NCBI GenBank assembly: GCA_030681195.1
Contig: JAUXXJ010000018.1
Location: forward strand, 1-64,000
Reading direction: 5' to 3'
DNA from: Rhodocyclaceae bacterium
GTDB taxonomy: Bacteria > Pseudomonadota > Gammaproteobacteria > Burkholderiales > Rhodocyclaceae
Length of the DNA stretch: 64,000 bases
The position numbers and the translations under genes were made by a program. This document shows positions 1 through 64,000 of the stretch, piece by piece; the first letter of the stretch is position 1, and every line of letters starts with the position of its first letter. The notes under the pieces were generated by a model that worked only from the letters and a program-made list of their open reading frames with translations, searched no databases and was not told where the DNA came from.

Positions 1-81
1 GCCGCCTTATCTTGCCAATCATGTTCATGGTGATCATCTCCAATGTTCCACTCGTTTATCGAGCGGCGAAGTGAATCACCC

Positions 82-133
82 TGGTCAATTTTCAGCGCGC
101 ACTACCTTCAAAATCTGGTCAATTTTCAACGCG
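82..133. repeat. Two 18-bp direct repeats, IS21-end-like
   Basis: An 18-base unit (TGGTCAATTTTCAGCGCG) at 82-99 recurs at 116-133 with one change. Short direct repeats of this kind are typical of the ends of IS21-family elements, where they bind the transposase. No transposase gene is visible because the window starts here. Bases 1-81 hold no gene I can support. Confidence 0.35.
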
Positions 134-146
134 TAGCAACATCCCC

Positions 147-2072
147 GTGCTCATTGAGCATTACTTTTCCTTGCATGCGTTAGGTCTGATCTTTGGCATC
201 AAAAAAAGATTTGGCGGTCCGGACCTGATGCGGCTTTTTGATCCAGATCTCCATCCAGTTGCGGTCGTTATGGCATGGCTGGATGAGGGTAGGCCAATTT
301 CTCTGGTGAAATTGGCCTACCCTAAAACCACCGGCCCAGATCGGGACCAAGCGGAAAAGTGCCGGAAGTGGACCAAGGGAACAGACCTCCCTGATCGTCA
401 GAGCATCATTCGATTTGCTGCGACGCTGAAAGCCACAGGCTGCGTTGAGGAGGAAATGCTGCAGAATCTGCGACGCTGGTTGATGGTTGCTCGAACCCTA
501 ACGCATTTGGAAAGGGAATCCCCTGTGCCGTTCCGGGGGGCGATGCGCCGGCATCTCTTACTTGGGATGCCAGATTTCGATATTGGTCGCCTCCTGTTTT
601 TAGCTGTAACCGAATCGGGAAAGCGTTTTTCTTCGCTGACCATGCCGGCACTCATGCTTTATGAACGGCTGAAGCGCACGACGGAGAAAGATCTTGGCGA
701 CCAAGCAAAGATTGAGGCGGAGTTGGATCAGTTTGAACGCATGACTTCTGAGGTCGAACCGGAAGGTCGGACTCGATTTCATATCGAATGGATGCGTGGC
801 CGCTGGCATGTGCTATCTGGAAATTCTGACCTAGCGCTGCCGCACTATGAAGCTGCGGCGGAATTGGCCAACTACCGTGCTGGAACTCAGCAGAAGCAGA
901 TTGTGGAGGAAGCTTTGGTATTGGCTGGACATCTCCGCAAAAAGGCGCTGATAAAGCGTCTCAAGCATCGGGCGGTAGCATTCGGCTTGTTCGCCGATCC
1001 CCGAAGTGATGATGTTGTCGAGGATTGGGAAATTGACCATTTCAGCCAACACTTTCACCAAGTGTTTCCGGTACAGGGCCGATTCCCTGAAGCAATAGTG
1101 GGCGGTGTCGAGAGAGGACCGCTACCGATTCTGGTATTCGATGAAGATGAACTCGCACAGGTCAAACTTGATCGCCGCACCCCGGATCGAGTGATTTCAA
1201 TCAAGTTCCTGGATGGTCAGGTGAGGCGTTGGCCTCAATTGCGCTTCTTTGCTTCAATCAATCAATTTGAAGCAGTAAAGACATTGCTGGAGTTGGGTGC
1301 ATCGGTTGAGAAATTAGATGGGTCCGGTGGTTCGGCGCTTCTCTGCGCTATCCAGCATGCGACCGACACTGGAGACCGTCGGGTCTTGGACCTGTTGCTG
1401 CAATGTCCACACACCGCTTCTGTGCTCGATAGCATTACCGCTAAGAAGCAATTAACCCCTTTGCTCTGCGCAGTCGACTTTGGGGAACCCGATGTCGTCG
1501 AGAAGTTGTTGGCAATGGGTGCATCTGCCGATTTGAGAGGGAATGTTGTCGACCAAACCCCGCTTTACTACGCGATGGAAAGGTTTGGAGCGATCCGAAA
1601 TCCCGGTAAGTTCTATCAATATATTTGTCAATCGTTGGCAGGCAATCCAGACCTTGTTAAAAAGGAGGTTCTGCGGCGCTATAACGTCAGTTTGGCAGGC
1701 GTGTACGGGGACGGTGAAGAGCTTCAGAGGCTTCTTGAAAATCCTAGATATGCAGAGTTATTTGAGCGGTTGGCTTCGGCCATGGTGGAGGAGCAGATAA
1801 GGAGACAGTCTGTCCCGAAACTGATCCGCATTGTCGAATTGCTCCTGAAACACAGGGCGAATCCGAATGCCCCACACCGCTATCCTGAGCCGGGCCGGAC
1901 ACCGCTGATGTTGGCGACCGAAAGCAACTCGGGATGGGCCTTTGATCTGATGCTCCGGTATGGTGGAGACCCCTATCAATCAGACGAGGCAGGGATGAAC
2001 TGCCCCAAGATTGCGATGGGTTTTAGATCGGCAGAAGTGGTCGGTTATATGCGTAGCAAGAGCATCATGTGA
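147..2072 (+). CDS. Ankyrin-repeat protein of unknown function
   Basis: 641 residues from a GTG start with no convincing ribosome site; an ATG at 228 is an alternative. The first ~340 residues match nothing I recognise. From about residue 360 to the end there are ankyrin-like repeats: phrases such as 'LLELGASVEKLDGSGGSALLCAI', 'KLLAMGASADLRG', 'LLKHRANPNAPHR...GRTPLMLAT' and 'LMLRYGGDPYQSDEAG' show the usual helix-turn-helix plus hairpin pattern. Such repeats normally bind proteins. No enzymatic motif, signal peptide or membrane segment is evident. It lies about 115 bp before an ApeA-like gene in the same direction, so the two may belong to one cargo unit, but there is no overlap to prove an operon. 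Confidence 0.7.
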   Translation: MLIEHYFSLHALGLIFGIKKRFGGPDLMRLFDPDLHPVAVVMAWLDEGRPISLVKLAYPKTTGPDRDQAEKCRKWTKGTDLPDRQSIIRFAATLKATGCVEEEMLQNLRRWLMVARTLTHLERESPVPFRGAMRRHLLLGMPDFDIGRLLFLAVTESGKRFSSLTMPALMLYERLKRTTEKDLGDQAKIEAELDQFERMTSEVEPEGRTRFHIEWMRGRWHVLSGNSDLALPHYEAAAELANYRAGTQQKQIVEEALVLAGHLRKKALIKRLKHRAVAFGLFADPRSDDVVEDWEIDHFSQHFHQVFPVQGRFPEAIVGGVERGPLPILVFDEDELAQVKLDRRTPDRVISIKFLDGQVRRWPQLRFFASINQFEAVKTLLELGASVEKLDGSGGSALLCAIQHATDTGDRRVLDLLLQCPHTASVLDSITAKKQLTPLLCAVDFGEPDVVEKLLAMGASADLRGNVVDQTPLYYAMERFGAIRNPGKFYQYICQSLAGNPDLVKKEVLRRYNVSLAGVYGDGEELQRLLENPRYAELFERLASAMVEEQIRRQSVPKLIRIVELLLKHRANPNAPHRYPEPGRTPLMLATESNSGWAFDLMLRYGGDPYQSDEAGMNCPKIAMGFRSAEVVGYMRSKSIM

Positions 2073-2187
2073 GCAGACACAATGCCGCCTTAAGCGAATT
2101 CGCAATATTTCGCACAATGCTGGCTGTGTTGGGGCAGAACTGCACCAGCTTTTGTTTACCCTCGTCTTCGCGGAAAGGCTAACCTCC

Positions 2188-3663
2188 ATGGAAAAGTTCA
2201 AAGACTTTCGAAAATCAGGGTTGTTTAGTGTTTCATCCGATGTCGATGTCCCCGGTGAACTTTCGCTCAAGGGCGGTGCAACGTCGCTCGATCTCTACTC
2301 AACTTCGTTCTTCAATACACACGGATGTAAGGACATCGCCGGGACGTTTTACGATCGGAGTAAGGTGTCGTTGATCAACTGCATCACGATGTCGGGACCA
2401 GGCAGTGGTACTCGAGGCGAAGAACACTACCACTTCTCAAATGTCTTTCCGCACTTCGCCCTCTTCGGCGACGAGCACATCACGTCGGCTGACCGAAAGA
2501 TAGTCGAGGTCAGCTTCGCGGTCGATGACGCGCCGACAGTGTTCTATGACTTCGATGCTTTCGGCTCGGTCATCAATGCACGCCCTCACATGGAAAGGAT
2601 TGCCGACGCCGAGGAGAGCGGCCGGATGATCGAGATTGGGGAACATCCTCTCCTCTTTTACTTCACCGGCAAGCACGACATTTTTTCGGTCGACACCGTG
2701 CTCGGAAAGATCTCGGCAACGCACGGTATCTCTTACACCTCTCCCGGTCCCGAGGGGATTCATGTTCAAAACACGATCCGCGTGAGCATAACTTTTTCTA
2801 CTGGCCAGACCGTGGACGAGGCTATTGCGGCTGTCCTCGACACGTTGCGGTTTCTGGAGGTTGTCGCGGGAAGGCCACAGAACATCGTGGAACTGGTTTT
2901 CCGCCTCGCTGCTTCGACCGATGAACGTCCGCGAACCCTCGATGCTTACTGGTGCTTGCCGCCGCGTCGGGAGAAAGATGATGAGTCTCAAAAGCCTCAT
3001 CCCGCAGACCTTCCGCTACAGGCAGGTGAATCTCCCGAGAGGTTCGCAACAGTCCTGGCCCGTTGGCTTGAACGTCACGACGAGTGGCGCAATCCGCGGG
3101 CACGGTACGCTACCTCGTCGGCTCACCAGAATCGCTACGGTATTGATCGGCTGGTCGGCGCAGCAAATATGTTTGACATCATGCCCGCAACGGCTTACCC
3201 GAAAGTCATGCCGTTGCCGACTGAACTGTTGAATGCAAAGAATGCGACAATAAATACATTCAGGTCTTTGCCAGCAAGTCCCGAGCGGGACAGTGTCCTG
3301 AATGCCCTTGGCCGCATTGGTAAGCCAAGCCTCAAGAGCAAAGTCCGCAGCCGTGTGAAGCTAATTATGGACACTGTGGGCGCAGAGTTCCCCGATTTGG
3401 AGCTAGTCACTGACCATGCGGTCGACTGCCGGAACTTCTATGTGCACGGCACGCCAGGCAAGTATGACTACGGAACTCACGCAGATCAGCCTGCTTTTTT
3501 AACCGATACGCTGGAATTTGTCTTCGCCGCTTCAGACCTTATCGAGGCAGGCTGGGACATCGCTGAGTGGATCAAGCAGGGGACCACGATGTCCCATCCC
3601 TTCGGTCGCTATCGCGTCGGCTACGCGGAGCGCCTTGCTACGCTGAAGAAGCGCTTAATCTGA
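2188..3663 (+). CDS. ApeA-like HEPN-domain defence protein
   Basis: 491 residues. I chose ATG 2188 over upstream in-frame starts because GGAAAGG lies 9 bases before it and the upstream extension is low-complexity. The N-terminal ~300 residues resemble the beta-rich 'ApeA N-terminal' domain (opening 'FKDFRKSGLFSVSSDVDVPGELSLKGGATSLDLYS'). The C-terminal third is helical and carries R415-N-F-Y-V-H420, the R-x4-H signature of HEPN ribonucleases, followed by G and a predicted helix. HEPN proteins of this type are known to abort phage infection by cleaving RNA. The family call is from memory of the domain style, and activity against phage is inference. Confidence 0.7.
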   Translation: MEKFKDFRKSGLFSVSSDVDVPGELSLKGGATSLDLYSTSFFNTHGCKDIAGTFYDRSKVSLINCITMSGPGSGTRGEEHYHFSNVFPHFALFGDEHITSADRKIVEVSFAVDDAPTVFYDFDAFGSVINARPHMERIADAEESGRMIEIGEHPLLFYFTGKHDIFSVDTVLGKISATHGISYTSPGPEGIHVQNTIRVSITFSTGQTVDEAIAAVLDTLRFLEVVAGRPQNIVELVFRLAASTDERPRTLDAYWCLPPRREKDDESQKPHPADLPLQAGESPERFATVLARWLERHDEWRNPRARYATSSAHQNRYGIDRLVGAANMFDIMPATAYPKVMPLPTELLNAKNATINTFRSLPASPERDSVLNALGRIGKPSLKSKVRSRVKLIMDTVGAEFPDLELVTDHAVDCRNFYVHGTPGKYDYGTHADQPAFLTDTLEFVFAASDLIEAGWDIAEWIKQGTTMSHPFGRYRVGYAERLATLKKRLI

Positions 3664-3843
3664 ATTTACAGCCAAACTGAGATCTCGATCAAAGCTGGGT
3701 AACTGTCGGCAAGGTCTTTACGGCGAAAAACCTTGCCGGCAAGCTGCCTCCAGCACCGGTTGAGTGGGGCATCTATTGTGCTTTGGCGTATGCCGCAGAC
3801 CTTCGCTCAAGGGGAGTTGCCCAAAATTACCGGGATCCGGGCG

Positions 3844-4281
3844 TTACGTCATTACGACCGCTGTGCCGGAATAGATCACCCGGGAAACACGCCATTGCGA
3901 TCCCGCTTGATCGTAGTGCGTATTGGATTTTCGCAAGCCAACGATGGCATTTGCCCCCATCGCCAAGGCTTGCTTTCCCAGTGCCAATAAGGCTTCCCGT
4001 TCGGCAAGCAAGTAGTCCTCGTCAGAAGTTGCCTCGATACCCGACATCGCCTCCACGAAACCAATCGTTTTGACAATGGAACGCTCAGGGACCGATTCTG
4101 TGGAAACGAGAAACAACTGATCTCTGATCGACGCCAGCGCAGTGTCGAGTTGGTTGAGGCGCTGGGTATCGCGATGACGGTTCTGCCTTCCCCATTTGAT
4201 GAGGATTGAGATAGCCAACAGCATGGCTACCAGGGGAAGCCATGCCATCAGATTGGAAGTTTGTACTGCGGCGGTACTCAT
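3844..4281 (-). CDS. Membrane-anchored YbjQ/UPF0145-like protein
   Basis: 145 residues, starting at ATG 4281 (GGAG 8 bases upstream). One transmembrane helix lies near the N-terminus ('LMAWLPLVAMLLAISILIKWG', residues ~11-31), then a short coiled stretch, then from about residue 75 a domain with 'TIGFVEAMSGIEA...REALLALGKQALAMGANAIVGLR', the pattern of the YbjQ (UPF0145/DUF74) family, whose function is poorly known. Helix orientation suggests a cytoplasmic domain tethered to the inner membrane. It is convergent with the ApeA-like gene and divergent from the S26 peptidase gene. Confidence 0.65.
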   Translation of the reverse strand: MSTAAVQTSNLMAWLPLVAMLLAISILIKWGRQNRHRDTQRLNQLDTALASIRDQLFLVSTESVPERSIVKTIGFVEAMSGIEATSDEDYLLAEREALLALGKQALAMGANAIVGLRKSNTHYDQAGSQWRVSRVIYSGTAVVMT

Positions 4282-4439
4282 CAGGTGTTCTCCGTGGTTT
4301 CGCATCAGCTTCGCACACAAGCTCAAAACTGCAAGCGGGCCGATCCTGACAAGGTTTGCAGCGTTCGGGGAATTGAAATGCAGCCGGAAAGTCCGCATTT
4401 CGATCATCCATAGCGTCAAGGCCTCCGTAAAGTCTGGAT

Positions 4440-4922
4440 ATGACTGTGACTCTCACTCACTGGCGCCGGTGGCGACTTCCCATCGTTCTTTGGTGGATGG
4501 CGGGCTATCTCGCCTTCACCAAGGTTTTCATGCTGACGCTCAATTTGACCGACAGCCTGCCTGGAACGATTTTTCTCATCGACAAGCGAACCTTTCCCCG
4601 CCCGGGGGAGTTCGTGGCCTTCCGGTGGGAAAACGACTGGCCTTATCCACGAGGCAGTATTTTCGTGAAACGTCTGACCGGCATACCTGGCGCTAGGGTG
4701 ACGGCCAGCGACCGGCGCTACTTTGTCGATGGCAGGGAAATGGGGTTTGCCAAGGAATATTCAACGACCGGGGTGCCGCTGAAGCCTGGACCCACCGGGG
4801 AAATTCCCAAGGGCCACTATTTCGTATCGGCTGATCATCCCGATAGCCTCGACTCACGCTATGCGCTAACGGGCTGGGTTGCCGATGATCAGGTTCTTGG
4901 ACAAGCCATGCGCCTGTTCTAG
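4440..4922 (+). CDS. traF: TraF-like S26 signal peptidase of conjugation
   Basis: 160 residues. An N-terminal membrane helix (~12-32) precedes 'LTDSLPGTIFLID', in which S39 fits the catalytic serine, and 'SIFVKRLTGIPG', in which K77 fits the catalytic lysine of the S26 Ser/Lys dyad. A C-terminal 'SADHPDSLDSRY..GWV' box is also typical. TraF-type peptidases mature the conjugative pilin or other transfer proteins in the periplasmic face of the inner membrane. The gene sits 47 bp ahead of the relaxase gene in the same direction. Confidence 0.8.
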   Translation: MTVTLTHWRRWRLPIVLWWMAGYLAFTKVFMLTLNLTDSLPGTIFLIDKRTFPRPGEFVAFRWENDWPYPRGSIFVKRLTGIPGARVTASDRRYFVDGREMGFAKEYSTTGVPLKPGPTGEIPKGHYFVSADHPDSLDSRYALTGWVADDQVLGQAMRLF

Positions 4923-4969
4923 GTCGGTCAAACCGTATCAAGTCCTTCCCATTCCGAGAGATTGATCCC

Positions 4970-7033
4970 GTGTTCAGGATGTTGAGGCGCGTCATTGGCA
5001 AAGAAGAGGGGAGCGTCATCGATCCGTCGCCTATCCCTATGCTCTCGAATCTGGTGGAAGAGGACATACCTCGCTACCCACCATTCATGAAAGGTCTGCC
5101 AGCGACTTCGCCGGATCGATTGCTGGAGACGCAATGGGAGTTGATCGGTCAGATTCAGGAGTCAGGGTTGGCTTCCAGGGAAATCTTCGATCAGTACTAC
5201 CTTTCCCCATTACGCAGCCTCGCTTCCTATGTGCACCTGTTGCCAGCCAGCGAAAGCCACCATCACAGGGGGGCGGGTGGCTTGTTTAGGCATGCTGTCG
5301 AAGTGGCTCTTTGGTCCCTGCAACTTGGCGATCGCGTGTTACTGCCGGGCGACCAGACCCCAAGACGCCGTCGCGAGATTGAGCCGCGCTGGCATGTGGC
5401 GGTCTTCCTGTCAGCACTGTGTCACGACATCGGCAAACCGATAACGGACCTGAAAGTTACCAGCCAGGATGGCGAAAAATCCTGGAACCCCTTTGCCGAG
5501 GATCTGTATTCCTGGGCAAGTGCCAATGCGGTCGACCACTACTTCCTGCACTGGCGGCCCAATCGCGGTCGCGACCATACCTCGGTGTCGATACTCCTGG
5601 CCGAAAGGATCATCGGTCGCAACACCATGGGGTGGATCTATGGCGGTGATCCCGAGTTGGTGCTGTGGATGACGGAGTCGATCGCGTGTCAGCCAAGCCA
5701 GACCAACATGATTCACAACTTGGTGGTACGTTCCGATCAGGTTAGCGTTGCCCGCGATATGGAAACCCTGGGTAGCGTTTTCGCGGGGTACGACATTGGC
5801 GTTCCGGTCGAGCGCATGCTCCTCGACATCATGCGACGTCTCGTGCGCGAAAGCACGTGGACGGTCAATGTGCCTGGGTCGCGACTCTGGTTCATGGAAG
5901 GCCATCTCTATCTAGTCTGGCCGATCGCCGGCGAAGAAATGGCCGCGGTCATCAACCGGGAGAAACTACCCGGACTGCCCAGGACGCCCAACAGCATCCT
6001 GGACATGCTGACAGAACGGAAGCTGGCAGAGATCAAGGGGGACGGCAGCGGGGAAGGGCGATATTGGCAGATCGCCCCAGCGCCCTTGGCTGAGAAAATT
6101 CCTCACATCCGGCTGACGGCCATCCGTATATCAAAACCAACCACTGTCCTGGATCAGGTGCCGGTGCCCATTGCAGGTCGATTGGTCGACGATCAAGCCT
6201 CCGCATTCCCAAACCAGGATCAGAATCCCAGCGAAGCATTGAACGTGGTGCCAAATGAGGTTCCTACCAATCCTGTTGCACCGGTATATAAAGCGGTATC
6301 GGTCACGAACGAAAGTTCATCGGTGGATACGGGGGCGAGTTTTCCGGAAGATGAACTTGGGGGACTGCTGAAGGGGATAGCCGAGGATTTCCGGGCAGGA
6401 AGGCGTGACAGGAAAAAGCTGACTTATCTTGATGAGACGGGTGTCCTTTGCCTGAAATGGCCTGACATCATCAAGGACCGAGGTATGGAGAGCAGGGCAG
6501 TTCTGGATTCTCTCGGGAGTCGCGAATGGTTGGTCGTCGATCCCATGCAGCCATTCAGGCGTGTGACGGAAGTGCGTGTCGGAATCGGCGCCCCCTGGAA
6601 GGTCATTCGCGTTCAACCTGTCCTGCGCGAGTTGCTTGGGATTTCCTCAGAGCCAATCAAGAAATTGCCAGCGGGTCGAAAAGTGGCAGCAGAAACTAAG
6701 GTGATAGTGCCTGAAGAAAGCAGTCCGAAGCTCGCGATCATGCAAATCGCGGAGCCGGAAGATGCGAACGCAAAAAGACTGATCGAAAAGAAGATGAAAC
6801 TGCTGGACGAAGTAATTTCAGTCCTGATCGAGTCTGTCCGTGGCAAATCTGTTGATGCGATCGAGGAGGAGGGGGGATTGCTGATCGCCGTCAGCGATGT
6901 CGAGGCGATACTGAAGAATCGAGTGAAAGTTTCTCGTGCTCAGATACTCGGTTTACAACGGCTGAATCCTCAGCGCCTCAATACCGTTGAGCGGAATAGG
7001 ATCGTCTATTTTCGGTTGTCGGGTACCCCGTAA
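4970..7033 (+). CDS. traI: MobH-family conjugative relaxase TraI
   Basis: 687 residues from a GTG start (ATG 4979 is an alternative). The N-terminal ~310 residues form the TraI_2 domain of MobH relaxases. It shows the HD-type metal ligands 'HHHRGAGGLFRHAVEV' (from ~97) and 'LCHDIGKPITD' (from ~150). The C-terminal region (~455-560; 'LGGLLKGIAEDFRAGRRDRKKLTYLDETGVLCLKWP') resembles the TraI_2 C-terminal winged-helix domain. MobH relaxases nick oriT and pilot single-stranded DNA into the recipient. The size matches SXT-type TraI (about 700 residues). No coupling protein TraD follows; a foreign cassette begins 140 bp downstream. Confidence 0.85.
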   Translation: MFRMLRRVIGKEEGSVIDPSPIPMLSNLVEEDIPRYPPFMKGLPATSPDRLLETQWELIGQIQESGLASREIFDQYYLSPLRSLASYVHLLPASESHHHRGAGGLFRHAVEVALWSLQLGDRVLLPGDQTPRRRREIEPRWHVAVFLSALCHDIGKPITDLKVTSQDGEKSWNPFAEDLYSWASANAVDHYFLHWRPNRGRDHTSVSILLAERIIGRNTMGWIYGGDPELVLWMTESIACQPSQTNMIHNLVVRSDQVSVARDMETLGSVFAGYDIGVPVERMLLDIMRRLVRESTWTVNVPGSRLWFMEGHLYLVWPIAGEEMAAVINREKLPGLPRTPNSILDMLTERKLAEIKGDGSGEGRYWQIAPAPLAEKIPHIRLTAIRISKPTTVLDQVPVPIAGRLVDDQASAFPNQDQNPSEALNVVPNEVPTNPVAPVYKAVSVTNESSSVDTGASFPEDELGGLLKGIAEDFRAGRRDRKKLTYLDETGVLCLKWPDIIKDRGMESRAVLDSLGSREWLVVDPMQPFRRVTEVRVGIGAPWKVIRVQPVLRELLGISSEPIKKLPAGRKVAAETKVIVPEESSPKLAIMQIAEPEDANAKRLIEKKMKLLDEVISVLIESVRGKSVDAIEEEGGLLIAVSDVEAILKNRVKVSRAQILGLQRLNPQRLNTVERNRIVYFRLSGTP

Positions 7034-7174
7034 TTCAACCCCTAAAATATCCGACAACATCGATGGCGAAACTCATTCCCAGTTCACTGTCAATGGGCTA
7101 GTGATGAGATTGGTATGTGATTGACAAAAGGGCCATCGAACTTCCTTTTCGAGATGTATTTTGTCGCCCTACAA

Positions 7175-10054
7175 TCAAGGGCGAGGTCGTCTGGACGTAA
7201 GTTTTTCTAAGTACAAATTCACGCGAGGGAGTTCGACTTTGAACTGTTCAATCTTATGTTGACGACTTCTCACCCAGTCCGGCAGCTCGTTAGTGTTAGT
7301 CTTTTTAGCTTTCAAGCGCTCCATAAGCATCGCATATTGCCTTTGCCGGGTTATCCCTTGAATGCCAAGAATTTCCTCTAAGCACTTGAGCTCTTCGGGT
7401 ATGGGCGTCACGTGGGCCGCCGCGATGCTTATGTTGAAGGCATCGCCAAAGTAGATTTTTGGGAAATTCTCTTCAAGAAAACCATCATCGATAACAGACT
7501 GGCCCAAGAGGCACGCCCTCATAATTAAGCTTTGGAGCTCGCGCGCGTTCCCTGGCCATGAATACCTCAATAAACGCTTGCGGGCGGAAGCGTCAAGTCC
7601 AATCTGCATGGTTCTTTCATTCTTCGCCAAATCCCTGTTGATCCGATCAAAAATACACTCTATGTCCTGCGGGTGCTCTCGGAGAGGTGGAATTAAAAAG
7701 GGACTACCAAGCCGCATTTGAAGGTCAAGCCGGAAGGATCCGTCCGCAACCAAGTCCGATACTGGTTTGTTGCTGGCGGCAAGAACTACGCCCGCATACT
7801 CAATAGTTTCTTGTTCCTCCTCCCCCAACGGGGAGAACTCGCCGTGTTCGATGACTGTTAGAAGCCGGAACTGCACTTCCAGAGGATAGGAGTTGATTTC
7901 ATTTAGAAAAACTGGCCGATGCTTCTTCTTCGCGATCCCGAAAATTCCGTCACGCCGGTTATCTGCTCCGGTGAACGAGCCTTTGGCATGTCCGAAAAGT
8001 TGCGTCAGGATGAATCGGGTATCCACTGTCACGCCGAAGCGAACGAATGGCGAATGGGCATGCCGGGCATCCAAATAGTCGATCAATTCATCTTTGCCAG
8101 ACCCAGTTTCCCCCTCCAAAAGCAGAGCAATTACCCGGTACGATTCGCTACGGGTCAGCTCCAAAGCCTTGCGGTAAACAGACTCGAGTTCGCCAACTCT
8201 TTTCGCAAGCGTCTCGTCATAGGTTACGAACTTTCCAAAGGTATGTATCCGTCTGCTTTTTCTTTCCGAAATGACGTTCGGGGAGGTAGCTTCTTTCGTT
8301 ACGCCGAAGGTTTTAAGGCGACCAGAGAGCTTTACTAGATCTGGTCGAACCCTGTCAAGAATGCTAGTTTTTGCGGCGACGGGCCAAAAGCGTACAAATG
8401 GCTCTGATGGGGAGTCTAATTGAGCAAGCCGGTCAATTACCTCGTCGCAAGTAATGACAACCTTATTCTCCAATATCGATCGAACGTGCTGGACTAGCAG
8501 AGTCATCGTTTCATCGGTCAAGTCGATGCTTTCCGGATCCCGCTCCGTCTCGCTGAAAAGGTGCTCGAGAAATTGCCGTGCTGGAAAGTCTCGTGCCTCA
8601 CCCTTATCTGCGTATAGGGCGAAAATATGCGATTCGCCAACAATGTCGAGTGCATGTGCTGCCCCAAGTTGTTCGGAGGCGAACTGTAGGGGGGTAACCG
8701 CCGAAGTAATCGAAATTACGGCGGGAGCCATCGCAAGCTCTTTAGCTACATCTGTCTCAAGTCCGTTACCTGATATTGAGAACGGATGTGAATCCACAAC
8801 CTGAACACCTTCCCTTCTTAATGCGGATACGCAATCTCTTCCGATTGTCCGATCATTGCTTAGTACGACGACTTTTCCTGGCTTGTCACTTGAATTCCGA
8901 TATCTTTCGATGTGCCTGAGGCACGACCACTTTCCCGGCCACGTCACATCGTCGGCCTTGAGTGCATCTTCGACCTTTTGGAGATTCGCGTCGACTTCGC
9001 CCCTGTCTTCCCCGCTCAGCGCCAAACGTGTCATCGCGTCTAGCGTGAAAGCCATTCCTGCAGTAACTCCGCCGGGAAGCGGGGGTAAGCGAATGTCTCC
9101 CTGAAAAAAATGCTCAGTGATTGGCTTCATGACTCTATCGCTTAGCTCCATCCGCAACTGATCGATAAAGTCATCACAAGTAAGAGCAAACCAAACGGCA
9201 GCTGAGTCGCGCTGGGATCGGTCACGCTTCTGGGAGAACCGAAGTAGGTATATGGACCTCGTCGCGTTGTTTGGTGGACCGTCGTACCGTGCTAGTTTCA
9301 CCTCGGTAAAGCCGAGCATCGAAACCAGAAAATCGCCGGGTTTAAGGGGAACGTCACGATTTACTTGCCCCCAGGCACCGCGAATCCGCGAATTCGAGAT
9401 CGCATGCAGGCGTTCGTTGATCTGCGCCGATGACAGCCATCTTAAGGCCCCTTTGTTCGGGCGCTCAAGAAGGGGTTTCCTTTGTCCCCGCTCATCGGCA
9501 ACAATGAATAGATCGTCGAAGGAGGGTGTTCCCCAAAGATTGCGGTCACTTCGAAGTTTTCGGAAGCGGTCTTGGTAATACCAGCAATCTAAGCGCTTTG
9601 CGGCATCAATCTCCAGGCGGCTGACCTTCCATCCATTCGATGAGTCGCGGTTTAGCTCGTCCAAAGAGGGATACATCCAAACGGATTCAACGGGCGATAC
9701 ACCATAGACAAAGACGCTGAAGGAATTGGGCTCGTCCATCGGTTTGTAGGATCGCTCTTGGTTACCCAACGGCGTGATGCGGTTTAGCGTCGGCGTGAAG
9801 AGCGCCATTCGGTACGCCCTATATTCCTCGACCAGTTCTTTGCCGGACTTTTTGCGAGTGGCGTCGCACAGCACCCTATCCTGCACGAAGACCCGAATGG
9901 GTTGCGATCGTGGCCTGCTAAGAACGGTCAGTAAGTCATCTGGAGAGCCAGGTAACGACGTTTCGGTCCGCCACGCATCTGGATTGCCTGTAGCTACTTC
10001 GTCGATCCGCAGTTCTAGTAACTTCCGGTTCTTTTCATCAAGAAGGAAATCCAT
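7175..10054 (-). CDS. TIR-like / sigma-54 AAA+ activator fusion
   Basis: 959 residues. Residues 1-~390 are unrecognised. Residues ~392-510 ('KVVVLSNDRTIGRDCVSALRREGVQVVD' ... 'VISITSAVTPLQFASEQLGAAHAL') follow the alternating strand/helix order of a TIR-like or Rossmann nucleotide-binding fold, with a Glu where TIR enzymes place the catalytic one; this call is tentative. Residues ~640-870 are a sigma-54 interaction AAA+ domain: Walker A GETGSGKD (~648), a GSFTGA version of the sigma-54 contact loop GAFTGA (~695), Walker B 'VFLNEI' and 'YSWPGNARELQ'. The C-terminus is basic but lacks an obvious Fis-type helix-turn-helix. It is divergent from the nucleotide operon whose promoter matches sigma-54, so I infer it activates that operon on sensing a signal through its N-terminal part. 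Confidence 0.7.
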   Translation of the reverse strand: MDFLLDEKNRKLLELRIDEVATGNPDAWRTETSLPGSPDDLLTVLSRPRSQPIRVFVQDRVLCDATRKKSGKELVEEYRAYRMALFTPTLNRITPLGNQERSYKPMDEPNSFSVFVYGVSPVESVWMYPSLDELNRDSSNGWKVSRLEIDAAKRLDCWYYQDRFRKLRSDRNLWGTPSFDDLFIVADERGQRKPLLERPNKGALRWLSSAQINERLHAISNSRIRGAWGQVNRDVPLKPGDFLVSMLGFTEVKLARYDGPPNNATRSIYLLRFSQKRDRSQRDSAAVWFALTCDDFIDQLRMELSDRVMKPITEHFFQGDIRLPPLPGGVTAGMAFTLDAMTRLALSGEDRGEVDANLQKVEDALKADDVTWPGKWSCLRHIERYRNSSDKPGKVVVLSNDRTIGRDCVSALRREGVQVVDSHPFSISGNGLETDVAKELAMAPAVISITSAVTPLQFASEQLGAAHALDIVGESHIFALYADKGEARDFPARQFLEHLFSETERDPESIDLTDETMTLLVQHVRSILENKVVITCDEVIDRLAQLDSPSEPFVRFWPVAAKTSILDRVRPDLVKLSGRLKTFGVTKEATSPNVISERKSRRIHTFGKFVTYDETLAKRVGELESVYRKALELTRSESYRVIALLLEGETGSGKDELIDYLDARHAHSPFVRFGVTVDTRFILTQLFGHAKGSFTGADNRRDGIFGIAKKKHRPVFLNEINSYPLEVQFRLLTVIEHGEFSPLGEEEQETIEYAGVVLAASNKPVSDLVADGSFRLDLQMRLGSPFLIPPLREHPQDIECIFDRINRDLAKNERTMQIGLDASARKRLLRYSWPGNARELQSLIMRACLLGQSVIDDGFLEENFPKIYFGDAFNISIAAAHVTPIPEELKCLEEILGIQGITRQRQYAMLMERLKAKKTNTNELPDWVRSRQHKIEQFKVELPRVNLYLEKLTSRRPRP

Positions 10055-10107
10055 TAGAGCACCAAAGGCAAAAGGAATACCCTTATCTTATCAGGAAAAT
10101 CCTTGTA

Positions 10108-10158
10108 CAAATATCAGGAAGTGCCAGCATTGATATTTGCATCATTTGTTTAATATCA
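10108..10158. promoter_or_regulatory. Three half-sites at 21-bp spacing, putative activator sites
   Basis: The heptamer AATATCA occurs at 10110-10116, its inverse TGATATT at 10131-10137 and AATATCA again at 10152-10158, each exactly 21 bp apart (two helical turns). The first pair is the core of a 9-bp perfect inverted repeat, CAAATATCA (10108-10116) / TGATATTTG (10131-10139). They lie about 50-100 bp before the start expected from the sigma-54 promoter at 10185, the usual place for enhancer-binding activators. The partner is probably the divergent AAA+ protein. Confidence 0.6.
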
Positions 10159-10184
10159 ATCAGATAGTCTGCATATCGGTTGCC

Positions 10185-10200
10185 TGGCGCGCAATGTGCT
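10185..10200 (+). promoter_or_regulatory. Sigma-54 (-24/-12) promoter
   Basis: TGGCGCG-CAAT-GTGCT matches the sigma-54 consensus TGGCACG-N4-TTGCW with two changes. The essential GG and GC dinucleotides are kept at the correct spacing. It faces rightward, 89 bp ahead of the glycine-zipper gene, with a sigma-54 AAA+ activator encoded divergently. Confidence 0.75.
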
Positions 10201-10288
10201 AATACCTTTGTGCTGTAGTTCCAAGGTTGCGGTTATTCCCTCTGTACGCACCTTGATTTATTTAGACGGAAAACATTTGGAGATCAAA

Positions 10289-10774
10289 ATGAGTGATGAA
10301 AACTTGAAGGTTGCAGCAAGTACCGCAGCTGGTGGTGGTGTTGGAACAGCAGGATCAATAGCGGCTGTCTCAACGCTGGGGGCGGTTGAAGGTTTGTCAG
10401 CCGCAGGTATAACTTCTGGTTTGGCTGCTCTTGGAAGTCTGGTCGGCGGTGGTATGGCAGCAGGAGTTGGAGTTGCAGCAGCTCCAGTTCTTGCTGGCGG
10501 AGCACTAGCAGCCGCACTCACAAGTAACAACGTCGAAACAGATGAAAAAATTGCGGCAGGCCTAGGTGCCGGTGCAGGTATAGCCGGTTCGGTAGCAACT
10601 GTTTCGGCTGCGGGTGCCGTGGGTGGATTGTCAGCAGCAGGCATAACCTCTGGGCTCGCTGCTATTGGGGGAGTAGTCGGTGGCGGTATGGCAACAGGCG
10701 TAGCCATAACCTGCGCAGCACCCCTCGCAGTGGCTGGAGGTGTATACGCGCTGTATAAGTGGTTTAAGGACTAA
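10289..10774 (+). CDS. Duplicated glycine-zipper hydrophobic protein
   Basis: 161 residues from ATG 10289 (GGAG 6 bases upstream; upstream in-frame starts would lie in the promoter leader). Almost entirely Gly, Ala, Val, Leu and Ser. It consists of two homologous halves (~8-75 and ~88-150), each containing 'GLSAAGITSGLAA(L/I)G' followed by a GGGMA stretch, ending with 'YALYKWFKD'. No cleavable signal is evident. Glycine-zipper repeats pack transmembrane helices and occur in pore-forming or membrane-disrupting proteins, so a membrane effector or small anchor is possible. It is the first gene after the sigma-54 promoter and is separated by 133 bp from the next gene. Confidence 0.7.
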   Translation: MSDENLKVAASTAAGGGVGTAGSIAAVSTLGAVEGLSAAGITSGLAALGSLVGGGMAAGVGVAAAPVLAGGALAAALTSNNVETDEKIAAGLGAGAGIAGSVATVSAAGAVGGLSAAGITSGLAAIGGVVGGGMATGVAITCAAPLAVAGGVYALYKWFKD

Positions 10775-10907
10775 ACAGCTATCCCGGCAGTCAATGCGGA
10801 CCCTGCGCGATATCAGCGATGTGCCACTCGCAAATCTATTTCTTATCGTGGTCGGAGTTGTGCGATTGGCTAGTCCCATGAATATGGAAAGTCGGCTGTG
10901 ACACCAA

Positions 10908-11828
10908 ATGAATAGTTGTAACTTTAATCGTCCATGGCATGGAACGCTCGTGGATGCTCATCGCCACGGGCTTTACGATCTATCCTCAGACTGGAGCCTT
11001 GGTGGGCTGCCTGTCGAGCAATGGTCAAACGACCCCAGATTTCTCGCTCATGAGCGTCGGACGAAGTGGTTATTTGGCGACGAGCTTCGCGATGCCCTTC
11101 AGCCATGGATCGAATACTCGCGAGATGAGGGCGTGGGGACGGTACTCGACTTTAGTGGCAAGCACGCAAGCGCGGATGTGGAATATGTTTACGGGACATT
11201 CGGAGTGCGATCTAAAGTCACGGTACTCTGGAATTCTTGGAGATCGGATATCCGACCGACTCCGACGGTGATGATTCTTCCCGATGAGCGGGAGATTGGA
11301 ACCGAAGCGGCCGAAGCTGCGCGAGTATTCCTCAAGTCGATGCCAGGCGGTCTGATTACGCTGCATGCAGGGGAATCCGAGGCACGAACCAGAATCGGAA
11401 AATCCCGCTTGGGGCAGTCGATCGTCGAATGGCTGGCCAAGGAGTCCCTATTGGATTCGCGTACGCTGCTGGTCCACGCGAATACGCTGAACTCTAACGA
11501 TTTTGGTTTGATTGAGGATAGCGGTGCAGGTGTGGTCATGTGCCCTTTCACGAGGTCCGCACTCTTCAATCCTGCTCCGACAGTACCTCAACGCGTGCGA
11601 GTCTTTTTCGGAACCGATGCTCCATTGGTATCCGGAAATCGAAGCCTAATAGCCCAAGCCGTTGCTGAGGCCGGGCGGTGGATAGCCTACGGATATCCCG
11701 AAATAGTCGCTGCGGAGCGCGCGGCGATTGCACTGACGCGACCGCTAACGGGCGAACCGTGGGAAGTTTCTGGAATGGCATCCGACTTGGCCGAATTTCT
11801 GTTTAACGACCTGATTAGGGAGAAGTAA
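10908..11828 (+). CDS. Amidohydrolase-family (deaminase-like) enzyme
   Basis: 306 residues. The metal-ligand series of the amidohydrolase superfamily is complete and in order: 'DAHRHG' (HxH, ~17-22), 'TLHAGES' (His and the acid/base Glu, ~150), 'LLVHANTL' (~190) and 'FFGTDAP' (Asp, ~235). The HAGE-type motif is that of adenosine-, cytosine- or MTA/SAH-deaminase-like members, so a nucleobase or nucleoside deaminase is the best guess; the substrate is unknown. It is followed after one base by the thymidylate-synthase-like gene, implying one transcript. Confidence 0.7.
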   Translation: MNSCNFNRPWHGTLVDAHRHGLYDLSSDWSLGGLPVEQWSNDPRFLAHERRTKWLFGDELRDALQPWIEYSRDEGVGTVLDFSGKHASADVEYVYGTFGVRSKVTVLWNSWRSDIRPTPTVMILPDEREIGTEAAEAARVFLKSMPGGLITLHAGESEARTRIGKSRLGQSIVEWLAKESLLDSRTLLVHANTLNSNDFGLIEDSGAGVVMCPFTRSALFNPAPTVPQRVRVFFGTDAPLVSGNRSLIAQAVAEAGRWIAYGYPEIVAAERAAIALTRPLTGEPWEVSGMASDLAEFLFNDLIREK

Positions 11829-11829
11829 T

Positions 11830-12441
11830 TTGGGTGCAACCGGCCAAATAGCCAGACCACTGAGCGAAACTTGGAAAAATCTTCTCCGGCTTGTTATGGA
11901 GCACGGCGATGACACCGATCTGGAGATCAGGGAGGCTAGGACGGTGACTATGGATTTCACGGTCGAGCCTTCGGACATTACCGAACTGGCGGATTACGGA
12001 CTCAAAGAAACATTGTCCGAAATGCGCAAAGTTTTTTTCACGTCCGAAAAAAACCGATTTGGGCATAGCTACAGATCATGCTGGCGGGGGCCCTTCGGAA
12101 GAGAAGACCTCACTGACGTAATAGATTTGTTGAAGGAACAGCCGTCGACGAAGCGGGCGCTATTCGTATTCATCGATCCGACAGGGAAGAAGGTTCCATG
12201 CGTCAATGCAATACATTTCCTCATCCGCCATGGACGCTTGGATCTGAGTTATTTCGCGCGGGGACAAGACGTCTATCTAAAGTTCTGTGCAGATGCAATC
12301 TGCGTACACGATTTCGGCGCCCTGGTTTCCGAGGCTCTCGGCATCAGGGTCGGAACAATTACCGGCACCATAAGCTCAGCCCATATCTATCGGAAAGATT
12401 TTGAGCGAGTCGAATCCATACTCAATCCGGCACGAAGATGA
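11830..12441 (+). CDS. Thymidylate-synthase-like protein, maybe cytidylate-specific
   Basis: 203 residues from a TTG start directly after the deaminase-like gene. The C-terminal two thirds align by eye with the thymidylate synthase fold: 'VPCVNAIHFLIRHGRLDLSYFARGQDVYLKF' carries the catalytic cysteine (C124) and the phosphate-binding Arg and Asp (R144, D147), though the usual Ser beside the Arg is Gly. 'GTISSAHIYRKDFERV' carries the nucleotide-binding His and Tyr (H185, Y187). The position of the substrate-selecting Asn (N177 in E. coli) is D155, the change known from dCMP hydroxymethylases. It is shorter than the usual ~264 residues, with a reduced N-terminus. It probably alkylates a pyrimidine nucleotide. 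Confidence 0.65.
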   Translation: MGATGQIARPLSETWKNLLRLVMEHGDDTDLEIREARTVTMDFTVEPSDITELADYGLKETLSEMRKVFFTSEKNRFGHSYRSCWRGPFGREDLTDVIDLLKEQPSTKRALFVFIDPTGKKVPCVNAIHFLIRHGRLDLSYFARGQDVYLKFCADAICVHDFGALVSEALGIRVGTITGTISSAHIYRKDFERVESILNPARR

Positions 12442-13811
12442 CGATAAGAAAAATTCTATTCGTAGTGCCGCGCTCGCTGAATCCCAAGCAAATGTATAAG
12501 GAATACCCGCTCGGCGTTGGATTTATCGGTACGATACTTCAAGAGCGAGGCTACGATGTGGCGGTTTTCGATCAAAACGCCGAGGGAGGGGACGAGAGCC
12601 TTCTTTGGGAGCGGGTGTCCTCATTTGAGCCGGACGTGGTCGGGTTCTCCATCATCACCCCAAATTATCCGGTGGCGCGCCTTCAAATTGCGGAAATGAA
12701 GCGCCGTCATCCCGAGATGGTCGTTATTGCAGGCGGCATCCACGTAAATCTGTTCCCCAACGATGTATTGTCGGACGGGGTTGACGTTGCGGTGCTCGGT
12801 GAGGGCGAATACACCGTATACCGATTGCTAGAGGCGCTTGGCGCTGGCCGTCCGCTTGCGGATATCCAAGGAATAGCGTTTGCGGATAACGGATCGGTAC
12901 GCTTGAACCCCAAAGATCCGCGTCCATTGAGTATCGACGAGTTGCCGATTATCGATCGCAGCCTTTACCGTCTGGAGCTATACAGTCATCATTCGATGGT
13001 CGCCTCGCGTGGTTGCCCATACGACTGTACCTTCTGCTGCAACTATACGGGCACTGTACTGGTAAAGGGTGTCGCAATTTGCGGGCACGAGCGGGTTATT
13101 CGGGAAATGGCGGTTCTTGAGAAGGATTTCGGCGCGAAGGAAATATTTTTCGCCGATGACATCTTCTTTTTGAAGAAGAAAAGCATCGTAACGTTTTGTG
13201 AGGAATATGCCGCGAATGACCTCAGCGCATCGTGGATCGGCCAGTTGAGGGCTGACTCGATGGATTCGTCCGTTGCCGAGGCGATGGCGTCGGCTAATTG
13301 CCGACGGGTTTATTTCGGGATAGAAAGTGGCTCCGATGAGATTTTGAATCGGGCTAGCAAACGAACGACCGTCGAAAAGATGCTCTCCGGGGTTCAATCC
13401 GCTTCCAATGCCGGTATACGGGTCAAAACCGGATGGATTTACGGCCTTCCCGGTTCCTTGGCAGAACAGCGGAAATCTGTCGATCTCATGCTACGTATGC
13501 GTCCCCATGAGATATCAATCCATCAGCTGATCCCATTTCCGGGAACTGCCTACTACTCCCGCCCACAGGATTTCGGTATCAGGATAAAAGACCCGAAGGA
13601 TTTCGAGAGCTTTTGCTATGGCGGCATAGGCGACAATATATCGTTCGAATATATGTCGCCGTCGGAAATGATCGCGCTGCTCGAGGAAACAGCAACCGCC
13701 TTGGAGCGTGAAGGCTACGTGAGCAGCGACATTGCAACGCCGGAGGACGAGTTCGTCTTCTCCTCCCCGTTACACCAAAAGTCAATGAACGTATTCAGAA
13801 AGAAGTCGTAA
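12438..13811 (+). CDS. B12-binding radical SAM enzyme
   Basis: 457 residues, overlapping the previous gene by 4 bases (ATGA). Residues ~1-140 form a cobalamin-binding-like Rossmann domain ('YPLGVGFIGTILQERGYDVAVFDQN', 'VVIAGGIHVNLFPNDVL', 'VAVLGEGEYTVYRLLEAL'). The radical SAM domain follows with C193-PYD-C197-TF-C200, the CxxxCxxC that binds the 4Fe-4S cluster, and 'GIESGSDEILNRASKRTTVEKM', typical of this subgroup. Such enzymes often methylate unactivated carbons or rearrange skeletons. In this operon a nucleotide or its modified base is a likely substrate, but nothing in the protein proves it. It is not a viperin-type enzyme, which lacks the B12 domain. Confidence 0.8.
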   Translation: MTIRKILFVVPRSLNPKQMYKEYPLGVGFIGTILQERGYDVAVFDQNAEGGDESLLWERVSSFEPDVVGFSIITPNYPVARLQIAEMKRRHPEMVVIAGGIHVNLFPNDVLSDGVDVAVLGEGEYTVYRLLEALGAGRPLADIQGIAFADNGSVRLNPKDPRPLSIDELPIIDRSLYRLELYSHHSMVASRGCPYDCTFCCNYTGTVLVKGVAICGHERVIREMAVLEKDFGAKEIFFADDIFFLKKKSIVTFCEEYAANDLSASWIGQLRADSMDSSVAEAMASANCRRVYFGIESGSDEILNRASKRTTVEKMLSGVQSASNAGIRVKTGWIYGLPGSLAEQRKSVDLMLRMRPHEISIHQLIPFPGTAYYSRPQDFGIRIKDPKDFESFCYGGIGDNISFEYMSPSEMIALLEETATALEREGYVSSDIATPEDEFVFSSPLHQKSMNVFRKKS

Positions 13812-13825
13812 TTAAGGTTTTGACC

Positions 13826-15526
13826 ATGAAATATCTTGAATTAAATTCCGTAGATGTAATGGCCACTATCGGTCCCACGCTGGAGACGGCGGAAGGCATA
13901 GCCTTGGCTATTGATGCCGGAGCGGGATGGTTCCGATTCCCAACGGGCTACCGCAACCGGGATCATATCGCGCATGCCCTGCTCGTTCGGGAGGTGGCTG
14001 AAAGCAAGGGGACTGACGTAAAAATCCTCTTCGATCTTCCGTCGGAGCGCTTGAGGCTCGGTCGTATCTCCCCGCGGGAGGTTGCGCCAGGGGTCGAACT
14101 TTCATTTTTCGACTCCGACGGAGAGTGTTCAGGCGATCATGTCGGGGTTCCGGGGCTGAACAAACTCCAAGGGGCTGTCACACCAGGTCATCGCGTCTTG
14201 GCGCTTGACGGCCGGATTGTCCTGCGGGTTCTGGATTTTTCCTCCGGACTCATGCGTACCGTCGTTGAGCGTGGAAGCGGTCGGTTGCAAACCAGTAACT
14301 CGGTCGTCTTTCCAGATAGCAGTGCCGATTTTTCCTTGTTTGAATCAGCCGATGTCGAGCTGTTGCGCAAAGCGGAGGCCGCTGGTCTCGTCCCGGACTG
14401 GATAGCGCTTTCCATGGTGACGTCGGTCGGGCAATTTAATTCGGCCGTAGCGGCCCTGCGGGAGTTTTTGCCGAATTCGGTTCGATTCATGGCCAAGTTG
14501 GAAACGAGGGAAATCATCCTCAACAGCTTGGGGATCGTCCAGGCTTCGGACGGCATCATGGTCGCCCGCGGCGATCTCGGCCTGGTGGTCGAGCCGGAAG
14601 ATATGCCGCAAATCCAAGAGAGGCTTGTCGAAATTGCCAAAGCGAAAGGGAAGCCCGTCATCGTGGCTACCCAATTCCTGGAAAACTTCGCCTCAAGCGG
14701 CGTGCCTCAGCGTTGCGAGTTGACCGATCTCGCCACCGCAGCGTGGCAAGGTGCGTCGGGGATAATGCTCGGCAAAGAGACCGTCTTTAGCGACCATCCG
14801 ATCGAGAGCATCGAGCTCGCGACCCGATGTCTGAAGGCTGCCTCCCGGATTCGCCTGCCTATTGGCTTGTTCCTACGCGAACCACGGAATTTATTTCCGG
14901 GAGGCTCGTCGCCGCTAATTGCCATCGAAGGGGGCAACGGGGTGGGGAAAACGACACTCATTGAGCGTCTCCGGGCAACGCACCCCGACTGGACGATTCG
15001 CCGGGGGGTGCCAGACGCATGGATGGAGCCGCAAATGAAAATGCGGATGATCCGAGATGCAGACTGGATGGCGTCTGCCTTTTATTTCTTTTCGGGTTCC
15101 ATGGAGCTCAAACGCGAGCTGATGCAATTTATTCAACGGCAAGTTTCGCCACCGAAAATATGCCTGGATCGTAGTCTTTGGTCGACCCTTGCGGTACAGG
15201 TGGGCCACGATCCGAAACGCTTGGCGAAATTGATGCCGATACTCGAGTTAATGGGTGGCCACATTTGCGTGCCGAACAAAACCGTTGTTCTGACTGCATC
15301 GCCCGAAACGTTGCGGCAACGAGTCTCGGAAAAGGAACTATCCGAGCGCGTATTCGACGAGCTAACCCAAAATTATGATTATTGGGAACGGGAATCTGCC
15401 TTTTACCATTGGTTGCGGGAGGCTGTCGCCGAGGTGGGATTGCCGCAATTTCAGGTCGAACTTGTGAATACCGACAACCTGTCGTCTGAAGAAGTCGTCG
15501 AATACGTTGGTAGGTTAATTTCATGA
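13826..15526 (+). CDS. Pyruvate-kinase-like / thymidylate-kinase-like fusion
   Basis: 566 residues from ATG 13826 (AAGG 7 bases upstream; TTG 13820 is an alternative). Residues 1-~350 resemble the pyruvate kinase barrel: 'MATIGPTLETA', 'FMAKLETREI' (catalytic Lys), 'GIMVARGDLGL', 'VIVATQFLENF' and 'CELTDLATAAWQGASGIMLGKET'. The nucleotide-binding R-x-N-x-S-H-G box is altered to R-F-P-T-G-Y-R-N, and the C-terminal regulatory domain is missing. In its place residues ~360-566 are a thymidylate-kinase-like P-loop domain (GGNGVGKTT, 369-377; 'CLDRSLWS'). I know of no standard enzyme with this architecture. It could phosphorylate a modified nucleotide, with the barrel recycling NTP from PEP or acting on a phosphoenol group. 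Confidence 0.7.
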   Translation: MKYLELNSVDVMATIGPTLETAEGIALAIDAGAGWFRFPTGYRNRDHIAHALLVREVAESKGTDVKILFDLPSERLRLGRISPREVAPGVELSFFDSDGECSGDHVGVPGLNKLQGAVTPGHRVLALDGRIVLRVLDFSSGLMRTVVERGSGRLQTSNSVVFPDSSADFSLFESADVELLRKAEAAGLVPDWIALSMVTSVGQFNSAVAALREFLPNSVRFMAKLETREIILNSLGIVQASDGIMVARGDLGLVVEPEDMPQIQERLVEIAKAKGKPVIVATQFLENFASSGVPQRCELTDLATAAWQGASGIMLGKETVFSDHPIESIELATRCLKAASRIRLPIGLFLREPRNLFPGGSSPLIAIEGGNGVGKTTLIERLRATHPDWTIRRGVPDAWMEPQMKMRMIRDADWMASAFYFFSGSMELKRELMQFIQRQVSPPKICLDRSLWSTLAVQVGHDPKRLAKLMPILELMGGHICVPNKTVVLTASPETLRQRVSEKELSERVFDELTQNYDYWERESAFYHWLREAVAEVGLPQFQVELVNTDNLSSEEVVEYVGRLIS

Positions 15527-16770
15527 TGCGGAAAAACATTCCTCTCGTAACCTCCAATCTAGCGAAGTACGCGCTTTTTCAGCCAATCCTGGAAAGGCTT
15601 GGCGTTGAATTGGTTACGCCGCCTCAATCCTGTCACGAAATTCAATCAGACGACTGGGTTGAAATCATCAAGGAGAAGGCCCGCGCTGCGGCACGATCCC
15701 TCGGTCGTCCCTGCATCGTGGACGATGCAGGACTCTTGCTCGATGCCTACCCCGGGTTCCCGGGTGCTTATACGAAGTCGATAATCCAATCGCTTGGAAG
15801 CGATGGGTTGATCAGGCTTCTTAATAATCAAACCCCATCCGGGTGTCTCGTCGCGAATCTGGCATGTTCTGACGGCGTCGAATGTCTTCACTGGATGGGG
15901 AGCGTTCAAGGCAACCTTGTCCCGAGCGAATTTCGCGGCGAAGGCCCCGGGCCGCTCCACGAGTGGTTCCAACCGAGAGCCAATGGGCCTTTTGCCAAGT
16001 CACTTCATCGATTAAGGGCTTGGCAGGCGCTGGAGCGCGATTGGCAGCTTTTATGCGATAAGGGATGGGCTTACCCGGCCGACGACGATCCGTTTTGCTA
16101 CACACTGGAGCCGACCTCTGGTTCGTGCGTGTTCTGCGTTGAACTCTCTGGCGACTGCGGTTCGATTTTTGAACAACTATCAGGTGGTTTGCCGAGGGAC
16201 AGGGTAGTGCATATGAGCACATCGTTTGTGCTCTTGCCACCGTTGGGCCAGTTCATGGAGGGTGGGTTGTTGCTTCTCACCCGTAAGCACGTGAAAAGCA
16301 TGGCGCACCTTGAAACTGGCCAAGTTTCAGAATTGGAAGATCTGATATCGGAGGTGACGACGACAATCCGTGGAGCATATGGCTCAAATCCGGTTGTTTT
16401 CGAACATGGGCCTGGGCGAGGAAGGGGGAAATCTACGTGCTGCGTTGATCACGCGCATCTGAATATTTTTCCGGCGGATGTGGATTTAATGCCACTCCTT
16501 AGCCAATTTCCTGGCCATGAAATCGGTTCGCTTAGTGATCTCGCCTCGCTGCGTGACAATTCCGATGATTACATATACGTTCAGCATGGAAACGGCACAC
16601 GCACAGTCCATTTCTCTGAGGACTTCCCGTCCCAATTCATTCGCCGTGAAATCACTAGGCAACTCGGATATCCGGAGCGTTGGCATTGGCGGGACTATCC
16701 GGGGATTGCAGAACTACGCACCACGTACGACAGGTTTCAGGGAGCGTTCGCCGAACATGTCTCTTTCTGA
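15523..16770 (+). CDS. HAM1/RdgB-like pyrophosphatase fused to HIT domain
   Basis: 415 residues; ATG 15523 overlaps the preceding stop by 4 bases, and a second ATG follows at 15526. Residues ~5-165 resemble the HAM1/ITPase family: 'VTSNLAKYALFQPIL', 'VEIIKEKARAA' and 'PCIVDDAGLLLDAYPGFPGAYTK'. These enzymes hydrolyse non-canonical (d)NTPs to monophosphates. Residues ~200-345 look like a HIT domain: 'CVFCVEL', then 'CCVDHAHLNIFP', where H310-A-H312-L-N314 replaces the third His of HxHxH by Asn, so the hydrolase may work differently or be inactive. Both halves act on nucleotides, which fits removal of a toxic or modified nucleotide, perhaps as self-protection. Such a fusion is unusual. Confidence 0.7.
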   Translation: MMRKNIPLVTSNLAKYALFQPILERLGVELVTPPQSCHEIQSDDWVEIIKEKARAAARSLGRPCIVDDAGLLLDAYPGFPGAYTKSIIQSLGSDGLIRLLNNQTPSGCLVANLACSDGVECLHWMGSVQGNLVPSEFRGEGPGPLHEWFQPRANGPFAKSLHRLRAWQALERDWQLLCDKGWAYPADDDPFCYTLEPTSGSCVFCVELSGDCGSIFEQLSGGLPRDRVVHMSTSFVLLPPLGQFMEGGLLLLTRKHVKSMAHLETGQVSELEDLISEVTTTIRGAYGSNPVVFEHGPGRGRGKSTCCVDHAHLNIFPADVDLMPLLSQFPGHEIGSLSDLASLRDNSDDYIYVQHGNGTRTVHFSEDFPSQFIRREITRQLGYPERWHWRDYPGIAELRTTYDRFQGAFAEHVSF

Positions 16771-17443
16771 ATATCTCTACGGCATTCCCGAGAGCGATCC
16801 CGACTTGTATGCCACACGTGACATAGACGCTATTGCCCGTCGCTGGGACTCCAAGGCCGCTCTATGGGACTTAGACTTGGAAGACAAGTCCGGTCACCTT
16901 AATGACAACGACGCTTACGGGCGCTTCATCGAATTGGGAAGACGGCTGGTGCTGGATCGGCAGAAACAGTGCTCGACGGGCAGCCTAGTCGATCTGGGCT
17001 GTGGAACCGGAGCCGTGCTCACCGAATTCTCCACGTATTTCGATAAATCTATCGGAATCGACATAAGCCAAGAAATGCTGAATGTCGCGGCATCGAAGTG
17101 CATTCGGAACGCGGAATGGTGCTTGGACGATGTTTTCGAGGGGGCCTGGTGCCGACGTAAGCACATCGCAGTGCTTTCCCGGGGGATCCTGCTTTCACAC
17201 TACGGTGAAATATTGGCGCAACTGCTAATCGCACAGACCGTGAAGGCGCTCGCTCCGGGCGGATTCGCGCTATTTGACTTCCTTTCCACGGAAGCGCCGG
17301 AGGCTAGCAAGATACTCGCGCCCAACAAGACGTATTTCTGTCCAGAGTGGCTCATTACCCAAGCAAAGCTCTTGGGTTCAAGAGGTGCCGTCGTTGCAGG
17401 AAGCCCAATTGACAGGGTTCGTTATTTGATCCTGAAAGATTAG
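16757..17443 (+). CDS. Class I SAM-dependent methyltransferase
   Basis: 228 residues from ATG 16757, which overlaps the end of the HAM1-HIT gene by 14 bases. The upstream in-frame extension lies inside that gene and was rejected. Motif I is 'LVDLGCGTG' (~77-85), followed by 'SIGIDISQEML', an acidic strand end, and 'ALAPGGFALFDFLS'. This is the UbiE/Methyltransf_11-like fold for small molecules. It is the last gene of the sigma-54 operon, so a modified nucleoside or a related product is a reasonable but unproven substrate. Confidence 0.75.
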   Translation: MSLSEYLYGIPESDPDLYATRDIDAIARRWDSKAALWDLDLEDKSGHLNDNDAYGRFIELGRRLVLDRQKQCSTGSLVDLGCGTGAVLTEFSTYFDKSIGIDISQEMLNVAASKCIRNAEWCLDDVFEGAWCRRKHIAVLSRGILLSHYGEILAQLLIAQTVKALAPGGFALFDFLSTEAPEASKILAPNKTYFCPEWLITQAKLLGSRGAVVAGSPIDRVRYLILKD

Positions 17444-17501
17444 TGAGTATTCGCCGACAGCGCATATGGCAACAACCAGCCAACAAACAGGAGAAGGGTC
17501 C

Positions 17502-18170
17502 ATGGAACTTGATAGTCAAGCCCTTGACAGGATGCTGTCTGGCGGAAGCGGTTACCTTGAGCACTCTGGAGACAATACCCGATGGCTCATGTTGGGGGAC
17601 TTCACCCATGCCAGCGTCGATGTATTGGAGCGACTGGCAGCCGGAATGCCGAATATAGAAGGAATCGAACTAGGGCTGAATCGTCTATCGCCGCACGGAG
17701 CCAAGGTGCTGCTCGGGATGACCACCGGTTTCTTGATGCTGACGGATCTTCATGCCCTAGACGAGCAAACCGCTATCGTACTGGGAGCATGCCCATTCGA
17801 TAACCGACCGATCCGGCACCTAAGGCTTGGGATGCCGATTTCAGCGCAGACGGCAGCAGGGTTGGTCGGAGCGCCACCACCGGAGGGATACTGCGACAGG
17901 CCACTCGCGGTCTCGGTACCATCCATCAACTTGCCGGTCGCTCAGGCGCTGGCTCATCACACCCATGAGCTTTATCTGGAGGTGCGGGATCAGCCGCTTT
18001 CGCCAGATGTTGCGACGGCGCTTTCCGGTCATGCCGGATACAACCTGACACTGGACTGCGATGGCGGGTTCACCCATGAAACCTTGCGGGCCTTGTCCGG
18101 CAATCTGGCGAAACGCGTCCGGAAGGCAGAGCGGCAGAACCGGGTTTATGTCGTTGCTCATGCTATGTAG
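17502..18170 (+). CDS. Hypothetical protein of the mobile element
   Basis: 222 residues from ATG 17502, with a strong AGGAGAAGGG just upstream. No recognised domain. Weakly repetitive leucine-rich phrases ('VDVLERLAAGMPNIEGIELGLNRLSPHGAKVLLGM', 'IRHLRLGMPISAQTAAGLVGA', 'LPVAQALAHHTHELYLEV') could reflect a repeat-type scaffold. It starts 58 bp after the methyltransferase gene, and I place it with the element backbone rather than the nucleotide cassette because its neighbours downstream are of that type. Confidence 0.6.
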   Translation: MELDSQALDRMLSGGSGYLEHSGDNTRWLMLGDFTHASVDVLERLAAGMPNIEGIELGLNRLSPHGAKVLLGMTTGFLMLTDLHALDEQTAIVLGACPFDNRPIRHLRLGMPISAQTAAGLVGAPPPEGYCDRPLAVSVPSINLPVAQALAHHTHELYLEVRDQPLSPDVATALSGHAGYNLTLDCDGGFTHETLRALSGNLAKRVRKAERQNRVYVVAHAM

Positions 18171-18222
18171 CCGTGCGCTTAACCGACGCCCCGTCGAACA
18201 TTTCACCATGAGAGATAAATCC

Positions 18223-18687
18223 ATGCAGTACACCAACGCCAACACCTTGCCCATTGAATTTGTGCGCGACATCTTCGCCTCCCTGTCTGGATCGAATGTA
18301 GCGGACTTCGATGAAGCCGACTTTGCCGAATTACCTGCTCAATGCCCGGTAAGCGCGACGTTCGGTATTTCACATAGCCTCAATGATATTGAGGATGCCG
18401 TCAGTTCGGCCTTTCCATACCCGGCAGGCACCCAGCGTGACGCCCTTGTCGCGGTGCACTGCAACGGACTGGACATGACACGCTACCAAGCCTTGTCGGA
18501 CGCCTTGCGCCGGAAGGTGCCTGGCTCGCTATTCATCAGTGTGAACCCCAAAAGTAACACTCTGCCTCCAGGCACTGCCTCGATCATCCTTCTTGCCATT
18601 TCGCCAGGGAACAAAACCAAGAAGCCGCTGAGTCATCCCTACCTGAAATTGGTTGTCGAAGGTGAATCCAAAGGGCAACCGAATTAG
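18223..18687 (+). CDS. Hypothetical protein
   Basis: 154 residues from ATG 18223 (GAGA ~10 bases upstream; ATG 18208 is equally possible). Contains 'LPIEFVRDIFASLSGSNVADFDEADFAELPAQCPVSATFGI' and 'VPGSLFISVNPKSNTLPPGTASIILLAISPG'. No domain recognised, no signal peptide. It lies between a hypothetical gene and a PcfJ-like gene in the same direction. Confidence 0.55.
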   Translation: MQYTNANTLPIEFVRDIFASLSGSNVADFDEADFAELPAQCPVSATFGISHSLNDIEDAVSSAFPYPAGTQRDALVAVHCNGLDMTRYQALSDALRRKVPGSLFISVNPKSNTLPPGTASIILLAISPGNKTKKPLSHPYLKLVVEGESKGQPN

Positions 18688-18778
18688 CGATGAACAGCAA
18701 TGTCAAGGGCGAAATCCCAGTCGCTGTATCCGGGGCCTAGCCATCGCGGTAACCATATCACCCGCCAGCGAGCAACCT

Positions 18779-20182
18779 ATGTCTAGTTCTTCTGACTCTT
18801 GCCAGTACTGGATCCTCCATCAGGATCCTATGGTGAGGCGCAATCGGCTTCAAGCGATGAATGACTTCCCTATCGTCGCAGCTGCCGTGATCAATTCATT
18901 TCATACCCCCCGCGATCCTGTCCTTCACACATTACAGTCGGTCATCGACAAAGGCGAGCCGCTGATCAGCTCGCTGTCGCGGTTGGCGGGGGTGACCAAA
19001 GGAAGCATTCGTGCATTGCGCGGTGTAAAGCCTGGCGATGATGCTGGCCCTGTCAATCTAGTACTTCTCTTGCGAGCCTTGGACAAGATTACTCCCGACA
19101 AGCGTCCGCGTGATGGCAACAAGTGGCAACTCTTTGAGAATCTGCTGCGCTGGGCAGAGGGAGAGCGCAGTCGGATAATCGATTCGCCGAAATACTCAGA
19201 AGACCTGGCGACACATATCGTGGCTGGCCTGATGGCGGCGGGCGAAACACAGATCGTACGTTGGATCGGCCACAATTTGGAACTTTTGGATGGCATCGAT
19301 GATTATCTGGATTACGCCGGCTTGTGGTGTGCAACTGGTGCAGGCGGGGAGGTTGTCAGTTCCGCATACGTGAAGTCCCGTGCTCGCCGGACCGTTCGAG
19401 ATGCATTGATGATGCGTTACCCAGCAAAAGAAATCCTGCGGCAGGTGAATTGCTGGCACAAGGAAATAAACAACCCGGCAAACAGCCTGCCACTGGATAC
19501 ATCGGTCCCGGACGAGTGGCCAGCTTTGCCGGGTTTGCCTCATGTCTGCGGTGACCTGACGATCGTGTCGCTGACCAGCAATAGCCAATTGATTGCCGAA
19601 GGAATGCAGCTTAAGCATTGTGTTCGGGTTTATACCGACTCATGCTGGTCAGGAGCGAGACATATCGTGTCCATCCGGGATGCTGCTGGGCAAAGCCTGT
19701 CCACCGCAGAACTGTCGATTTCTGAAACCGCTGATTTCCGATATGACCTCTCCGTAGATCAGCATCATTCCTTCGCGAATGGAATGCCTTCCCAAGCATG
19801 CACCACTGCCTTGGCCGACTACATGCAATCAATAGCCAGTGATGAGGCGCAGGCCGATCTGGAGGAAGTGTGTGAATTCCATCAGTTTCGCCGGGGGGAA
19901 TTGGGGGAATCAGGACTTTGCGACGATGGACGTTCTGCATCCATGGTGAGCAACATCATGCGAAAGATTCTGTCTGACTACGACTGTGCTAGAGATTGGC
20001 TGCTGGACCAGCTCGATATCGAAGATACCTGGTACCGGCTCGACAATGAGCGCGCAGCCAAGGCGCTGAGTAAATTCCGCTTGGACGAGACCTTGTCGGA
20101 TAAGGATGCATTCGAGCTTGCATGGGACACAGGGCAGTGGGAATGCATGGATGCTGGACTGCGCCCAGCAATGGAAAGATAA
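18779..20182 (+). CDS. PcfJ-like mobile-element protein
   Basis: 467 residues from ATG 18779; earlier in-frame starts overlap the previous gene. The central-to-C-terminal part (~270-370) has the PcfJ pattern: 'GMQLKHCVRVYTDSCWSGARHIVSIRDAAGQSLSTAELSIS...VDQHHSFANG', i.e. M-x-HCV-x2-Y-x-C-x2-G-x3-I-x-S-I. PcfJ-like proteins are common on conjugative plasmids and integrative elements, and their function is unclear. A tail of ~100 residues ('WLLDQLDIEDTWYRLDNERA') is extra. Confidence 0.65.
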   Translation: MSSSSDSCQYWILHQDPMVRRNRLQAMNDFPIVAAAVINSFHTPRDPVLHTLQSVIDKGEPLISSLSRLAGVTKGSIRALRGVKPGDDAGPVNLVLLLRALDKITPDKRPRDGNKWQLFENLLRWAEGERSRIIDSPKYSEDLATHIVAGLMAAGETQIVRWIGHNLELLDGIDDYLDYAGLWCATGAGGEVVSSAYVKSRARRTVRDALMMRYPAKEILRQVNCWHKEINNPANSLPLDTSVPDEWPALPGLPHVCGDLTIVSLTSNSQLIAEGMQLKHCVRVYTDSCWSGARHIVSIRDAAGQSLSTAELSISETADFRYDLSVDQHHSFANGMPSQACTTALADYMQSIASDEAQADLEEVCEFHQFRRGELGESGLCDDGRSASMVSNIMRKILSDYDCARDWLLDQLDIEDTWYRLDNERAAKALSKFRLDETLSDKDAFELAWDTGQWECMDAGLRPAMER

Positions 20183-20233
20183 CTACGACTAACATATTTT
20201 TAAAGAGTTTGAAAAGAGCATACCGAAGCCACC

Positions 20234-20404
20234 TCAACTACTGCCCTGAGAATACCGATCCTCCAGCATCCCCAGAATCTCATCCACCATCTTCGTCCCC
20301 CGCATCGCGCACGCCGCTTTGATACGCGCATGCAGCCCGGCCGGAATATCCAGCGTCAGCCGCTTCTTGGGTTCTGTCTCTGGTTGGCGGGGGGGACAGT
20401 ACAC
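20234..20404 (-). pseudogene. Remnant of a ribbon-helix-helix partition-type gene
   Basis: The leftward frame encodes 'PKKRLTLDIPAGLHARI' and 'KAACAMRGTKMVDEILGMLEDRYS' before a stop at 20234. This is the C-terminal ribbon-helix-helix domain seen in small plasmid-partition/ParG-like proteins. Upstream the frame runs into a stop (complement of ~20419) with only GTG candidates, so the normal N-terminal half (about 30-40 residues) is missing. It is probably a 5'-truncated fragment left by rearrangement. Confidence 0.5.
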
Positions 20405-20452
20405 TACCACCGCAGCACATTGCTAACATTGAACATTCGTAAGGATATTGTC

Positions 20453-21307
20453 ATGCTGGGTATTGAGAGCGTAAATTTCGATGCCGACGAGCGCGATGTG
20501 AAAGGCGCGAACACGGAGGATGCCGGGCTCAAAATCCTTGCAAATGTTGCGAAGGCTTCGAGAAGGCAAATCAAGGTTGTCGAGCGCGTGGCACCTGGGA
20601 ATGTCGGGGAGTTCGATGCCATCTGTTGCACGGACTCCGGCATTTACTTCATCGAGATGAAACGCCTCGGCGGGAAGTTTGGCGAATTCTCCATGCTAGA
20701 TCGACAGATTCGGCTGTCCGCAGGTCGGCAAGAAAAAGTCATACCGAATCCGGCCTTGAAGTTCAAACACAAGGTGGATCGGCTGATCGCTGAGGAATTC
20801 AACACCAGCGAAAACTGGAAAGTGGTCAAACGCCTGTTCTCAGGGCATGTTCCGGTTCATTCCATACTATGTTTCGGACCGTCAACAAGCTTCGAGGAAG
20901 GAATCCCGGTATCAGAGAAAAACATCACCATTTGCACTACCCGGACGCTGGGCAAAACCCTGAAGGATATTCATTCAGAGCGTGAACAAGTTTTCGGCGT
21001 CGGGTCGCAAATGGCGGCTCTGGTGGAATTCTGGCCGCGTTGGGGAATACTCACGATGACCGGCAAGCGGGGTTTCTTCCGGTGCAGCATTTCAAAGATT
21101 GGGCAGGGTAGAAGCGATGCCACTGTCTGGGGGCTTACAGCGCTCGAGTCTGATGGGGCTCGTTTGAAATATACCTATGGTAAAGATCGCAAGAGGACTA
21201 CCGCATTCGATGAACTCGTTTTATTGCGCGCCTACCATGACGGAAGCGAGCGAGCCATTGGCATCGAACCCGGCACTCGCTTCCGCTGGCGTATCATGGG
21301 CCGCTAG
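20453..21307 (+). CDS. NERD-domain (nuclease-related) protein
   Basis: 284 residues from ATG 20453 (AAGGATAT just upstream). The first ~130 residues fit the NERD domain: 'DAGLKILANVAKASRRQIKVVERVAPGNVGEFDAICCTDSGIYFIEMKRLGGKFG', with the GEFDxx...E-x-K core of restriction-like nucleases. The remainder is unrecognised and ends with 'ERAIGIEPGTRFRWRIMGR'. NERD proteins are linked to DNA processing on plasmids and in defence loci. It follows a truncated gene and precedes a short hypothetical gene. Confidence 0.6.
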   Translation: MLGIESVNFDADERDVKGANTEDAGLKILANVAKASRRQIKVVERVAPGNVGEFDAICCTDSGIYFIEMKRLGGKFGEFSMLDRQIRLSAGRQEKVIPNPALKFKHKVDRLIAEEFNTSENWKVVKRLFSGHVPVHSILCFGPSTSFEEGIPVSEKNITICTTRTLGKTLKDIHSEREQVFGVGSQMAALVEFWPRWGILTMTGKRGFFRCSISKIGQGRSDATVWGLTALESDGARLKYTYGKDRKRTTAFDELVLLRAYHDGSERAIGIEPGTRFRWRIMGR

Positions 21308-21377
21308 GTGGCGCTCGCAGGACGATGACTTTTGACGCATTCTTATCGACTACCATCCATGCCACGATCTAAGTTGC

Positions 21378-21695
21378 ATGCCTAAGTCCAGCTTCCTGTT
21401 GGTGCCATTCAGCTCAGCCGACACTCCCATCGACTTCGATATTGATTTTGAGACAGGCGATGTCGGCGGCAGGGATGCAGCTCGTGTTGTAGGTTTATGT
21501 GTAGCCGCGATGGAGGATGGTTTTGTCGTTGGTCATCCTTACCCGACTTCCTATGACATCACCAATCCATTCATCAATATCCAAGAACTCTCTGTAGTGC
21601 TCGGGCAATATTGGCGGCTGGACGGGGAACTGATCGATTCGTATCCCAAAGCCGAGTCCGACGAGGGAAGTTCAGATATCCCGGTCGTGTATTAG
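21378..21695 (+). CDS. Small acidic hypothetical protein
   Basis: 105 residues, acidic, with 'PIDFDIDFETGDVGGRDAARVVGLCVAAMEDGFVVGHPYPTSYDITNPFINIQELSVVLGQYW'. No recognised domain and only a weak ribosome site. It lies 14 bp before the SRAP gene in the same direction, which supports it being a real gene of that unit. Confidence 0.45.
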   Translation: MPKSSFLLVPFSSADTPIDFDIDFETGDVGGRDAARVVGLCVAAMEDGFVVGHPYPTSYDITNPFINIQELSVVLGQYWRLDGELIDSYPKAESDEGSSDIPVVY

Positions 21696-21709
21696 GTCGA
21701 TACGTCACC

Positions 21710-22402
21710 ATGTGTGGTCGCTACGTGCTGAGCGGTACCCCATCCGATCTTTCCACATATTTCGGCCTGCAGGATTGTCCTGATTTCTCGCCACGGTTCA
21801 ACATCGCACCACAAAGCGATATACCTGTCATCCGTCAGCGACCGGAGATCGGGCTCGTCGGTCAGATCGTCCGATGGGGTTTGGTCCCCTCCTGGGCCAA
21901 GGATTCCTCCATTGGCGCAAAGCTGAACAATGCCCGTGCTGAGACTGTCGCTGACAAGCCATCCTTTCGATCCAGCTTTACCCGACATCGCTGCATCATC
22001 CCTGCCAGCGGTTACTTCGAGTGGCAGGCAGTATCCAGAAACGGCAAGGCATTCAAGCAGCCTTGGTACATTCGGCCGACGGAGGAGAATGCCTACTTTG
22101 CCATGGCTGGACTACTGGCCAAATGGGTTGCTCCAGATGGTACCAACCTCATCACAGCTTGTGTCATCACCACCGAGCCCAATGGCGTCATGACCCCGAT
22201 CCATGATCGGATGCCCGTCATTCTCAGCGAAAATGACATCGGTACGTGGCTTGATCCCGGCAACAATGACCGGAGTGTTCTGACCCCAATGCTCAAGTCT
22301 GCTGCGGATGAAACAATGAATGCCGTGCCTGTCAGCTTGTCCGTAAATCGTGCAGGCAATGAGGGACCAGAGTTGATCCAGGCCATCGAGCTTCCAGAAT
22401 AA
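21710..22402 (+). CDS. yedK: SRAP-domain abasic-site protein (YedK/HMCES family)
   Basis: 230 residues from ATG 21710, so the catalytic cysteine is at position 2 ('MCGRYVLSG'), as the family requires. Other motifs: 'PRFNIAPQSDIPVI', 'VRWGLVPSWAKDSSIGAKLNNARAETVADKPSFR', 'RCIIPASGYFEWQ' and 'PIHDRMPVIL'. SRAP proteins crosslink to abasic sites in single-stranded DNA and protect them. On a conjugative element this could guard the transferred strand. It sits 100 bp ahead of the TraW gene. Confidence 0.88.
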   Translation: MCGRYVLSGTPSDLSTYFGLQDCPDFSPRFNIAPQSDIPVIRQRPEIGLVGQIVRWGLVPSWAKDSSIGAKLNNARAETVADKPSFRSSFTRHRCIIPASGYFEWQAVSRNGKAFKQPWYIRPTEENAYFAMAGLLAKWVAPDGTNLITACVITTEPNGVMTPIHDRMPVILSENDIGTWLDPGNNDRSVLTPMLKSAADETMNAVPVSLSVNRAGNEGPELIQAIELPE

Positions 22403-22416
22403 GTTCGACTTCGATT

Positions 22417-22435
22417 GATGCTCCAGTGGAGCATC
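22417..22435. other. Perfect palindrome between SRAP and traW genes
   Basis: GATGCTCCA-G-TGGAGCATC is a 9-bp perfect inverted repeat around a single base, 15 bp after the SRAP stop codon and 68 bp before traW. No T-run follows, so it looks more like a protein-binding site or part of an attenuator than an intrinsic terminator. Confidence 0.4.
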
Positions 22436-22502
22436 GAAATGCGACCAAAAAAGCCGCATTTCAAAATCCGCAGAGCGGCCTGCAACACCAGAATCGCCCC
22501 CC

Positions 22503-23126
22503 ATGCGGATTCCTGGTTTGTCACTGCTGTTGTCGATTGCGGCCTCTTCACTTCCTGTTTTGGCGGCGGATATTGGGACTGTGGGGCCGACCTATGAAAT
22601 TGCCGAACCGGATCTGATCGAGGTCATCAAGTCCAGACTGGATCGGATGGCCCGAACCGGGGAGCTTGCGCGAAAGCAGTCGGAGTATCGGGATCGGGTC
22701 GTTCAAGGGATCGAGTCTCCCAAATCCATCGCAGGCATCCGGCCGACCCAATTGCCGAGAACTTTTCATGTGAATCCGGCGATGGTGCTGGCCCGCGATA
22801 TTCGGGATAACGCAGGGAAGCTATTGTTCGCCAAGGGTACCCAGGTCAATCCTCTGGAACTGGTCTCACTCTCAAAACGTCTGGTGTTTTTCGATGGCGG
22901 AGATGCGCGGCAGGTCGCGTTCGCCAAGCAAGCGCTGGGTAGTGCAGGGGCAGGTACCAAACCGATTCTGGTGGGCGGCCAACCCCTCAAATTGATGCGA
23001 AGCTGGAAGCGTCCTGTCTACTTCGATCAAGGCGGCACGCTGGTAAAGCGGCTCGGGATTCAACAGGTCCCGGCCATTGTGAGCCAGGACGGCAAGCGGT
23101 TGCGAATCGATGAAGTTCGTCCCTAA
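22503..23126 (+). CDS. traW: Conjugal transfer protein TraW
   Basis: 207 residues with a signal peptide (cleavage near 'PVLA-ADIG', ~22). The rest follows TraW: 'LARKQSEYRDRVVQGIESP', 'RTFHVNPAMVLARDIRDNAGKLLFAKGTQVNPLELVSLSKRLVFFDG' and a thioredoxin-like C-terminal part 'RPVYFDQGGTLVKRLGIQQVPAIVSQDGKRL'. TraW is a periplasmic protein of F-type systems needed for pilus assembly together with TraU and TrbC. It overlaps the traU start by 17 bases. Confidence 0.85.
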   Translation: MRIPGLSLLLSIAASSLPVLAADIGTVGPTYEIAEPDLIEVIKSRLDRMARTGELARKQSEYRDRVVQGIESPKSIAGIRPTQLPRTFHVNPAMVLARDIRDNAGKLLFAKGTQVNPLELVSLSKRLVFFDGGDARQVAFAKQALGSAGAGTKPILVGGQPLKLMRSWKRPVYFDQGGTLVKRLGIQQVPAIVSQDGKRLRIDEVRP

Positions 23127-24123
23127 CGCCCTGCTGACTGCCGTGATGGTGTGGTTACTGCTGATGCCTGCCGGGGCAGGGGCCACAGCGACCTGCACGG
23201 GAAGATTTGCCAATCCCATAACCGACATCTGCTGGAGCTGCATGATGCCCTTGCGCTTTGGTGGCATGGATTTGCTGTCGCTAGACCAGGAGGACACACC
23301 GAACCCCGGCGGGTCGGCCGTCTGCATGTGTCCATCCCAGCTTCGTGTCGGATTCAAGGTGAGTTTCTGGGAGCCGGTCCGACGGGTGGATGTGGTGAGG
23401 CGACCGTTCTGCATGACCAGCCTTGGCGGGATCGAACTCAATCCCGGCTTCGATGCGCCGCGAGGTTCCCGCTTCAGTCAGGACAGCACCTCCACGTCGT
23501 CCTTCTATCAGGTCCATTGGTATGTCGATCCGGTCATTTTCTGGCTGGAGGCGATTTTCGATAACGCCTGCCTGGAGCAAAGCTCGTTCGATGTGGCGTA
23601 TCTCACCGAGCTCGATCCGATGTGGAATGACGACGAGCTGACCTTCATTTTCAACCCCGACGTGGCGCTCTTCGGCACTTTGCCGGCACGCGCGGCGTGC
23701 GCGGCCGATTGCGTCGCCGCGACGGTGGGATTTCCGTCAAACACCTTGTTCTGGTGTGCTGGTTGCCAGGGAAGCCTGTATCCCCTGAATGGCAATGTGC
23801 AGGCGCATATCGGTGGCGTGCAGGCCTCCAGCCTCGAAATGACGCGGCTGATCGCCAAGATGCACCGCGAGGGTTTGATGTGGGCCGCCTCGGGTGAGGA
23901 TGGCCTGTGCGGTTACTACCCGCAGCCCATCATGGACAAGACCAATTACAAGTACCAGATGCTGTATCCGATTCCCCAGACAGAGAAGATTGCCGGGAAG
24001 TGCTGCCAGCCACTGGGGCGCTCGACGATTCTCTGGGGTGCCGGCAAGGAGTATCCCTTCGAGGGCGAGGATTTCGCCTACATGGTGTTCCGCAAGCGGA
24101 ACTGCTGCCAGGGAGCATTTTGA
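23110..24123 (+). CDS. traU: Conjugal transfer protein TraU
   Basis: 337 residues, signal peptide ~1-27. Cysteine-rich and typical of TraU: 'CTGRFANPITDICWSCMMPLRFGGMDLL', 'NPGGSAVCMCPS', 'VSFWEPVRRVDVVRRPFCMTSLGGIELN', 'GSLYPLNGNVQAHIGGVQASSLEMTRLIAKMHREGLMW' and 'GRSTILWGAGKEYPFEGEDFAYMVFRKRNCC'. TraU acts in the periplasm in DNA transfer and mating-pair stabilisation of F-type systems. Length equals the usual ~330. Confidence 0.9.
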   Translation: MKFVPNALLTAVMVWLLLMPAGAGATATCTGRFANPITDICWSCMMPLRFGGMDLLSLDQEDTPNPGGSAVCMCPSQLRVGFKVSFWEPVRRVDVVRRPFCMTSLGGIELNPGFDAPRGSRFSQDSTSTSSFYQVHWYVDPVIFWLEAIFDNACLEQSSFDVAYLTELDPMWNDDELTFIFNPDVALFGTLPARAACAADCVAATVGFPSNTLFWCAGCQGSLYPLNGNVQAHIGGVQASSLEMTRLIAKMHREGLMWAASGEDGLCGYYPQPIMDKTNYKYQMLYPIPQTEKIAGKCCQPLGRSTILWGAGKEYPFEGEDFAYMVFRKRNCCQGAF

Positions 24124-24125
24124 CT

Positions 24126-24827
24126 ATGCGGAACAGGAAACATTGGATCGTGTCTGCCGCTCTCTCCTGTTGCGCCTGCGTCGCATGGGCACAAGCGGGA
24201 TTGCCGAGCGATTTTGATATCCGTCAGGCGCAGCAACGGATGCGTGATGCCATGGGGTCTGACGGCAGCCAGCCGGGCAACCTGCCGTCGTTGCCTGTCG
24301 TACCGCGGATCGAACGTTTGCCGATGCCACTGGCTAGACAATCTGACATTGGCCAGATGGCCGAATCCTTTCGTTCCTTGCCAATTTCAAAGCCGGCGTC
24401 ATCCGATCGCGGGCCGGAACTGATGGTGTTCGTTTCCTTCTCGATTCCCAGGCCTTCACTGGAACGCATCGTCGCCGAGTCCGAGCGAACCGGGGCGGTG
24501 CTGGTCTTACGCGGACTGAAGGGCAATTCGCTGACACGGATGGGGGAAGAGGTCGCCCAGCTTATCGGTAAGCGTCATGTGACCGCCATCATCCATCCGC
24601 CAGCCTTCACACAATTCAAGGTAACGCAGGTGCCGGCACTGGTCTTGGCGAATGCGTCGCAGGCAACGCGGATCGGCACAGATGGCTGTGCATCGCCGTC
24701 CAGTTTCGTGAAAGTCGATGGTGATGTCAGCCAGGGCTATGCGCTCGATCTCATCGAGCGTCAGGCCCCCGCATGGTCGGAAGTCGCCAGGCGCTTTGCA
24801 TCAAAGCTGGAGGAGCGCCGTCCGTGA
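24126..24827 (+). CDS. trbC: F-type conjugal transfer protein TrbC
   Basis: 233 residues from ATG 24126, two bases after traU. Signal peptide ~1-23. The second half is the TrbC_Ftype thioredoxin-like domain: 'ELMVFVSFSIPRPSLERIVAESERTGAVLVLRGLKGNSLTRMGEEVAQLIGKRHVTAIIHPPAFTQFKVTQVPALVL'. Periplasmic, acting with TraW in pilus assembly. Its stop overlaps the GTG of the next gene. Confidence 0.85.
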   Translation: MRNRKHWIVSAALSCCACVAWAQAGLPSDFDIRQAQQRMRDAMGSDGSQPGNLPSLPVVPRIERLPMPLARQSDIGQMAESFRSLPISKPASSDRGPELMVFVSFSIPRPSLERIVAESERTGAVLVLRGLKGNSLTRMGEEVAQLIGKRHVTAIIHPPAFTQFKVTQVPALVLANASQATRIGTDGCASPSSFVKVDGDVSQGYALDLIERQAPAWSEVARRFASKLEERRP

Positions 24828-26023
24828 GCATGCGCAATTTGATCTTGCTGGCGTGTGTCCTGTTCGCCGGGACAGCCATTGCGCAAGGCTACGATGCCTC
24901 AACCGCTTTCAGTGACGGACGCTCATTGGGGTCCGGAGCCATCGGTGGAGCGCAGCAGGGGATCGGCACGACAAACGCGACGGCCGTTGTTCCCGGCTAC
25001 GGGCAAGCCACCAGCCAAGCCGGCCTGTTTCAGGGGGGCATGGGGCAACTCTCGGGGCCGGGCGTGACCAAAGTCATGGACTGTTCCAGCCAGACACCGG
25101 ATACGGACGCATTTCGGCGACAGGAGTGTGATGCGGTCAATTTTGTTGCGCGCAACCCGAGCGTGCGCCCAGCATTCTCGATTGATCGCGCCACCGATCC
25201 CCTGATCACCCGGAACAACGCAATTGCCGCCAATCCGGCCATTCAACTCCCCGGCGTCAATATCGGCGCGGCGACCGAGCAGTGCCGTGTCGTTACCCAA
25301 ACAACCCCGGCGGTGTTCTCGACCGAGATCTGTACCGAATATCGCCCCGTCACCAGCAACTATTGTTCGACCGCGCGCCAGATCAGTGTCGATCAGCATC
25401 ACCTGTATCAATGTGTCGAGCAGATGCAGACCCTGAGCAACGCCAGTTGCTATATCGGCCAACAGATCGCGGTGAGTACGAGCTACAACTACCAGTGCAA
25501 CCAGACCGTTCAGGGCTACGAGACATTGAGTTGCCGCCGCGGTGTCTCGGCGACCGTCGGATTTGGTCAATGCACGCCAGGAGCTTGGCTGGGCCGAACT
25601 GCTTTCATGGATTGTAGTTATTGCTACGACCCGTACATGGCTATGAACATTTTCTGTGGAAGTGATGGCCGTTCCTATTCAGTGGAACCCTATCGGTCCT
25701 ACGACGGGGTCAATCGCTACGACTACAACTGGATCGGCTATCCCTGGGACGGCAGCTATGGCCGCTTCCCCGTGGCGGTGGCGCCAGGACAGTCGGTGAC
25801 GGACTACTACGTCAGCAATCTCGGGTTTGGCTGCAACCTGTATGTTTACTTCAGCGTCAGTTGCAGTTCCACGACCTGCACCCCTTCGATGCGTAACGTC
25901 AGTTCTGGCTGCAATTCATCCGGCGGGACAGGGACGGGGGCGCCCTTGCAATTACCAATGTCCAAGACGGTCAGCAGCTGGACCTCGAATGAGTGCGCCA
26001 CCCTGCAACAGCGAGCACGCTGA
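24824..26023 (+). CDS. Secreted cysteine-rich TraN-associated protein
   Basis: 399 residues from GTG 24824 (GTGA overlap with trbC; ATG 24830 is an alternative). Signal peptide ~1-20 ('LILLACVLFAGTAIAQ'). Glycine-rich stretch to ~80, then 'VMDCSSQTPDTDAFRRQECDAVNFVARNP', and after that many cysteine pairs ('CRVVTQTTPAVFSTEICTEYRPVTSNYCSTA', 'YQCVEQMQTLSNASCYIGQ', 'SCRRG'), comparable to the N-terminal half of TraN. I think it is a mating-pair stabilisation component in the periplasm or outer membrane, possibly the N-terminal part of an ancestral longer TraN. The next gene overlaps by one base. Confidence 0.6.
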   Translation: MSMRNLILLACVLFAGTAIAQGYDASTAFSDGRSLGSGAIGGAQQGIGTTNATAVVPGYGQATSQAGLFQGGMGQLSGPGVTKVMDCSSQTPDTDAFRRQECDAVNFVARNPSVRPAFSIDRATDPLITRNNAIAANPAIQLPGVNIGAATEQCRVVTQTTPAVFSTEICTEYRPVTSNYCSTARQISVDQHHLYQCVEQMQTLSNASCYIGQQIAVSTSYNYQCNQTVQGYETLSCRRGVSATVGFGQCTPGAWLGRTAFMDCSYCYDPYMAMNIFCGSDGRSYSVEPYRSYDGVNRYDYNWIGYPWDGSYGRFPVAVAPGQSVTDYYVSNLGFGCNLYVYFSVSCSSTTCTPSMRNVSSGCNSSGGTGTGAPLQLPMSKTVSSWTSNECATLQQRAR

Positions 26024-28104
26024 TGAGATTGCTGCTTCTGCTCATCGCCGTCCTCTTTGGTCTGAGCCCTGTCGCGTGGGCGGGCGATTGTCGACTGGAG
26101 AGTTCGACCTGTGTCGATACCTCGGCGAGCAAGACAATTTCAGGTGTGGTCGTCACGCTGGCGGATGTCGGGGGCTGCTGGGAATTTCAGGACAACTACA
26201 CCTGCATCAAGCCCAACTCCATCGACTACTGCTCGGCATTGACGGCGGCAGGGTGCGGTCAGACGAGTTCGGTGTGCAGCGATACCGCGTTCAACGGCAC
26301 ATGCAATACCTACACCAAGACTTTTCGCTGTGGCACCAGTCAGGGAACCCCCACGAATACGGTGAGGCTCGACAACACCTACACCCTGGTAACGGATACG
26401 GCCAATACGAGCCAATGTACGTCCTATGCGCAGAATTCCCGATGCCGACTGTCGGCGCATACCTGCGTTGATTCCACGCCCTGCAAGCTCGATTCGAGTG
26501 GGGCGACCGTGTGCCTGGCAGGTGTCACGTCACCGGCGGGGGGATTGAATTCCACGGCCACCTGCTGGCGTTATCAGGATGATTACTCCTGTATTGCCGA
26601 TAACCACATCGACTACTGCGCGGCCATTAAGGTGACGCAAGGCTGCACTCAAGTCAGCGCTACCTGCGACAGCACGGCCTTCGATGGCTCCTGCAACCAA
26701 TATACCCGGCGCTATCAATGCACCAACGTCACCGCATCGACCTCGACACCGACCGTCGTCGAACTCAATACGTCCTACACGATCACGTCCAACACGCTGG
26801 ATACCAGTCAATGCACGTCGTATGCTGACAGCGCAAATTGTGTCCATGCCGCAACCACATGTACCGATAGCACTCCCTGCAAGACAATCAATGGCCTGCA
26901 GGTTTGCCTGACGACGGTGTCTCCATTGCCGAGCGGGGCGCAAAGCGCGGGTGACTCCTGCTGGTCGCGTACCGAGGACTACACCTGTGCCGGAGCAACG
27001 CTGACGAACGATTGCCAACCGTTGATCGATCGTGGTTGCACGCCGGTTTCCTCGCAATGCATCGACCCCTTGCCTACGGGAGGCTGCGACATGAGCGAGC
27101 GAACGTACTCATGCCAGACCTCACCCGCAACACAGACCCAGCAAACCGTTTGTGACCAGCGGTCTTTCTGCCAGGGAGGAACCAACTGCTTTGATACCAG
27201 CAATCCGGCAGATCAGGACTTCGGACGTGCCATGGCGTCGATGGAAGCCGCTCGGGAGGCTGGGGTCTATGGGGAGGATCTGCGGCTGTTCAAAGGGGTG
27301 GGAGAGCGATGCCGGAAGAAGCTCTTCGGCCTGGTCGATTGCTGCAAGAAGGGTGGTGGCGGTGCGGCGCGTTCCAATCACAATCTGATGGCCACCGCCA
27401 TGCAGGGCGTGATGATTGGCGGCCAACTCGCCATCAATGCAGGCAGCAAGTACATGTTCGACTTCATGTACCCAGAGTTCACCAGCTATGTCGAAGCCGG
27501 TGCGCAGGCCATGATTTCCTCGGAGGTGCTGTTCACTCCGACGAACTTCCAACCGTCCTTTACGTTTTACGGACTGACTCTTTCGACCGGTACGGTCAGT
27601 AGCGGCCTGTTGGGGGGACCGATCTATTCGCTGGGATCGCTCGGCAGCTTCAATTTTTACTTCGATCCGTATTCACTGGCGGCAGCCGTAGCGCTCCAAC
27701 TCCTGTCCGAATTGCTGTCCTGCGAACAATCCGAACAAATGCTGGGGATGCACCGGGATGCCAACCTGTGTGTCTTTGTGGGCTCCTACTGCTCATCGCG
27801 TATCCCCATCATCAAGACCTGCATCGAACAGACTCAGTCTTACTGCTGCTTCAACTCCCGTCTGGCCAAGATCATCAATGAGCAGGGCAGGGGACAGGTA
27901 GGCAAGACCTGGGGCAGTGGCGAGAACCCAGATTGCTCAGGTTTTACCACCGCCGAATTTGAGCAACTGGATTTCTCCCGGATCGACATGAGCGAGTTCA
28001 TTCAGGAAGTGGCATCCAGCGTCCGAATGCCGGATGTGTCGTCCTTCGGACAGAACGTCCAAACCACCGTGCAACAGCGTGTGAATAGCTACTACAACCG
28101 ATGA
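26023..28104 (+). CDS. traN: Mating-pair stabilisation protein TraN
   Basis: 693 residues, ATG 26023 in a TGATG overlap. Signal peptide ~1-20. Three tandem cysteine-rich modules follow (~20-135, ~140-265, ~275-370), each with 'C..TPCK..(N/S)G..VCL', 'CW..(Q/T)(D/E)(N/D)Y(T/S)C' and a Cys-rich end. The C-terminal half has the TraN signature: 'RCRKKLFGLVDCCKKGG', 'LGMHRDANLCVFVGSYCSSR', 'QSYCCFNSRLAKIINEQGRGQVGKTWGSGENPDCSGFTTAEFEQLDFSRIDMSEF'. TraN is an outer-membrane adhesin that recognises the recipient cell. Confidence 0.88.
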   Translation: MRLLLLLIAVLFGLSPVAWAGDCRLESSTCVDTSASKTISGVVVTLADVGGCWEFQDNYTCIKPNSIDYCSALTAAGCGQTSSVCSDTAFNGTCNTYTKTFRCGTSQGTPTNTVRLDNTYTLVTDTANTSQCTSYAQNSRCRLSAHTCVDSTPCKLDSSGATVCLAGVTSPAGGLNSTATCWRYQDDYSCIADNHIDYCAAIKVTQGCTQVSATCDSTAFDGSCNQYTRRYQCTNVTASTSTPTVVELNTSYTITSNTLDTSQCTSYADSANCVHAATTCTDSTPCKTINGLQVCLTTVSPLPSGAQSAGDSCWSRTEDYTCAGATLTNDCQPLIDRGCTPVSSQCIDPLPTGGCDMSERTYSCQTSPATQTQQTVCDQRSFCQGGTNCFDTSNPADQDFGRAMASMEAAREAGVYGEDLRLFKGVGERCRKKLFGLVDCCKKGGGGAARSNHNLMATAMQGVMIGGQLAINAGSKYMFDFMYPEFTSYVEAGAQAMISSEVLFTPTNFQPSFTFYGLTLSTGTVSSGLLGGPIYSLGSLGSFNFYFDPYSLAAAVALQLLSELLSCEQSEQMLGMHRDANLCVFVGSYCSSRIPIIKTCIEQTQSYCCFNSRLAKIINEQGRGQVGKTWGSGENPDCSGFTTAEFEQLDFSRIDMSEFIQEVASSVRMPDVSSFGQNVQTTVQQRVNSYYNR

Positions 28105-28487
28105 TGCGATCTGCGATGGCCCTTTGTTTCTTTGCGCTCCTGTCGAGCGCCGATGTTCTTGCCGCTGATCTAAAGCAGCACCTGCTGACGGCAATCGATA
28201 CGCCCAACGGGATGGCTGAAGGGATGCTGGATGGCAGCATGGCCGAGTTTTTCAAGGCTCAGACCCGTTCGTCTGAGCCGGTCATGGTCAAAGTCAGAAC
28301 CTTGAAGCGTTTTCCGACAGCGGGATGTGCCCGACTGGAGGCAACCCTGATCCAGGAGGGGGTGCCAACCCAGCAAGGAAGCGCCATCCCGTTTGCCATT
28401 CGCTACGAAATCAACCTGTGTAGGGATGGGCGTCCGCCGACGGAAGGTATCGACCTGGATGCCGCCTCGCGCGTTCTTCCACGGTAG
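28101..28487 (+). CDS. Small periplasmic protein of the transfer cluster
   Basis: 128 residues, overlapping traN by 4 bases (ATG 28104 is an alternative). Signal peptide ~1-22 ('ALCFFALLSSADVLAAD'). The mature part ('MVKVRTLKRFPTAGCARLEATLIQEGVPTQQGSAIPFAIRYEINLCRDGRPP') carries two cysteines and resembles small hypothetical proteins found behind traN in integrative elements. Probably periplasmic; function unknown. Confidence 0.65.
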   Translation: MMRSAMALCFFALLSSADVLAADLKQHLLTAIDTPNGMAEGMLDGSMAEFFKAQTRSSEPVMVKVRTLKRFPTAGCARLEATLIQEGVPTQQGSAIPFAIRYEINLCRDGRPPTEGIDLDAASRVLPR

Positions 28488-28543
28488 CCACCAGCGTTGT
28501 AGCAAGAATATTTATCGACAACCCCAAGTAGGAAAAGTAATCC

Positions 28544-28837
28544 ATGAACAAATTAGAGCTGATCGAAGCATTGGCCACCAAGTCCAACCTGACGAGATTT
28601 ACTGCGTGCCGTGCAATTGATATTCTGGTCAATGAAGTGGTGACTGCGGTGACCCAAGGCAAGAAAGTGACGATCGCAGGCTTTGGAACCTTCAAACCGG
28701 CTGCTCGTGCCGCCCGTGTCGGCAAGAACCCGAAGACTGGAGCCCCTATCAAAATCCAGGCGACGACTGTGCCGAAGTTCACCCCCGGTGTCGCTTTCAG
28801 GGACATGGTTGCCAAGGAGGGCAAGAGCGCGAGGTAG
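28544..28837 (+). CDS. HU-family DNA-binding protein (element-borne)
   Basis: 97 residues. HU/IHF pattern is complete: 'MNKLELIEALATKSNLTRFTACRAIDILVNEVVTAVTQGKKVTIAGFGTFKP', the DNA-binding arm 'ARAARVGKNPKTGAPIKIQATTVPKF' with the Pro at its tip, and 'TPGVAFRDMV'. It is more divergent than the HU gene at 38972, consistent with an element-encoded copy that may serve recombination or oriT processing. 56 bp after the small periplasmic gene. Confidence 0.9.
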   Translation: MNKLELIEALATKSNLTRFTACRAIDILVNEVVTAVTQGKKVTIAGFGTFKPAARAARVGKNPKTGAPIKIQATTVPKFTPGVAFRDMVAKEGKSAR

Positions 28838-28877
28838 CTTCCAGCGTTGCAGAACGTCCGCGACGAGCAGATTAAAT

Positions 28878-28895
28878 AATAAACGATCGTTTATT
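28878..28895. promoter_or_regulatory. 18-bp perfect palindrome, likely HipB operator
   Basis: AATAAACGATCGTTTATT is a perfect 18-bp palindrome 65 bp ahead of the hipB-like gene. An imperfect second copy ('AACGGTCGTTTAT', ~28932-28944) lies just before the ribosome site. Paired palindromes at this place are the usual autoregulatory operators of HipBA. Confidence 0.6.
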
Positions 28896-28959
28896 TTCTC
28901 TTGCACTGATCCTTTAGGCAAGGCAAAATTCAACGGTCGTTTATCTTTTGGAGGGAGCC

Positions 28960-29208
28960 ATGACCCGTGAAGTCAGTATTTCCTCGATCCGGGAACTGGG
29001 AGACACCCTCCGCCGGGTTCGGAAAGAATCGGGGCTGACGCAACGGGATGCCGCCGCCCTGTGCAACGTCAGTCTACCGTTTCTCAATGGACTTGAGCAG
29101 GGTAAAGCGACGGCACAGATCGGCAAGGTTCTGACCGTTTGCCAGCGCTTCGGCATCGATGTTCGCTTGCGATTACCGATGGCGCCCGATAGCGAGGGTG
29201 TGGCATGA
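28960..29208 (+). CDS. hipB: HipB-like helix-turn-helix antitoxin
   Basis: 82 residues from ATG 28960 (GGAGGG immediately upstream; ATG 28948 rejected because it lies before that site). A Cro/C1-type helix-turn-helix covers ~10-65: 'ELGDTLRRVRKESGLTQRDAAALCNVSLPFLNGLEQGKATAQIGKVLTVCQRFGI'. Overlaps the HipA start by 4 bases. Expected to bind the upstream palindrome and neutralise HipA. Confidence 0.88.
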   Translation: MTREVSISSIRELGDTLRRVRKESGLTQRDAAALCNVSLPFLNGLEQGKATAQIGKVLTVCQRFGIDVRLRLPMAPDSEGVA

Positions 29209-30569
29209 GCCAATTGCGTGTGCTGTCCGATGGCGCATGGATCGGTACCCTCGATGTCACCGAAGGCCGGTGGGCGTTTGCCTATGCTCCCGAATGGATG
29301 CAGCATCCACTCGCCCCCGGATTCCCATTAACGATTCGCGACTACCAGGATGCGGGCGAATATCGGCCCGTGGAGTGGTTCTTCGAGAACCTGTTGCCAG
29401 AGGGTCGGTTGCGGGAACTCATTGCTTTTCGTGATCGGATCGATCCCCGTGACAGTTGGGCATTCCTCGTGCGGCACGGCCAGGACACGGCCGGCGCCTT
29501 GTCTCTCGTATCGGTCAATCCCGACGGCGAGATTCCCGGCGAGGTGCTGGTGCCACTCTCACAGGAAGACCTGCAGGCGAAGATCGAGGAATCGCGTAAG
29601 CGCAATTTGCCCTTGATGGCGTCTTGGGACGACATCCGCATGTCACTGGCTGGGGCACAAGAGAAGCTTGGCTTGCGGATCGATCCCGATGGCGTGATGT
29701 TTCTTCCGGAGGGCACTGCAGCCTCCACGCACATCGTCAAACCCGAGAATGCCAGCGCGGATTTCCCCTTTTGTCCGGCCAACGAATTCTTCTGTATGCG
29801 GCTGGCGGACGAACTCAAGGTGCCCGTACCGCAGGTGTCGCTACGGCACTTGCCGGAACCGCTTTACATCATTGAGCGCTTCGATCGCAATCGGCCGAAA
29901 CCCCAAAAAGGGGAGGGCGCTTCTCCCATCAAGCGGCTGCACCAGATCGATTTATGTCAGGCGCTTGGGGTATCGCCGTCACGGAAATATGAGAGCGAGG
30001 GCGGATTGGGTCTCCATCACCTGTTCGAGGTGCTGCTGGGACCCTTCATCGACCGGCCAGCCGTTGCCGTCAATGCAGTCATTCAGTGGGTGGCTTTCAA
30101 TTACCTGATCGGCAACCTCGACGCGCATGCGAAGAACATCGCCTTCCTGCTGCGTGGGCAGAAAGCCGAGGTGGCTCCCTTCTACGACATGCTGTGTGTC
30201 GAAGCCTATTTGCCGCGCGCCACAATGTCGATGAGTATTGCCGGCGAGAACAAACCTGGATGGGTCGAAGGCATTCATTGGGATGCGCTGGCTTATGAGG
30301 CGAGAGTCGCACCGCGTTTGGTACGTGGCGTCCTGTCGCGCATGAATAACGCCTTGCCTGATGCCATTTCCAAGGTCATCGGTGATGAGCGATTGCTACC
30401 TGTCGAGCGTGATTTCATCCGGACAAAGATCCTTCCGGTGATTGCCGAGCGCCAGGAGTTTCTGGTCGATGCATTGGCATCCCTCCATGTGCCCCTTGCC
30501 GATCTGATCAATTCGCGTGAGCTTTCCGCTGAAGTTGTCGACAGACTGAAATCACTACCAACGACCTGA
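29205..30569 (+). CDS. hipA: HipA-like kinase toxin
   Basis: 454 residues. N-terminal 'VLSDGAWIGTL...GRWAFAY' HipA_N part, then the HipA kinase core: 'ASWDDIRMSLAGAQEKLGLRI', 'STHIVKPENAS...ANEFFCMRLADEL', 'LYIIERFDRN', the catalytic loop 'YLIGNLDAHAKNIAFLL' (~301-317) and the metal-binding 'FYDMLC'. Full length for the family (~440). HipA phosphorylates a translation target such as glutamyl-tRNA synthetase and induces dormancy. Here it probably stabilises the element. Confidence 0.9.
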   Translation: MSQLRVLSDGAWIGTLDVTEGRWAFAYAPEWMQHPLAPGFPLTIRDYQDAGEYRPVEWFFENLLPEGRLRELIAFRDRIDPRDSWAFLVRHGQDTAGALSLVSVNPDGEIPGEVLVPLSQEDLQAKIEESRKRNLPLMASWDDIRMSLAGAQEKLGLRIDPDGVMFLPEGTAASTHIVKPENASADFPFCPANEFFCMRLADELKVPVPQVSLRHLPEPLYIIERFDRNRPKPQKGEGASPIKRLHQIDLCQALGVSPSRKYESEGGLGLHHLFEVLLGPFIDRPAVAVNAVIQWVAFNYLIGNLDAHAKNIAFLLRGQKAEVAPFYDMLCVEAYLPRATMSMSIAGENKPGWVEGIHWDALAYEARVAPRLVRGVLSRMNNALPDAISKVIGDERLLPVERDFIRTKILPVIAERQEFLVDALASLHVPLADLINSRELSAEVVDRLKSLPTT

Positions 30570-30665
30570 CCTCAATATCCGCCCGGATGGCAGAAGGATA
30601 TTTTTGGAGTCGATCTGATAGATTGGCATGTTGGCTCAACCGGCCATTGAACGAGGACCCGTCAC

Positions 30666-31109
30666 GTGTCGAATATCGTAACTGCACTCAAAGATGAAGT
30701 TTCGCGCATCGCCCGCAAGGAAGTTCGTAATGAAACAGCTCAGCTGAAGAAAGCGGTGGCCCGTTATCGATCCGATATTGCCGATCTGAAACGGAGACTT
30801 GTCGCTGCGGAGCAATCCTTGACCAAAATTCGGAAGTCAGGTGGCGTACCTCGCCCAAGTACTCCGGCATCCACGCCAGAGGGCAACGCCGGCATTCGGT
30901 TCAGTGCAAAAGGTTTTCGTACCCTGCGCGAACGACTGGACTTGTCGGGGCCGGAAACAGCCAAGCTGTTACGTGTCTCGGTTCAGACGATTTACAACTG
31001 GGAAGCTGGATCGTCAAAACCTCGTGAACCGCAACTCTCTGCGATTGCCGTTCTCCGTAAGGCAGGCAAGCGTGAGGTCGCGGCCAGGCTTGCTGAATTG
31101 ACCGCCTGA
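30666..31109 (+). CDS. Coiled-coil / helix-turn-helix regulator
   Basis: 147 residues from a GTG start. Residues ~1-60 form a charged coiled coil ('EVSRIARKEVRNETAQLKKAVARYRSDIADLKRRLVAAEQSL'); residues ~75-147 form a phage-type helix-turn-helix ('FRTLRERLDLSGPETAKLLRVSVQTIYNWEAGSSKPREPQLSAIAVLR'). Likely a transcription regulator. It is 96 bp after hipA and convergent with the next gene. Confidence 0.75.
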   Translation: MSNIVTALKDEVSRIARKEVRNETAQLKKAVARYRSDIADLKRRLVAAEQSLTKIRKSGGVPRPSTPASTPEGNAGIRFSAKGFRTLRERLDLSGPETAKLLRVSVQTIYNWEAGSSKPREPQLSAIAVLRKAGKREVAARLAELTA

Positions 31110-31122
31110 TCTGAAATTGAAA

Positions 31123-31377
31123 CTATCGGTGGCAGGGTGTGGAACCCCTACGTGTTTGTCGCAGGTTGTCGATGTAGTTGGCCAGATCCTCAGCGAGCAC
31201 ATAACGTCGGCGGTCCCTCAGGATGGTTGGGATCGGGAAGACGCCTTTGCTGATTTGGTTGTGTGCGGTTCTTAGCTGGATACCTATTTCCTGGGCGGCC
31301 ATTGAGAGCGGCAGCAGTGTGCCGCCATACCGGCTGGAGAGTGTAGCCAAGCTACTCTCGAGAATCTTGGTGCTCAT
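31123..31377 (-). CDS. Small MerR/AlpA-like DNA-binding protein
   Basis: 84 residues from ATG 31377 (GGAG 6 bases upstream; further upstream ATGs lack this). 'GTLLPLSMAAQEIGIQLRTAHNQISKGVFPIPTILRDRRRYVLAEDLANYIDNL' is a winged helix-turn-helix of the excisionase/AlpA or PrtN type. It could be a recombination directionality factor or regulator of the element. No recombinase gene lies next to it. Confidence 0.65.
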   Translation of the reverse strand: MSTKILESSLATLSSRYGGTLLPLSMAAQEIGIQLRTAHNQISKGVFPIPTILRDRRRYVLAEDLANYIDNLRQTRRGSTPCHR

Positions 31378-31573
31378 CTGTTGCTCCATGAAGTGACGAG
31401 AGGATCGTAACAAGCGCATGGCGGCTCATGCTTTTGAAACGCGCCCTGCAAGGGCGTATTTCGGGTGGCAGATTTTCTTGGGTGTGATTTACTCGACGCT
31501 CATCTGGTGAGCCTCCTGGCGAGCATAGTCTCGTATAGTCACCAACCCATCAGTACTCATCGAAGTAAATGCA

Positions 31574-32488
31574 ATGACGAGCGAAACACAGGACATCGAA
31601 TCTCTGGCCAAGCAGGTGGAATCCCATCCGGACTATCGGGTGTTGCGTCGCTTGAAACCGCGAACGGAGTTTTCTGTTCAAGCCAAGGGCGCCATCGCAC
31701 GCGGGGTCGTGGTTGATACGGAGACTACCGGTACCGATCCCTCCGCCGACGAGATCATCGAGATCGGCATGGTTGTTTTCGAATACGACACGGCAACCGG
31801 GTACGCCTTGCGTGTCGTCGATACCTACGATGCGCTGGAGCAGCCAAGTCATCCCATACCTCCCGAAGTCACGCAAATTCACGGCATCACCGATGCGATG
31901 GTGGTGGGTAAGCGAATCGATGATCAGCGCGTGGCCAGCATGCTTGGAAACGTCACCTTGGTGGTGGCACACAACGCTGCATTTGACAGGCAGTTTCTTG
32001 AGCGTCGGTTGCCAATTTTCGCGAACGTAGCGTGGGGATGCTCTTTCAAGGAAATTCCTTGGTCCCTTGAAGGCTATGGGTCGGCAAAGCTGGATTACAT
32101 CCTCAACGTAATGGGGTATTTCCATGAGGCCCATCGGGCAGAGGCGGATTGTCTTGCATTGCTCGAAGTGTTGCAGATGCCTTTGCAAACCACGGGTATG
32201 TCGGCATTTGCGGCGCTGACGAAATCGGCAAATGTGGCTGGGTATCGTATCTGGGCCAGAAACAGTCCCTTTGACAACAAGGATCGCCTGAAGGCGAGGG
32301 GCTATCGCTGGGCAGCGCCTGAGAAGTGCTGGTATCTGGATAGCACAGAAGCAACGTTGGCCGCCGATCTGTCATTGCTCAAGATCGAGGGATACAACAG
32401 CAAGCCCGCGAAAGTTGAGCTTGAGAAACTCGACGCGACTATCAGGTACTCGAAACGTGGTGGCGAGAGGGAAGTCAGGCTGATATGA
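31574..32488 (+). CDS. DnaQ-like 3'-5' exonuclease
   Basis: 304 residues. DEDDh exonuclease: ExoI 'GVVVDTETTGTDPSADEIIEIGMVVFEY' (~46-73), ExoII 'LVVAHNAAFDRQFLERRLP' (~135) and ExoIII 'AHRAEADCLALLEVL' (~183). The last ~100 residues ('SAFAALTKSANVAGYRIWARNSPFDNKDRLKARGYRWAAPEKCWYLD') are an accessory domain seen in exonucleases of mobile elements. It is the last gene before the gap that I take as the element boundary. Confidence 0.82.
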   Translation: MTSETQDIESLAKQVESHPDYRVLRRLKPRTEFSVQAKGAIARGVVVDTETTGTDPSADEIIEIGMVVFEYDTATGYALRVVDTYDALEQPSHPIPPEVTQIHGITDAMVVGKRIDDQRVASMLGNVTLVVAHNAAFDRQFLERRLPIFANVAWGCSFKEIPWSLEGYGSAKLDYILNVMGYFHEAHRAEADCLALLEVLQMPLQTTGMSAFAALTKSANVAGYRIWARNSPFDNKDRLKARGYRWAAPEKCWYLDSTEATLAADLSLLKIEGYNSKPAKVELEKLDATIRYSKRGGEREVRLI

Positions 32489-32926
32489 GGACTTTGGTAA
32501 CTATGATTGACCACGGACCTCGCATGAAGCATGTAGCGAATTCTGAAAACCCTTGCCAACACTGGGCTTCAGAGGATTCTGACGGTATCAAATGATGGCC
32601 ATTTTCTCGCTGATACCGTCACAAAACATGCTCGATGTCTGCTACATTCGTGACATGGATAATTCGTCGATTTTCCGAATGTCGGCGAACGTCCGCGAAA
32701 GGTTGTTTTTCCACAATCGCCCGGAAACCCGCATGAATACTAAGCGTCCTTTTTTTGACGGTATCAGTGACGGTATCAGCGGGGGTGAAACGTGCGGAAC
32801 CCAGTATTCATGCGGGGTTCATAGGCTCGTTGATAATTGAGTGGGAGTAGCATGTGTTGCGTAATAATTTGATTATTAAGTGTTTGTTAGTTACGCAAAC
32901 ATTTCACAGCCTGAAAGTGTCGCAGA
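32489..32926. other. Gene-free repeat-rich region at element boundary
   Basis: 438 bp without a supportable gene. GACGGTATCA occurs directly at 32581, 32757 and 32769 and inverted at 32611-32620. The tandem pair is enclosed by an 18-bp inverted repeat (17 of 18 matching): GAAACCCGCATGAATACT ending at 32741 and AGTATTCATGCGGGGTTC starting at 32803. A short stem TTGCGTAA/TTACGCAA at 32857/32891 lies near the end of the leftward mrp operon. Left of it are element genes and right of it core-like genes, so it may be the attachment end or an origin-like site. Confidence 0.45.
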
Positions 32927-33286
32927 TCAAGAGTCCTTGATGGGCATGCGGGGTATGTCTGTGTCGTGTTGCCTGGTGATGTTGAATCCGAGCGGCAGGC
33001 CTTGGTGCAGAGCGGTCTTGGCCAATAAATGTGCCGATATCGGCGCAGTGATGAACAGGAACAGGCTGACCAGTATCTCGTGCAGGCTCAAGCCCTCGCC
33101 GGTGATGCTAAAAAAAATCGACGAGGCGGCCAGCAGGCACCCGACGCCGAGGGTGGTCGCCTTGGTCGGACCGTGCAGGCGCGTGTAGAAATCTTTGAAG
33201 CGTACCAGACCCAGCGAGCCGATAAAGGTAAACGCCGCGCCGGCGAGGATGAGCAGGGACAGCAGGACTTCGGTGGTTGGGCTCAT
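32927..33286 (-). CDS. phaG: Mrp/Pha antiporter subunit G
   Basis: 119 residues, last gene of the leftward antiporter operon. Three membrane helices and the MnhG/PhaG signature 'AAFTFIGSLGLVRFKDFYTRLHGPTKATTLGVGCLLAASSIFF'. A hydrophilic tail follows the third helix. Subunit of the hetero-oligomeric cation/proton antiporter in the inner membrane. Confidence 0.92.
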   Translation of the reverse strand: MSPTTEVLLSLLILAGAAFTFIGSLGLVRFKDFYTRLHGPTKATTLGVGCLLAASSIFFSITGEGLSLHEILVSLFLFITAPISAHLLAKTALHQGLPLGFNITRQHDTDIPRMPIKDS

Positions 33287-33293
33287 GGCAGGC

Positions 33294-33563
33294 TCACTCG
33301 ATGATGTCGCCGCGCAGCAGGAACTTGGCCAGCGCCACGGTGCCGACGAAGCCCATCAATGCAATCAGCAAGGCTGCCTCGAAATAAAGCGGACTCGCGA
33401 GTTGGATGCCGAACAGCACCAGCAGCGCGATGGCGTTGATGTAGAGGGTGTCGAGGGCCAGGATGCGGTCTGGCGCGCTGGGGCCCTTGATCAGCCTGAA
33501 GAAGCTCATGGCGAAGGCGGTGGCGACGAGCGCAAAGGCGAGGGTCAGGGCGAAATTTAGCAT
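33294..33563 (-). CDS. phaF: Mrp/Pha antiporter subunit F
   Basis: 89 residues, three helices: 'LNFALTLAFALVATAFAMSFFRLIKGPSAPDRILALDTLYINAIALLVLFGIQLASPLYFEAALLIALMGFVGTVALAKFLLRGDIIE'. The 'KGPSAPDRILALDT' loop is the MrpF hallmark. It overlaps subunit E by 7 bases. Confidence 0.92.
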   Translation of the reverse strand: MLNFALTLAFALVATAFAMSFFRLIKGPSAPDRILALDTLYINAIALLVLFGIQLASPLYFEAALLIALMGFVGTVALAKFLLRGDIIE

Positions 33564-34045
33564 TCCAGTATCTCCTTGAGCGGCGCTTCGAAGCGCGTCT
33601 TGATGGTGGCGACCAGCGCCTGCGGGTCAGCGCAATCCAGTGCATGTATCAACAGTTGTCGCCGGTCTGCCGACAACTGCGCCGATACGGTGCCTGGTGT
33701 CAGACAGATGGTGTTGGCCAGCAGGCTGATGGCCAGGTCGTTGGTGAGATCGAGCGGCACGCTGACGAAGCAGGGGCGCAGATGGCGCGGTCCGGCGAGG
33801 ATCAGGCGGGCGACGGCGAGATTGGCGATCACCACGTCATACAGGAAGACAGCCGCAAAACGCCCCGCCGCGCGCGGCGAATAAAAGCGCACGCGCTCGG
33901 GCCAGAAGGGCAGCGTGAAGCGCGGAATGGCCCAGCCCAGCAGCAGGCCGAGCAGGATGTGTGCGGGTTCCAGCGTGTTGTTGAGCAGCAGCCAGACGAT
34001 GGCCAGCACGGGTGTCAGTAGCGGATGCGGCAGCCAGCGTTTCAT
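33557..34045 (-). CDS. phaE: Mrp/Pha antiporter subunit E
   Basis: 162 residues. MrpE pattern: N-terminal helices ('LTPVLAIVWLLLNNTLEPAHILLGLLLGWAIP'), then 'VFLYDVVIANLAVARLILAGPRHLRPCFVSVPLDLTNDLAISLLANTICLTPGTVSAQLSADRRQLLIHALD'. Overlaps subunit D by 4 bases. Confidence 0.92.
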   Translation of the reverse strand: MKRWLPHPLLTPVLAIVWLLLNNTLEPAHILLGLLLGWAIPRFTLPFWPERVRFYSPRAAGRFAAVFLYDVVIANLAVARLILAGPRHLRPCFVSVPLDLTNDLAISLLANTICLTPGTVSAQLSADRRQLLIHALDCADPQALVATIKTRFEAPLKEILEC

Positions 34046-35601
34046 TCTTCGCTCCCGCCGAGCACGGCGTGGATATACAACTCGGGCGCGGACAACTGCA
34101 GCGCGATGGTGTCAGCGAAGTTCGCCGCCGGGCCGGCCGCGAGGGTCAGCGCGAGGATCAGGCCGACCAGACCGAGGATGGCGGTCAGCTCGCGCGGCCC
34201 TGTGGGCGGATCAGCCGCTTCGCCGGGGTGCTGATCGACCAGCAGGGCCGGTGCGCCGGGCGGCAGCGACTCGACGGTGCGGGTACTGAAGAACAGCGCG
34301 CTACCGGCGCGCGCCAGGGCGACGGTGCCGACCAGCGCGGCGAGCAAGATCGCCACCCAGATAATCGCCGGGGCATCCGACGCCGCGCGCAAGATCATGA
34401 ACTTGGCGAGAAAACCGGAGAGCGGCGGCAGGCCGGTGGCGGCCACGGCGGCGAAGAAGAACAGCCCGCCCCACAGGGCATGGCGCGGCATGTCGCGTTC
34501 CGACCTGAAAAAGTCGGCGCTGACGGGACGGCGGCGTTTGAACGCTTCGGCCAGCAGGAACAGCAGCGCGGCGGCGAAGGTGCTGTGCGGCAGGTAATAG
34601 AGGCCGGCGGCAATGCCGGCGGTGTCTGCCGAGAAAGCGGTCAGCAGCAAACCCACCGAGGCGATCACCAGCCAGGCGGCCATCCGCGCGAGGTTCGGTG
34701 CCGCCAGCGCGCCGATCATGCCGGCGGCCAGCGTGGCCAGCGCCAGCGGCAGACGCCAGGCTTCGTACAGGCCAGCGAGCGCGCCGGAATCCGGCCCGAA
34801 TAGCAGCGTGTCGGCGCGCAGCAGCGCATACGCGCCCACCTTGGTCATGATGGCGAACAGCGCGGCCACCGGCGCCGTGGTGTTGGCATAAGCGCCGGGC
34901 AGCCAGAGGAACAGCGGCAGCAGCGCCGCCTTGAGTGCGAACACGGCAAACAGCAGCAGCCCGCCAGCGCGCGCGAGGCCGAGATTTTCCGGCGCGACCG
35001 TGGCTGCCTGGCGCGCAATGTCGGCCATGTTGAGCGTACCGAGGCTGGCGTAGATGAGGCCGGCAGCGAATAGGAACAGCGTCGAGCCAATCAGATTGAG
35101 GATGACGTAATGCAGGCCGCCGCGTACCCGCGCCGGGCCGCCGCCGTGCAGCAGCAGGCCGTAGGAGGCGATCAGCAGGATCTCGAACGCGACGAACAGG
35201 TTGAACAGGTCACCGGTGAGGAAGGCCATGGCGATGCCGAACAACTGCATCTGGAACAGGACGTGGAAATGTCGCCCCTGCCGGTCGGTGCCATCGCCGG
35301 CATAAATCACCGCAAACAGCGCCAGCAGGGTGGTGGTGAGCATCAGCCAGGCCGCCAGCCGGTCGGCCACCAGCACGATGCCCCACGGCGCCGGCCAGTC
35401 GCCGAGGCGATAAACAAGGATCTCGCCGCCCGCCACGGTCATCAGCAGCGCGACGGCGATGGCGATTTGCACCAGCACCGAAAGCGTCGCGATCCAGCGC
35501 CGCGCCGCCATCGGCAGATCGCGCAGGGCGAGCAATAGTACGGCCGCGACGAAGGGCGCGAGGACGGGTAGGATCACAAGGTGGGCGGGGTGGTCGCTCA
35601 A
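34042..35601 (-). CDS. phaD: Mrp/Pha antiporter subunit D
   Basis: 519 residues, about 14 membrane helices, homologous to the NuoM/NuoN proton-channel subunits of complex I. 'DLFNLFVAFEILLIASYGLLLHGG' carries the conserved membrane Glu, and 'AFALKAALLPLFLWLPGAYANTTAPVAALFA' the conserved Lys. Length is typical. Overlaps subunit C by 4 bases. Confidence 0.93.
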   Translation of the reverse strand: MSDHPAHLVILPVLAPFVAAVLLLALRDLPMAARRWIATLSVLVQIAIAVALLMTVAGGEILVYRLGDWPAPWGIVLVADRLAAWLMLTTTLLALFAVIYAGDGTDRQGRHFHVLFQMQLFGIAMAFLTGDLFNLFVAFEILLIASYGLLLHGGGPARVRGGLHYVILNLIGSTLFLFAAGLIYASLGTLNMADIARQAATVAPENLGLARAGGLLLFAVFALKAALLPLFLWLPGAYANTTAPVAALFAIMTKVGAYALLRADTLLFGPDSGALAGLYEAWRLPLALATLAAGMIGALAAPNLARMAAWLVIASVGLLLTAFSADTAGIAAGLYYLPHSTFAAALLFLLAEAFKRRRPVSADFFRSERDMPRHALWGGLFFFAAVAATGLPPLSGFLAKFMILRAASDAPAIIWVAILLAALVGTVALARAGSALFFSTRTVESLPPGAPALLVDQHPGEAADPPTGPRELTAILGLVGLILALTLAAGPAANFADTIALQLSAPELYIHAVLGGSEE

Positions 35602-35918
35602 GAATGTTCTCCGTCCACGTGGTCATTGCCTAGCTCAGCACGCGCGCGCAGCGCCAGCATGATGACGAAGGCGGTCATGGCGAAGCCGATGACGATGGCG
35701 GTGAGCACCAGCGCCTGTGGCAGCGGGTCGGTATAACTGCCGCCGCCAATCACCGGCGGCTGCCCAATCGCCAGCCGGCCGGTGGCGAATAGAAAGAGAT
35801 TCACCGCATAGGAGAGCAAGGTGAGCCCCAATACCACGGGGAAGGTGCGCGCGCGCAGGGCGAGATAGACGCCGCAGCCGGTCAGCACGCCGATGGACAG
35901 GGCGATCAGGGCTTCCAT
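35598..35918 (-). CDS. phaC: Mrp/Pha antiporter subunit C
   Basis: 106 residues with three helices, homologous to NuoK: 'ALIALSIGVLTGCGVYLALRARTFPVVLGLTLLSYAVNLFLFATG' and 'DPLPQALVLTAIVIGFAMTAFVIMLALR'. Overlaps the AB gene by 13 bases. The symbol here denotes the pH-adaptation subunit, not the PHA synthase of the same name. Confidence 0.92.
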   Translation of the reverse strand: MEALIALSIGVLTGCGVYLALRARTFPVVLGLTLLSYAVNLFLFATGRLAIGQPPVIGGGSYTDPLPQALVLTAIVIGFAMTAFVIMLALRARAELGNDHVDGEHS

Positions 35919-38722
35919 GGCCCCTCCTTGGCGTGCTCATCTTCATGGCTCACTGAGTGCGCCATGCCGAGGTTGATGAGGATCAGCAGCGTCGCGCCGA
36001 CGACGACCAGATAAACGCCGAGGTCGAAGGCCATCGCCGAGGCCAGCGGCAATTCGCCGATCAGCGGCAAGCTGGGGTGACCGAAAGCCGAGGTGAGGAA
36101 GGGCCGGCCGAACAGCCAGCTCGCCACGCCGGTGAGCAGGGCGATGACGAGACCGGCGGCAATCCACGGATGGGTATGTGCCGGCAGGCGCGCGTGGGTC
36201 CACGTCACGCCGTTGGCGAGGTATTGCATGATCAGGGCGATGGCGGTGATCAGGCCAGCGATGAAGCCGCCGCCCGGCAGATTGTGGCCGCGCACGAAGA
36301 TGAATACCGATACCAGCAGCGCCAGCGGCAGCAGCAGGCGGGCGAAGGTGGCCATGATCAGCGGATGTACGTCGCTGTCCCAGCGCCGGCCGGCGACGTC
36401 GCGGCGGGGGGCGATGAGGCGCAGGTTTTCCAGCAGGGCGAAGATGCCGAGTGCGGCGATGGCCAGCACGGTGATCTCGCCGAAGGTGTCGAAGCCACGG
36501 AAGTCGACGAGGATGACGTTCACCACGTTGGTGCCGCCACCGCCTGTCACGCTGTTGTCGAGGAACCAGCCGGCGATGGAATTGGCCGGGCGCGTCAGCA
36601 CCGCCCAGGCGAGGGCCGCCGCGCCGCCGCCGGCCAGCACGGCAAGGGTGCCGTCCCGCCAGCGCCGACTTTTCGAGGATTCCGCCGGGGTTTCCGGCGG
36701 CAGGAAGTAGAGCGCCAGCAGCAGCAGGACGATGGTGACGACTTCGACCGACAGTTGCGTCAGCGCCAAGTCGGGTGCCGAGAACTTGATGAAGGCCAGC
36801 GCGACGATGAGGCCGACCGCGCCGACGATGATCAGCGCGGTAAGCCGCTGGCGATGCAGCACGGTGACGGCCAGCGTAGCGCCGATCAGCGTCAGCACGG
36901 CCAGTAGGCTGACGCCATCGACCGGCAACAGCGACCGCGAGCCAGTGAGCGGCGATGCCGCGCCCAGCATGCCGGCGCTGCCAAGGATCAGCGCCGCCAG
37001 AATCAGCACGGCGGCCTGGTGCTGCAGGCCGATCGCTTCCAGACGCATGAGTACGCGCCGGGCGAAGTCAATGATCGTCCTCAGTCCGTGTTCGTAAATG
37101 GCCCGAGCATCGAGCCGGCCGCTGAGGCGGTCATGCAACACAAACAGCGGCTTGCGGCCAAGGTACAACAGCACACCGCCGATCAGCGCGATCACGCTCA
37201 TCCACAGCGCTGGGTTAAAGCCATGCCAGAGCGCCAGGTTGTGCTCGGGCAGCGGCCCTTGCAACACCGCACTGGCCGCCACCGCCAGCAGCGGTTCCAC
37301 CGTTTGTGCCGGGAAGATGCCGACCAGCACGCAGAGGACGACGATGATTTCGACCGGCACCTTCATCCAGCGCGGTGGCTCGTGTGGGGTCTTGGGCAGG
37401 TCGATCGGCTCGCCGTTGAAAAACACGTCGTGGATGAAGCGCAGCGAATAGGCGACGGCAAAGATGCCGGCGACCGTCACTGCGGCCGGCAGGAAGATGC
37501 CGACGCGCCAATCCGCCGCCGCGGCATGCGCTTCGGCGAAAAACATTTCCTTGGACAGGAAGCCGTTGAGCAGCGGCACGCCGGCCATCGCCGCCGAAGC
37601 CACCATGGCCAGCACCGCCGTGTGCGGCATGTAGTGCCACATCCCGTTGATGCGCCGCATGTCGCGCGTGCCGCACTCGTGGTCAATGATGCCGGCGGCC
37701 ATGAACAGGCCGGCCTTGAAGATGGCATGGTTGATGATGTGGAACACACCCGCCACGGCCGCCAGCGGCGTACCGATACCGAACAGCGCGGTAATCAGGC
37801 CGAGATGGCTGATCGTTGAATAAGCCAGCAGGCCTTTCAGGTCGTGCTTGAACAAGGCAACCACCGCACCGACCAGCAGCGTCGCCACGCCGACCCCGCC
37901 GACCAGCCAGGTCCATTCGGGCGTGCCGGATAGCGCCGGGAACAGCCGCGCCAGCAGGAAGACGCCGGCCTTCACCATCGTTGCCGAGTGCAGATAGGCC
38001 GATACCGGCGTCGGCGCCGCCATGGCGTGCGGCAGCCAGAAATGGAAGGGGAACTGCGCCGACTTGGTAAAGGCGCCGAGCAGGATCAGCACCAGCGTCG
38101 GCACATAGAGCGGGTGGGCGCGAATGATGTCGCCGCTGGCCAGCACGACGGACAAATCGTAACTGCCGACCATCTCGCCCAGCAGCAGGAACCCGGCCAG
38201 CAGGGCGAGTCCGCCCGCACCGGTGATCGTCAGCGCCAGTCGCGCGCCCCGCCGTGCGGCTTCACGCTTGCGCCAATAGGCAATCAGCAGGAAGGAGGAG
38301 AGGCTGGTCAGCTCCCAGAAGATCAGCAACTGGATCAGGTTTTCGGAGAGCACCACACCCAGCATCGAGCCCATGAACAGCAGCAGGTAGGCGTAAAGGC
38401 GGCCGAGACTGTCCTCTGCCGACAGGTAGTAGTGGGCGTAAAGGATTACCAGCAGGCCGATGCCGAGGATCAGCAGGGCGAACAGCAAGCCGAGGCCGTC
38501 GAGGCGGAAGGCCAGATCGAGACCGGCGGCAGGGATCCATGTCAGGCGCTGGATCGTGGTGGTGCCGTCGAAACTCGCCGCCATCGCCGGCAGGAGCAGG
38601 AACAGGGACAGTAGCGCGACACCGCCGGTGCACCAGGCCGCAAACGCCCGGCCGCGCCGCGACGCCAAGGCCACCAGCACGGCGCCGAGAAAGGGCATGA
38701 GAACGGCAAGAAAAAGATTCAT
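35906..38722 (-). CDS. phaAB: Mrp/Pha antiporter fused subunits A and B
   Basis: 938 residues from ATG 38722 (the hydrophobic N-terminus 'MNLFLAVLMPFLGAVLVAL' begins here; ATG 38773 would add a charged tail). Residues 1-~780 are the NuoL-like MrpA part with 'ELTSLSSFLLIAYW' and 'SAQFPFHFWLPHAMAAPTPVSAYLHSATMVKAGVFLLARL'. The C-terminal ~150 residues are an MrpB domain ('LPLALLVSVFIFVRGHNLPGGGFIAGLITAIALI'). Fusion of A and B is the group 2 (Pha-type) arrangement. First gene of the operon, with roles in Na+/K+ extrusion and pH homeostasis. High GC and no mobile neighbours suggest core genome. Confidence 0.93.
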   Translation of the reverse strand: MNLFLAVLMPFLGAVLVALASRRGRAFAAWCTGGVALLSLFLLLPAMAASFDGTTTIQRLTWIPAAGLDLAFRLDGLGLLFALLILGIGLLVILYAHYYLSAEDSLGRLYAYLLLFMGSMLGVVLSENLIQLLIFWELTSLSSFLLIAYWRKREAARRGARLALTITGAGGLALLAGFLLLGEMVGSYDLSVVLASGDIIRAHPLYVPTLVLILLGAFTKSAQFPFHFWLPHAMAAPTPVSAYLHSATMVKAGVFLLARLFPALSGTPEWTWLVGGVGVATLLVGAVVALFKHDLKGLLAYSTISHLGLITALFGIGTPLAAVAGVFHIINHAIFKAGLFMAAGIIDHECGTRDMRRINGMWHYMPHTAVLAMVASAAMAGVPLLNGFLSKEMFFAEAHAAAADWRVGIFLPAAVTVAGIFAVAYSLRFIHDVFFNGEPIDLPKTPHEPPRWMKVPVEIIVVLCVLVGIFPAQTVEPLLAVAASAVLQGPLPEHNLALWHGFNPALWMSVIALIGGVLLYLGRKPLFVLHDRLSGRLDARAIYEHGLRTIIDFARRVLMRLEAIGLQHQAAVLILAALILGSAGMLGAASPLTGSRSLLPVDGVSLLAVLTLIGATLAVTVLHRQRLTALIIVGAVGLIVALAFIKFSAPDLALTQLSVEVVTIVLLLLALYFLPPETPAESSKSRRWRDGTLAVLAGGGAAALAWAVLTRPANSIAGWFLDNSVTGGGGTNVVNVILVDFRGFDTFGEITVLAIAALGIFALLENLRLIAPRRDVAGRRWDSDVHPLIMATFARLLLPLALLVSVFIFVRGHNLPGGGFIAGLITAIALIMQYLANGVTWTHARLPAHTHPWIAAGLVIALLTGVASWLFGRPFLTSAFGHPSLPLIGELPLASAMAFDLGVYLVVVGATLLILINLGMAHSVSHEDEHAKEGPWKP

Positions 38723-38776
38723 TTCGCTATTGTCGCCGAAAATCGACGCTTTTTCGTCCCGCCAGCGCGACATGGC

Positions 38777-38805
38777 GCGCTATACCCGTGTTGCGCTATA
38801 CCCGT
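38777..38805. repeat. Two 13-bp direct repeats upstream of the mrp operon
   Basis: GCGCTATACCCGT occurs at 38777-38789 and 38793-38805 with a 16-bp period, 55-83 bp before the phaAB start. This is the place of a promoter or operator; nothing more can be said. Confidence 0.35.
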
Positions 38806-38971
38806 TCCCATAAACCCTTGCGCTTGGTAGCATCTGTCCCTGTCAGTTTGCGACCGGAAGCATTACGGGCCGAACTGGCACCTAATGCGACTGCCTAAGG
38901 ACAGGAAGATTGCTGCCATCCAGTCGTTAGTTCGATCATCTTCAACTTATCTACAGGGGAATCCCAAAACC

Positions 38972-39268
38972 ATGAACAAATCCGAACTCGTCGAAGCCGT
39001 TGCCAAGTCTGCCGACATGACCAAGGTGGATGCCGAAAAAGCTATCAACGCTGTGGTTGAAACCATCGTCAAAACCGTTGCCAAGGGTGATGATGTTGCC
39101 CTGATCGGTTTCGGCAGCTTCAAGCCTAGCAAGCGCGCCGCCCGTACCGGCAAGAACCCGAAGACCGGCGAAGCCCTGAAGATCGCTGCAACGACCGTGC
39201 CGAAGTTCAGTGCCGGCGCTACCTTCAAGGCCGCTGTGGCTGGCAAGAAAGCTGCAAAGAAGAAGTAA
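38972..39268 (+). CDS. HU-family DNA-binding protein (chromosomal type)
   Basis: 98 residues from ATG 38972; the upstream extension lacks HU similarity. 'MNKSELVEAVAKSADMTKVDAEKAINAVVETIVKTVAKGDDVALIGFGSFKP', arm 'KRAARTGKNPKTGEALKIAATTVPKF', and a lysine-rich tail 'GKKAAKKK' typical of betaproteobacterial HU proteins. Nucleoid organisation. An imperfect hairpin at 39289-39314 (10-bp stem, no T-run) follows. Confidence 0.93.
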   Translation: MNKSELVEAVAKSADMTKVDAEKAINAVVETIVKTVAKGDDVALIGFGSFKPSKRAARTGKNPKTGEALKIAATTVPKFSAGATFKAAVAGKKAAKKK

Positions 39269-39401
39269 GACGATTCATGGCGCATAGGCTGGGTTCGCCT
39301 TGCAGCGAATCCAGTCCCGTTGCGCGAGACGACAAAAGTCTGCGCTGGCAAGACGGCAAGTTTTCAGGCAGCATCGCTGATGGACTGTAAAACCTAAAAA
39401 C

Positions 39402-40058
39402 ATGGAAGCTCGCACGGAGCCAAACATCGACACCAGAGATCCCTTACCGCCCGGATATGGCCCACTGCCGCCGGCCTATAAGCGGATTCTTGCGGCATTG
39501 AGTCGGCACGCCGGCCTCAGCCGTGAAGAGATTGCAGAAAAGGCTTATGTGGCGGCAACCACCTTGTCTGGCGGTGGTTACCTGCGGCATATGAAAGAGC
39601 TTGGCCTGATCTATATTTCCGGTTGGCGTCGCAATACCGTGGGGGTATTTGCAATACCGCAATATTCGGTGGGGTGCTGCAAGGACTATCCGCGTCCGCA
39701 GATGACCTCTCAGACACGCGAGGCCCCCGGGATGTTGCGCTTGCTCGAAGTGATCGAGCGTTCTGGCCCATTGGATTATCGGCAAGCCGCCCGGTTGGCC
39801 GGACTGTCGCCCAATACGGCCAAAAATGCCGGCTACCTGAAGGCTCTCGTGGCCCAGGGTAAGGTGTTTGTTTCCGAGTGGCGGCGATCCCGCAATGGCC
39901 CGCCGCGACCGCTTTACGAGGTAGGTCGCCACAAGTCAGCACCACCACCAGACCCCTTGAACGCCGCAGAAAAGTCCAGCCGTCACAGAACACGCAAATT
40001 GGTTCTGAATGCCACCGAAAGCCTTACGGAGCAATTGCGACTGGCTAATCGGGGTTGA
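39402..40058 (+). CDS. Protein with two winged-helix repeats
   Basis: 218 residues. Two similar segments: ~27-85 ('KRILAALSRHAGLSREEIAEKAYVAATTLSGGGYLRHMKELGLIYISGWRR') and ~108-165 ('LRLLEVIERSGPLDYRQAARLAGLSPNTAKNAGYLKALVAQGKVFVSEWRRSRNGPPRPLYEVG'), each a winged helix-turn-helix ending in a basic wing. Probably binds DNA; no known name. Last gene before the tRNA-Ser fragment. Confidence 0.6.
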   Translation: MEARTEPNIDTRDPLPPGYGPLPPAYKRILAALSRHAGLSREEIAEKAYVAATTLSGGGYLRHMKELGLIYISGWRRNTVGVFAIPQYSVGCCKDYPRPQMTSQTREAPGMLRLLEVIERSGPLDYRQAARLAGLSPNTAKNAGYLKALVAQGKVFVSEWRRSRNGPPRPLYEVGRHKSAPPPDPLNAAEKSSRHRTRKLVLNATESLTEQLRLANRG

Positions 40059-40094
40059 GTTTCACACAACGAAAACTGTGCCCGGACTTTGTTC

Positions 40095-40158
<64 letters not shown>

Positions 40159-40253
40159 TTATTTAAGTGGCTGTATAGCCAGTGTTTGCAATGGTTGTAT
40201 GGGAAATTGCTGGTAATATTTCCGCCATTCGGGGCAAATTCGGGGCAGTACGA

Positions 40254-41417
40254 ATGGCATACATCACTCGCAGAGAATATTGGCACGCGACGGTCCGCAA
40301 CAAGAAAGGGGCCGAGCAGACTCGATACTTTGAGGACAAGGCAGCTGCCGAAGCGTGGGCTGGCTCCTCACTCATCAAGTTGGAAAAATCCGGAGAGGTT
40401 TGGCAAGCAAGGGTGAGGAAAAAGGGGTGGCCTACCGAGTCCAAGTCATTCCGCACCAAAACCGAGGCCGATGCTTGGGCCAAGCAGATCGAAGCAGGGA
40501 TGGAGCGTGGTGTATATCAGTCAGCCTCTGATGCGGAGCGGACCACGTTGCGCGATCTGATCAAGGATTTCAAGACCGAATTTGCGCCTCACCATTACCG
40601 GGTCAGACAGGATGAAAAGGAAGCCTGGCGCTATCAGCTCGCGCGCCTTGATGATGTGCTGGGTGAATACAGTCTGGCAGCCATCGATCAGAAGCTGGTG
40701 GCCAAGTTTCGCGATGAACGCATCAAGGGGACGGCAGATCGGCCGAGCGTCAGTGATAGCACCGTCAGGAAGGAAATTTACATGCTCTCGAAAGTTCTGG
40801 GTTTTGCCCAGAATGAAAAGGGCATCACGTTGCCCAGAGGTAATCCTGTCGAAAAAATCAGAAAGCCATTGGACAGCGTCGGTCGGGATCGTCGTCTCTC
40901 TGCCGATGAGTGGACCGCATTCACCAACGAGTGCAAAAAATCCAGGAACCCATGGCTATGGTCGGCGGTCCAGTTGGCCGTCGAGACGGCAATGCGACAA
41001 GGGGAACTGCTGGGCCTGACTTGGAGTCAGGTTGATCGAAAACGCAAGCTGATACTCCTGCTTGACCCCGAAAAAATCAAGAACGAAGAGCCTCGCGCTG
41101 TTCCTCTGTCACCCGCCGCGCTGGAACTTCTGGATAAGTTGCCGCGAAGCACGACGGGCAAGGTTTTGCCAGTTGAACGGCTCACGCTGTATCACGCATT
41201 CAGTTACGCCTGCGATCGCGCGAAAATCAAGAACTTCACATTCCATGATCTTCGTCACGAAGCCCTCTCTCGCTTGGCGGAAAGGGGGGACTTTTCAGTG
41301 CTCGAGTTGGCCGCCGTGTCGGGACACAAGACATTGCAGATGCTGAAGCGATATACACATCTGCAGGCTGAACGGCTGGCCGACAAACTTGCGAAGAAGA
41401 AGCCGAAGCGGGCGTAG
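40254..41417 (+). CDS. int: Tyrosine recombinase (island integrase)
   Basis: 387 residues from ATG 40254. An N-terminal arm-binding region ('YFEDKAAAEAWAG', 'FRTKTEADAWAKQIEAGMERG') and a SAM-like core-binding domain (~105-200) precede the catalytic domain: R248 in 'ETAMRQGELLGLTW', H331-D-L-R334-H, H358 in 'SGHKTLQMLKRYTH' and nucleophile Y367. It starts 96 bp inside the tRNA-Ser fragment, the standard place for the integrase of a tRNA-targeting island. Two direct ATTCGGGGCA copies at ~40228-40246 just before the gene could be arm sites. Confidence 0.92.
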   Translation: MAYITRREYWHATVRNKKGAEQTRYFEDKAAAEAWAGSSLIKLEKSGEVWQARVRKKGWPTESKSFRTKTEADAWAKQIEAGMERGVYQSASDAERTTLRDLIKDFKTEFAPHHYRVRQDEKEAWRYQLARLDDVLGEYSLAAIDQKLVAKFRDERIKGTADRPSVSDSTVRKEIYMLSKVLGFAQNEKGITLPRGNPVEKIRKPLDSVGRDRRLSADEWTAFTNECKKSRNPWLWSAVQLAVETAMRQGELLGLTWSQVDRKRKLILLLDPEKIKNEEPRAVPLSPAALELLDKLPRSTTGKVLPVERLTLYHAFSYACDRAKIKNFTFHDLRHEALSRLAERGDFSVLELAAVSGHKTLQMLKRYTHLQAERLADKLAKKKPKRA

Positions 41418-41550
41418 ATGGCGATCCTTTAACAGGCCAGGGCAGGTGCAGGCCTCTATCAGTAAATCAAGTTCCTGCATTTTTGAAATGCGGCCGCCGT
41501 GTGCGCTTTTCGCCGTCGGAGGAGCGAAGCAGTTCTATAGACTGCCGTTT

Positions 41551-41964
41551 ATGGACGTATTTTCCCTCTTATGCTGCACATCGGCGACTGAACGACACGA
41601 CGAGCTAAAAATCTGGCTCTACGTCGCGCTGGCGGCCACTGTATTTGTCATTTTCGACAAGGGGGCCGAACTTATCATCCTCGAACTCACGTTTGCTGCG
41701 GGACTGTACCTGCGACAAGGCGCCGCGAGCGCTGCGAGAGCAATTCGAAAGTCCGTCAATGTGATTACTGCTACCGGCGTAATGGCCCGTGCCGAAGGCA
41801 AACAAGTACAGCATCGCGCCACTGGCATCGACCACGTGAAAACTGTCGCTGTTCGACACATTACTTTGGCAAGCCTGCAGGCCTGCTTCGCGTCGCTCGG
41901 GCTACACCACCTGTGCCTGGCTTCCCGCCTGCTGCCCCAGCCTGTCTCGATTGCCCGGCAATAA
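41551..41964 (+). CDS. Doubtful small membrane protein
   Basis: 137 residues from ATG 41551, with one hydrophobic stretch ('LYVALAATVFVIFDKGAELIILELTFAAGLYL', ~22-53) and no recognised domain. No good ribosome site; overlapping leftward frames are equally long. It fills most of the 650-bp gap between the integrase and the next clear gene, so it may be a fragment or non-coding. Confidence 0.25.
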   Translation: MDVFSLLCCTSATERHDELKIWLYVALAATVFVIFDKGAELIILELTFAAGLYLRQGAASAARAIRKSVNVITATGVMARAEGKQVQHRATGIDHVKTVAVRHITLASLQACFASLGLHHLCLASRLLPQPVSIARQ

Positions 41965-42067
41965 GCCTGGCGCGACGCCCAGTCCAATCGCGGGAACTGC
42001 CCGCTGACCGTCCAGGCTGACGGGCTCAAAAAATCGCATGTCTCCCGCGTTTTCATCGGAGACGAAC

Positions 42068-42376
42068 ATGAACACCATCGATTTCGGCGGCCGCCTGGCT
42101 ATCCATCCCGGCGAAGCCTTGTACCTCGTCGGTTACAGCCGCACCCTGCAGGGTGCCAAGAAGACTGCCCGCAACCTCATCTATCGCAATGCCTATCCGT
42201 TGCCGCTGACCATCGTCGCCGGCCACCAGCGCGTCCTCGTCCGCGACCTGATGCGCCTCACCGGAAACGAAGAGTCCGTTTCCTTGGCCGCCGTCGCGCC
42301 TGCCACGCCGAAACGACGCGGTCCCGGCCGTCCGCGCAAGCTGACACAAACCGTAGGAGCCGCCCATGAGCAATGA
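42068..42376 (+). CDS. Small AT-hook-containing protein
   Basis: 102 residues from ATG 42068 (GGAG 6 bases upstream). 'MNTIDFGGRLAIHPGEALYLVGYSRTLQGAKKTARNLIYRNAYPLPLTIVAGHQRVLVRDLMRL' may be an excisionase-like winged helix; the tail 'KRRGPGRPRKLTQ' is an AT-hook. Probably a DNA-binding regulator of the island. Overlaps the next gene by 11 bases. Confidence 0.65.
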   Translation: MNTIDFGGRLAIHPGEALYLVGYSRTLQGAKKTARNLIYRNAYPLPLTIVAGHQRVLVRDLMRLTGNEESVSLAAVAPATPKRRGPGRPRKLTQTVGAAHEQ

Positions 42377-43205
42377 TCCCGTCAAAATCATCAAGCGACG
42401 TGCATGGTCGGCCGTACCCGATGACCTCCTGCAAGACAAGCGAATCAGCCTCAAGGCCCGTGCCGTCATGGCCTGGATTGTCGGACGGCCAGCCGATTGG
42501 ATCCTCTACATCCGGCAGATGCAGGTTGCTCTCGGCATGACCGAGACCATGTGGAAATCCATCCGGAGTGAACTCGAAGCGGCCTGCTATTACCGGCAGC
42601 AACGGGTGCAGTTGATGAACGGCAAGATCCACTGGGAAAAGGTCTTCACCGATGAACCTTTGCAACCAACCCCCAGTTCACCACCGATGGCAAAAACCAT
42701 CGGTGGTGAACCCTCGCGCGGTTTTGCCACCGGTGGCGAAGTGGGGGATATACCACCTATACAGAAACAGAAGAACTTACCACCACCACCTACCTCCTCC
42801 AGAAAGCCGGCCGTACCGGAATCAACACCAGAACCGGTGGTGGTGGACCTCGAAGAACTGATCGAAGCAGCGTACTGGCAGGCCATGAAGGCCAACAAGC
42901 CGATCATGAACCCGTCGGCATGGCGAACCCGCGTCAGAAAACGTCTTCAAGAAATCGGCCCCAGCGCGGAAGACATGTTGTGTCTCGATCAGTGGCGCGC
43001 ATTTCTCAAGGTAATGGAGCGCCGTCAGGCCGAGGAAGCCGAGAAAGCCGCCAAGGCACAACCCGTGACAGATCGGGAAGTCGCCAGAGAGCGTTTGCGC
43101 GACCTGAAACTTCCCTATGGCAGGTCGGGATCGTCCCGGAAAATTTCCGGCAATGGTGAAACGACGGCAAACCAACCCCAAGATGACGGAGAAACGCCAT
43201 CATGA
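42366..43205 (+). CDS. Putative replication-initiation-like protein
   Basis: 279 residues. The first ~85 residues look like a winged helix ('AWSAVPDDLLQDKRISLKARAVMAWIVGRPADWILYIRQMQVALGMTETMWKSIRSELEAACYY'), a type found in plasmid/phage replication proteins. A Pro-rich linker (~95-145) leads to a helical C-terminal part. It immediately precedes parA with a 4-base overlap, as in replication-partition modules. Function inferred from context. Confidence 0.6.
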   Translation: MSNDPVKIIKRRAWSAVPDDLLQDKRISLKARAVMAWIVGRPADWILYIRQMQVALGMTETMWKSIRSELEAACYYRQQRVQLMNGKIHWEKVFTDEPLQPTPSSPPMAKTIGGEPSRGFATGGEVGDIPPIQKQKNLPPPPTSSRKPAVPESTPEPVVVDLEELIEAAYWQAMKANKPIMNPSAWRTRVRKRLQEIGPSAEDMLCLDQWRAFLKVMERRQAEEAEKAAKAQPVTDREVARERLRDLKLPYGRSGSSRKISGNGETTANQPQDDGETPS

Positions 43206-43861
43206 TTCTGGCAATCCTCAATACCAAGGGTGGCGTCGGCAAAACCACCACTGCTCTTAATCTGGCGATTGCCTGCAAGCTCCATGGTCGTGATGTCCTC
43301 GCCGTCGATGGCGATCGCCAGGGTACCTTGATGGCAGCCCTTTCAGGCCGCGAGGTGGATCCGAAGATTCCCTGCGTCCATTACGCCGATGGCCAGGCAT
43401 TGCGGCAGCAAGTCAATCTGGCCAGGGAGCGCTATACCGACATCGTCATCGATGCCGGCGGTCGTGATTCCACGGCACTACGTGCCGCCCTGGTGCTGGC
43501 CGATCATGTGCTGATTCCATTGCAGCCGAGATCCTTCGATCTCTGGGCATTGAACGACATGACCGGCTTGCTGGCCCAGGCACGCGCTACTCGTGACATC
43601 TCGGCCTCGGTGTTCCTGTGCATGGCTGATCCGACCGGCAGGGACAATGCCGAGACCGCCGGATCACTGCCGCCGGGGGTTGGCTATGTCGATGCGCCGG
43701 TGATTCGTCGGAAGGCCGTCGCGATGCTTGCGGCACTGGGCTGTTCGATCCTCGAATACCCGAGCCGCGATGAGAAGGCAGCCCATGAATACCGCTGTCT
43801 GGCCGCATCGGTATTCGGTTGGCCGTACAGTGAGGTCAGCGGTGAAACAATGGAAGGATGA
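43202..43861 (+). CDS. parA: ParA-family partition ATPase
   Basis: 219 residues. Deviant Walker A 'LNTKGGVGKTTTALNLAIA' (9-16 core), 'VDGDRQGTLMAAL' (Walker A') and 'DIVIDAGGRDSTALRAALVLADHVLIPLQPRSFDL'. Lacks the N-terminal helix-turn-helix of larger ParA proteins, as in the small ParA/IncC group. Stabilises the island in an excised form or assists its maintenance. Confidence 0.9.
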   Translation: MILAILNTKGGVGKTTTALNLAIACKLHGRDVLAVDGDRQGTLMAALSGREVDPKIPCVHYADGQALRQQVNLARERYTDIVIDAGGRDSTALRAALVLADHVLIPLQPRSFDLWALNDMTGLLAQARATRDISASVFLCMADPTGRDNAETAGSLPPGVGYVDAPVIRRKAVAMLAALGCSILEYPSRDEKAAHEYRCLAASVFGWPYSEVSGETMEG

Positions 43862-43871
43862 CGGTGAACCG

Positions 43872-44096
43872 ATGGCGAAACTACGGAAACCTGATGTATC
43901 GCCTTTGGCGGCCGACATTGACGATTTCATCGACCAGGCACCGGATGGAAGGAAGTCGATCAAGCGGGCGGGAAAGAAATGCGCCATCACCGTGTCGATC
44001 GATCCGGTCGTTCTGGATCGGCTGGATGACTGGGCGCGTGGGAAGGGGATCAGCCGGGCGGCGGCGATTGCCGTGGCGGTGGCGAAGTTGAAGTGA
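43872..44096 (+). CDS. Small ribbon-helix-helix partition partner
   Basis: 74 residues from ATG 43872, 10 bp after parA. 'KKCAITVSIDPVVLDRLDDWARGKGISRAAAIAVAVAKLK' is a CopG-like ribbon-helix-helix. Likely the centromere-binding partner (ParB-like/ParG-like) of the ParA protein. Confidence 0.75.
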   Translation: MAKLRKPDVSPLAADIDDFIDQAPDGRKSIKRAGKKCAITVSIDPVVLDRLDDWARGKGISRAAAIAVAVAKLK

Positions 44097-44148
44097 AAAT
44101 GCGCGCTGGCTTCCCGCGCCATGACTGACTTCACATCGGGACAATCGC

Positions 44149-44826
44149 CTACATATTGCGGAGGTTGGTCAGCAATAACACCAATTCGGCGATTGCAGTA
44201 AATGGCTCTGGATCGTCATAGGCGGTGGCCATGGTTGCCAGTCGCCCCGCGCGCAGCGTAGCCACGTCCAAGTGTTGCCGCGTTGTGGCGAACGTGCCTG
44301 CCGCGCCTTTTTCATAACCTGGGAAATACTGCTTCAACCGCTGTATCACTTCGTCTCGATGCAGTGGCGCCTGAATGTCCTCGTAGTGCAGCAGCAGCCA
44401 AAGTTCGAAGCTCGGCACTGAAGCAATGGCTTTGAAGATGACGTGCTGTTTGTTGTCGTTCCTGAGATTGCCATCGAGTGACGCGGCGAGATTCAACGCA
44501 TCGAAGTAGCTGGCATGGTCATCGCGGTCGAACACGGCGTAGACCTGCTCAAAAGCACGGGGCTGGATGTGCTTATGCCGGTCGCCGTTCTCGAACAGTT
44601 CCCTGGCATATTTGACCACCTGGATCGGTGACGTCCCCATCTCGCTGGGCTGGACCTCGACATTGGCAGTGTGTAGCCGTTTGGCGGCGCGGATTTCCCT
44701 GAAGTAGTTGGGCTCCGTCTTGCTTCCTTCGGAAACGATCAGGATGCGGTCATAACTGGCGCGCCGATTCAGCTTGCGTTCAAGCTGCTTGCGCTGGCGC
44801 TCCCAAGGGGAGTTGTCACGCGCCAT
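44149..44826 (-). CDS. rloB: RloB-like protein (AbiL-type pair)
   Basis: 225 residues. RloB pattern: 'ILIVSEGSKTEPNYFREIRAAKRL' (TOPRIM-like Glu), 'VYAVFDRDDHASYFDAL' (acidic Asp pair) and 'SVPSFELWLLLHYEDIQAPLHR'. Its start codon overlaps the stop of the RloA-like gene (ATGA), so the two are co-translated. RloA-RloB pairs correspond to the AbiL abortive-infection system: the ATPase senses infection and the TOPRIM-like protein is the effector nuclease. Effector role here is inference. Confidence 0.85.
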   Translation of the reverse strand: MARDNSPWERQRKQLERKLNRRASYDRILIVSEGSKTEPNYFREIRAAKRLHTANVEVQPSEMGTSPIQVVKYARELFENGDRHKHIQPRAFEQVYAVFDRDDHASYFDALNLAASLDGNLRNDNKQHVIFKAIASVPSFELWLLLHYEDIQAPLHRDEVIQRLKQYFPGYEKGAAGTFATTRQHLDVATLRAGRLATMATAYDDPEPFTAIAELVLLLTNLRNM

Positions 44827-46094
44827 CAGTGCCTCACCCCCAGGTCCGAGTGGAGGAAAGGCACGCCTCCGTAGCGGCCGATCAGATAACCACGCTCCAG
44901 GGCTTCATTCTTGCGCGGGCTGAATTCGGACAGAGCTACGAGCGTGGACGCCTGCTCCCGATCCTTCTCGACAAACCAGACCTGGTCGCGGCGAAACAGA
45001 TCCGGGGCGTCGAGCAGCGAGGTGTCGTGAGTGGTGAAGATGAGCTGCGCGCCGCCGGTATTGGCCTCGGGCCGGTGGAACAGGCGCACGAGTTCGCGTA
45101 CCAGCAGGGTGTGCAGGCTGGTGTCGAGCTCATCGATGACCAGTGTCAGCCCCTTCGTCAGGATGTCCAGCACCGGCCCGGTGAGAAACAGCAGATTACG
45201 CGTGCCATTGGATTCGTCCATCAGGTCGAACACGGCTCGGCCTTGTTCTGTGACGTGAGAGAAGCGTAGCTGGTGCTCTTCCATATCCTCGGCACGCAAC
45301 TCTGTCTTGCCGGCCACCAGGTCAAAATGGACAGCTTGCCCCGGCACCTTGCGCGTGACGACCTCAATGTCGGCAATGCTGATGTCGGCGGCGGTAAGGA
45401 AGTCGCAAATCTGCTTGCGGCCTTCGGCTTGCTTGAGCATCTGGATCGACACCTGCGGGCTGAGCTGGGCCTGTTCGTTAAAGATCACCAGGCCATTGGC
45501 GAACCAGTCGAACACGGGCCGCAGTGCTTCGCTGTTGAGTTGTACTGCCATCGACAGGAACAGAGCATTTGGCCGGGTGGCGCTTTCCCACAGATTCTTG
45601 GGACCCTTGAGGCCGGGGCCGAAGTCGTACTCGTCCTTGCCGGTCTTGGTATCAAAAATACGTTCGAACCAGCGCTGTGGCTTGAAGGCTTTGTAGACCA
45701 GCAAGTGTTCACGCACAATGCGCTGATGCGTCATGGCAAAGCCATATTGATATCGCACCCCGTCCAGGATGAAGGTGACTTCGAACTCGGTTGGTTGGCT
45801 GGCAGACTCGGCATCGAGCCGGAAAGGTTGCACAGCATAGGTCTGACCGGGCTGGATGACAGTGGCCGACTCCATCACCACGCCGCGCATGTACTGAAGC
45901 CCTTTGATGAGATTGGACTTGCCGCTAGCGTTGGCGCCGTAGACGGCGGCACTCCTCAGCAGATTGGGCGCGGCCTTGAGGCTAGTGGCGAGCGTGTGAC
46001 TGTCCTGCAGGGTCTTGTCCTTGGATGCAACAAGGCTAAGCACCTGCTCGTCACGCAAGCTGCGGAAGTTCTTGATGCGGAACTCGACCAACAT
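44826..46094 (-). CDS. rloA: RloA-like AAA ATPase (AbiL-type pair)
   Basis: 422 residues from ATG 46094 (GAGGTG ~8 bases upstream; upstream ATG 46127 rejected). 'MLVEFRIKNFRSLRDEQVLSLVASKD' opens an ABC/SMC-like AAA_15 ATPase. Walker A is 'VYGANASGKSNLIKGLQYM' (~50), the signature area is '...ATRPNALFLSMAVQL', and Walker B is 'LVIDELDTSLHTLLVRELVRLFH' followed by 'LIFTTHDTSLLD'. OLD-like organisation without its own TOPRIM, which the neighbouring RloB supplies. Transcribed away from the primase-helicase gene with a 151-bp shared promoter region. Confidence 0.88.
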   Translation of the reverse strand: MLVEFRIKNFRSLRDEQVLSLVASKDKTLQDSHTLATSLKAAPNLLRSAAVYGANASGKSNLIKGLQYMRGVVMESATVIQPGQTYAVQPFRLDAESASQPTEFEVTFILDGVRYQYGFAMTHQRIVREHLLVYKAFKPQRWFERIFDTKTGKDEYDFGPGLKGPKNLWESATRPNALFLSMAVQLNSEALRPVFDWFANGLVIFNEQAQLSPQVSIQMLKQAEGRKQICDFLTAADISIADIEVVTRKVPGQAVHFDLVAGKTELRAEDMEEHQLRFSHVTEQGRAVFDLMDESNGTRNLLFLTGPVLDILTKGLTLVIDELDTSLHTLLVRELVRLFHRPEANTGGAQLIFTTHDTSLLDAPDLFRRDQVWFVEKDREQASTLVALSEFSPRKNEALERGYLIGRYGGVPFLHSDLGVRH

Positions 46095-46245
46095 TTTATT
46101 CACCTCGAGCGCTGAAAATATATTCATATTATGCGCTATAGGCGCAATAAATCAATATATTTTGCGTGTTATCCGCTGTTCTGATAAGATCACCGTCTGC
46201 CAATTGCTAGACAACCCTGTGGAACGTCGTCGGAGAACTGGATCC

Positions 46246-48627
46246 GTGCAGGATGATCAACTTACCGCATTGCAGTTGGAGAATGCCCGCCTGATCTCGC
46301 TGCTGGAATCCCACGGCATCGAATGGCGCTTACCGCACTCGCCGGCAGTGCTGGTTCCAGAACCTGAGCCCTCGCGACTCACAACCGGCGAGAAGGTCGC
46401 ACTGTTCCGCCGCCTGTTTCGGGGACGTGCCGATGTGTATCCGGTCCGTTGGGAAAGCAAAACCACTAGCAAGACCGGATATTCGCCGGCCTGCGCCAAC
46501 GAATGGCTTGCCGGTGTCTGCGAAAAGCCCCGCATCAAATGCGGCGACTGCGGCAAACGCCTGCTGATACCGCTGTCGGATGCGGTGATCTACGACCACC
46601 TGGCCGGCGAGCACACGGTCGGGGTGTATCCCTTGCTGGAGGACGACAGTTGCTACTTCTTGGCGGTCGATTTCGACGAGGCAGAGTGGCGTGACGATGC
46701 GCGTGCATTCACGCAGTCCTGCGAAGAACTGGGGGTACCGGCGGTATTGGAAATTTCTCGGTCAGGCAAGGGCGCACACGCCTGGGTGTTTTTCGCCAGC
46801 AAGGTTTCAGCCCGCGATGCCCGTCGCCTCGGCACCGCGATCATCAGCCACACCTGTGCCCGCACCCGGCAACTGAAGCTCGAATCCTATGATCGGCTAT
46901 TCCCAAACCAGGATTCCTTGCCCAAAGGTGGCTTCGGCAATCTGATCGCGCTGCCCTTGCAGAAGTATCCGCGCGAGAACGGGTGCAGCGTATTCGTCGA
47001 TGCCGATCTGCGCCCCTACCAGGATCAATGGGGATTTCTGTCGACCATCGAGCCGATGGCGGCACACGACATTGAACCAACTATATTCAGGGCGACGGGC
47101 CATGCTCATCCACTCGATGTGACATTCATCGACGATGAGGACTTGAAGGAGCCGTGGAAGCGATCAGCCCTCAAGAAACTGGCCGGCCCGATGCCGAAGT
47201 CGCTGACAGTAACACTCGCCAATCTCGTCTATTTCGAGAAAGCGCAACTGCCGCAGGCACTGGCCAATCGACTGATCCGCTTGGCGGCGTTTCAGAACCC
47301 GGAGTTCTACAAGAAACAGGCGATGCACTTCTCGGTCTGGGACGAACCGCGCGTGATCGGTTGCGCCGAGAACTACCCCAATCACATTGCCCTTCCGCGA
47401 GGCTGCCTCGATGCGGCTCGGGATCTGTTGCGGGACAACGGGACTGCTTGCAATTTAATTGATGAGCGGTACGCCGGTGTCGCTTTGGATGTCGGTTTCG
47501 CCGGCACCCTACGTCCGGATCAGGAGGTCGCAGTAACGGGAATGCTCGATCATGATGCCGGCGTGCTCTGCGCTCCGACCGCTTTTGGCAAGACGGTAAC
47601 GGCGGCGGCGATGATCGCCCGGCGTGGTGTCAATACGCTGGTTCTGGTGCATCGCACCGAACTGCTCAAGCAATGGCAGGAACGTCTGCAATCCTTCATG
47701 GGTGTTGGCAAGGGCGTGGTTGGCACCATTGGCGGCGGCAAGGCCAAGCCGACCGGGAAGATAGATATCGCCGTGATGCAGTCGTTGTCACGGCAGGGCG
47801 AGATCAACCCTGTCGTCGAGAACTACGGCCACGTCATCATCGACGAGTGCCACCATATTGGCGCTACCTCATTCGACGCAATTCTTAAAGTGGTGAAGGC
47901 CAAATACGTGCTTGGCCTGACCGCTACGCCGATTCGTCGCGACGGCCAGCAGCCGATCATCTTCATGCAGTGCGGACCAATCCGCTACACGGCGGCCAAG
48001 CCGGTCAACGCCCCACACGATCTGGTCGTGGAGCCGCGATCACTCTTTACGCGTATTGATTTACCGCCCGAGGCTGGCATTCAGGATGTGTTCCGACATC
48101 TTGCCAATGACCGGGCGCGGACCGACGCCATTGCCGTCGAAGTCCGGGATGCCTACCGGCAAGGCCGGAAAGTTCTCGTTCTGACCGAACGCACGGAACA
48201 CCTTGACGCAATTCTGGCCGCCCTGGATGGACAGGTGCCGTCGCCGTTTGTGCTGCACGGCCGGATGTCGAAGAAACAACGGGCCACCATGATCGCTGAG
48301 CTTGATCAACTACCGCCCGAGGCGCCGCGCGTCCTGATCGCGACCGGAAAGCTGGTCGGAGAGGGGTTCGACCACCCGGCCCTCGATACCTTGGTACTGG
48401 CGATGCCAATCTCGTGGAAGGGAACCCTGCAGCAATATGCCGGCCGACTCCACCGCGAGCACGCCACCAAGACTGATGTCCGGATCATTGATTTCGTGGA
48501 TACAGGACACCCGGCGCTACTTCGGATGTGGGACAAACGGCAGCGCGGTTATCGGGCGATGGGCTATCGGAACTCTGAAAACCAGCAGGACGGGGGCGAC
48601 TTGCTGAATGGCCCCAATATCAAGTAG
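46246..48627 (+). CDS. TOTE-type primase-helicase
   Basis: 793 residues from GTG 46246 (GGAG 10 bases upstream; earlier in-frame starts run into the RloA gene). Residues ~40-290 are the archaeo-eukaryotic primase domain of TOTE conflict systems: 'YPVRWESKTTSKTGYSPACANEWLAGVCEKPRIKCGDCGKR' (zinc cysteines), catalytic 'YFLAVDFDE', 'LEISRSGKGAHAWVFF' and 'YDRLFPNQDSLPKGGFGNLIALPLQ'. Residues ~430-770 are an SF2 helicase: Walker A 'APTAFGKT' (~443), 'IIDECHH' (~531), 'GLTATPIRRDG' and motif VI 'QYAGRLHREH'. These proteins are thought to restart or disrupt replication during invasion. A single-gene form; no separate nuclease adjoins. Confidence 0.85.
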   Translation: MQDDQLTALQLENARLISLLESHGIEWRLPHSPAVLVPEPEPSRLTTGEKVALFRRLFRGRADVYPVRWESKTTSKTGYSPACANEWLAGVCEKPRIKCGDCGKRLLIPLSDAVIYDHLAGEHTVGVYPLLEDDSCYFLAVDFDEAEWRDDARAFTQSCEELGVPAVLEISRSGKGAHAWVFFASKVSARDARRLGTAIISHTCARTRQLKLESYDRLFPNQDSLPKGGFGNLIALPLQKYPRENGCSVFVDADLRPYQDQWGFLSTIEPMAAHDIEPTIFRATGHAHPLDVTFIDDEDLKEPWKRSALKKLAGPMPKSLTVTLANLVYFEKAQLPQALANRLIRLAAFQNPEFYKKQAMHFSVWDEPRVIGCAENYPNHIALPRGCLDAARDLLRDNGTACNLIDERYAGVALDVGFAGTLRPDQEVAVTGMLDHDAGVLCAPTAFGKTVTAAAMIARRGVNTLVLVHRTELLKQWQERLQSFMGVGKGVVGTIGGGKAKPTGKIDIAVMQSLSRQGEINPVVENYGHVIIDECHHIGATSFDAILKVVKAKYVLGLTATPIRRDGQQPIIFMQCGPIRYTAAKPVNAPHDLVVEPRSLFTRIDLPPEAGIQDVFRHLANDRARTDAIAVEVRDAYRQGRKVLVLTERTEHLDAILAALDGQVPSPFVLHGRMSKKQRATMIAELDQLPPEAPRVLIATGKLVGEGFDHPALDTLVLAMPISWKGTLQQYAGRLHREHATKTDVRIIDFVDTGHPALLRMWDKRQRGYRAMGYRNSENQQDGGDLLNGPNIK

Positions 48628-49577
48628 TTCGGTTGCTTCGCTGACAGGCACTGTTGCAAAACTGCAGTGCCTGACAACAAAATAATTCGTCTCGGATATC
48701 GCCCCTCGTTGTCCCTGTCATTCCCGCAGTGTCACTGACTATCCCGAGCATTCCGTCTATGTGCCGAAACCTCGCTTGACACCTGATTTTCAGGTCGATA
48801 TCGTTCGCTCCATCAACCGTGACGCGTCATGCCTCGCGGCCGAAGTGGTAGCTGGCCACGCAAAACAAACAGCATTCAAGAGTGGCGTCATCGGATTCCG
48901 GTGCGTCACATTTCAAAACGGCAGCCGACATCGGCGACCGTCGGATCGCAGGACTCAAGAGAGTTCTCGTCCATTCAGGCAGTGATAGCGCCTTTGCTCG
49001 TCCCTGCATTTCATGGTAACGACCGCTTCTGCGGTTTTTATTTTCCATCCTGGCCGTCAAAGAGACGGGAAGCGATAGAAAAATCTCATATACCCAGTAA
49101 CCATGGGCCTTTGAACGCTCTGGCAGACCTCCTGCCACTGCACTAAAACCACAACTAAAACTCACGCTCAACGTTTAAGACAACGGGGGCCGCCGAATTC
49201 CGGTGGCCAGCAGGCCAGGCAATCTGCCATCCCCGCGACGAGAGCATCAGCGTGAAACAGACTTCTCACCGCACCGTCGGCTGCCGTGCCGACAACCATC
49301 CTCCCGCCGGGCGCAAGCCTTCCGCGATGGTGTGCGCATGAATCTATGGGCACGAGGCCTGCCCCAAATAGCCTCATCCCGGTCGTGATCGACGACCAGC
49401 ACTCCGCAGCGACCGGCTGAAGCCGGTTCAACACTCACCAACGGGTGGCGGGGATCGGAGTGCGACTGGGCCCCGGATGATCGGTGGGTGTGCATGATCT
49501 GCATCCCGCTTCGATTCTTGCTTCCCGTGGCCGGCGTCCAGTCATCGATCAACCCCAGGAACGGAACAGGACCATTC
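48628..49577. other. 950-bp gene-free region with IS6-like end
   Basis: No frame here has convincing coding character. At 48647-48660, GGCACTGTTGCAAA equals the 14-bp terminal repeat of IS26/IS6 elements, but no IS6 transposase or second end is seen nearby. The same stretch forms a hairpin CAGGCACTG/CAGTGCCTG (48645-48653/48665-48673) 17 bp after the helicase stop, which could act as a terminator although no T-run follows. The rest (to 49577) looks like decayed or regulatory sequence in front of the second recombinase gene. Confidence 0.4.
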
Positions 49578-50543
49578 ATGAGCAAGTTCACCACACAACG
49601 CAATTTCGGCTTTGGCAAGCAGATGGACTGGGCCGGCCACCAGGCCCTCAAGGATATCTATGGCCGAGGCCATTTCGGCACAGTGGCCAGCCATGCCCAA
49701 CGCTGGCGGCAATTCTGTCACTGGGCAAGATCCAACCATGGCATCAACGATGCTTCCAACATCGATCAATTGCTGTTGGAACGCTATGCCGCCGAGTTGG
49801 CAGATCGGGTCGAAGATGAAACCTTGGCCGTCAGCTATGCCCAGAACCTGATCGTCTCGGCCAACATCACACTGGAAGCGCTGCGCCAGGATAAGGCCAT
49901 CCGTATCGAGTCCCCGGCAACCTGGGTCGGCAAACGACAGATTGTGCGCATCAGGGCGCCTGACGGCATGGACTGGGCAGATATTGACCGCCTGGTTGAT
50001 CGCTTGCGGCAGAAGAATCTGCACCGGGCCGCCGTCATCGTCCTGCTATGCCGCAGTTTCGGAATACGTCTCCGCGAGGCGATTCTCGCCAACCCGGCTG
50101 ACTGGCAACGTCAGGCCAGGGAACGTGGGCAGATCGATGTCCGAGAAGGCACGAAGGGTGGCCGGGGCAAGGAAGTTGAACGCTGGGTACCGGTCAGTGA
50201 ATGTGGCCTGGTTGCCCTTCGAGAAGCTGTCCAAGTCAGAAATCGGTTAGGTGGGCAGAACCTGCTCAGGCCTGACGAAAGCTTTGATGATCTGGTCAAT
50301 GATGGGGAAGTCCATCGGGCTCGAAAAGTCTTTCACGAATTCGGCATCAGGGGTTATCACGAACTGCGGGCCGCATGGGCCTGCGAGCGGTACGGGAAAA
50401 TGTCTGGAGAAACTGCACCGGTAGTGCAGGCTGGCGCCTCACCTGGTCAGAAAAATGATGACCAGTTCAGGCTGGCCCTGGCAGGCGAACTCGGGCATGA
50501 CCGTGTCGATGTCGTGGCGGCCTACATCGGGGCACGGCCATGA
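49578..50543 (+). CDS. Integrase-domain protein (second tyrosine recombinase)
   Basis: 321 residues from ATG 49578. An N-terminal SAM-like domain ('FGTVASHAQRWRQFCHWARSNHGINDASNIDQLLLERYAAELADRV') is followed by a catalytic-like domain: 'AVIVLLCRSFGIRLREAILANPADW' (Arg box), 'EFGIRGYHELRAAWACERYG' (in place of HxxR) and 'LAGELGHDRVDVVAAYIGARP' (His box and terminal Tyr). This variant of the tyrosine recombinase family is frequent inside integrative conjugative elements. It overlaps the next gene by 4 bases. Confidence 0.75.
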   Translation: MSKFTTQRNFGFGKQMDWAGHQALKDIYGRGHFGTVASHAQRWRQFCHWARSNHGINDASNIDQLLLERYAAELADRVEDETLAVSYAQNLIVSANITLEALRQDKAIRIESPATWVGKRQIVRIRAPDGMDWADIDRLVDRLRQKNLHRAAVIVLLCRSFGIRLREAILANPADWQRQARERGQIDVREGTKGGRGKEVERWVPVSECGLVALREAVQVRNRLGGQNLLRPDESFDDLVNDGEVHRARKVFHEFGIRGYHELRAAWACERYGKMSGETAPVVQAGASPGQKNDDQFRLALAGELGHDRVDVVAAYIGARP

Positions 50544-50869
50544 GCATCGCGATTCTGCTGAAACGATCATTGCCTGGATCAAAGTCGAGCATCGCCGGCC
50601 ACATTGAGCGGGGCGAACGGATCGCTCAGGCGATCCAGCAGCACTTCGGGATCAGCGAACCGCGTCAGTGGCAGGTCAAGCACTTACGATGGGTGTTGGA
50701 GCGTTGGGCCAGCGAAAAATCGGAGGCAACGCGGTATGACTACTGGAGGACGGTGCGGGTGCTGGTGGCAGCCTTGGGGAAATGGCAGCATTGGCGACCA
50801 CACTTGGAGGGTGTGTGGTGCAGAAACGGGAGGGGAGGTCGATTGCCGAAAATTCCAAATCGAATTTGA
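50540..50869 (+). CDS. Small partner of the integrase-domain protein
   Basis: 109 residues. 'KSSIAGHIERGERIAQAIQQHFGISEPRQWQVKHLRWVLERWASEKSEATRYDYWRTVRVLVAALGKWQHWRPHLEG' resembles an isolated N-terminal SAM-like core-binding domain of tyrosine recombinases. The ATGA overlap with the preceding gene suggests that they work together. Function unknown. Confidence 0.6.
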   Translation: MSIAILLKRSLPGSKSSIAGHIERGERIAQAIQQHFGISEPRQWQVKHLRWVLERWASEKSEATRYDYWRTVRVLVAALGKWQHWRPHLEGVWCRNGRGGRLPKIPNRI

Positions 50870-51167
50870 CAGCTGATCGGCCTATCCGGCTAACCAGCGC
50901 CTATGGGGCAGAAGGTAACCGGTACTCAAGAGACTTTGGGTGTTCTGGATCCCGCCACTTTGTCCCTGTGCGAATGCTTAGGTCACTCATTTTCCCCTTT
51001 TGACGTTACATTGCGAACGCCTCAGACTATTGGCTAGTTATACTGTAGCCATAAATGGGTGGGGCAGGATTAGACGCAACTCTGGGTTGGATTTGTATGG
51101 AATTCAACAGGAAAGTTGAAGTCCGGCAACAACATTTCAAGACAAAACACCAAATCGGTATCGCTCT
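50870..51167. other. Upstream region of the dpt-like operon
   Basis: 298 bp without a gene. A TATACT box at 51039-51044 resembles a -10 element, but no -35 at proper spacing is evident, so a sigma-70 promoter cannot be claimed firmly. No inverted repeat stands out. Confidence 0.3.
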
Positions 51168-53069
51168 ATGAATTCACCCGCAGTGGCGAGTCATGATTCC
51201 ACCGTGCCGCCCTCGAGCGCTTGGGTTCGCTTCTTGCGTTCCTACGGCCCCACGCCCAACAACCTGACCCTGTTTGACGAGTTCGTCACCGACAACTTGG
51301 TCAAGGCCAGAGTCAAGCCGATCACGTTGTCGAGCCCTTTGCTTGAAAAGATCAAGGAGCGCGTGAGCTCTGGCGTGCCGGGATCCATCTTGATCGCGGG
51401 AACCGCAGGGGACGGTAAGACCTACCACTGCCGGGGGTTGTGGAGCCACCTTGGTGGCGCCGAAAAGGAGTGGACGGCCAAGACGACAGTGAAGCAATTG
51501 ACGCTCGCCGATGGCCGTCAGGCGATGTTTATCAAGGATCTGAGCGAGCTCAGCGACGAGGAGAGCGATGCGGCCCTGATGTTGATGGAGAGGTCCATCA
51601 GCGGGGGTGAGACTCAGTCGTTTGTCGTGATCGCTGCCAACCATGGGCAAATCCTTGAACGTCTGCGCGACCTAGGCATGCGTCAGAAGCGAATTCATCC
51701 GCTACGCAAGTCCATTCAAGACGCATTCTTGCAGTATGGCGCGGCCCCCGCTGGACTCGCAATCTTTGATTTGAGCAGGACCACCTGTAGGGAGTCTCTT
51801 AGCGAAGTGTTGAAAGCAGTGGCGGGGCATGAGGAGTGGGAGAACTGCAAGCGGTGTTCCTTACAAGCCGAAGGTCGCGTCTGCCCCATCTTTGAAAATC
51901 GCTCACGGGTGCTCGGTAATCTCGATAACGGGTTGTTCGCCAAACGCTTGGGAGATGTTGTTGAAGTCTCCCGACTCAATGGGTGGCACCTTCCCGTCCG
52001 CGATCTTCTCGCTCTTGCCTCCAACTTGATTCTTGGGCACGCCAACCCCAAGGAGGCTAAGGAAGGGCTGATGGCCTGCTCGGATGTAGCCAAGATTCAG
52101 GAGAAGGGCACCATTGAAAATGCAAGCCTCTATGGCAACGTCTTTGGATCTAATTTGCCGACCCGAAGGGCGATGAGCCGGCCCGTGTTCAGGGCGCTTG
52201 CCTCATTTGGCGTGGGCTCCGAAACTACCAACGCAGCCGACGGCTTGATGGTTTATGGCGCTGATGATCCCAAGCTGGTCGATTCTTTCAAACGGCTGCT
52301 CGGGGGTGACCCCGTCTATGGCGCCACCCAGGGCTATTTGGCCTCATTGCAGCGCTATCTCGAAGGCGATGAGGCCGCGCGCATTGACAATGGCGCCGAG
52401 GAGTTCTTGGACAGGCTCCAAGCGCAGCGGCGCAGGTTGTTCTTCACCATTCCAGAGATTGAAAGTGAATACGACCACTGGCTGATGACTGCCTTTCGCT
52501 TCGCGGGCGATTACCTTGACATGATCGACGCGTTGACTGTTGGCAAGGGCGTCAGCGAAAGCACCCGAGCTCGACTGGTTCGCGGACTCAATCGCGTGAT
52601 GACGGGACTTTTGATCGAGAACAACGACAAGCTGTTCGTGGCCAGTTCCGGTGGATTTACCCAGTCCCGGATCAGCGTCCTTTGCGACACCGAGGCTTCG
52701 GCCCGTCGCTCAGGTGGGGTGGGCATGCGTATCAAGCTTGATCCATTGTCCGAAAGGGCCGCACTGGACGTGGCTCTGGCTGCCGGTGCTAGCCACTCGG
52801 CAAGCTTCACGCTGTCCCCAGTTCGGTTTGAGTTCCTGTGCCGCGTGGCCGAAGGGGCGTTGCCGGGAAGCTTTTCGAATGAATGCCTCGAAGACATGCT
52901 TGCTTTCAAGGCCAAGCTGCTGCGCAAGGCTGAGCTTCTTCGAGCCAGCAGGCTCGCCGAAGATGAGGAGCCCTGCGTGGATGACGGGGCGCTCACGCTC
53001 AACTTCATCGAGATGGAGCAAAACGGCCACGGATTCTCTCGGCCTGTCACCGTGAGGATCGGGGCATGA
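51168..53069 (+). CDS. dptF: DptF-like ATPase
   Basis: 633 residues. P-loop 'LIAGTAGDGKTYHC' (GTAGDGKT, 78-85), 'FIKDLSELSDEESDAALMLMERSI' (acidic Walker B-like area), 'SFVVIAANHGQILERLRDL' (sensor I-like) and a cysteine cluster 'NCKRCSLQAEGRVCPIF' (~224-240) that may bind zinc. The GDGK P-loop, the order of three genes and the size of the third fit the DptF-DptG-DptH (DndFGH) restriction set that attacks DNA lacking phosphorothioate marks. No dndBCDE modification genes are in the window, so I use the name with caution. Overlaps the next gene by 4 bases. Confidence 0.6.
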   Translation: MNSPAVASHDSTVPPSSAWVRFLRSYGPTPNNLTLFDEFVTDNLVKARVKPITLSSPLLEKIKERVSSGVPGSILIAGTAGDGKTYHCRGLWSHLGGAEKEWTAKTTVKQLTLADGRQAMFIKDLSELSDEESDAALMLMERSISGGETQSFVVIAANHGQILERLRDLGMRQKRIHPLRKSIQDAFLQYGAAPAGLAIFDLSRTTCRESLSEVLKAVAGHEEWENCKRCSLQAEGRVCPIFENRSRVLGNLDNGLFAKRLGDVVEVSRLNGWHLPVRDLLALASNLILGHANPKEAKEGLMACSDVAKIQEKGTIENASLYGNVFGSNLPTRRAMSRPVFRALASFGVGSETTNAADGLMVYGADDPKLVDSFKRLLGGDPVYGATQGYLASLQRYLEGDEAARIDNGAEEFLDRLQAQRRRLFFTIPEIESEYDHWLMTAFRFAGDYLDMIDALTVGKGVSESTRARLVRGLNRVMTGLLIENNDKLFVASSGGFTQSRISVLCDTEASARRSGGVGMRIKLDPLSERAALDVALAAGASHSASFTLSPVRFEFLCRVAEGALPGSFSNECLEDMLAFKAKLLRKAELLRASRLAEDEEPCVDDGALTLNFIEMEQNGHGFSRPVTVRIGA

Positions 53070-54592
53070 GGCAAATCATCGATGGCGTCGACTTCGCCGT
53101 GGACGAGCACATCTGGGGGCATCGTCTATACGACGAACAACTACCCCATTTAACCGTGCTTGAATTTCTTGGTGTGCTCGGATCAAATGCCGACAAACCG
53201 TTGCGCGAAACGCCAGGGCAAAAAGTCCGCTACCGTCCGCAGCGCCAAATCAGGCTGCGCGGTCTGCTCTTCAATAATCCATATGTTGAGGCGGTGCGCG
53301 AACGCGCCATTTCCGATGAGGACAAGTGGACCATGTGGGGCGAGCGCTTCGCCGTCGATGCCGATCAGCTTGGCGACGGCGACATGTCGTATCTGCGCAC
53401 CGTCTTCAACAGCTTCGACGACTTCGCCAAGGCCATCGAGCTGCTGCGCTCTTCCTCCTTCGAGGCCAAGAGCAATAAGCGGTGGAGCTCGAAGTTCGTG
53501 TTCCCCTTCGGGCCGGACGCCATGTATGAAGATCTGCGCATCGATGCCGATGGCGGCGCGTCCAACGACCGGCGCTTCTTCGCCCGCAGTGGCGAGTTAC
53601 TCTATCTGATGCTGTGCCGGGCCAAGCGCGGTCCCGAGCTTGGCGACCAATTGGTCAAGCGCCTGTTCGATGCCTCGGCACCGATGAACCGGCTGGTGAA
53701 GGCGTTGCAGGGCAAGCCGCAGCATGCGGGCGACTACCGAGACGTGGGCTATTTGCCGCACGCGACTCATCCGCGCTTTGACCGCCTTTGCGACGACTGG
53801 CTGGCGATCCTTTCCAGGGACATGCCGGTCTATGACGCTTTGGAGCACCTGATCACTAGCGCGGGTCTCAATTTGCTTTTGTATTTCCTCGAATGCGGCA
53901 AAGCCAAGGCTGGGGACGCCGAGCCTGTCGAGATCATTTGCGAGATCGTCTCGCGCGAGCGCACGAAGGTGAGGGCGCTCTCCGGCGAGTCGTATCAATC
54001 CAACCAAGCCATGTCCCTGAGGGCCGTGCGCTCTTCGGTGGAGAGCATTCGCCTCAGTGAAGAGTGGTTTGTGGCGACTCAGTCGCAGGATCCAGATGGC
54101 AACTGCGCGGCGCTGCTGCGCTCATGGTTCCAGTGGCCTCCGGCCGATGGCGGCGACGATGGCGACTCGGTCAACTCCACGGGCGAGCAACTCATCCGAA
54201 CGTTGGTCGACAAGGCCGAATCGCGCCATGAGCAGCACTTCGGAAAGATCCATGCGGCGTGGTCCCGTGCGATCGGCCTCAGTTCGCGCAGGCTTTCTCG
54301 CCGCACCCGCTACGCGCCCAACGACCGGCTGCTCAAGACCTTGGTGGTCGCGATGGTCAATGACCGCATGCAGTTCGACGAGTTTCTCAGCGAGGCTCGA
54401 AAGCGCTATGGTTTGGTGATCGGCGACGCCGAAGGCATCCGCTTGGTGACCGAGAAGCTGGTCGACCAAGAGGCGCTCAGTGAAAACCGCGGCAACCTTG
54501 AAACCAGATTGGTCGGGCTTGGCCTTGTCAGGCGGCTCTCCGATTCCTGCTCCTTTGTTGAAAATCCATTTATCGACGAAGGTGCCGCATGA
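53066..54592 (+). CDS. dptG: DptG-like protein
   Basis: 508 residues. Soluble, no catalytic motif recognised. 'LTVLEFLGVLGSNADKPLRETPGQKVRYRPQRQIRLRGLLFNNPYVE' near the start and a cluster of basic residues around 420-440 ('RAIGLSSRRLSRRTRYAPNDRLLK'). Identity rests on its place between DptF-like and DptH-like genes with 4-base overlaps on both sides. In Dpt systems this subunit bridges the ATPases and DNA. Confidence 0.55.
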   Translation: MRQIIDGVDFAVDEHIWGHRLYDEQLPHLTVLEFLGVLGSNADKPLRETPGQKVRYRPQRQIRLRGLLFNNPYVEAVRERAISDEDKWTMWGERFAVDADQLGDGDMSYLRTVFNSFDDFAKAIELLRSSSFEAKSNKRWSSKFVFPFGPDAMYEDLRIDADGGASNDRRFFARSGELLYLMLCRAKRGPELGDQLVKRLFDASAPMNRLVKALQGKPQHAGDYRDVGYLPHATHPRFDRLCDDWLAILSRDMPVYDALEHLITSAGLNLLLYFLECGKAKAGDAEPVEIICEIVSRERTKVRALSGESYQSNQAMSLRAVRSSVESIRLSEEWFVATQSQDPDGNCAALLRSWFQWPPADGGDDGDSVNSTGEQLIRTLVDKAESRHEQHFGKIHAAWSRAIGLSSRRLSRRTRYAPNDRLLKTLVVAMVNDRMQFDEFLSEARKRYGLVIGDAEGIRLVTEKLVDQEALSENRGNLETRLVGLGLVRRLSDSCSFVENPFIDEGAA

Positions 54593-57500
54593 CGCTAGCT
54601 GATCGAATCATTGGCCGCGTGGCCGCCTCCCTTCTCGCGAGCCGCTTGGCCGACGCCAGGCAAGCCGACGGGACGCTGCCCGACTCCGCTGCGCTGCTGC
54701 GCTTGGACAAGCTCTCGTCGAGCCAAATCGCGGCCATCGTCCGCGAGATCCTGAGCAACCCAACGCTCTCCGCCCAGGTTGATTTGCAGATCCCTGCATC
54801 TTTGGTCGAAGGCGAGGGCCTGCCTGAGGAGGCTCTGACCACCATGAATGCCGGGGCGGTCCGCAATGCCGGAACCACCAAGGAGGCCTTGCTCACCGCC
54901 AACGGCAATGAGCACAACCTCGCCGACACCTTGGGCTACGTCACCGCGCTCGGGGCCAAGGAGCTTCGCGCCAACGAGGAGGCGTGGGTCGAGGCCACTT
55001 GCCATGTGGCTTCCATCGCCCCGACCTTTGAGGATCGGGCGGTGTTCAAGTCGGCGTTGAAGGGGCTCATCTCCGTCACCGACCTCTCGCTCATCCAGCT
55101 CGGCGAGTTTTGCTCAAAGATCAGCGAAGCATCGCTGCCCGCTAGGGGCCTGCCGATCCGCAACGCGATCGGTTGGTCGCTGCCGCATGTGGGGCTCCCG
55201 CGCGACTCGTCCTTCTTCGCGAGCGCCAAGACCTATGGCCAAGCCATCGTACCGTGGCGCAAGGCCTTTGAGAAGCTTCTGACGCAGCGTGCTCCGCTGT
55301 TGGCCAAGCAACGCTCCAACGGGCAGCCCATCGACCCCGAGGAGATGCACCAACGCCTGATCGAGAACAGCGAATCGATCGACGCGGCGGCCCAGCCCAC
55401 CTTGGAGGCCTTCATCAATGCCCCCATGGGCGACGACTCGATCACATGGGATGTCGCGCAGCTTGAATGGGAAGAGCATGGCGTCCACTTCATTTTCGAG
55501 AAGCCGCGCGAACGTCAGCAGGGCCTGGCCGATTCCACGATCTACTTCTTTGAGCACGACTGTGCCGATTCCGAAGTGCTGGCCGAGGGATGGCGCAAGC
55601 ATCTTGAAGATCTAAAAACGCGCGAGCGCCGTTCAGACTGGAACGAGGAGGACGAAGAGTTTTTCGAGCTCCATCGCCGCTACATCGAACAAGATCCCAA
55701 GCTACATGCCCGCTGGGAAAAGGTCATCTTTGGCAAGCCCATCGAGTGCACGGACTTCTTTGAAGGCATCCTGAGCGTCGCACACCAACTGGTGGCTTCG
55801 GCGACGCCCTCTTCCAAAGAGCGCTTTTTGCGCCTGACGGTCAACAAAGGCCGCAAGGAATGGCGCGAGCGTTTCAATCATGACGTCGGCTCATATTTTT
55901 CGGCGATGTATCGCGGTCTCAAAGAGCTCTTGGGCTCCAAGGTCCAGTGGCGCGTCGAAAAAATGGGCGTGGCCAATCTGCCCGATCCTCTCTTCAAATA
56001 CCCCGAGTTCTTCGAGTGGGAGCGGACCAATCGCAAGGACAAGCCGAAGCCCGTGGGCTCCATCGCCAAGCAGGCCGTCCAAATCAAGTTTGAAGTCGCC
56101 TTGGTGGAGAAGAAGGGCGCGGTCGAGGAGGTCGTGGGCAAGACTCAACTGCTGTGGAATTACAAGCCGCAGTCGATTGGCCTCTCGCTGGTCGATGACA
56201 TGGTCCGCCTCAAGGACAAGGGTTCGGTGGGCTGCACCGAAGTGCCGCGCCGCTTGGTGAGCAAGAAGGGCGGGGTGCAAAGTGTGTCGCTGCTGGACAC
56301 CGCAACGCTCGAGGCCACGTTCTCGCGAGACGCCGGTTCGCTTGTGCCACCCCCCGCCAAGCTTCGAAGCCTTCGGGCCGAAATCAAGCGCCGGATCGAA
56401 GATCTTTCCGACGAGGGTCGTCTTTCCGCCGAACAGCGCGACATCTTGCGCGGGGCGTGGAAGACCTTCGAAGAAGACTACATCAAGGCGATCGACGACT
56501 TCATCAGCGTGGGCCTGCACGGCGAAGCGGTGATGCGCCAAGCTGAATCCTTCGGCGCGTTGCTGCGCGCCTTGGCCATCCATGCCCGTGGCGATGTGTG
56601 CCGCTCCCGCTTGGTCGCCGAGGTGCTCACCATCGGAACCGTGCGCGTGTCCGGCGAGCAGCCGTGCTTGATCATCCCTCCGTGGCACCCTGAGCGGATG
56701 AAGGCTTTGGCCGTCAAAACTCGCCGCGTCGCGGGCTTGGTCACTCACATCCTCAGTGGCGAAAACGTGATGTTCGGCGATCGCGGGATTTTCTTCCGCG
56801 AATTCTCCGAAGAGCTGGCGCATCCCTTCTACCCAGAGATCGCGCTGATTCAGCGCAATGGTGCTCCCATGCTGGTGTCCGAAAGCAGCACCGTCAACGG
56901 TTACAGCCTGATGGAACGTCCCATTCGAGGCGACGAGGACACGCTGACCGATGTCGATCCATCCGCCGCTGCCAAGCAGGTGCAAGAGCTCTTGGGCCGC
57001 TACGTGGGGTTGCAGCCACATGAGGCGAGCAACCTAAGCGTCCTGCTCTACAACGCCGATGCGGCCGAGCTGCCTTTGTCGGTCGTGCGAGAGCTTTCAA
57101 CCATTCAAGCCGATTCTGATTTTCAGTGTGGTGTGTCAGTTCGCCATCGCGATCCGGCCAAGCTGCGCCGCGTCTATGCTGAGCTGGTGACGAAGGCCGG
57201 AGACGATCCTGATCTGCCCGTGGTCAGCGAGACCTCAGAGAACTTCATTTCCAAGCTGCGCATCTCGGTGGTGCCAACTTCCGCGACTCCGGCCAAAGCC
57301 AACAATTCATTTCGACCCTACGACATCGCCTTCCTGCACGACGTGGTCTCGCGCACGGCCGGAGCCGAGTGGATCCCGGTGGACTGGACCAATGATCGAT
57401 CAAGCTTGGAGCACGCGCCGTCGCGATGGTCGTATAGAAGCGTCTCGGGCGAAAACGAGTTGAAGTCCACGACCTTCCTGACCTGCCCGCGCCAAACCGC

Positions 57501-60018
57501 GTCCGGCTGGGCGTATGTCGGCGCGGTGGGTTCGGTGGTTCGACAAAGCGACCTGGTTGAGGGGCAAAATTTCCTTCCAGCTCGCCGCATATCGCTGCAA
57601 AGCGAAACCTTGAAGGATACGCTCGACGACGCCCATTCGCTCGCCGAGTGGGTCGCCACCTACGACGAGCTGCTCGACAAGCGTCAGTTGCAAGCCAACG
57701 GCATCACGGTCGTGCGCTACCGGCGCGCGTCCACCAATGGCCGGAACATGATCGTCAGCTCGACCTCGGAGCTGCGCCTTCTGGGTGTGCTCGCTCGCCG
57801 CCGCCTCTCCGAGCTAGGCCTCTCGCTGACTCCTGAGCAGCTTGTCGAAGTCGGCGACCGCATGAAGAAAGACGCCTTGTCAGTCTCGGGCGACATCGTT
57901 CTTCGCGCGGCTAAGCGTGGCGTGTCCGCTGGCGAGATGCTTGGTTTGGTCCTGAGCCGCTACCTGCTCGACCACGAATTCAAGAAGATCTCGGGATCAG
58001 GCGCTCGGCAGTCATTCAACGTCTACTTCCTGCTCGACGATTACGCCGATTGGCTTGCCCAGCGCGAAAGCCGGATTGCCGACATCTTGGGCCTTTGTGT
58101 CGAGGAGCGCGATGGCGTGCCGCATTTGCATGTGGCGGTGATCGAGTCCAAATACGTGACCAGCTCCGCTGAGGCCGAGGCCAAGCGATCTTCCAAGGCC
58201 CAGCTCCTGGCGACGCTCTCTACCTTCCGTGAGGCGCTCTTTGGCGATCCAGGTCGCTTGGACCGCGACGTGTGGCTCGCACGCCTTGCCGACCTGCTGA
58301 TCGATGCCGACATTCCTCCGGGCTGCTCGGGCCTGTTGGAGCGAGCGCGGGCTGCGCTGCGCGACGGCGAGGCTCAAATATCGCTTCGTGGCTACTCCCA
58401 CGTCTTCGTGCACAACGCCGACGCCTCGGTGAGCCATCCCGCTTCGTCGGAGCAGATCCTTGTGGATCAAACAGATGGGATTCAGGCCTGGCAAGAAGTG
58501 TTTGAGCGTTCTGAGCTGCGAAGCCTTGTCGAGGCCTATGCGGCCAAGAGCGACCCAGTCCCGGTTCGCGCCAAGCTTGGGCCTGAGGATCCATGGGCGA
58601 CATCCGCTCCTCGGCCGCCAGCCGCTCGAGTCGCCTGGACCTCGATGATGGATTTGCTGGCATCGGGCTCAGAGCAGTCCATCGAAGATGTGCCGACTGT
58701 CCAGAGCAATTCGGCCACTCCTGCGGAACCTGCGAGCGGCCCTTCTGAATCGGTGGTGCCCACGGCCGAACCGGCAACCGTGGCGGCCTCAGCGACTGCG
58801 GCCGTAGCGGATGCGCCTACTGCGACTGCCACCCCATCATCGATGGGCGGCCATTTGGCGGCGCTTGTCGCTTCGAAAATCGGCGGCCAGGTGGGAGCGG
58901 TAGATGAACGCGAATCTTGGGCTGATGAAACGACCAAGAAGCTCAAAACGGCGCTCAATGGCTATGGCCTGCAAGCGGCCGTGCTTGGCACGCGCCTGAC
59001 GCCCAATGGGTGCCTCGTGAGGCTCGCAGGCTCGGATCGCCTGCGCGTCGAGGACATTGAAGCCAAGCGCATGCAGCTTTTGACGACGCACGCGATCAAT
59101 TTGGTGACGGTCCAGCCCAAGCCAGGCGAGATCGTGGTGACCATCGCCAGCGCGAAGCGCCAATCCGTTTCGCTTTGGGATTTGTGGTCCCGTCGCGGGA
59201 TAAATCGCAATGCCGCTGGAATTAACACCTCGTTCGTGCTCGGCCTGCAGGAGATCAATGGCTCGCTGCTGTATCTCAACCTTGGCGGCGAATATGGCGG
59301 CCTTGCCTCCCATGAGCCGCATTCGCTGGTGGCCGGGGCGACCGGCAGCGGCAAATCGGTTCTGCTCCAAGCGATCCTGCTCGACATCGCTGCGACCAAT
59401 CCCAAGGATCTCGCTCAGATCGTCTTGATCGATCCCAAGATGGGTGTGGACTATTCAGCCTTGGAAGATCTGCCTCACATGCGGGAGAAGATCATCGTCA
59501 CGCGCGAGCGTTCAACGGAGGTGCTTAGCGGGTTGGTGGACGAAATGGAGCGACGCTACACGCTATTTGCCGCCGCCCGTGCTCGCGATCTGACGACCTT
59601 CAACGCCAAGAGCCTGCCCGAGGCGCGGCTGCCGATGCTGTTTCTGGTTCACGACGAGTTTGCGGACTGGATGCTTGACGATGGCTACAAGGGTGCGGTG
59701 AGCGCCGCAGTGCAGCGGCTGGGGGTCAAAGCTCGCGCGGCTGGCATCCATTTGATCTTCGCAGCACAGCGGCCCGACAAGGACGTCATGCCTATGCAGC
59801 TTCGCGAGAACCTTGGCAATCGCCTGATCTTGAAGGTGGCCAGCGAGGCGACCTCCAAGATTGCATTGGATCGACCGGGTGCCGAGTTGCTGCTTGGCAA
59901 AGGTCACCTAGCCGCCAAGCTCAATGGGGAGCAGGGCTTGGTGTTCGGACAGGCGCCCTTCCTGAGCGACGATGACATAGTGAAGGCGGTGGACGCCATT
60001 CGCCTCGACAACGCCTAG
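54589..60018 (+). CDS. dptH: DptH-like FtsK/HerA translocase
   Basis: 1809 residues. A long N-terminal part (1-~1480) without familiar motifs, then an Ala/Pro/Thr-rich linker (~1380-1425) and a C-terminal FtsK/SpoIIIE ATPase (~1480-1800): 'LNLGGEYGGLASHEPHSLVAGATGSGKSVLLQAILLDIAATNP' (Walker A at ~1584), 'IVLIDPKMGVDYSALEDLPHM', Walker B 'LPMLFLVHDEFADWM' (~1684) and 'AAGIHLIFAAQRPDKDVMPMQLRENLGNRLILKVASEATSKIALDRPGAELLLGKG'. This matches DptH-type translocases of restriction complexes (~1700 residues). Its last ~60 residues recur as a decayed copy at 62243-62429. Confidence 0.7.
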   Translation: MTLADRIIGRVAASLLASRLADARQADGTLPDSAALLRLDKLSSSQIAAIVREILSNPTLSAQVDLQIPASLVEGEGLPEEALTTMNAGAVRNAGTTKEALLTANGNEHNLADTLGYVTALGAKELRANEEAWVEATCHVASIAPTFEDRAVFKSALKGLISVTDLSLIQLGEFCSKISEASLPARGLPIRNAIGWSLPHVGLPRDSSFFASAKTYGQAIVPWRKAFEKLLTQRAPLLAKQRSNGQPIDPEEMHQRLIENSESIDAAAQPTLEAFINAPMGDDSITWDVAQLEWEEHGVHFIFEKPRERQQGLADSTIYFFEHDCADSEVLAEGWRKHLEDLKTRERRSDWNEEDEEFFELHRRYIEQDPKLHARWEKVIFGKPIECTDFFEGILSVAHQLVASATPSSKERFLRLTVNKGRKEWRERFNHDVGSYFSAMYRGLKELLGSKVQWRVEKMGVANLPDPLFKYPEFFEWERTNRKDKPKPVGSIAKQAVQIKFEVALVEKKGAVEEVVGKTQLLWNYKPQSIGLSLVDDMVRLKDKGSVGCTEVPRRLVSKKGGVQSVSLLDTATLEATFSRDAGSLVPPPAKLRSLRAEIKRRIEDLSDEGRLSAEQRDILRGAWKTFEEDYIKAIDDFISVGLHGEAVMRQAESFGALLRALAIHARGDVCRSRLVAEVLTIGTVRVSGEQPCLIIPPWHPERMKALAVKTRRVAGLVTHILSGENVMFGDRGIFFREFSEELAHPFYPEIALIQRNGAPMLVSESSTVNGYSLMERPIRGDEDTLTDVDPSAAAKQVQELLGRYVGLQPHEASNLSVLLYNADAAELPLSVVRELSTIQADSDFQCGVSVRHRDPAKLRRVYAELVTKAGDDPDLPVVSETSENFISKLRISVVPTSATPAKANNSFRPYDIAFLHDVVSRTAGAEWIPVDWTNDRSSLEHAPSRWSYRSVSGENELKSTTFLTCPRQTASGWAYVGAVGSVVRQSDLVEGQNFLPARRISLQSETLKDTLDDAHSLAEWVATYDELLDKRQLQANGITVVRYRRASTNGRNMIVSSTSELRLLGVLARRRLSELGLSLTPEQLVEVGDRMKKDALSVSGDIVLRAAKRGVSAGEMLGLVLSRYLLDHEFKKISGSGARQSFNVYFLLDDYADWLAQRESRIADILGLCVEERDGVPHLHVAVIESKYVTSSAEAEAKRSSKAQLLATLSTFREALFGDPGRLDRDVWLARLADLLIDADIPPGCSGLLERARAALRDGEAQISLRGYSHVFVHNADASVSHPASSEQILVDQTDGIQAWQEVFERSELRSLVEAYAAKSDPVPVRAKLGPEDPWATSAPRPPAARVAWTSMMDLLASGSEQSIEDVPTVQSNSATPAEPASGPSESVVPTAEPATVAASATAAVADAPTATATPSSMGGHLAALVASKIGGQVGAVDERESWADETTKKLKTALNGYGLQAAVLGTRLTPNGCLVRLAGSDRLRVEDIEAKRMQLLTTHAINLVTVQPKPGEIVVTIASAKRQSVSLWDLWSRRGINRNAAGINTSFVLGLQEINGSLLYLNLGGEYGGLASHEPHSLVAGATGSGKSVLLQAILLDIAATNPKDLAQIVLIDPKMGVDYSALEDLPHMREKIIVTRERSTEVLSGLVDEMERRYTLFAAARARDLTTFNAKSLPEARLPMLFLVHDEFADWMLDDGYKGAVSAAVQRLGVKARAAGIHLIFAAQRPDKDVMPMQLRENLGNRLILKVASEATSKIALDRPGAELLLGKGHLAAKLNGEQGLVFGQAPFLSDDDIVKAVDAIRLDNA

Positions 60019-60033
60019 TCCGGAGAGCTTCAA

Positions 60034-61347
60034 ATGAAAAAATGGAATTCAAGCCCACACCCAATTTCTGACATCCGTGACTGGCAGCGGACGGGCAGGC
60101 TGGAGATTCGCCCGGATTACCAGCGTCATGAAGTGTGGAGTGATGCGGCAAAAATCATGCTGATGGACACTATCCTCCGAGCTATTCCCATGCCGAAAGC
60201 CTTCGTGTCTTCCGCCATTCGAGACGGACAGGTATACAGAACTGTCATTGATGGCCAACAACGCATCAGTTCGATACTCGCCTTTTTGGACGACAAGTTT
60301 TCACTGGAAATCCCCTATGGCGGTGAGCACAAGGGTCTCGCTTTTTCACAACTATCCGAAGATGTCCGTAACGAGTTTCTGCAATACAGCATTGACTTCA
60401 ATGAAGCGATTGGGTTTTCGGATGAAGAGCTAAGGGAGACCTATTCCCGGTTGAATAAATATGCGGTCCCATTGACAAAACAAGAGCTAAGACGAGCCGA
60501 CTATCCAGGCGCTTTTCTCGAGTTGGCAGAGAGTCTGGCGGCGCATGACTTCATGGACGCTGGGAAAGTTTTTAGCGTCGCCAATCGCCGACGCTTTGCA
60601 GATGTTGAATTTGTCTCCGAACTTTTGGCGGGTCTGATAGCTGGACCTCAGGAAAAGCGGGAGACGCTAGACACTTATTACCTCAAATACACCGTCTGGG
60701 AAAAAACCGAAGTCGAAAAAATCGAGGTGCGTTTTCTTGCATGTCTGAGCGACTTGGCGATTCTTTTCCCACCTGACCGGCCCATCAGTTCCACGCGTTT
60801 CAAGCAGAAGTCGGACTTCTACTCCTTGCTATTAGCCATTGACGAGCTTCGCTCAGAGGGTGGCTCCCTTGATGGGGTCGGCGTTGAGGAATTAAGAATG
60901 GACCTTCGGATGCTCGATTTTTTGATCGAGCCGGAGTCTGCCGCGCCAGATTGTCGCGACTACGCAATCAAGTGCGTCTCACAAGCCAACACTCATGGCA
61001 GCAGACGGTGGCGAATGGACTTTCTCAAAGCCATTCTGGGCGGCACCTACTTTCGGCGACCTCCCGGCGGAGATGGCGCGACCCTGTTCTATCGCCTTGC
61101 AATGGGAAACCACGGTCCGTTTGGCGAGCCGACGGTCAACTTATGCGGCGTTTGCGATGAGAAGGTTTCAAGAGACGACGTGTTAGAGATCGGGTGGAAA
61201 AGGAGTGGCCAGGTCTTTCAAATTCACAATGCGCTTCGCTTGCATGCTGTATGCATCAATCCAAATGAATGGCATGTGATCACAGCGCCCAGCTCCGACG
61301 CCTCGCTCACGTTCGCCCGAGTGCAAGCTCAACAGCCACTCATCTGA
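60034..61347 (+). CDS. DUF262-family protein with C-terminal zinc site
   Basis: 437 residues, 15 bp after the DptH-like gene. Residues ~5-200 are DUF262 (GmrS/ParB-like): 'SDIRDWQRTGRLEIRPDYQRHEVWSDAAKIMLMDTILRAIPMPKAFV' and 'VIDGQQRISSILAFLDD', where D73-G-Q-Q-R is the nucleotide-hydrolysis motif of GmrSD, BrxU and SspE. Instead of the usual DUF1524 nuclease, the C-terminus carries 'NLCGVCDEKVS...FQIHNALRLHAVCIN', a probable Cys2-His-Cys zinc site. SspE-type DUF262 proteins sense phosphorothioate DNA, so a sensor role beside dpt-like genes is a fair guess. Confidence 0.75.
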   Translation: MKKWNSSPHPISDIRDWQRTGRLEIRPDYQRHEVWSDAAKIMLMDTILRAIPMPKAFVSSAIRDGQVYRTVIDGQQRISSILAFLDDKFSLEIPYGGEHKGLAFSQLSEDVRNEFLQYSIDFNEAIGFSDEELRETYSRLNKYAVPLTKQELRRADYPGAFLELAESLAAHDFMDAGKVFSVANRRRFADVEFVSELLAGLIAGPQEKRETLDTYYLKYTVWEKTEVEKIEVRFLACLSDLAILFPPDRPISSTRFKQKSDFYSLLLAIDELRSEGGSLDGVGVEELRMDLRMLDFLIEPESAAPDCRDYAIKCVSQANTHGSRRWRMDFLKAILGGTYFRRPPGGDGATLFYRLAMGNHGPFGEPTVNLCGVCDEKVSRDDVLEIGWKRSGQVFQIHNALRLHAVCINPNEWHVITAPSSDASLTFARVQAQQPLI

Positions 61348-61348
61348 C

Positions 61349-62242
61349 ATGGGTGGCGATTATGTAGACGTTCTCTTCGGCAGACACGGTTTCAAAGTTC
61401 CTTCGAAGGTGAAGGGGTCAGACGGCCATGTCTACGCGGTCGAAGAGCAAATAGGGTCCGGGGGCAATGCCGTCGTCTGCCAGTGCGCAGACGAGCGCGA
61501 CGGGACCGTCTATGCAATCAAATTTTTGACCAGCTCCAAGGACGCCAGTCGCCTGCCCCGTTTCCAGTTAGAAACGAGAATCATCGAAAAACTTGCGGCC
61601 ACGCGTCACGACCACCTAATCAGGTTCGTCACGAGCGGTGAGGCGGAGAGCCTTTCATATGACCGTAGGCGGCGGCAGCACGTCCCGGTGTCCATGCCTT
61701 TTTTCGTCATGGAGCGTGCCTCGAATACTCTTCGCGGTTTTCTCGCCGCTTCGAACGAACCGGTGGCGCAAGAAATTTACAACGCTCAATTTCGTGGACT
61801 CGTTGGAGCACTTGAAATATTGCACGAACATGCCATACATCGCGACATCAAGCCTGACAACATCCTGGTCGTAGGTGAGCGATGGGCAATCAGCGACTTT
61901 GGTCTGTGCGAACCGGTAGGCGACGATGGAGGAAAAGATCTGACTCGCATTGGAGAAATTCCTGGGCCGCGCTTCTGGCTTTCGCCAGAAGCGAACAATC
62001 GTTCCGTCGGCGTGCAGGAAGAAATTTCTTCGGCATCTGATGTCTTCCAGTTGGCGGCGGTTTTCTGGTGGGTTGTTACCCGGCGGCATCCGAGCGGCAT
62101 CTTGACGCGGGAGGACTGGACGGGTGCAGAGAGGCTGTTCGGGCCGGTTTCGAAGGCGTTGCAGCACTCGCTGAGTCGCCGCTATGAGAACGCCAGCCAA
62201 TTCGGCGAAGCCGTCATACGAGCGATTGACGAGCCAAGATAG
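61349..62242 (+). CDS. Eukaryotic-like Ser/Thr protein kinase
   Basis: 297 residues, one base after the DUF262 gene. Glycine loop 'QIGSGGNAVVCQC', K58 in 'YAIKFL', helix C Glu in 'FQLETRIIEKL', catalytic loop 'HRDIKPDN' from H164, and D183-F-G. All catalytic residues are present, so it should be active. No membrane segment or sensor domain: the kinase domain fills the protein. Coupled translation suggests that it phosphorylates the DUF262 protein or a DptFGH subunit; kinases of this kind occur in several phage-defence systems. Confidence 0.88.
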   Translation: MGGDYVDVLFGRHGFKVPSKVKGSDGHVYAVEEQIGSGGNAVVCQCADERDGTVYAIKFLTSSKDASRLPRFQLETRIIEKLAATRHDHLIRFVTSGEAESLSYDRRRRQHVPVSMPFFVMERASNTLRGFLAASNEPVAQEIYNAQFRGLVGALEILHEHAIHRDIKPDNILVVGERWAISDFGLCEPVGDDGGKDLTRIGEIPGPRFWLSPEANNRSVGVQEEISSASDVFQLAAVFWWVVTRRHPSGILTREDWTGAERLFGPVSKALQHSLSRRYENASQFGEAVIRAIDEPR

Positions 62243-62429
62243 CGAAGCGACCTCCACGATCACATTGGATCGACCGAGCGCCGAGCTGCATTTTGGTAAG
62301 AGCTACCGTGCCACCAAGCTCAATGATGAACAGGGTTTAGCCCTTGCGCAGGCCTCATTCTTGTCTGACCAAGTCGTAGTTGGGGCTGTGGGGACCATCC
62401 GCGCAGACAACGACGCGCGACAGGCTTGA
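62243..62429 (+). pseudogene. Decayed duplicate of the DptH-like C-terminus
   Basis: Immediately after the kinase stop codon the frame reads 'SEATSTITLDRPSAEL.FGKSYRATKLNDEQGLALAQASFLSD', clearly parallel to the true DptH end 'SEATSKIALDRPGAELLLGKGHLAAKLNGEQGLVFGQAPFLSD' (59841-60018). It runs to a stop at 62429. No start codon belongs to it. It marks where a second dptH-like gene once ended. Confidence 0.75.
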
Positions 62430-62431
62430 TG

Positions 62432-64000
62432 TCAAGTGGCTCCGGGGATACCTTCTTGAGCCGCTTGCTCGTTGGCGGGAACGGCTGCGTCGTCAGGACC
62501 GTCATGGGCAATCAAAACAAGGCCCGCGAACGGAAGCTCTCTCTTTTTGTCTAGTGTGATCGCTTCGATCTGCTTTTTGTTTCTCGCGACGACGCCTTGC
62601 GTGACATCTTTGTCCGATTTGAATTCTTGGAAGCTTTGATTGGTGATTTTGCCGACGACGATGCCCTGTTCCAGCGTTTCATACAAAACGGTCGATTTCT
62701 GAATTGATTTCAGTATGTCTCTCGCTTTTTCGTGAACCGTATTGAGGTCAACTTGGTCGATTGCCCGGCAAATATCTTCGCATCCACGCTCGGTAAGGAG
62801 AAGTTTTTCAAGATGGTCCTGCCCATCTGAGGTTCTTCCAATGAAGCAGACGCCGCCATCTGCAAGAGAAGCAATATTCAGATTGCGAAGTTTGTTGTCG
62901 GTGTCGACTGTAAATGCCTGGATTCTCACCGCGTGGGTGGCGGGCATGGGCGCGGCCAAGCCGACGCGCCCCATGGAGGACAAGAGTTTTTGTTGAATCT
63001 CCAAAGCGTGCATGTCTCGCAGTCGGCCGACTCTTTCAAAAGCGGGTTGCTCAGAAAACAGAAATTCATTGAGCTCATCGTGAGTGAGCGTGAGAATGTG
63101 CTTCAAGTTCCATTGGATGAAGCGTCGAACACCATCGCCCATGTCAAAAACGGGCGTTTTCGCACCGCTGTTTTTCGCGCTCCAAGCTTCTGTTTTTAAT
63201 ACATGAAGCTCACCCACAAGGAACAGCACGCGTTTCAATTGGTTGCGTTGTAGGTCGCACGCTGGACTCAATACCGCCATGACCATGTTGCTTTGGATTT
63301 CTGGAAGTATGGGGGGCTTCTCGGCTACGGCCACGGCTGGTGCGGCTAGCCCGGCGGGCGCGGCTTCGGCCACGGGTGTAGGAGTGGGCAGTTTCCTTCG
63401 CAGGACATCGCCAAAGGAAACGCTGGAACCTATTGCGCCTGGTAGTTTGAGCCGAGCTCGATTGTGAAAAAGAGAGTGTTCGACAAATTCCAAAAGATCA
63501 TTTTCGCCAGCAACAAGTGGTGCTGGAAATTTTGATGTATCGAGACTGTTCAATGCCAAGGCAGTGTCGATGATGCTGGTGTTTGCTTCAATCTCGTGTT
63601 GCAGGACTTTGTCGAAAACATCAACCAGGTAGCTTCCCATCGGCTCGCCCTCGGCCGAGAGCAATAGATGCTGGATTTGCGCGAGATCGGATAGGCCAAG
63701 CTTTCGAATGAGCTTCGTGGTGTTGTTCCTTGCCGCGTCAAGGCCATCTTCCCAAGCGCATACAAATTCAGAGAGCTTGAGCGATTTTTGATAGTGGGTC
63801 GCAAGCCGCCCTACGGTTCTCTGGACGACGCCATCTACTTGGATGTCAGCCTTCACCAGAATTCGAAATGTGCTCTCAAAAAGCTTTGTTCCTTCACGAA
63901 AATCTGATCGCTTATCTTCGAGCCGGGTGCTGCGAGACATGAGGATTACAAGCGGGGGCTTGGTCCTGCGCTCCGAAATCGCGCTTGCGAGGCCATCGAT
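62432..64000 (-). CDS. Large protein with receiver-like N-terminus, cut by window edge
   Basis: The leftward frame is open through the right edge; the Met codon at 63940 is probably internal, because the 20 codons before it ('IDGLASAISERRTKPPLVILMSR') continue in frame and read like the strand/helix of a response-regulator receiver domain. At least 522 residues are visible: helical regions, a Pro/Ala-rich linker near 175-205 (counted from that Met) and 'MVMAVLSPACDLQRNQLKRVLFLVGELHVL'. No catalytic motif recognised. It converges on the DptH remnant. Confidence 0.6.
   Translation of the reverse strand: MDGLASAISERRTKPPLVILMSRSTRLEDKRSDFREGTKLFESTFRILVKADIQVDGVVQRTVGRLATHYQKSLKLSEFVCAWEDGLDAARNNTTKLIRKLGLSDLAQIQHLLLSAEGEPMGSYLVDVFDKVLQHEIEANTSIIDTALALNSLDTSKFPAPLVAGENDLLEFVEHSLFHNRARLKLPGAIGSSVSFGDVLRRKLPTPTPVAEAAPAGLAAPAVAVAEKPPILPEIQSNMVMAVLSPACDLQRNQLKRVLFLVGELHVLKTEAWSAKNSGAKTPVFDMGDGVRRFIQWNLKHILTLTHDELNEFLFSEQPAFERVGRLRDMHALEIQQKLLSSMGRVGLAAPMPATHAVRIQAFTVDTDNKLRNLNIASLADGGVCFIGRTSDGQDHLEKLLLTERGCEDICRAIDQVDLNTVHEKARDILKSIQKSTVLYETLEQGIVVGKITNQSFQEFKSDKDVTQGVVARNKKQIEAITLDKKRELPFAGLVLIAHDGPDDAAVPANEQAAQEGIPGAT

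What the first reader, a model, noticed from the sequence alone, without database searches (positions are those of the whole stretch)
13826..15526. Pyruvate-kinase-like barrel fused to a thymidylate-kinase-like domain
The kinase domain replaces the pyruvate kinase regulatory domain, and the barrel has an altered nucleotide-binding box while keeping the catalytic Lys and the GDLG region. One protein could phosphorylate a nucleotide and recharge NTP from PEP, or the barrel may have a new reaction.
Basis: partly seen in the sequence, partly recalled or inferred. Interest (0 to 1): 0.75.

Follow-up and report, generated by a model that had tools for sequence, protein, structure and literature searches.

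The report
PEP-powered nucleotide kinase in mobile cassette
A mobile DNA element carries a rare two-in-one enzyme, a rewired pyruvate kinase barrel joined to a nucleotide kinase, inside a cassette of nucleotide-modifying enzymes that looks more like a defence or toxin module than ordinary sugar metabolism; what it makes is untested.

Summary
Window 13826-15526 (+) encodes one 566-aa protein: a pyruvate-kinase (PK) barrel (residues 9-329, E 2e-39) followed by a P-loop nucleotide kinase domain (365-561) in place of the PK C-domain. It is no assembly join: two other genomes carry it intact (81% and 93% identity), and dN/dS is 0.10-0.16 in each half. Twelve of twelve PEP/Mg/phosphoryl-site residues checked are kept; ten conserved positions on the acceptor side are replaced in all three fused proteins. 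The host also has an ordinary PK.

The fusion is the fifth gene of an operon in a ~10.3-kb cassette among conjugation genes: divergent sigma-54 activator, small Gly-rich membrane protein (a non-homologous one in one genome), amidohydrolase, thymidylate-synthase relative with CMP-hydroxymethylase residues, B12-radical-SAM enzyme, PK-kinase, Ham1-HIT, methyltransferase.

Best reading: the cassette makes a modified cytidine nucleotide; the kinase half takes NMP to NDP and the barrel probably charges NDP to NTP from PEP; purpose probably anti-invader, as messenger or poison. All reactions are inferred; a changed barrel reaction remains open. New architecture, new variant of nucleotide-based systems.

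The parts
7175..10054 (-). Sigma-54 activator (bEBP), 959 aa; C-terminal AAA+ domain of RtcR/NorR type, N-terminal ~620 aa of unknown fold (likely sensor, inferred)
   Evidence: Sigma54_activat E 5.7e-28; PADLOC RtcR_PspF2 3.2e-45 over residues 611-862 only; no PDB or Pfam match up to E 1 for residues 1-620; conserved in L003 and L004
10043..10105 (.). AGGAAAnTCCTT-like repeats beside the regulator start, candidate activator sites (the copy at 10092-10105 is by eye)
   Evidence: alignment A6; copies 29 bp apart in window and L004, 20 bp apart in L003 and L004; AAGGAANNTCCTTA with 1 mismatch at 10072, the only other place in the window being an overlapping pair at 32047-32061; mean 0.14 expected
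10185..10199 (+). Sigma-54 (-24/-12) promoter candidate TGGCGC-N5-GTGC
   Evidence: 17.5/20 on an ad hoc score; same aligned place in L003 (20/20) and L004 (18.5/20, where another site scores 19.0); 16 + strand sites of at least 17 in 64 kb
10289..10774 (+). Small Gly/Ala-rich membrane-type protein, candidate effector; homologue in L003, non-homologous Gly-rich gene at the same place in L004
   Evidence: BnzA E 8.5e-7, 2e-10 for the longer ORF from 10196; L004 protein hits PDC-M09A 2.9e-13; 0 of 10 shuffled controls hit; 5, 4 and 3 hydrophobic segments in window, L003, L004 by a crude scan; no Pfam match
10908..11828 (+). Amidohydrolase of the deaminase type, 306 aa, with HRH, HAGES, LLVHAN and GTDA motifs
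   Evidence: HutF E 1.5e-7 and guanine deaminase E 4.2e-7, far below cut-offs; motifs at the same places in 3 of 3 cassettes; PDB 4dyk E 0.029 only; no Pfam match
11830..12441 (+). Thymidylate-synthase relative, 203 aa, with CMP-hydroxymethylase-type residues K108, G145, D155, C124, H185, Y187
   Evidence: PF00303 2.6e-11; methanogen TS TIGR03283 1.1e-19, below cut-off; PDB best TS 6auj 3.7e-8, then MilA 5b6d 4.3e-8; residues invariant in 3 of 3; roles from PMC5175136 and PMC6400193
12438..13811 (+). B12-binding radical SAM enzyme, 457 aa
   Evidence: B12-binding 1.1e-19, Radical_SAM 4.5e-15
13826..15526 (+). The fusion, 566 aa: PK barrel (residues 9-329) plus dNK/TMPK-type kinase (residues 365-561)
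15523..16770 (+). Ham1 (NTP pyrophosphatase) domain fused to a HIT-like domain with HxHxN
   Evidence: Ham1p_like 1.3e-16; best PDB match KomB 8zsg E 1.5e-11; HIT half has no Pfam match of its own but aligns with 5 distant proteins, one of which, in L033, hits Pfam HIT and DcpS_C
16757..17443 (+). SAM-dependent methyltransferase, 228 aa (start set by the L003 and L004 orthologues)
   Evidence: Methyltransf_25 6.1e-10; orthologues L003:12929, L004:9844

Best explanation
A sigma-54-controlled mobile cassette builds and activates a modified cytidine ribonucleotide. Proposed path: the TS relative hydroxymethylates CMP at C5; the B12-radical-SAM enzyme, the methyltransferase and the amidohydrolase tailor it (order unknown); the C-terminal kinase half of the fusion phosphorylates the modified NMP to NDP with ATP; the PK barrel, whose acceptor side has changed, transfers the phosphoryl group of PEP to that NDP, giving the NTP without host NDK and leaving pyruvate. 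Ham1-HIT cuts or transfers the NTP (control, immunity or read-out). The product serves anti-invader defence, either as a signal for the exchangeable membrane protein or as a polymerase poison. Shown here: domains, residues, gene order, promoter-like motif, conservation, extent of the shared block, and a different small gene in L004. Inferred: every reaction, their order, induction and the defence role.
For: Fused protein conserved and constrained in three genomes. Twelve of twelve checked PEP/Mg/phosphoryl-site positions kept, each invariant in 28 of 28 other PKs. Host has a separate PK and ThyA, so this is not core metabolism. TS relative carries the Asp that marks cytosine-type enzymes and the Lys of ribo-type enzymes. 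Ordinary PKs take several NDPs, and B. subtilis PK and Ndk complement each other in NTP making (PMC11980595, passages). Kinase domain's best PADLOC match is VakA (E 2.4e-6; viperin-associated kinase by recall). Ham1's best PDB match is KomB of Kongming. Small membrane-type gene hits BnzA or PDC-M09A and differs in L004 while the enzymes stay. The cassette lies between conjugation genes, with defence genes in the window.
Against: Positions recalled as ADP, K+ or base contacts are replaced in the barrel (N75P, S77G, H78Y, K207N); K207 and N75 should matter for any NDP, so the acceptor may not be an NDP. The barrel is diverged everywhere: of 83 near-invariant PK columns 48 are kept and 34 replaced in all three, so the ten acceptor-side changes are not clearly enriched. 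AlphaFold models failed (pLDDT 36.9 and 34.9). No phenotype is known. VakA (2.4e-6) and BnzA scores are weak; PDC-M51A (2.8e-16) is a general radical SAM resemblance, and PDC-M51B rings in 263 of 369 genomes. The TS relative's best family model is methanogen thymidylate synthase, not a hydroxymethylase, and its catalytic Glu was not located. No named defence system was matched as a whole.
Confidence: 0.42

Rival explanations
1. The barrel still activates PEP or pyruvate but does another reaction: PEP-dependent phosphorylation of a different acceptor (for example the 5-hydroxymethyl group), or enolpyruvate/aldol chemistry on the modified nucleotide. The kinase half only makes the NDP.
For: PEP/Mg side fully kept while acceptor-side positions are replaced in all three proteins. 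The stem of the fused barrels is very long (7.19 changes per column against a median tip of 0.34), consistent with a changed function.
Against: R73 and R120 equivalents, recalled as handling the transferred phosphate, are kept; barrel and NMP kinase sit in one chain, which suggests consecutive phosphorylations. Long stems also come from plain age.
Confidence: 0.25
2. The cassette is a specialised-metabolite (nucleoside antibiotic) cluster, or makes a modified nucleotide to be put into DNA, not a defence system (not exclusive of the barrel readings).
For: CMP hydroxymethylases are known from mildiomycin and bacimethrin, dCMP ones from T4 DNA modification. One relative of the HIT half lies in a biosynthesis-like cluster of Rhizobium pRL1 with a TMPK-like kinase, by eye.
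Against: Pfam recognised no transporter, polymerase or glycosidase among the cassette genes (three stretches match nothing). A different small membrane-type gene in L004, a large sensor-like sigma-54 activator and the place among conjugation genes look more like a conflict module.
Confidence: 0.25
3. The PK barrel is a dead scaffold or a PEP sensor, and only the kinase domain works; or the kinase domain senses modified nucleotides of an invader, as PMC10853773 proposes for the P-loop kinase of DndF (passages).
For: Loss of conserved acceptor-side residues; the DndF precedent is itself a prediction.
Against: All checked residues of the chemical step are kept and dN/dS of the barrel (0.15-0.16) is like that of the kinase (0.10-0.14). 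P-loop and DR motif of the kinase are intact.
Confidence: 0.13
4. Sequencing, assembly or chance fusion of a pyk fragment with a tmk fragment.
For: None found.
Against: Same intact fusion in three genomes at 81-93% identity with non-matching surroundings; barrel does not group with local PKs.
Confidence: 0.01

Closest known systems
Pyruvate kinase (PF00224, TIGR01064)
   Same: Barrel plus B domain; K270, E272, D296, T328, R73, D113, R120 equivalents; best solved match 7oo1 E 2.2e-40
   Different: No C-domain; acceptor-side positions replaced; below the TIGR01064 cut-off (186.9 against 306.4 bits); fused kinase
Deoxynucleoside kinase / thymidylate kinase P-loop family
   Same: P-loop GGNGVGKTT, DRS motif; dNK Pfam just above cut-off
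   Different: Very divergent; best PDB match only E 0.036; at E 1e-7 found in 1 of 398 genomes of the phylum sample, the own one
MilA/BcmA CMP hydroxymethylase and T4 dCMP hydroxymethylase (neighbour gene)
   Same: Cys nucleophile, Asp for cytosine, Lys for ribose, His/Tyr pair
   Different: 203 aa; best family model is methanogen TS (TIGR03283 E 1.1e-19); Gly where MilA has Ala176; N-terminal part not aligned
Kongming (KomABC)
   Same: A deaminase-type enzyme, a Ham1 protein and phosphorylation of a modified nucleotide to the triphosphate (the last is inferred here)
   Different: No SIR2 NADase found; kinase and PK are encoded in the cassette rather than borrowed from phage and host; TS relative, B12-radical SAM and HIT added
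Viperin with its nucleotide kinase (pairing recalled)
   Same: Radical SAM enzyme beside a nucleotide kinase; a nucleotide triphosphate analogue as the proposed product
   Different: Radical SAM is of the B12-binding kind, not viperin; extra TS relative, PK barrel and Ham1-HIT

Membership tests
Pyruvate kinase | PK barrel above the curated score | tested here: met
   PF00224 136 bits, cut-off 30
Pyruvate kinase | Residues of PEP/Mg binding and phosphoryl transfer (roles recalled) | tested here: met
   R37, D70, R77, K224, E226, A247-R248-G249-D250, T282 in 3 of 3 fused, same as 28 of 28 PKs
Pyruvate kinase | ADP and K+ contacts N75, S77, H78, K207 (roles recalled) and their neighbours | tested here: not met
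   these four, and G116, P117, K118, G208, N210 and S362 equivalents, replaced in 3 of 3 fused; each the same in 27 or 28 of 28 PKs
Pyruvate kinase | C-terminal regulatory domain / full-length equivalog score | tested here: not met
   TIGR01064 186.9 against cut-off 306.4, match ends at residue 340
Pyruvate kinase | Makes pyruvate and NTP from PEP and NDP | not testable with these tools
   needs an assay
dNK (PF01712) | Curated Pfam score | tested here: met
   29 bits, cut-off 27; narrow margin
Thymidylate kinase | Curated score | tested here: not met
   PF02223 21.8 against 27; TIGR00041 25.1 against 83.25
CMP hydroxymethylase (window 11830-12441) | Asp for cytosine (MilA D186), Lys for ribose (K133), no Ser at 176, Cys nucleophile, His/Tyr | tested here: met
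   D155, K108, G145, C124, H185, Y187 by alignment to 5b6d, invariant in 3 of 3; roles in PMC5175136
CMP hydroxymethylase (window 11830-12441) | Catalytic Glu (MilA E68) and activity | tested here: inconclusive
   N-terminal part not aligned; no assay
Kongming | Ham1-like KomB | tested here: inconclusive
   Ham1 domain best matches KomB (E 1.5e-11) but keeps VDDAGL where KomB has VEHTGL
Kongming | SIR2-type NADase KomC | tested here: not met
   no such domain in the Pfam scans of the cassette genes
Viperin | Viperin-type radical SAM protein | tested here: not met
   the only PADLOC match of the radical SAM protein at E 0.01 is PDC-M51A; B12-binding domain present

The most novel reading that the evidence does not exclude
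A new, self-contained nucleotide-based immune system: an inducible mobile cassette makes its own non-canonical cytidine triphosphate, energised by PEP through a PK-kinase fusion and so independent of host NDK and of ATP for the last step, and the product triggers an exchangeable membrane effector, with Ham1-HIT as off-switch or sensor.
Probability: 0.27. Interest if true: 0.87.

Novelty: new variant of a known kind. Interest (0 to 1): 0.64.

Why it matters
If the barrel charges NDP from PEP, one protein turns a modified NMP into its NTP without host NDK, a step that Kongming leaves to phage and host kinases. If the barrel does something else, it is a PK fold with new chemistry. Either way the cassette gives a compact, testable set of genes for a possible new non-canonical nucleotide on a mobile element.

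Tried and rejected
Structure: both AlphaFold jobs, each on a 3-sequence alignment, gave unusable models (pLDDT 36.9 and 34.9), so no fold search was run. Papers: searches for PDC-M51 and for viperin + nucleotide kinase + radical SAM + defense found none; the fusion and cassette searches listed 3, 7 and 3 papers, none of whose titles or abstract starts describe this architecture or gene set (open-licence PMC only); passages of PMC10853773, PMC12839542 and PMC10732462 were also read. PADLOC PDC-M51 was dropped as a label because the PDC-M51B model matches TMPK-like genes in 263 of 369 genomes, and in the own genome its match at 1e-10 is at C58, not the fusion. Kongming and viperin membership were rejected on missing parts. 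One viral-contig scan, which sees close relatives, gave none. tblastn of the amidohydrolase, the kinase domain and the two small proteins against plasmids found nothing; the TS relative found 14 records, the 12 listed all annotated thymidylate synthase; the radical SAM found 168 records (12 listed), all below 60% identity and not followed. Ham1-HIT found 97 plasmid records, 20 listed, of which 4 match in the HIT half; those 4 were opened. The TS relative was found in 1 of 369 genomes of the class sample, the own one, at E 1e-10. Whole-window sigma-54 pattern counts are no better than chance (68 found, mean 78.76 expected); only the aligned position in three genomes carries weight. Comparison with the genome's own TMPK failed: the translated stretch ran past stops and only a tail was aligned; not repeated. 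A first PK alignment had wrong frames for L006, L007 and L009 and was redone. Alignment A1 held a stray 3-residue row and was redone without it.

Full report
CHECK. The frame 13826-15526 (+) encodes 566 aa. Pfam finds a PK barrel at 9-329 (E 2e-39) and, at 365-561, a P-loop kinase best matched by dNK (E 1.1e-6), with Thymidylate_kin weaker and below its cut-off. NCBIfam PK models match up to residue 340, none reaching its cut-off. The genome has one further PK, at C44, over cut-off and with its C-domain, and a ThyA at C32 (E 4.4e-126).

REAL AND CONSTRAINED. A peptide-pattern scan of 84,980 species genomes, which sees close relatives only, found two others: Aromatoleum evansii KB740 (L004, 93%) and a betaproteobacterial MAG (L003, 81%). 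Both hold the full fusion. dN/dS is 0.15-0.16 for the barrel and 0.10-0.14 for the kinase part. Elsewhere: 53 of 61 genomes of the 'relatives' set, own included, gave matches; apart from the window's own protein they lie in the PK part, but for one weak match at 327-525. Of 172 plasmid and 21 phage records with matches, none covers 80% of the query. The kinase part alone was found in 1 of 398 genomes of the phylum sample, the own one, at E 1e-7, and the neighbouring TS relative in 1 of 369 of the class sample, the own one, at E 1e-10.

THE BARREL. I aligned the three fused barrels with 28 PKs of the window's order (8 loci). Rabbit numbering and residue roles are from recall. Kept in 3 of 3 and invariant in 28 of 28: P53, R73, D113, R120, K270, E272, A293-R294-G295-D296, T328, E364. 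Replaced by one and the same residue in the three: N75 to P, H78 to Y, G116 to S and S362 to G (each 28 of 28 in PKs); S77 to G, P117 to E, K118 to R, K207 to N and G208 to S (each 27 of 28). N210 (27 of 28) becomes V or I. So the side that handles PEP, Mg and the phosphoryl group is whole, and the acceptor side has changed. Caveat: of 83 columns that are the same in at least 27 of 28 PKs, 48 are kept, 34 replaced in all three and 1 mixed; the acceptor-side changes are ten of 34, chosen by recalled role, and the barrel is diverged throughout. The exceptions among the 28 are L008, L011 and L058, so single losses are not unique. A tree puts the fused barrels on a stem of 7.19 changes per column, far from local PKs: not a recent copy of the host gene.

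THE KINASE. P-loop GGNGVGKTT (369-377) and DRS (448-450) are invariant in the three. The best PADLOC family is VakA (E 2.4e-6), which I recall as a viperin-associated kinase; the best PDB match is a thymidylate kinase at E 0.036.

THE CASSETTE. From 10908 to 17443 the genes overlap or lie within 14 bases. Homology to L003 and L004 runs over about 7171-10116 and 10852-17444 and stops there in the sequence held; the left flank of L004 is only about 310 bases. Between these blocks L003 shares the small Gly-rich gene (10255-10774) and L004 does not: it has another Gly-rich gene there. The window's protein scores with BnzA and the L004 one with PDC-M09A; 0 of 10 shuffles score. The regulator has an RtcR/NorR-type AAA+ part, and its first 620 residues match nothing in Pfam or PDB up to E 1. 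A -24/-12 site lies at the same aligned place in all three (10185-10199; perfect in L003), downstream of AGGAAAnTCCTT-like repeats; the score is ad hoc and L004 has a higher site elsewhere (19.0).

NEIGHBOUR ENZYMES. The TS relative's best solved match is a thymidylate synthase (6auj, E 3.7e-8), then MilA (5b6d, E 4.3e-8). Its K108, G145, D155, C124, H185 and Y187 stand for MilA K133, A176, D186, C155, H216 and Y218 (my count on the printed alignment, offset 4). In PMC5175136 (passages) Asp186 marks cytosine enzymes and Lys133/Ala176 mark ribo-substrates; PMC6400193 (passages) says the same of Asp179 in T4 for dCMP over dUMP. So CMP is the likeliest substrate, although the best family model is methanogen TS. 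The amidohydrolase keeps HRH, HAGES, H and D motifs. Ham1's best solved relative is KomB of Kongming, a system in which a modified nucleotide, dITP, is the messenger (PMC12948488 and PMC12774641, passages). The HIT half has no Pfam match itself but aligns with five distant proteins; it was found in 1 of 398 other genomes of the order sample. In Rhizobium, Parabacteroides, two Streptomyces and G470 these relatives lie near nucleotide enzymes (ThyX, PRA-PH, dCTP-deaminase-like and others; partly by eye). The third His of HxHxH is Asn in the three cassettes, His in the other five rows.

SETTING. Part of the window is conjugative: TraI_2 just upstream of the cassette, TraU and TraN (and a TraW_N match just below its cut-off) downstream, and a phage-type integrase at 40182; ApeA/HEPN and HipA genes lie on this side, a TOTE primase-helicase and an AAA_21 protein of Abi type beyond the integrase, which may be outside the element. 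L003 looks like cargo of an integrative element by eye only; L004 cannot be judged.

MECHANISM. Best reading and rivals are given in their sections and are not all exclusive. Support for PEP charging of NDPs other than ADP comes from B. subtilis PK, which prefers GDP and complements Ndk (PMC11980595, passages). Against it stands the loss of K207/N75-type contacts. PMC10853773 proposes (passages) that a P-loop kinase in a defence protein senses modified phage nucleotides; that role cannot be excluded here.

NOVELTY. Of ten paper searches, the two aimed at the fusion and the one aimed at the gene set (96) list nothing that describes them, judged by titles and abstract starts and, for two of the listed papers, by passages; only open-licence PMC was searched. 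I rate it a new variant of nucleotide-based systems, with a domain architecture not seen in the collections searched.

Noticed in passing
window 46015-48627 (+) and 44826-46127 (-): TOTE-type primase-helicase (AEP-TOTE E 7.8e-99) beside an AAA_21 protein with a strong AbiLi PADLOC match (E 7.1e-101).
   Followed up: no
window 2011-3663 (+): ApeA N-terminal domain plus Apea-like HEPN protein, next to an ankyrin-repeat ORF.
   Followed up: no
L037 9962-12574 (genome G470): 870-aa protein beside a HIT relative; by eye it joins a PEP-synthase-like N-terminal part to a MazG-like part, another possible PEP link near this HIT subfamily (PADLOC found nothing; Pfam not run).
   Followed up: partly
L036 677-12413 (Rhizobium leguminosarum pRL1): Unannotated biosynthesis-like cluster: by eye TMPK-like kinase, PRPP-synthetase-like, PfkB, NifS-like, HIT, TrpD-like, methyltransferase and PhyH-like genes.
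   Followed up: partly
L033 5346-10051 (Parabacteroides distasonis): 539-aa ThyX-like protein, AAA protein with IetA-like PADLOC match, HIT and PRA-PH genes in a row.
   Followed up: partly
window 18653-20182 (+) and 20330-21307 (+): PcfJ-like protein and a NERD match just below its cut-off between the cassette and the tra genes.
   Followed up: no
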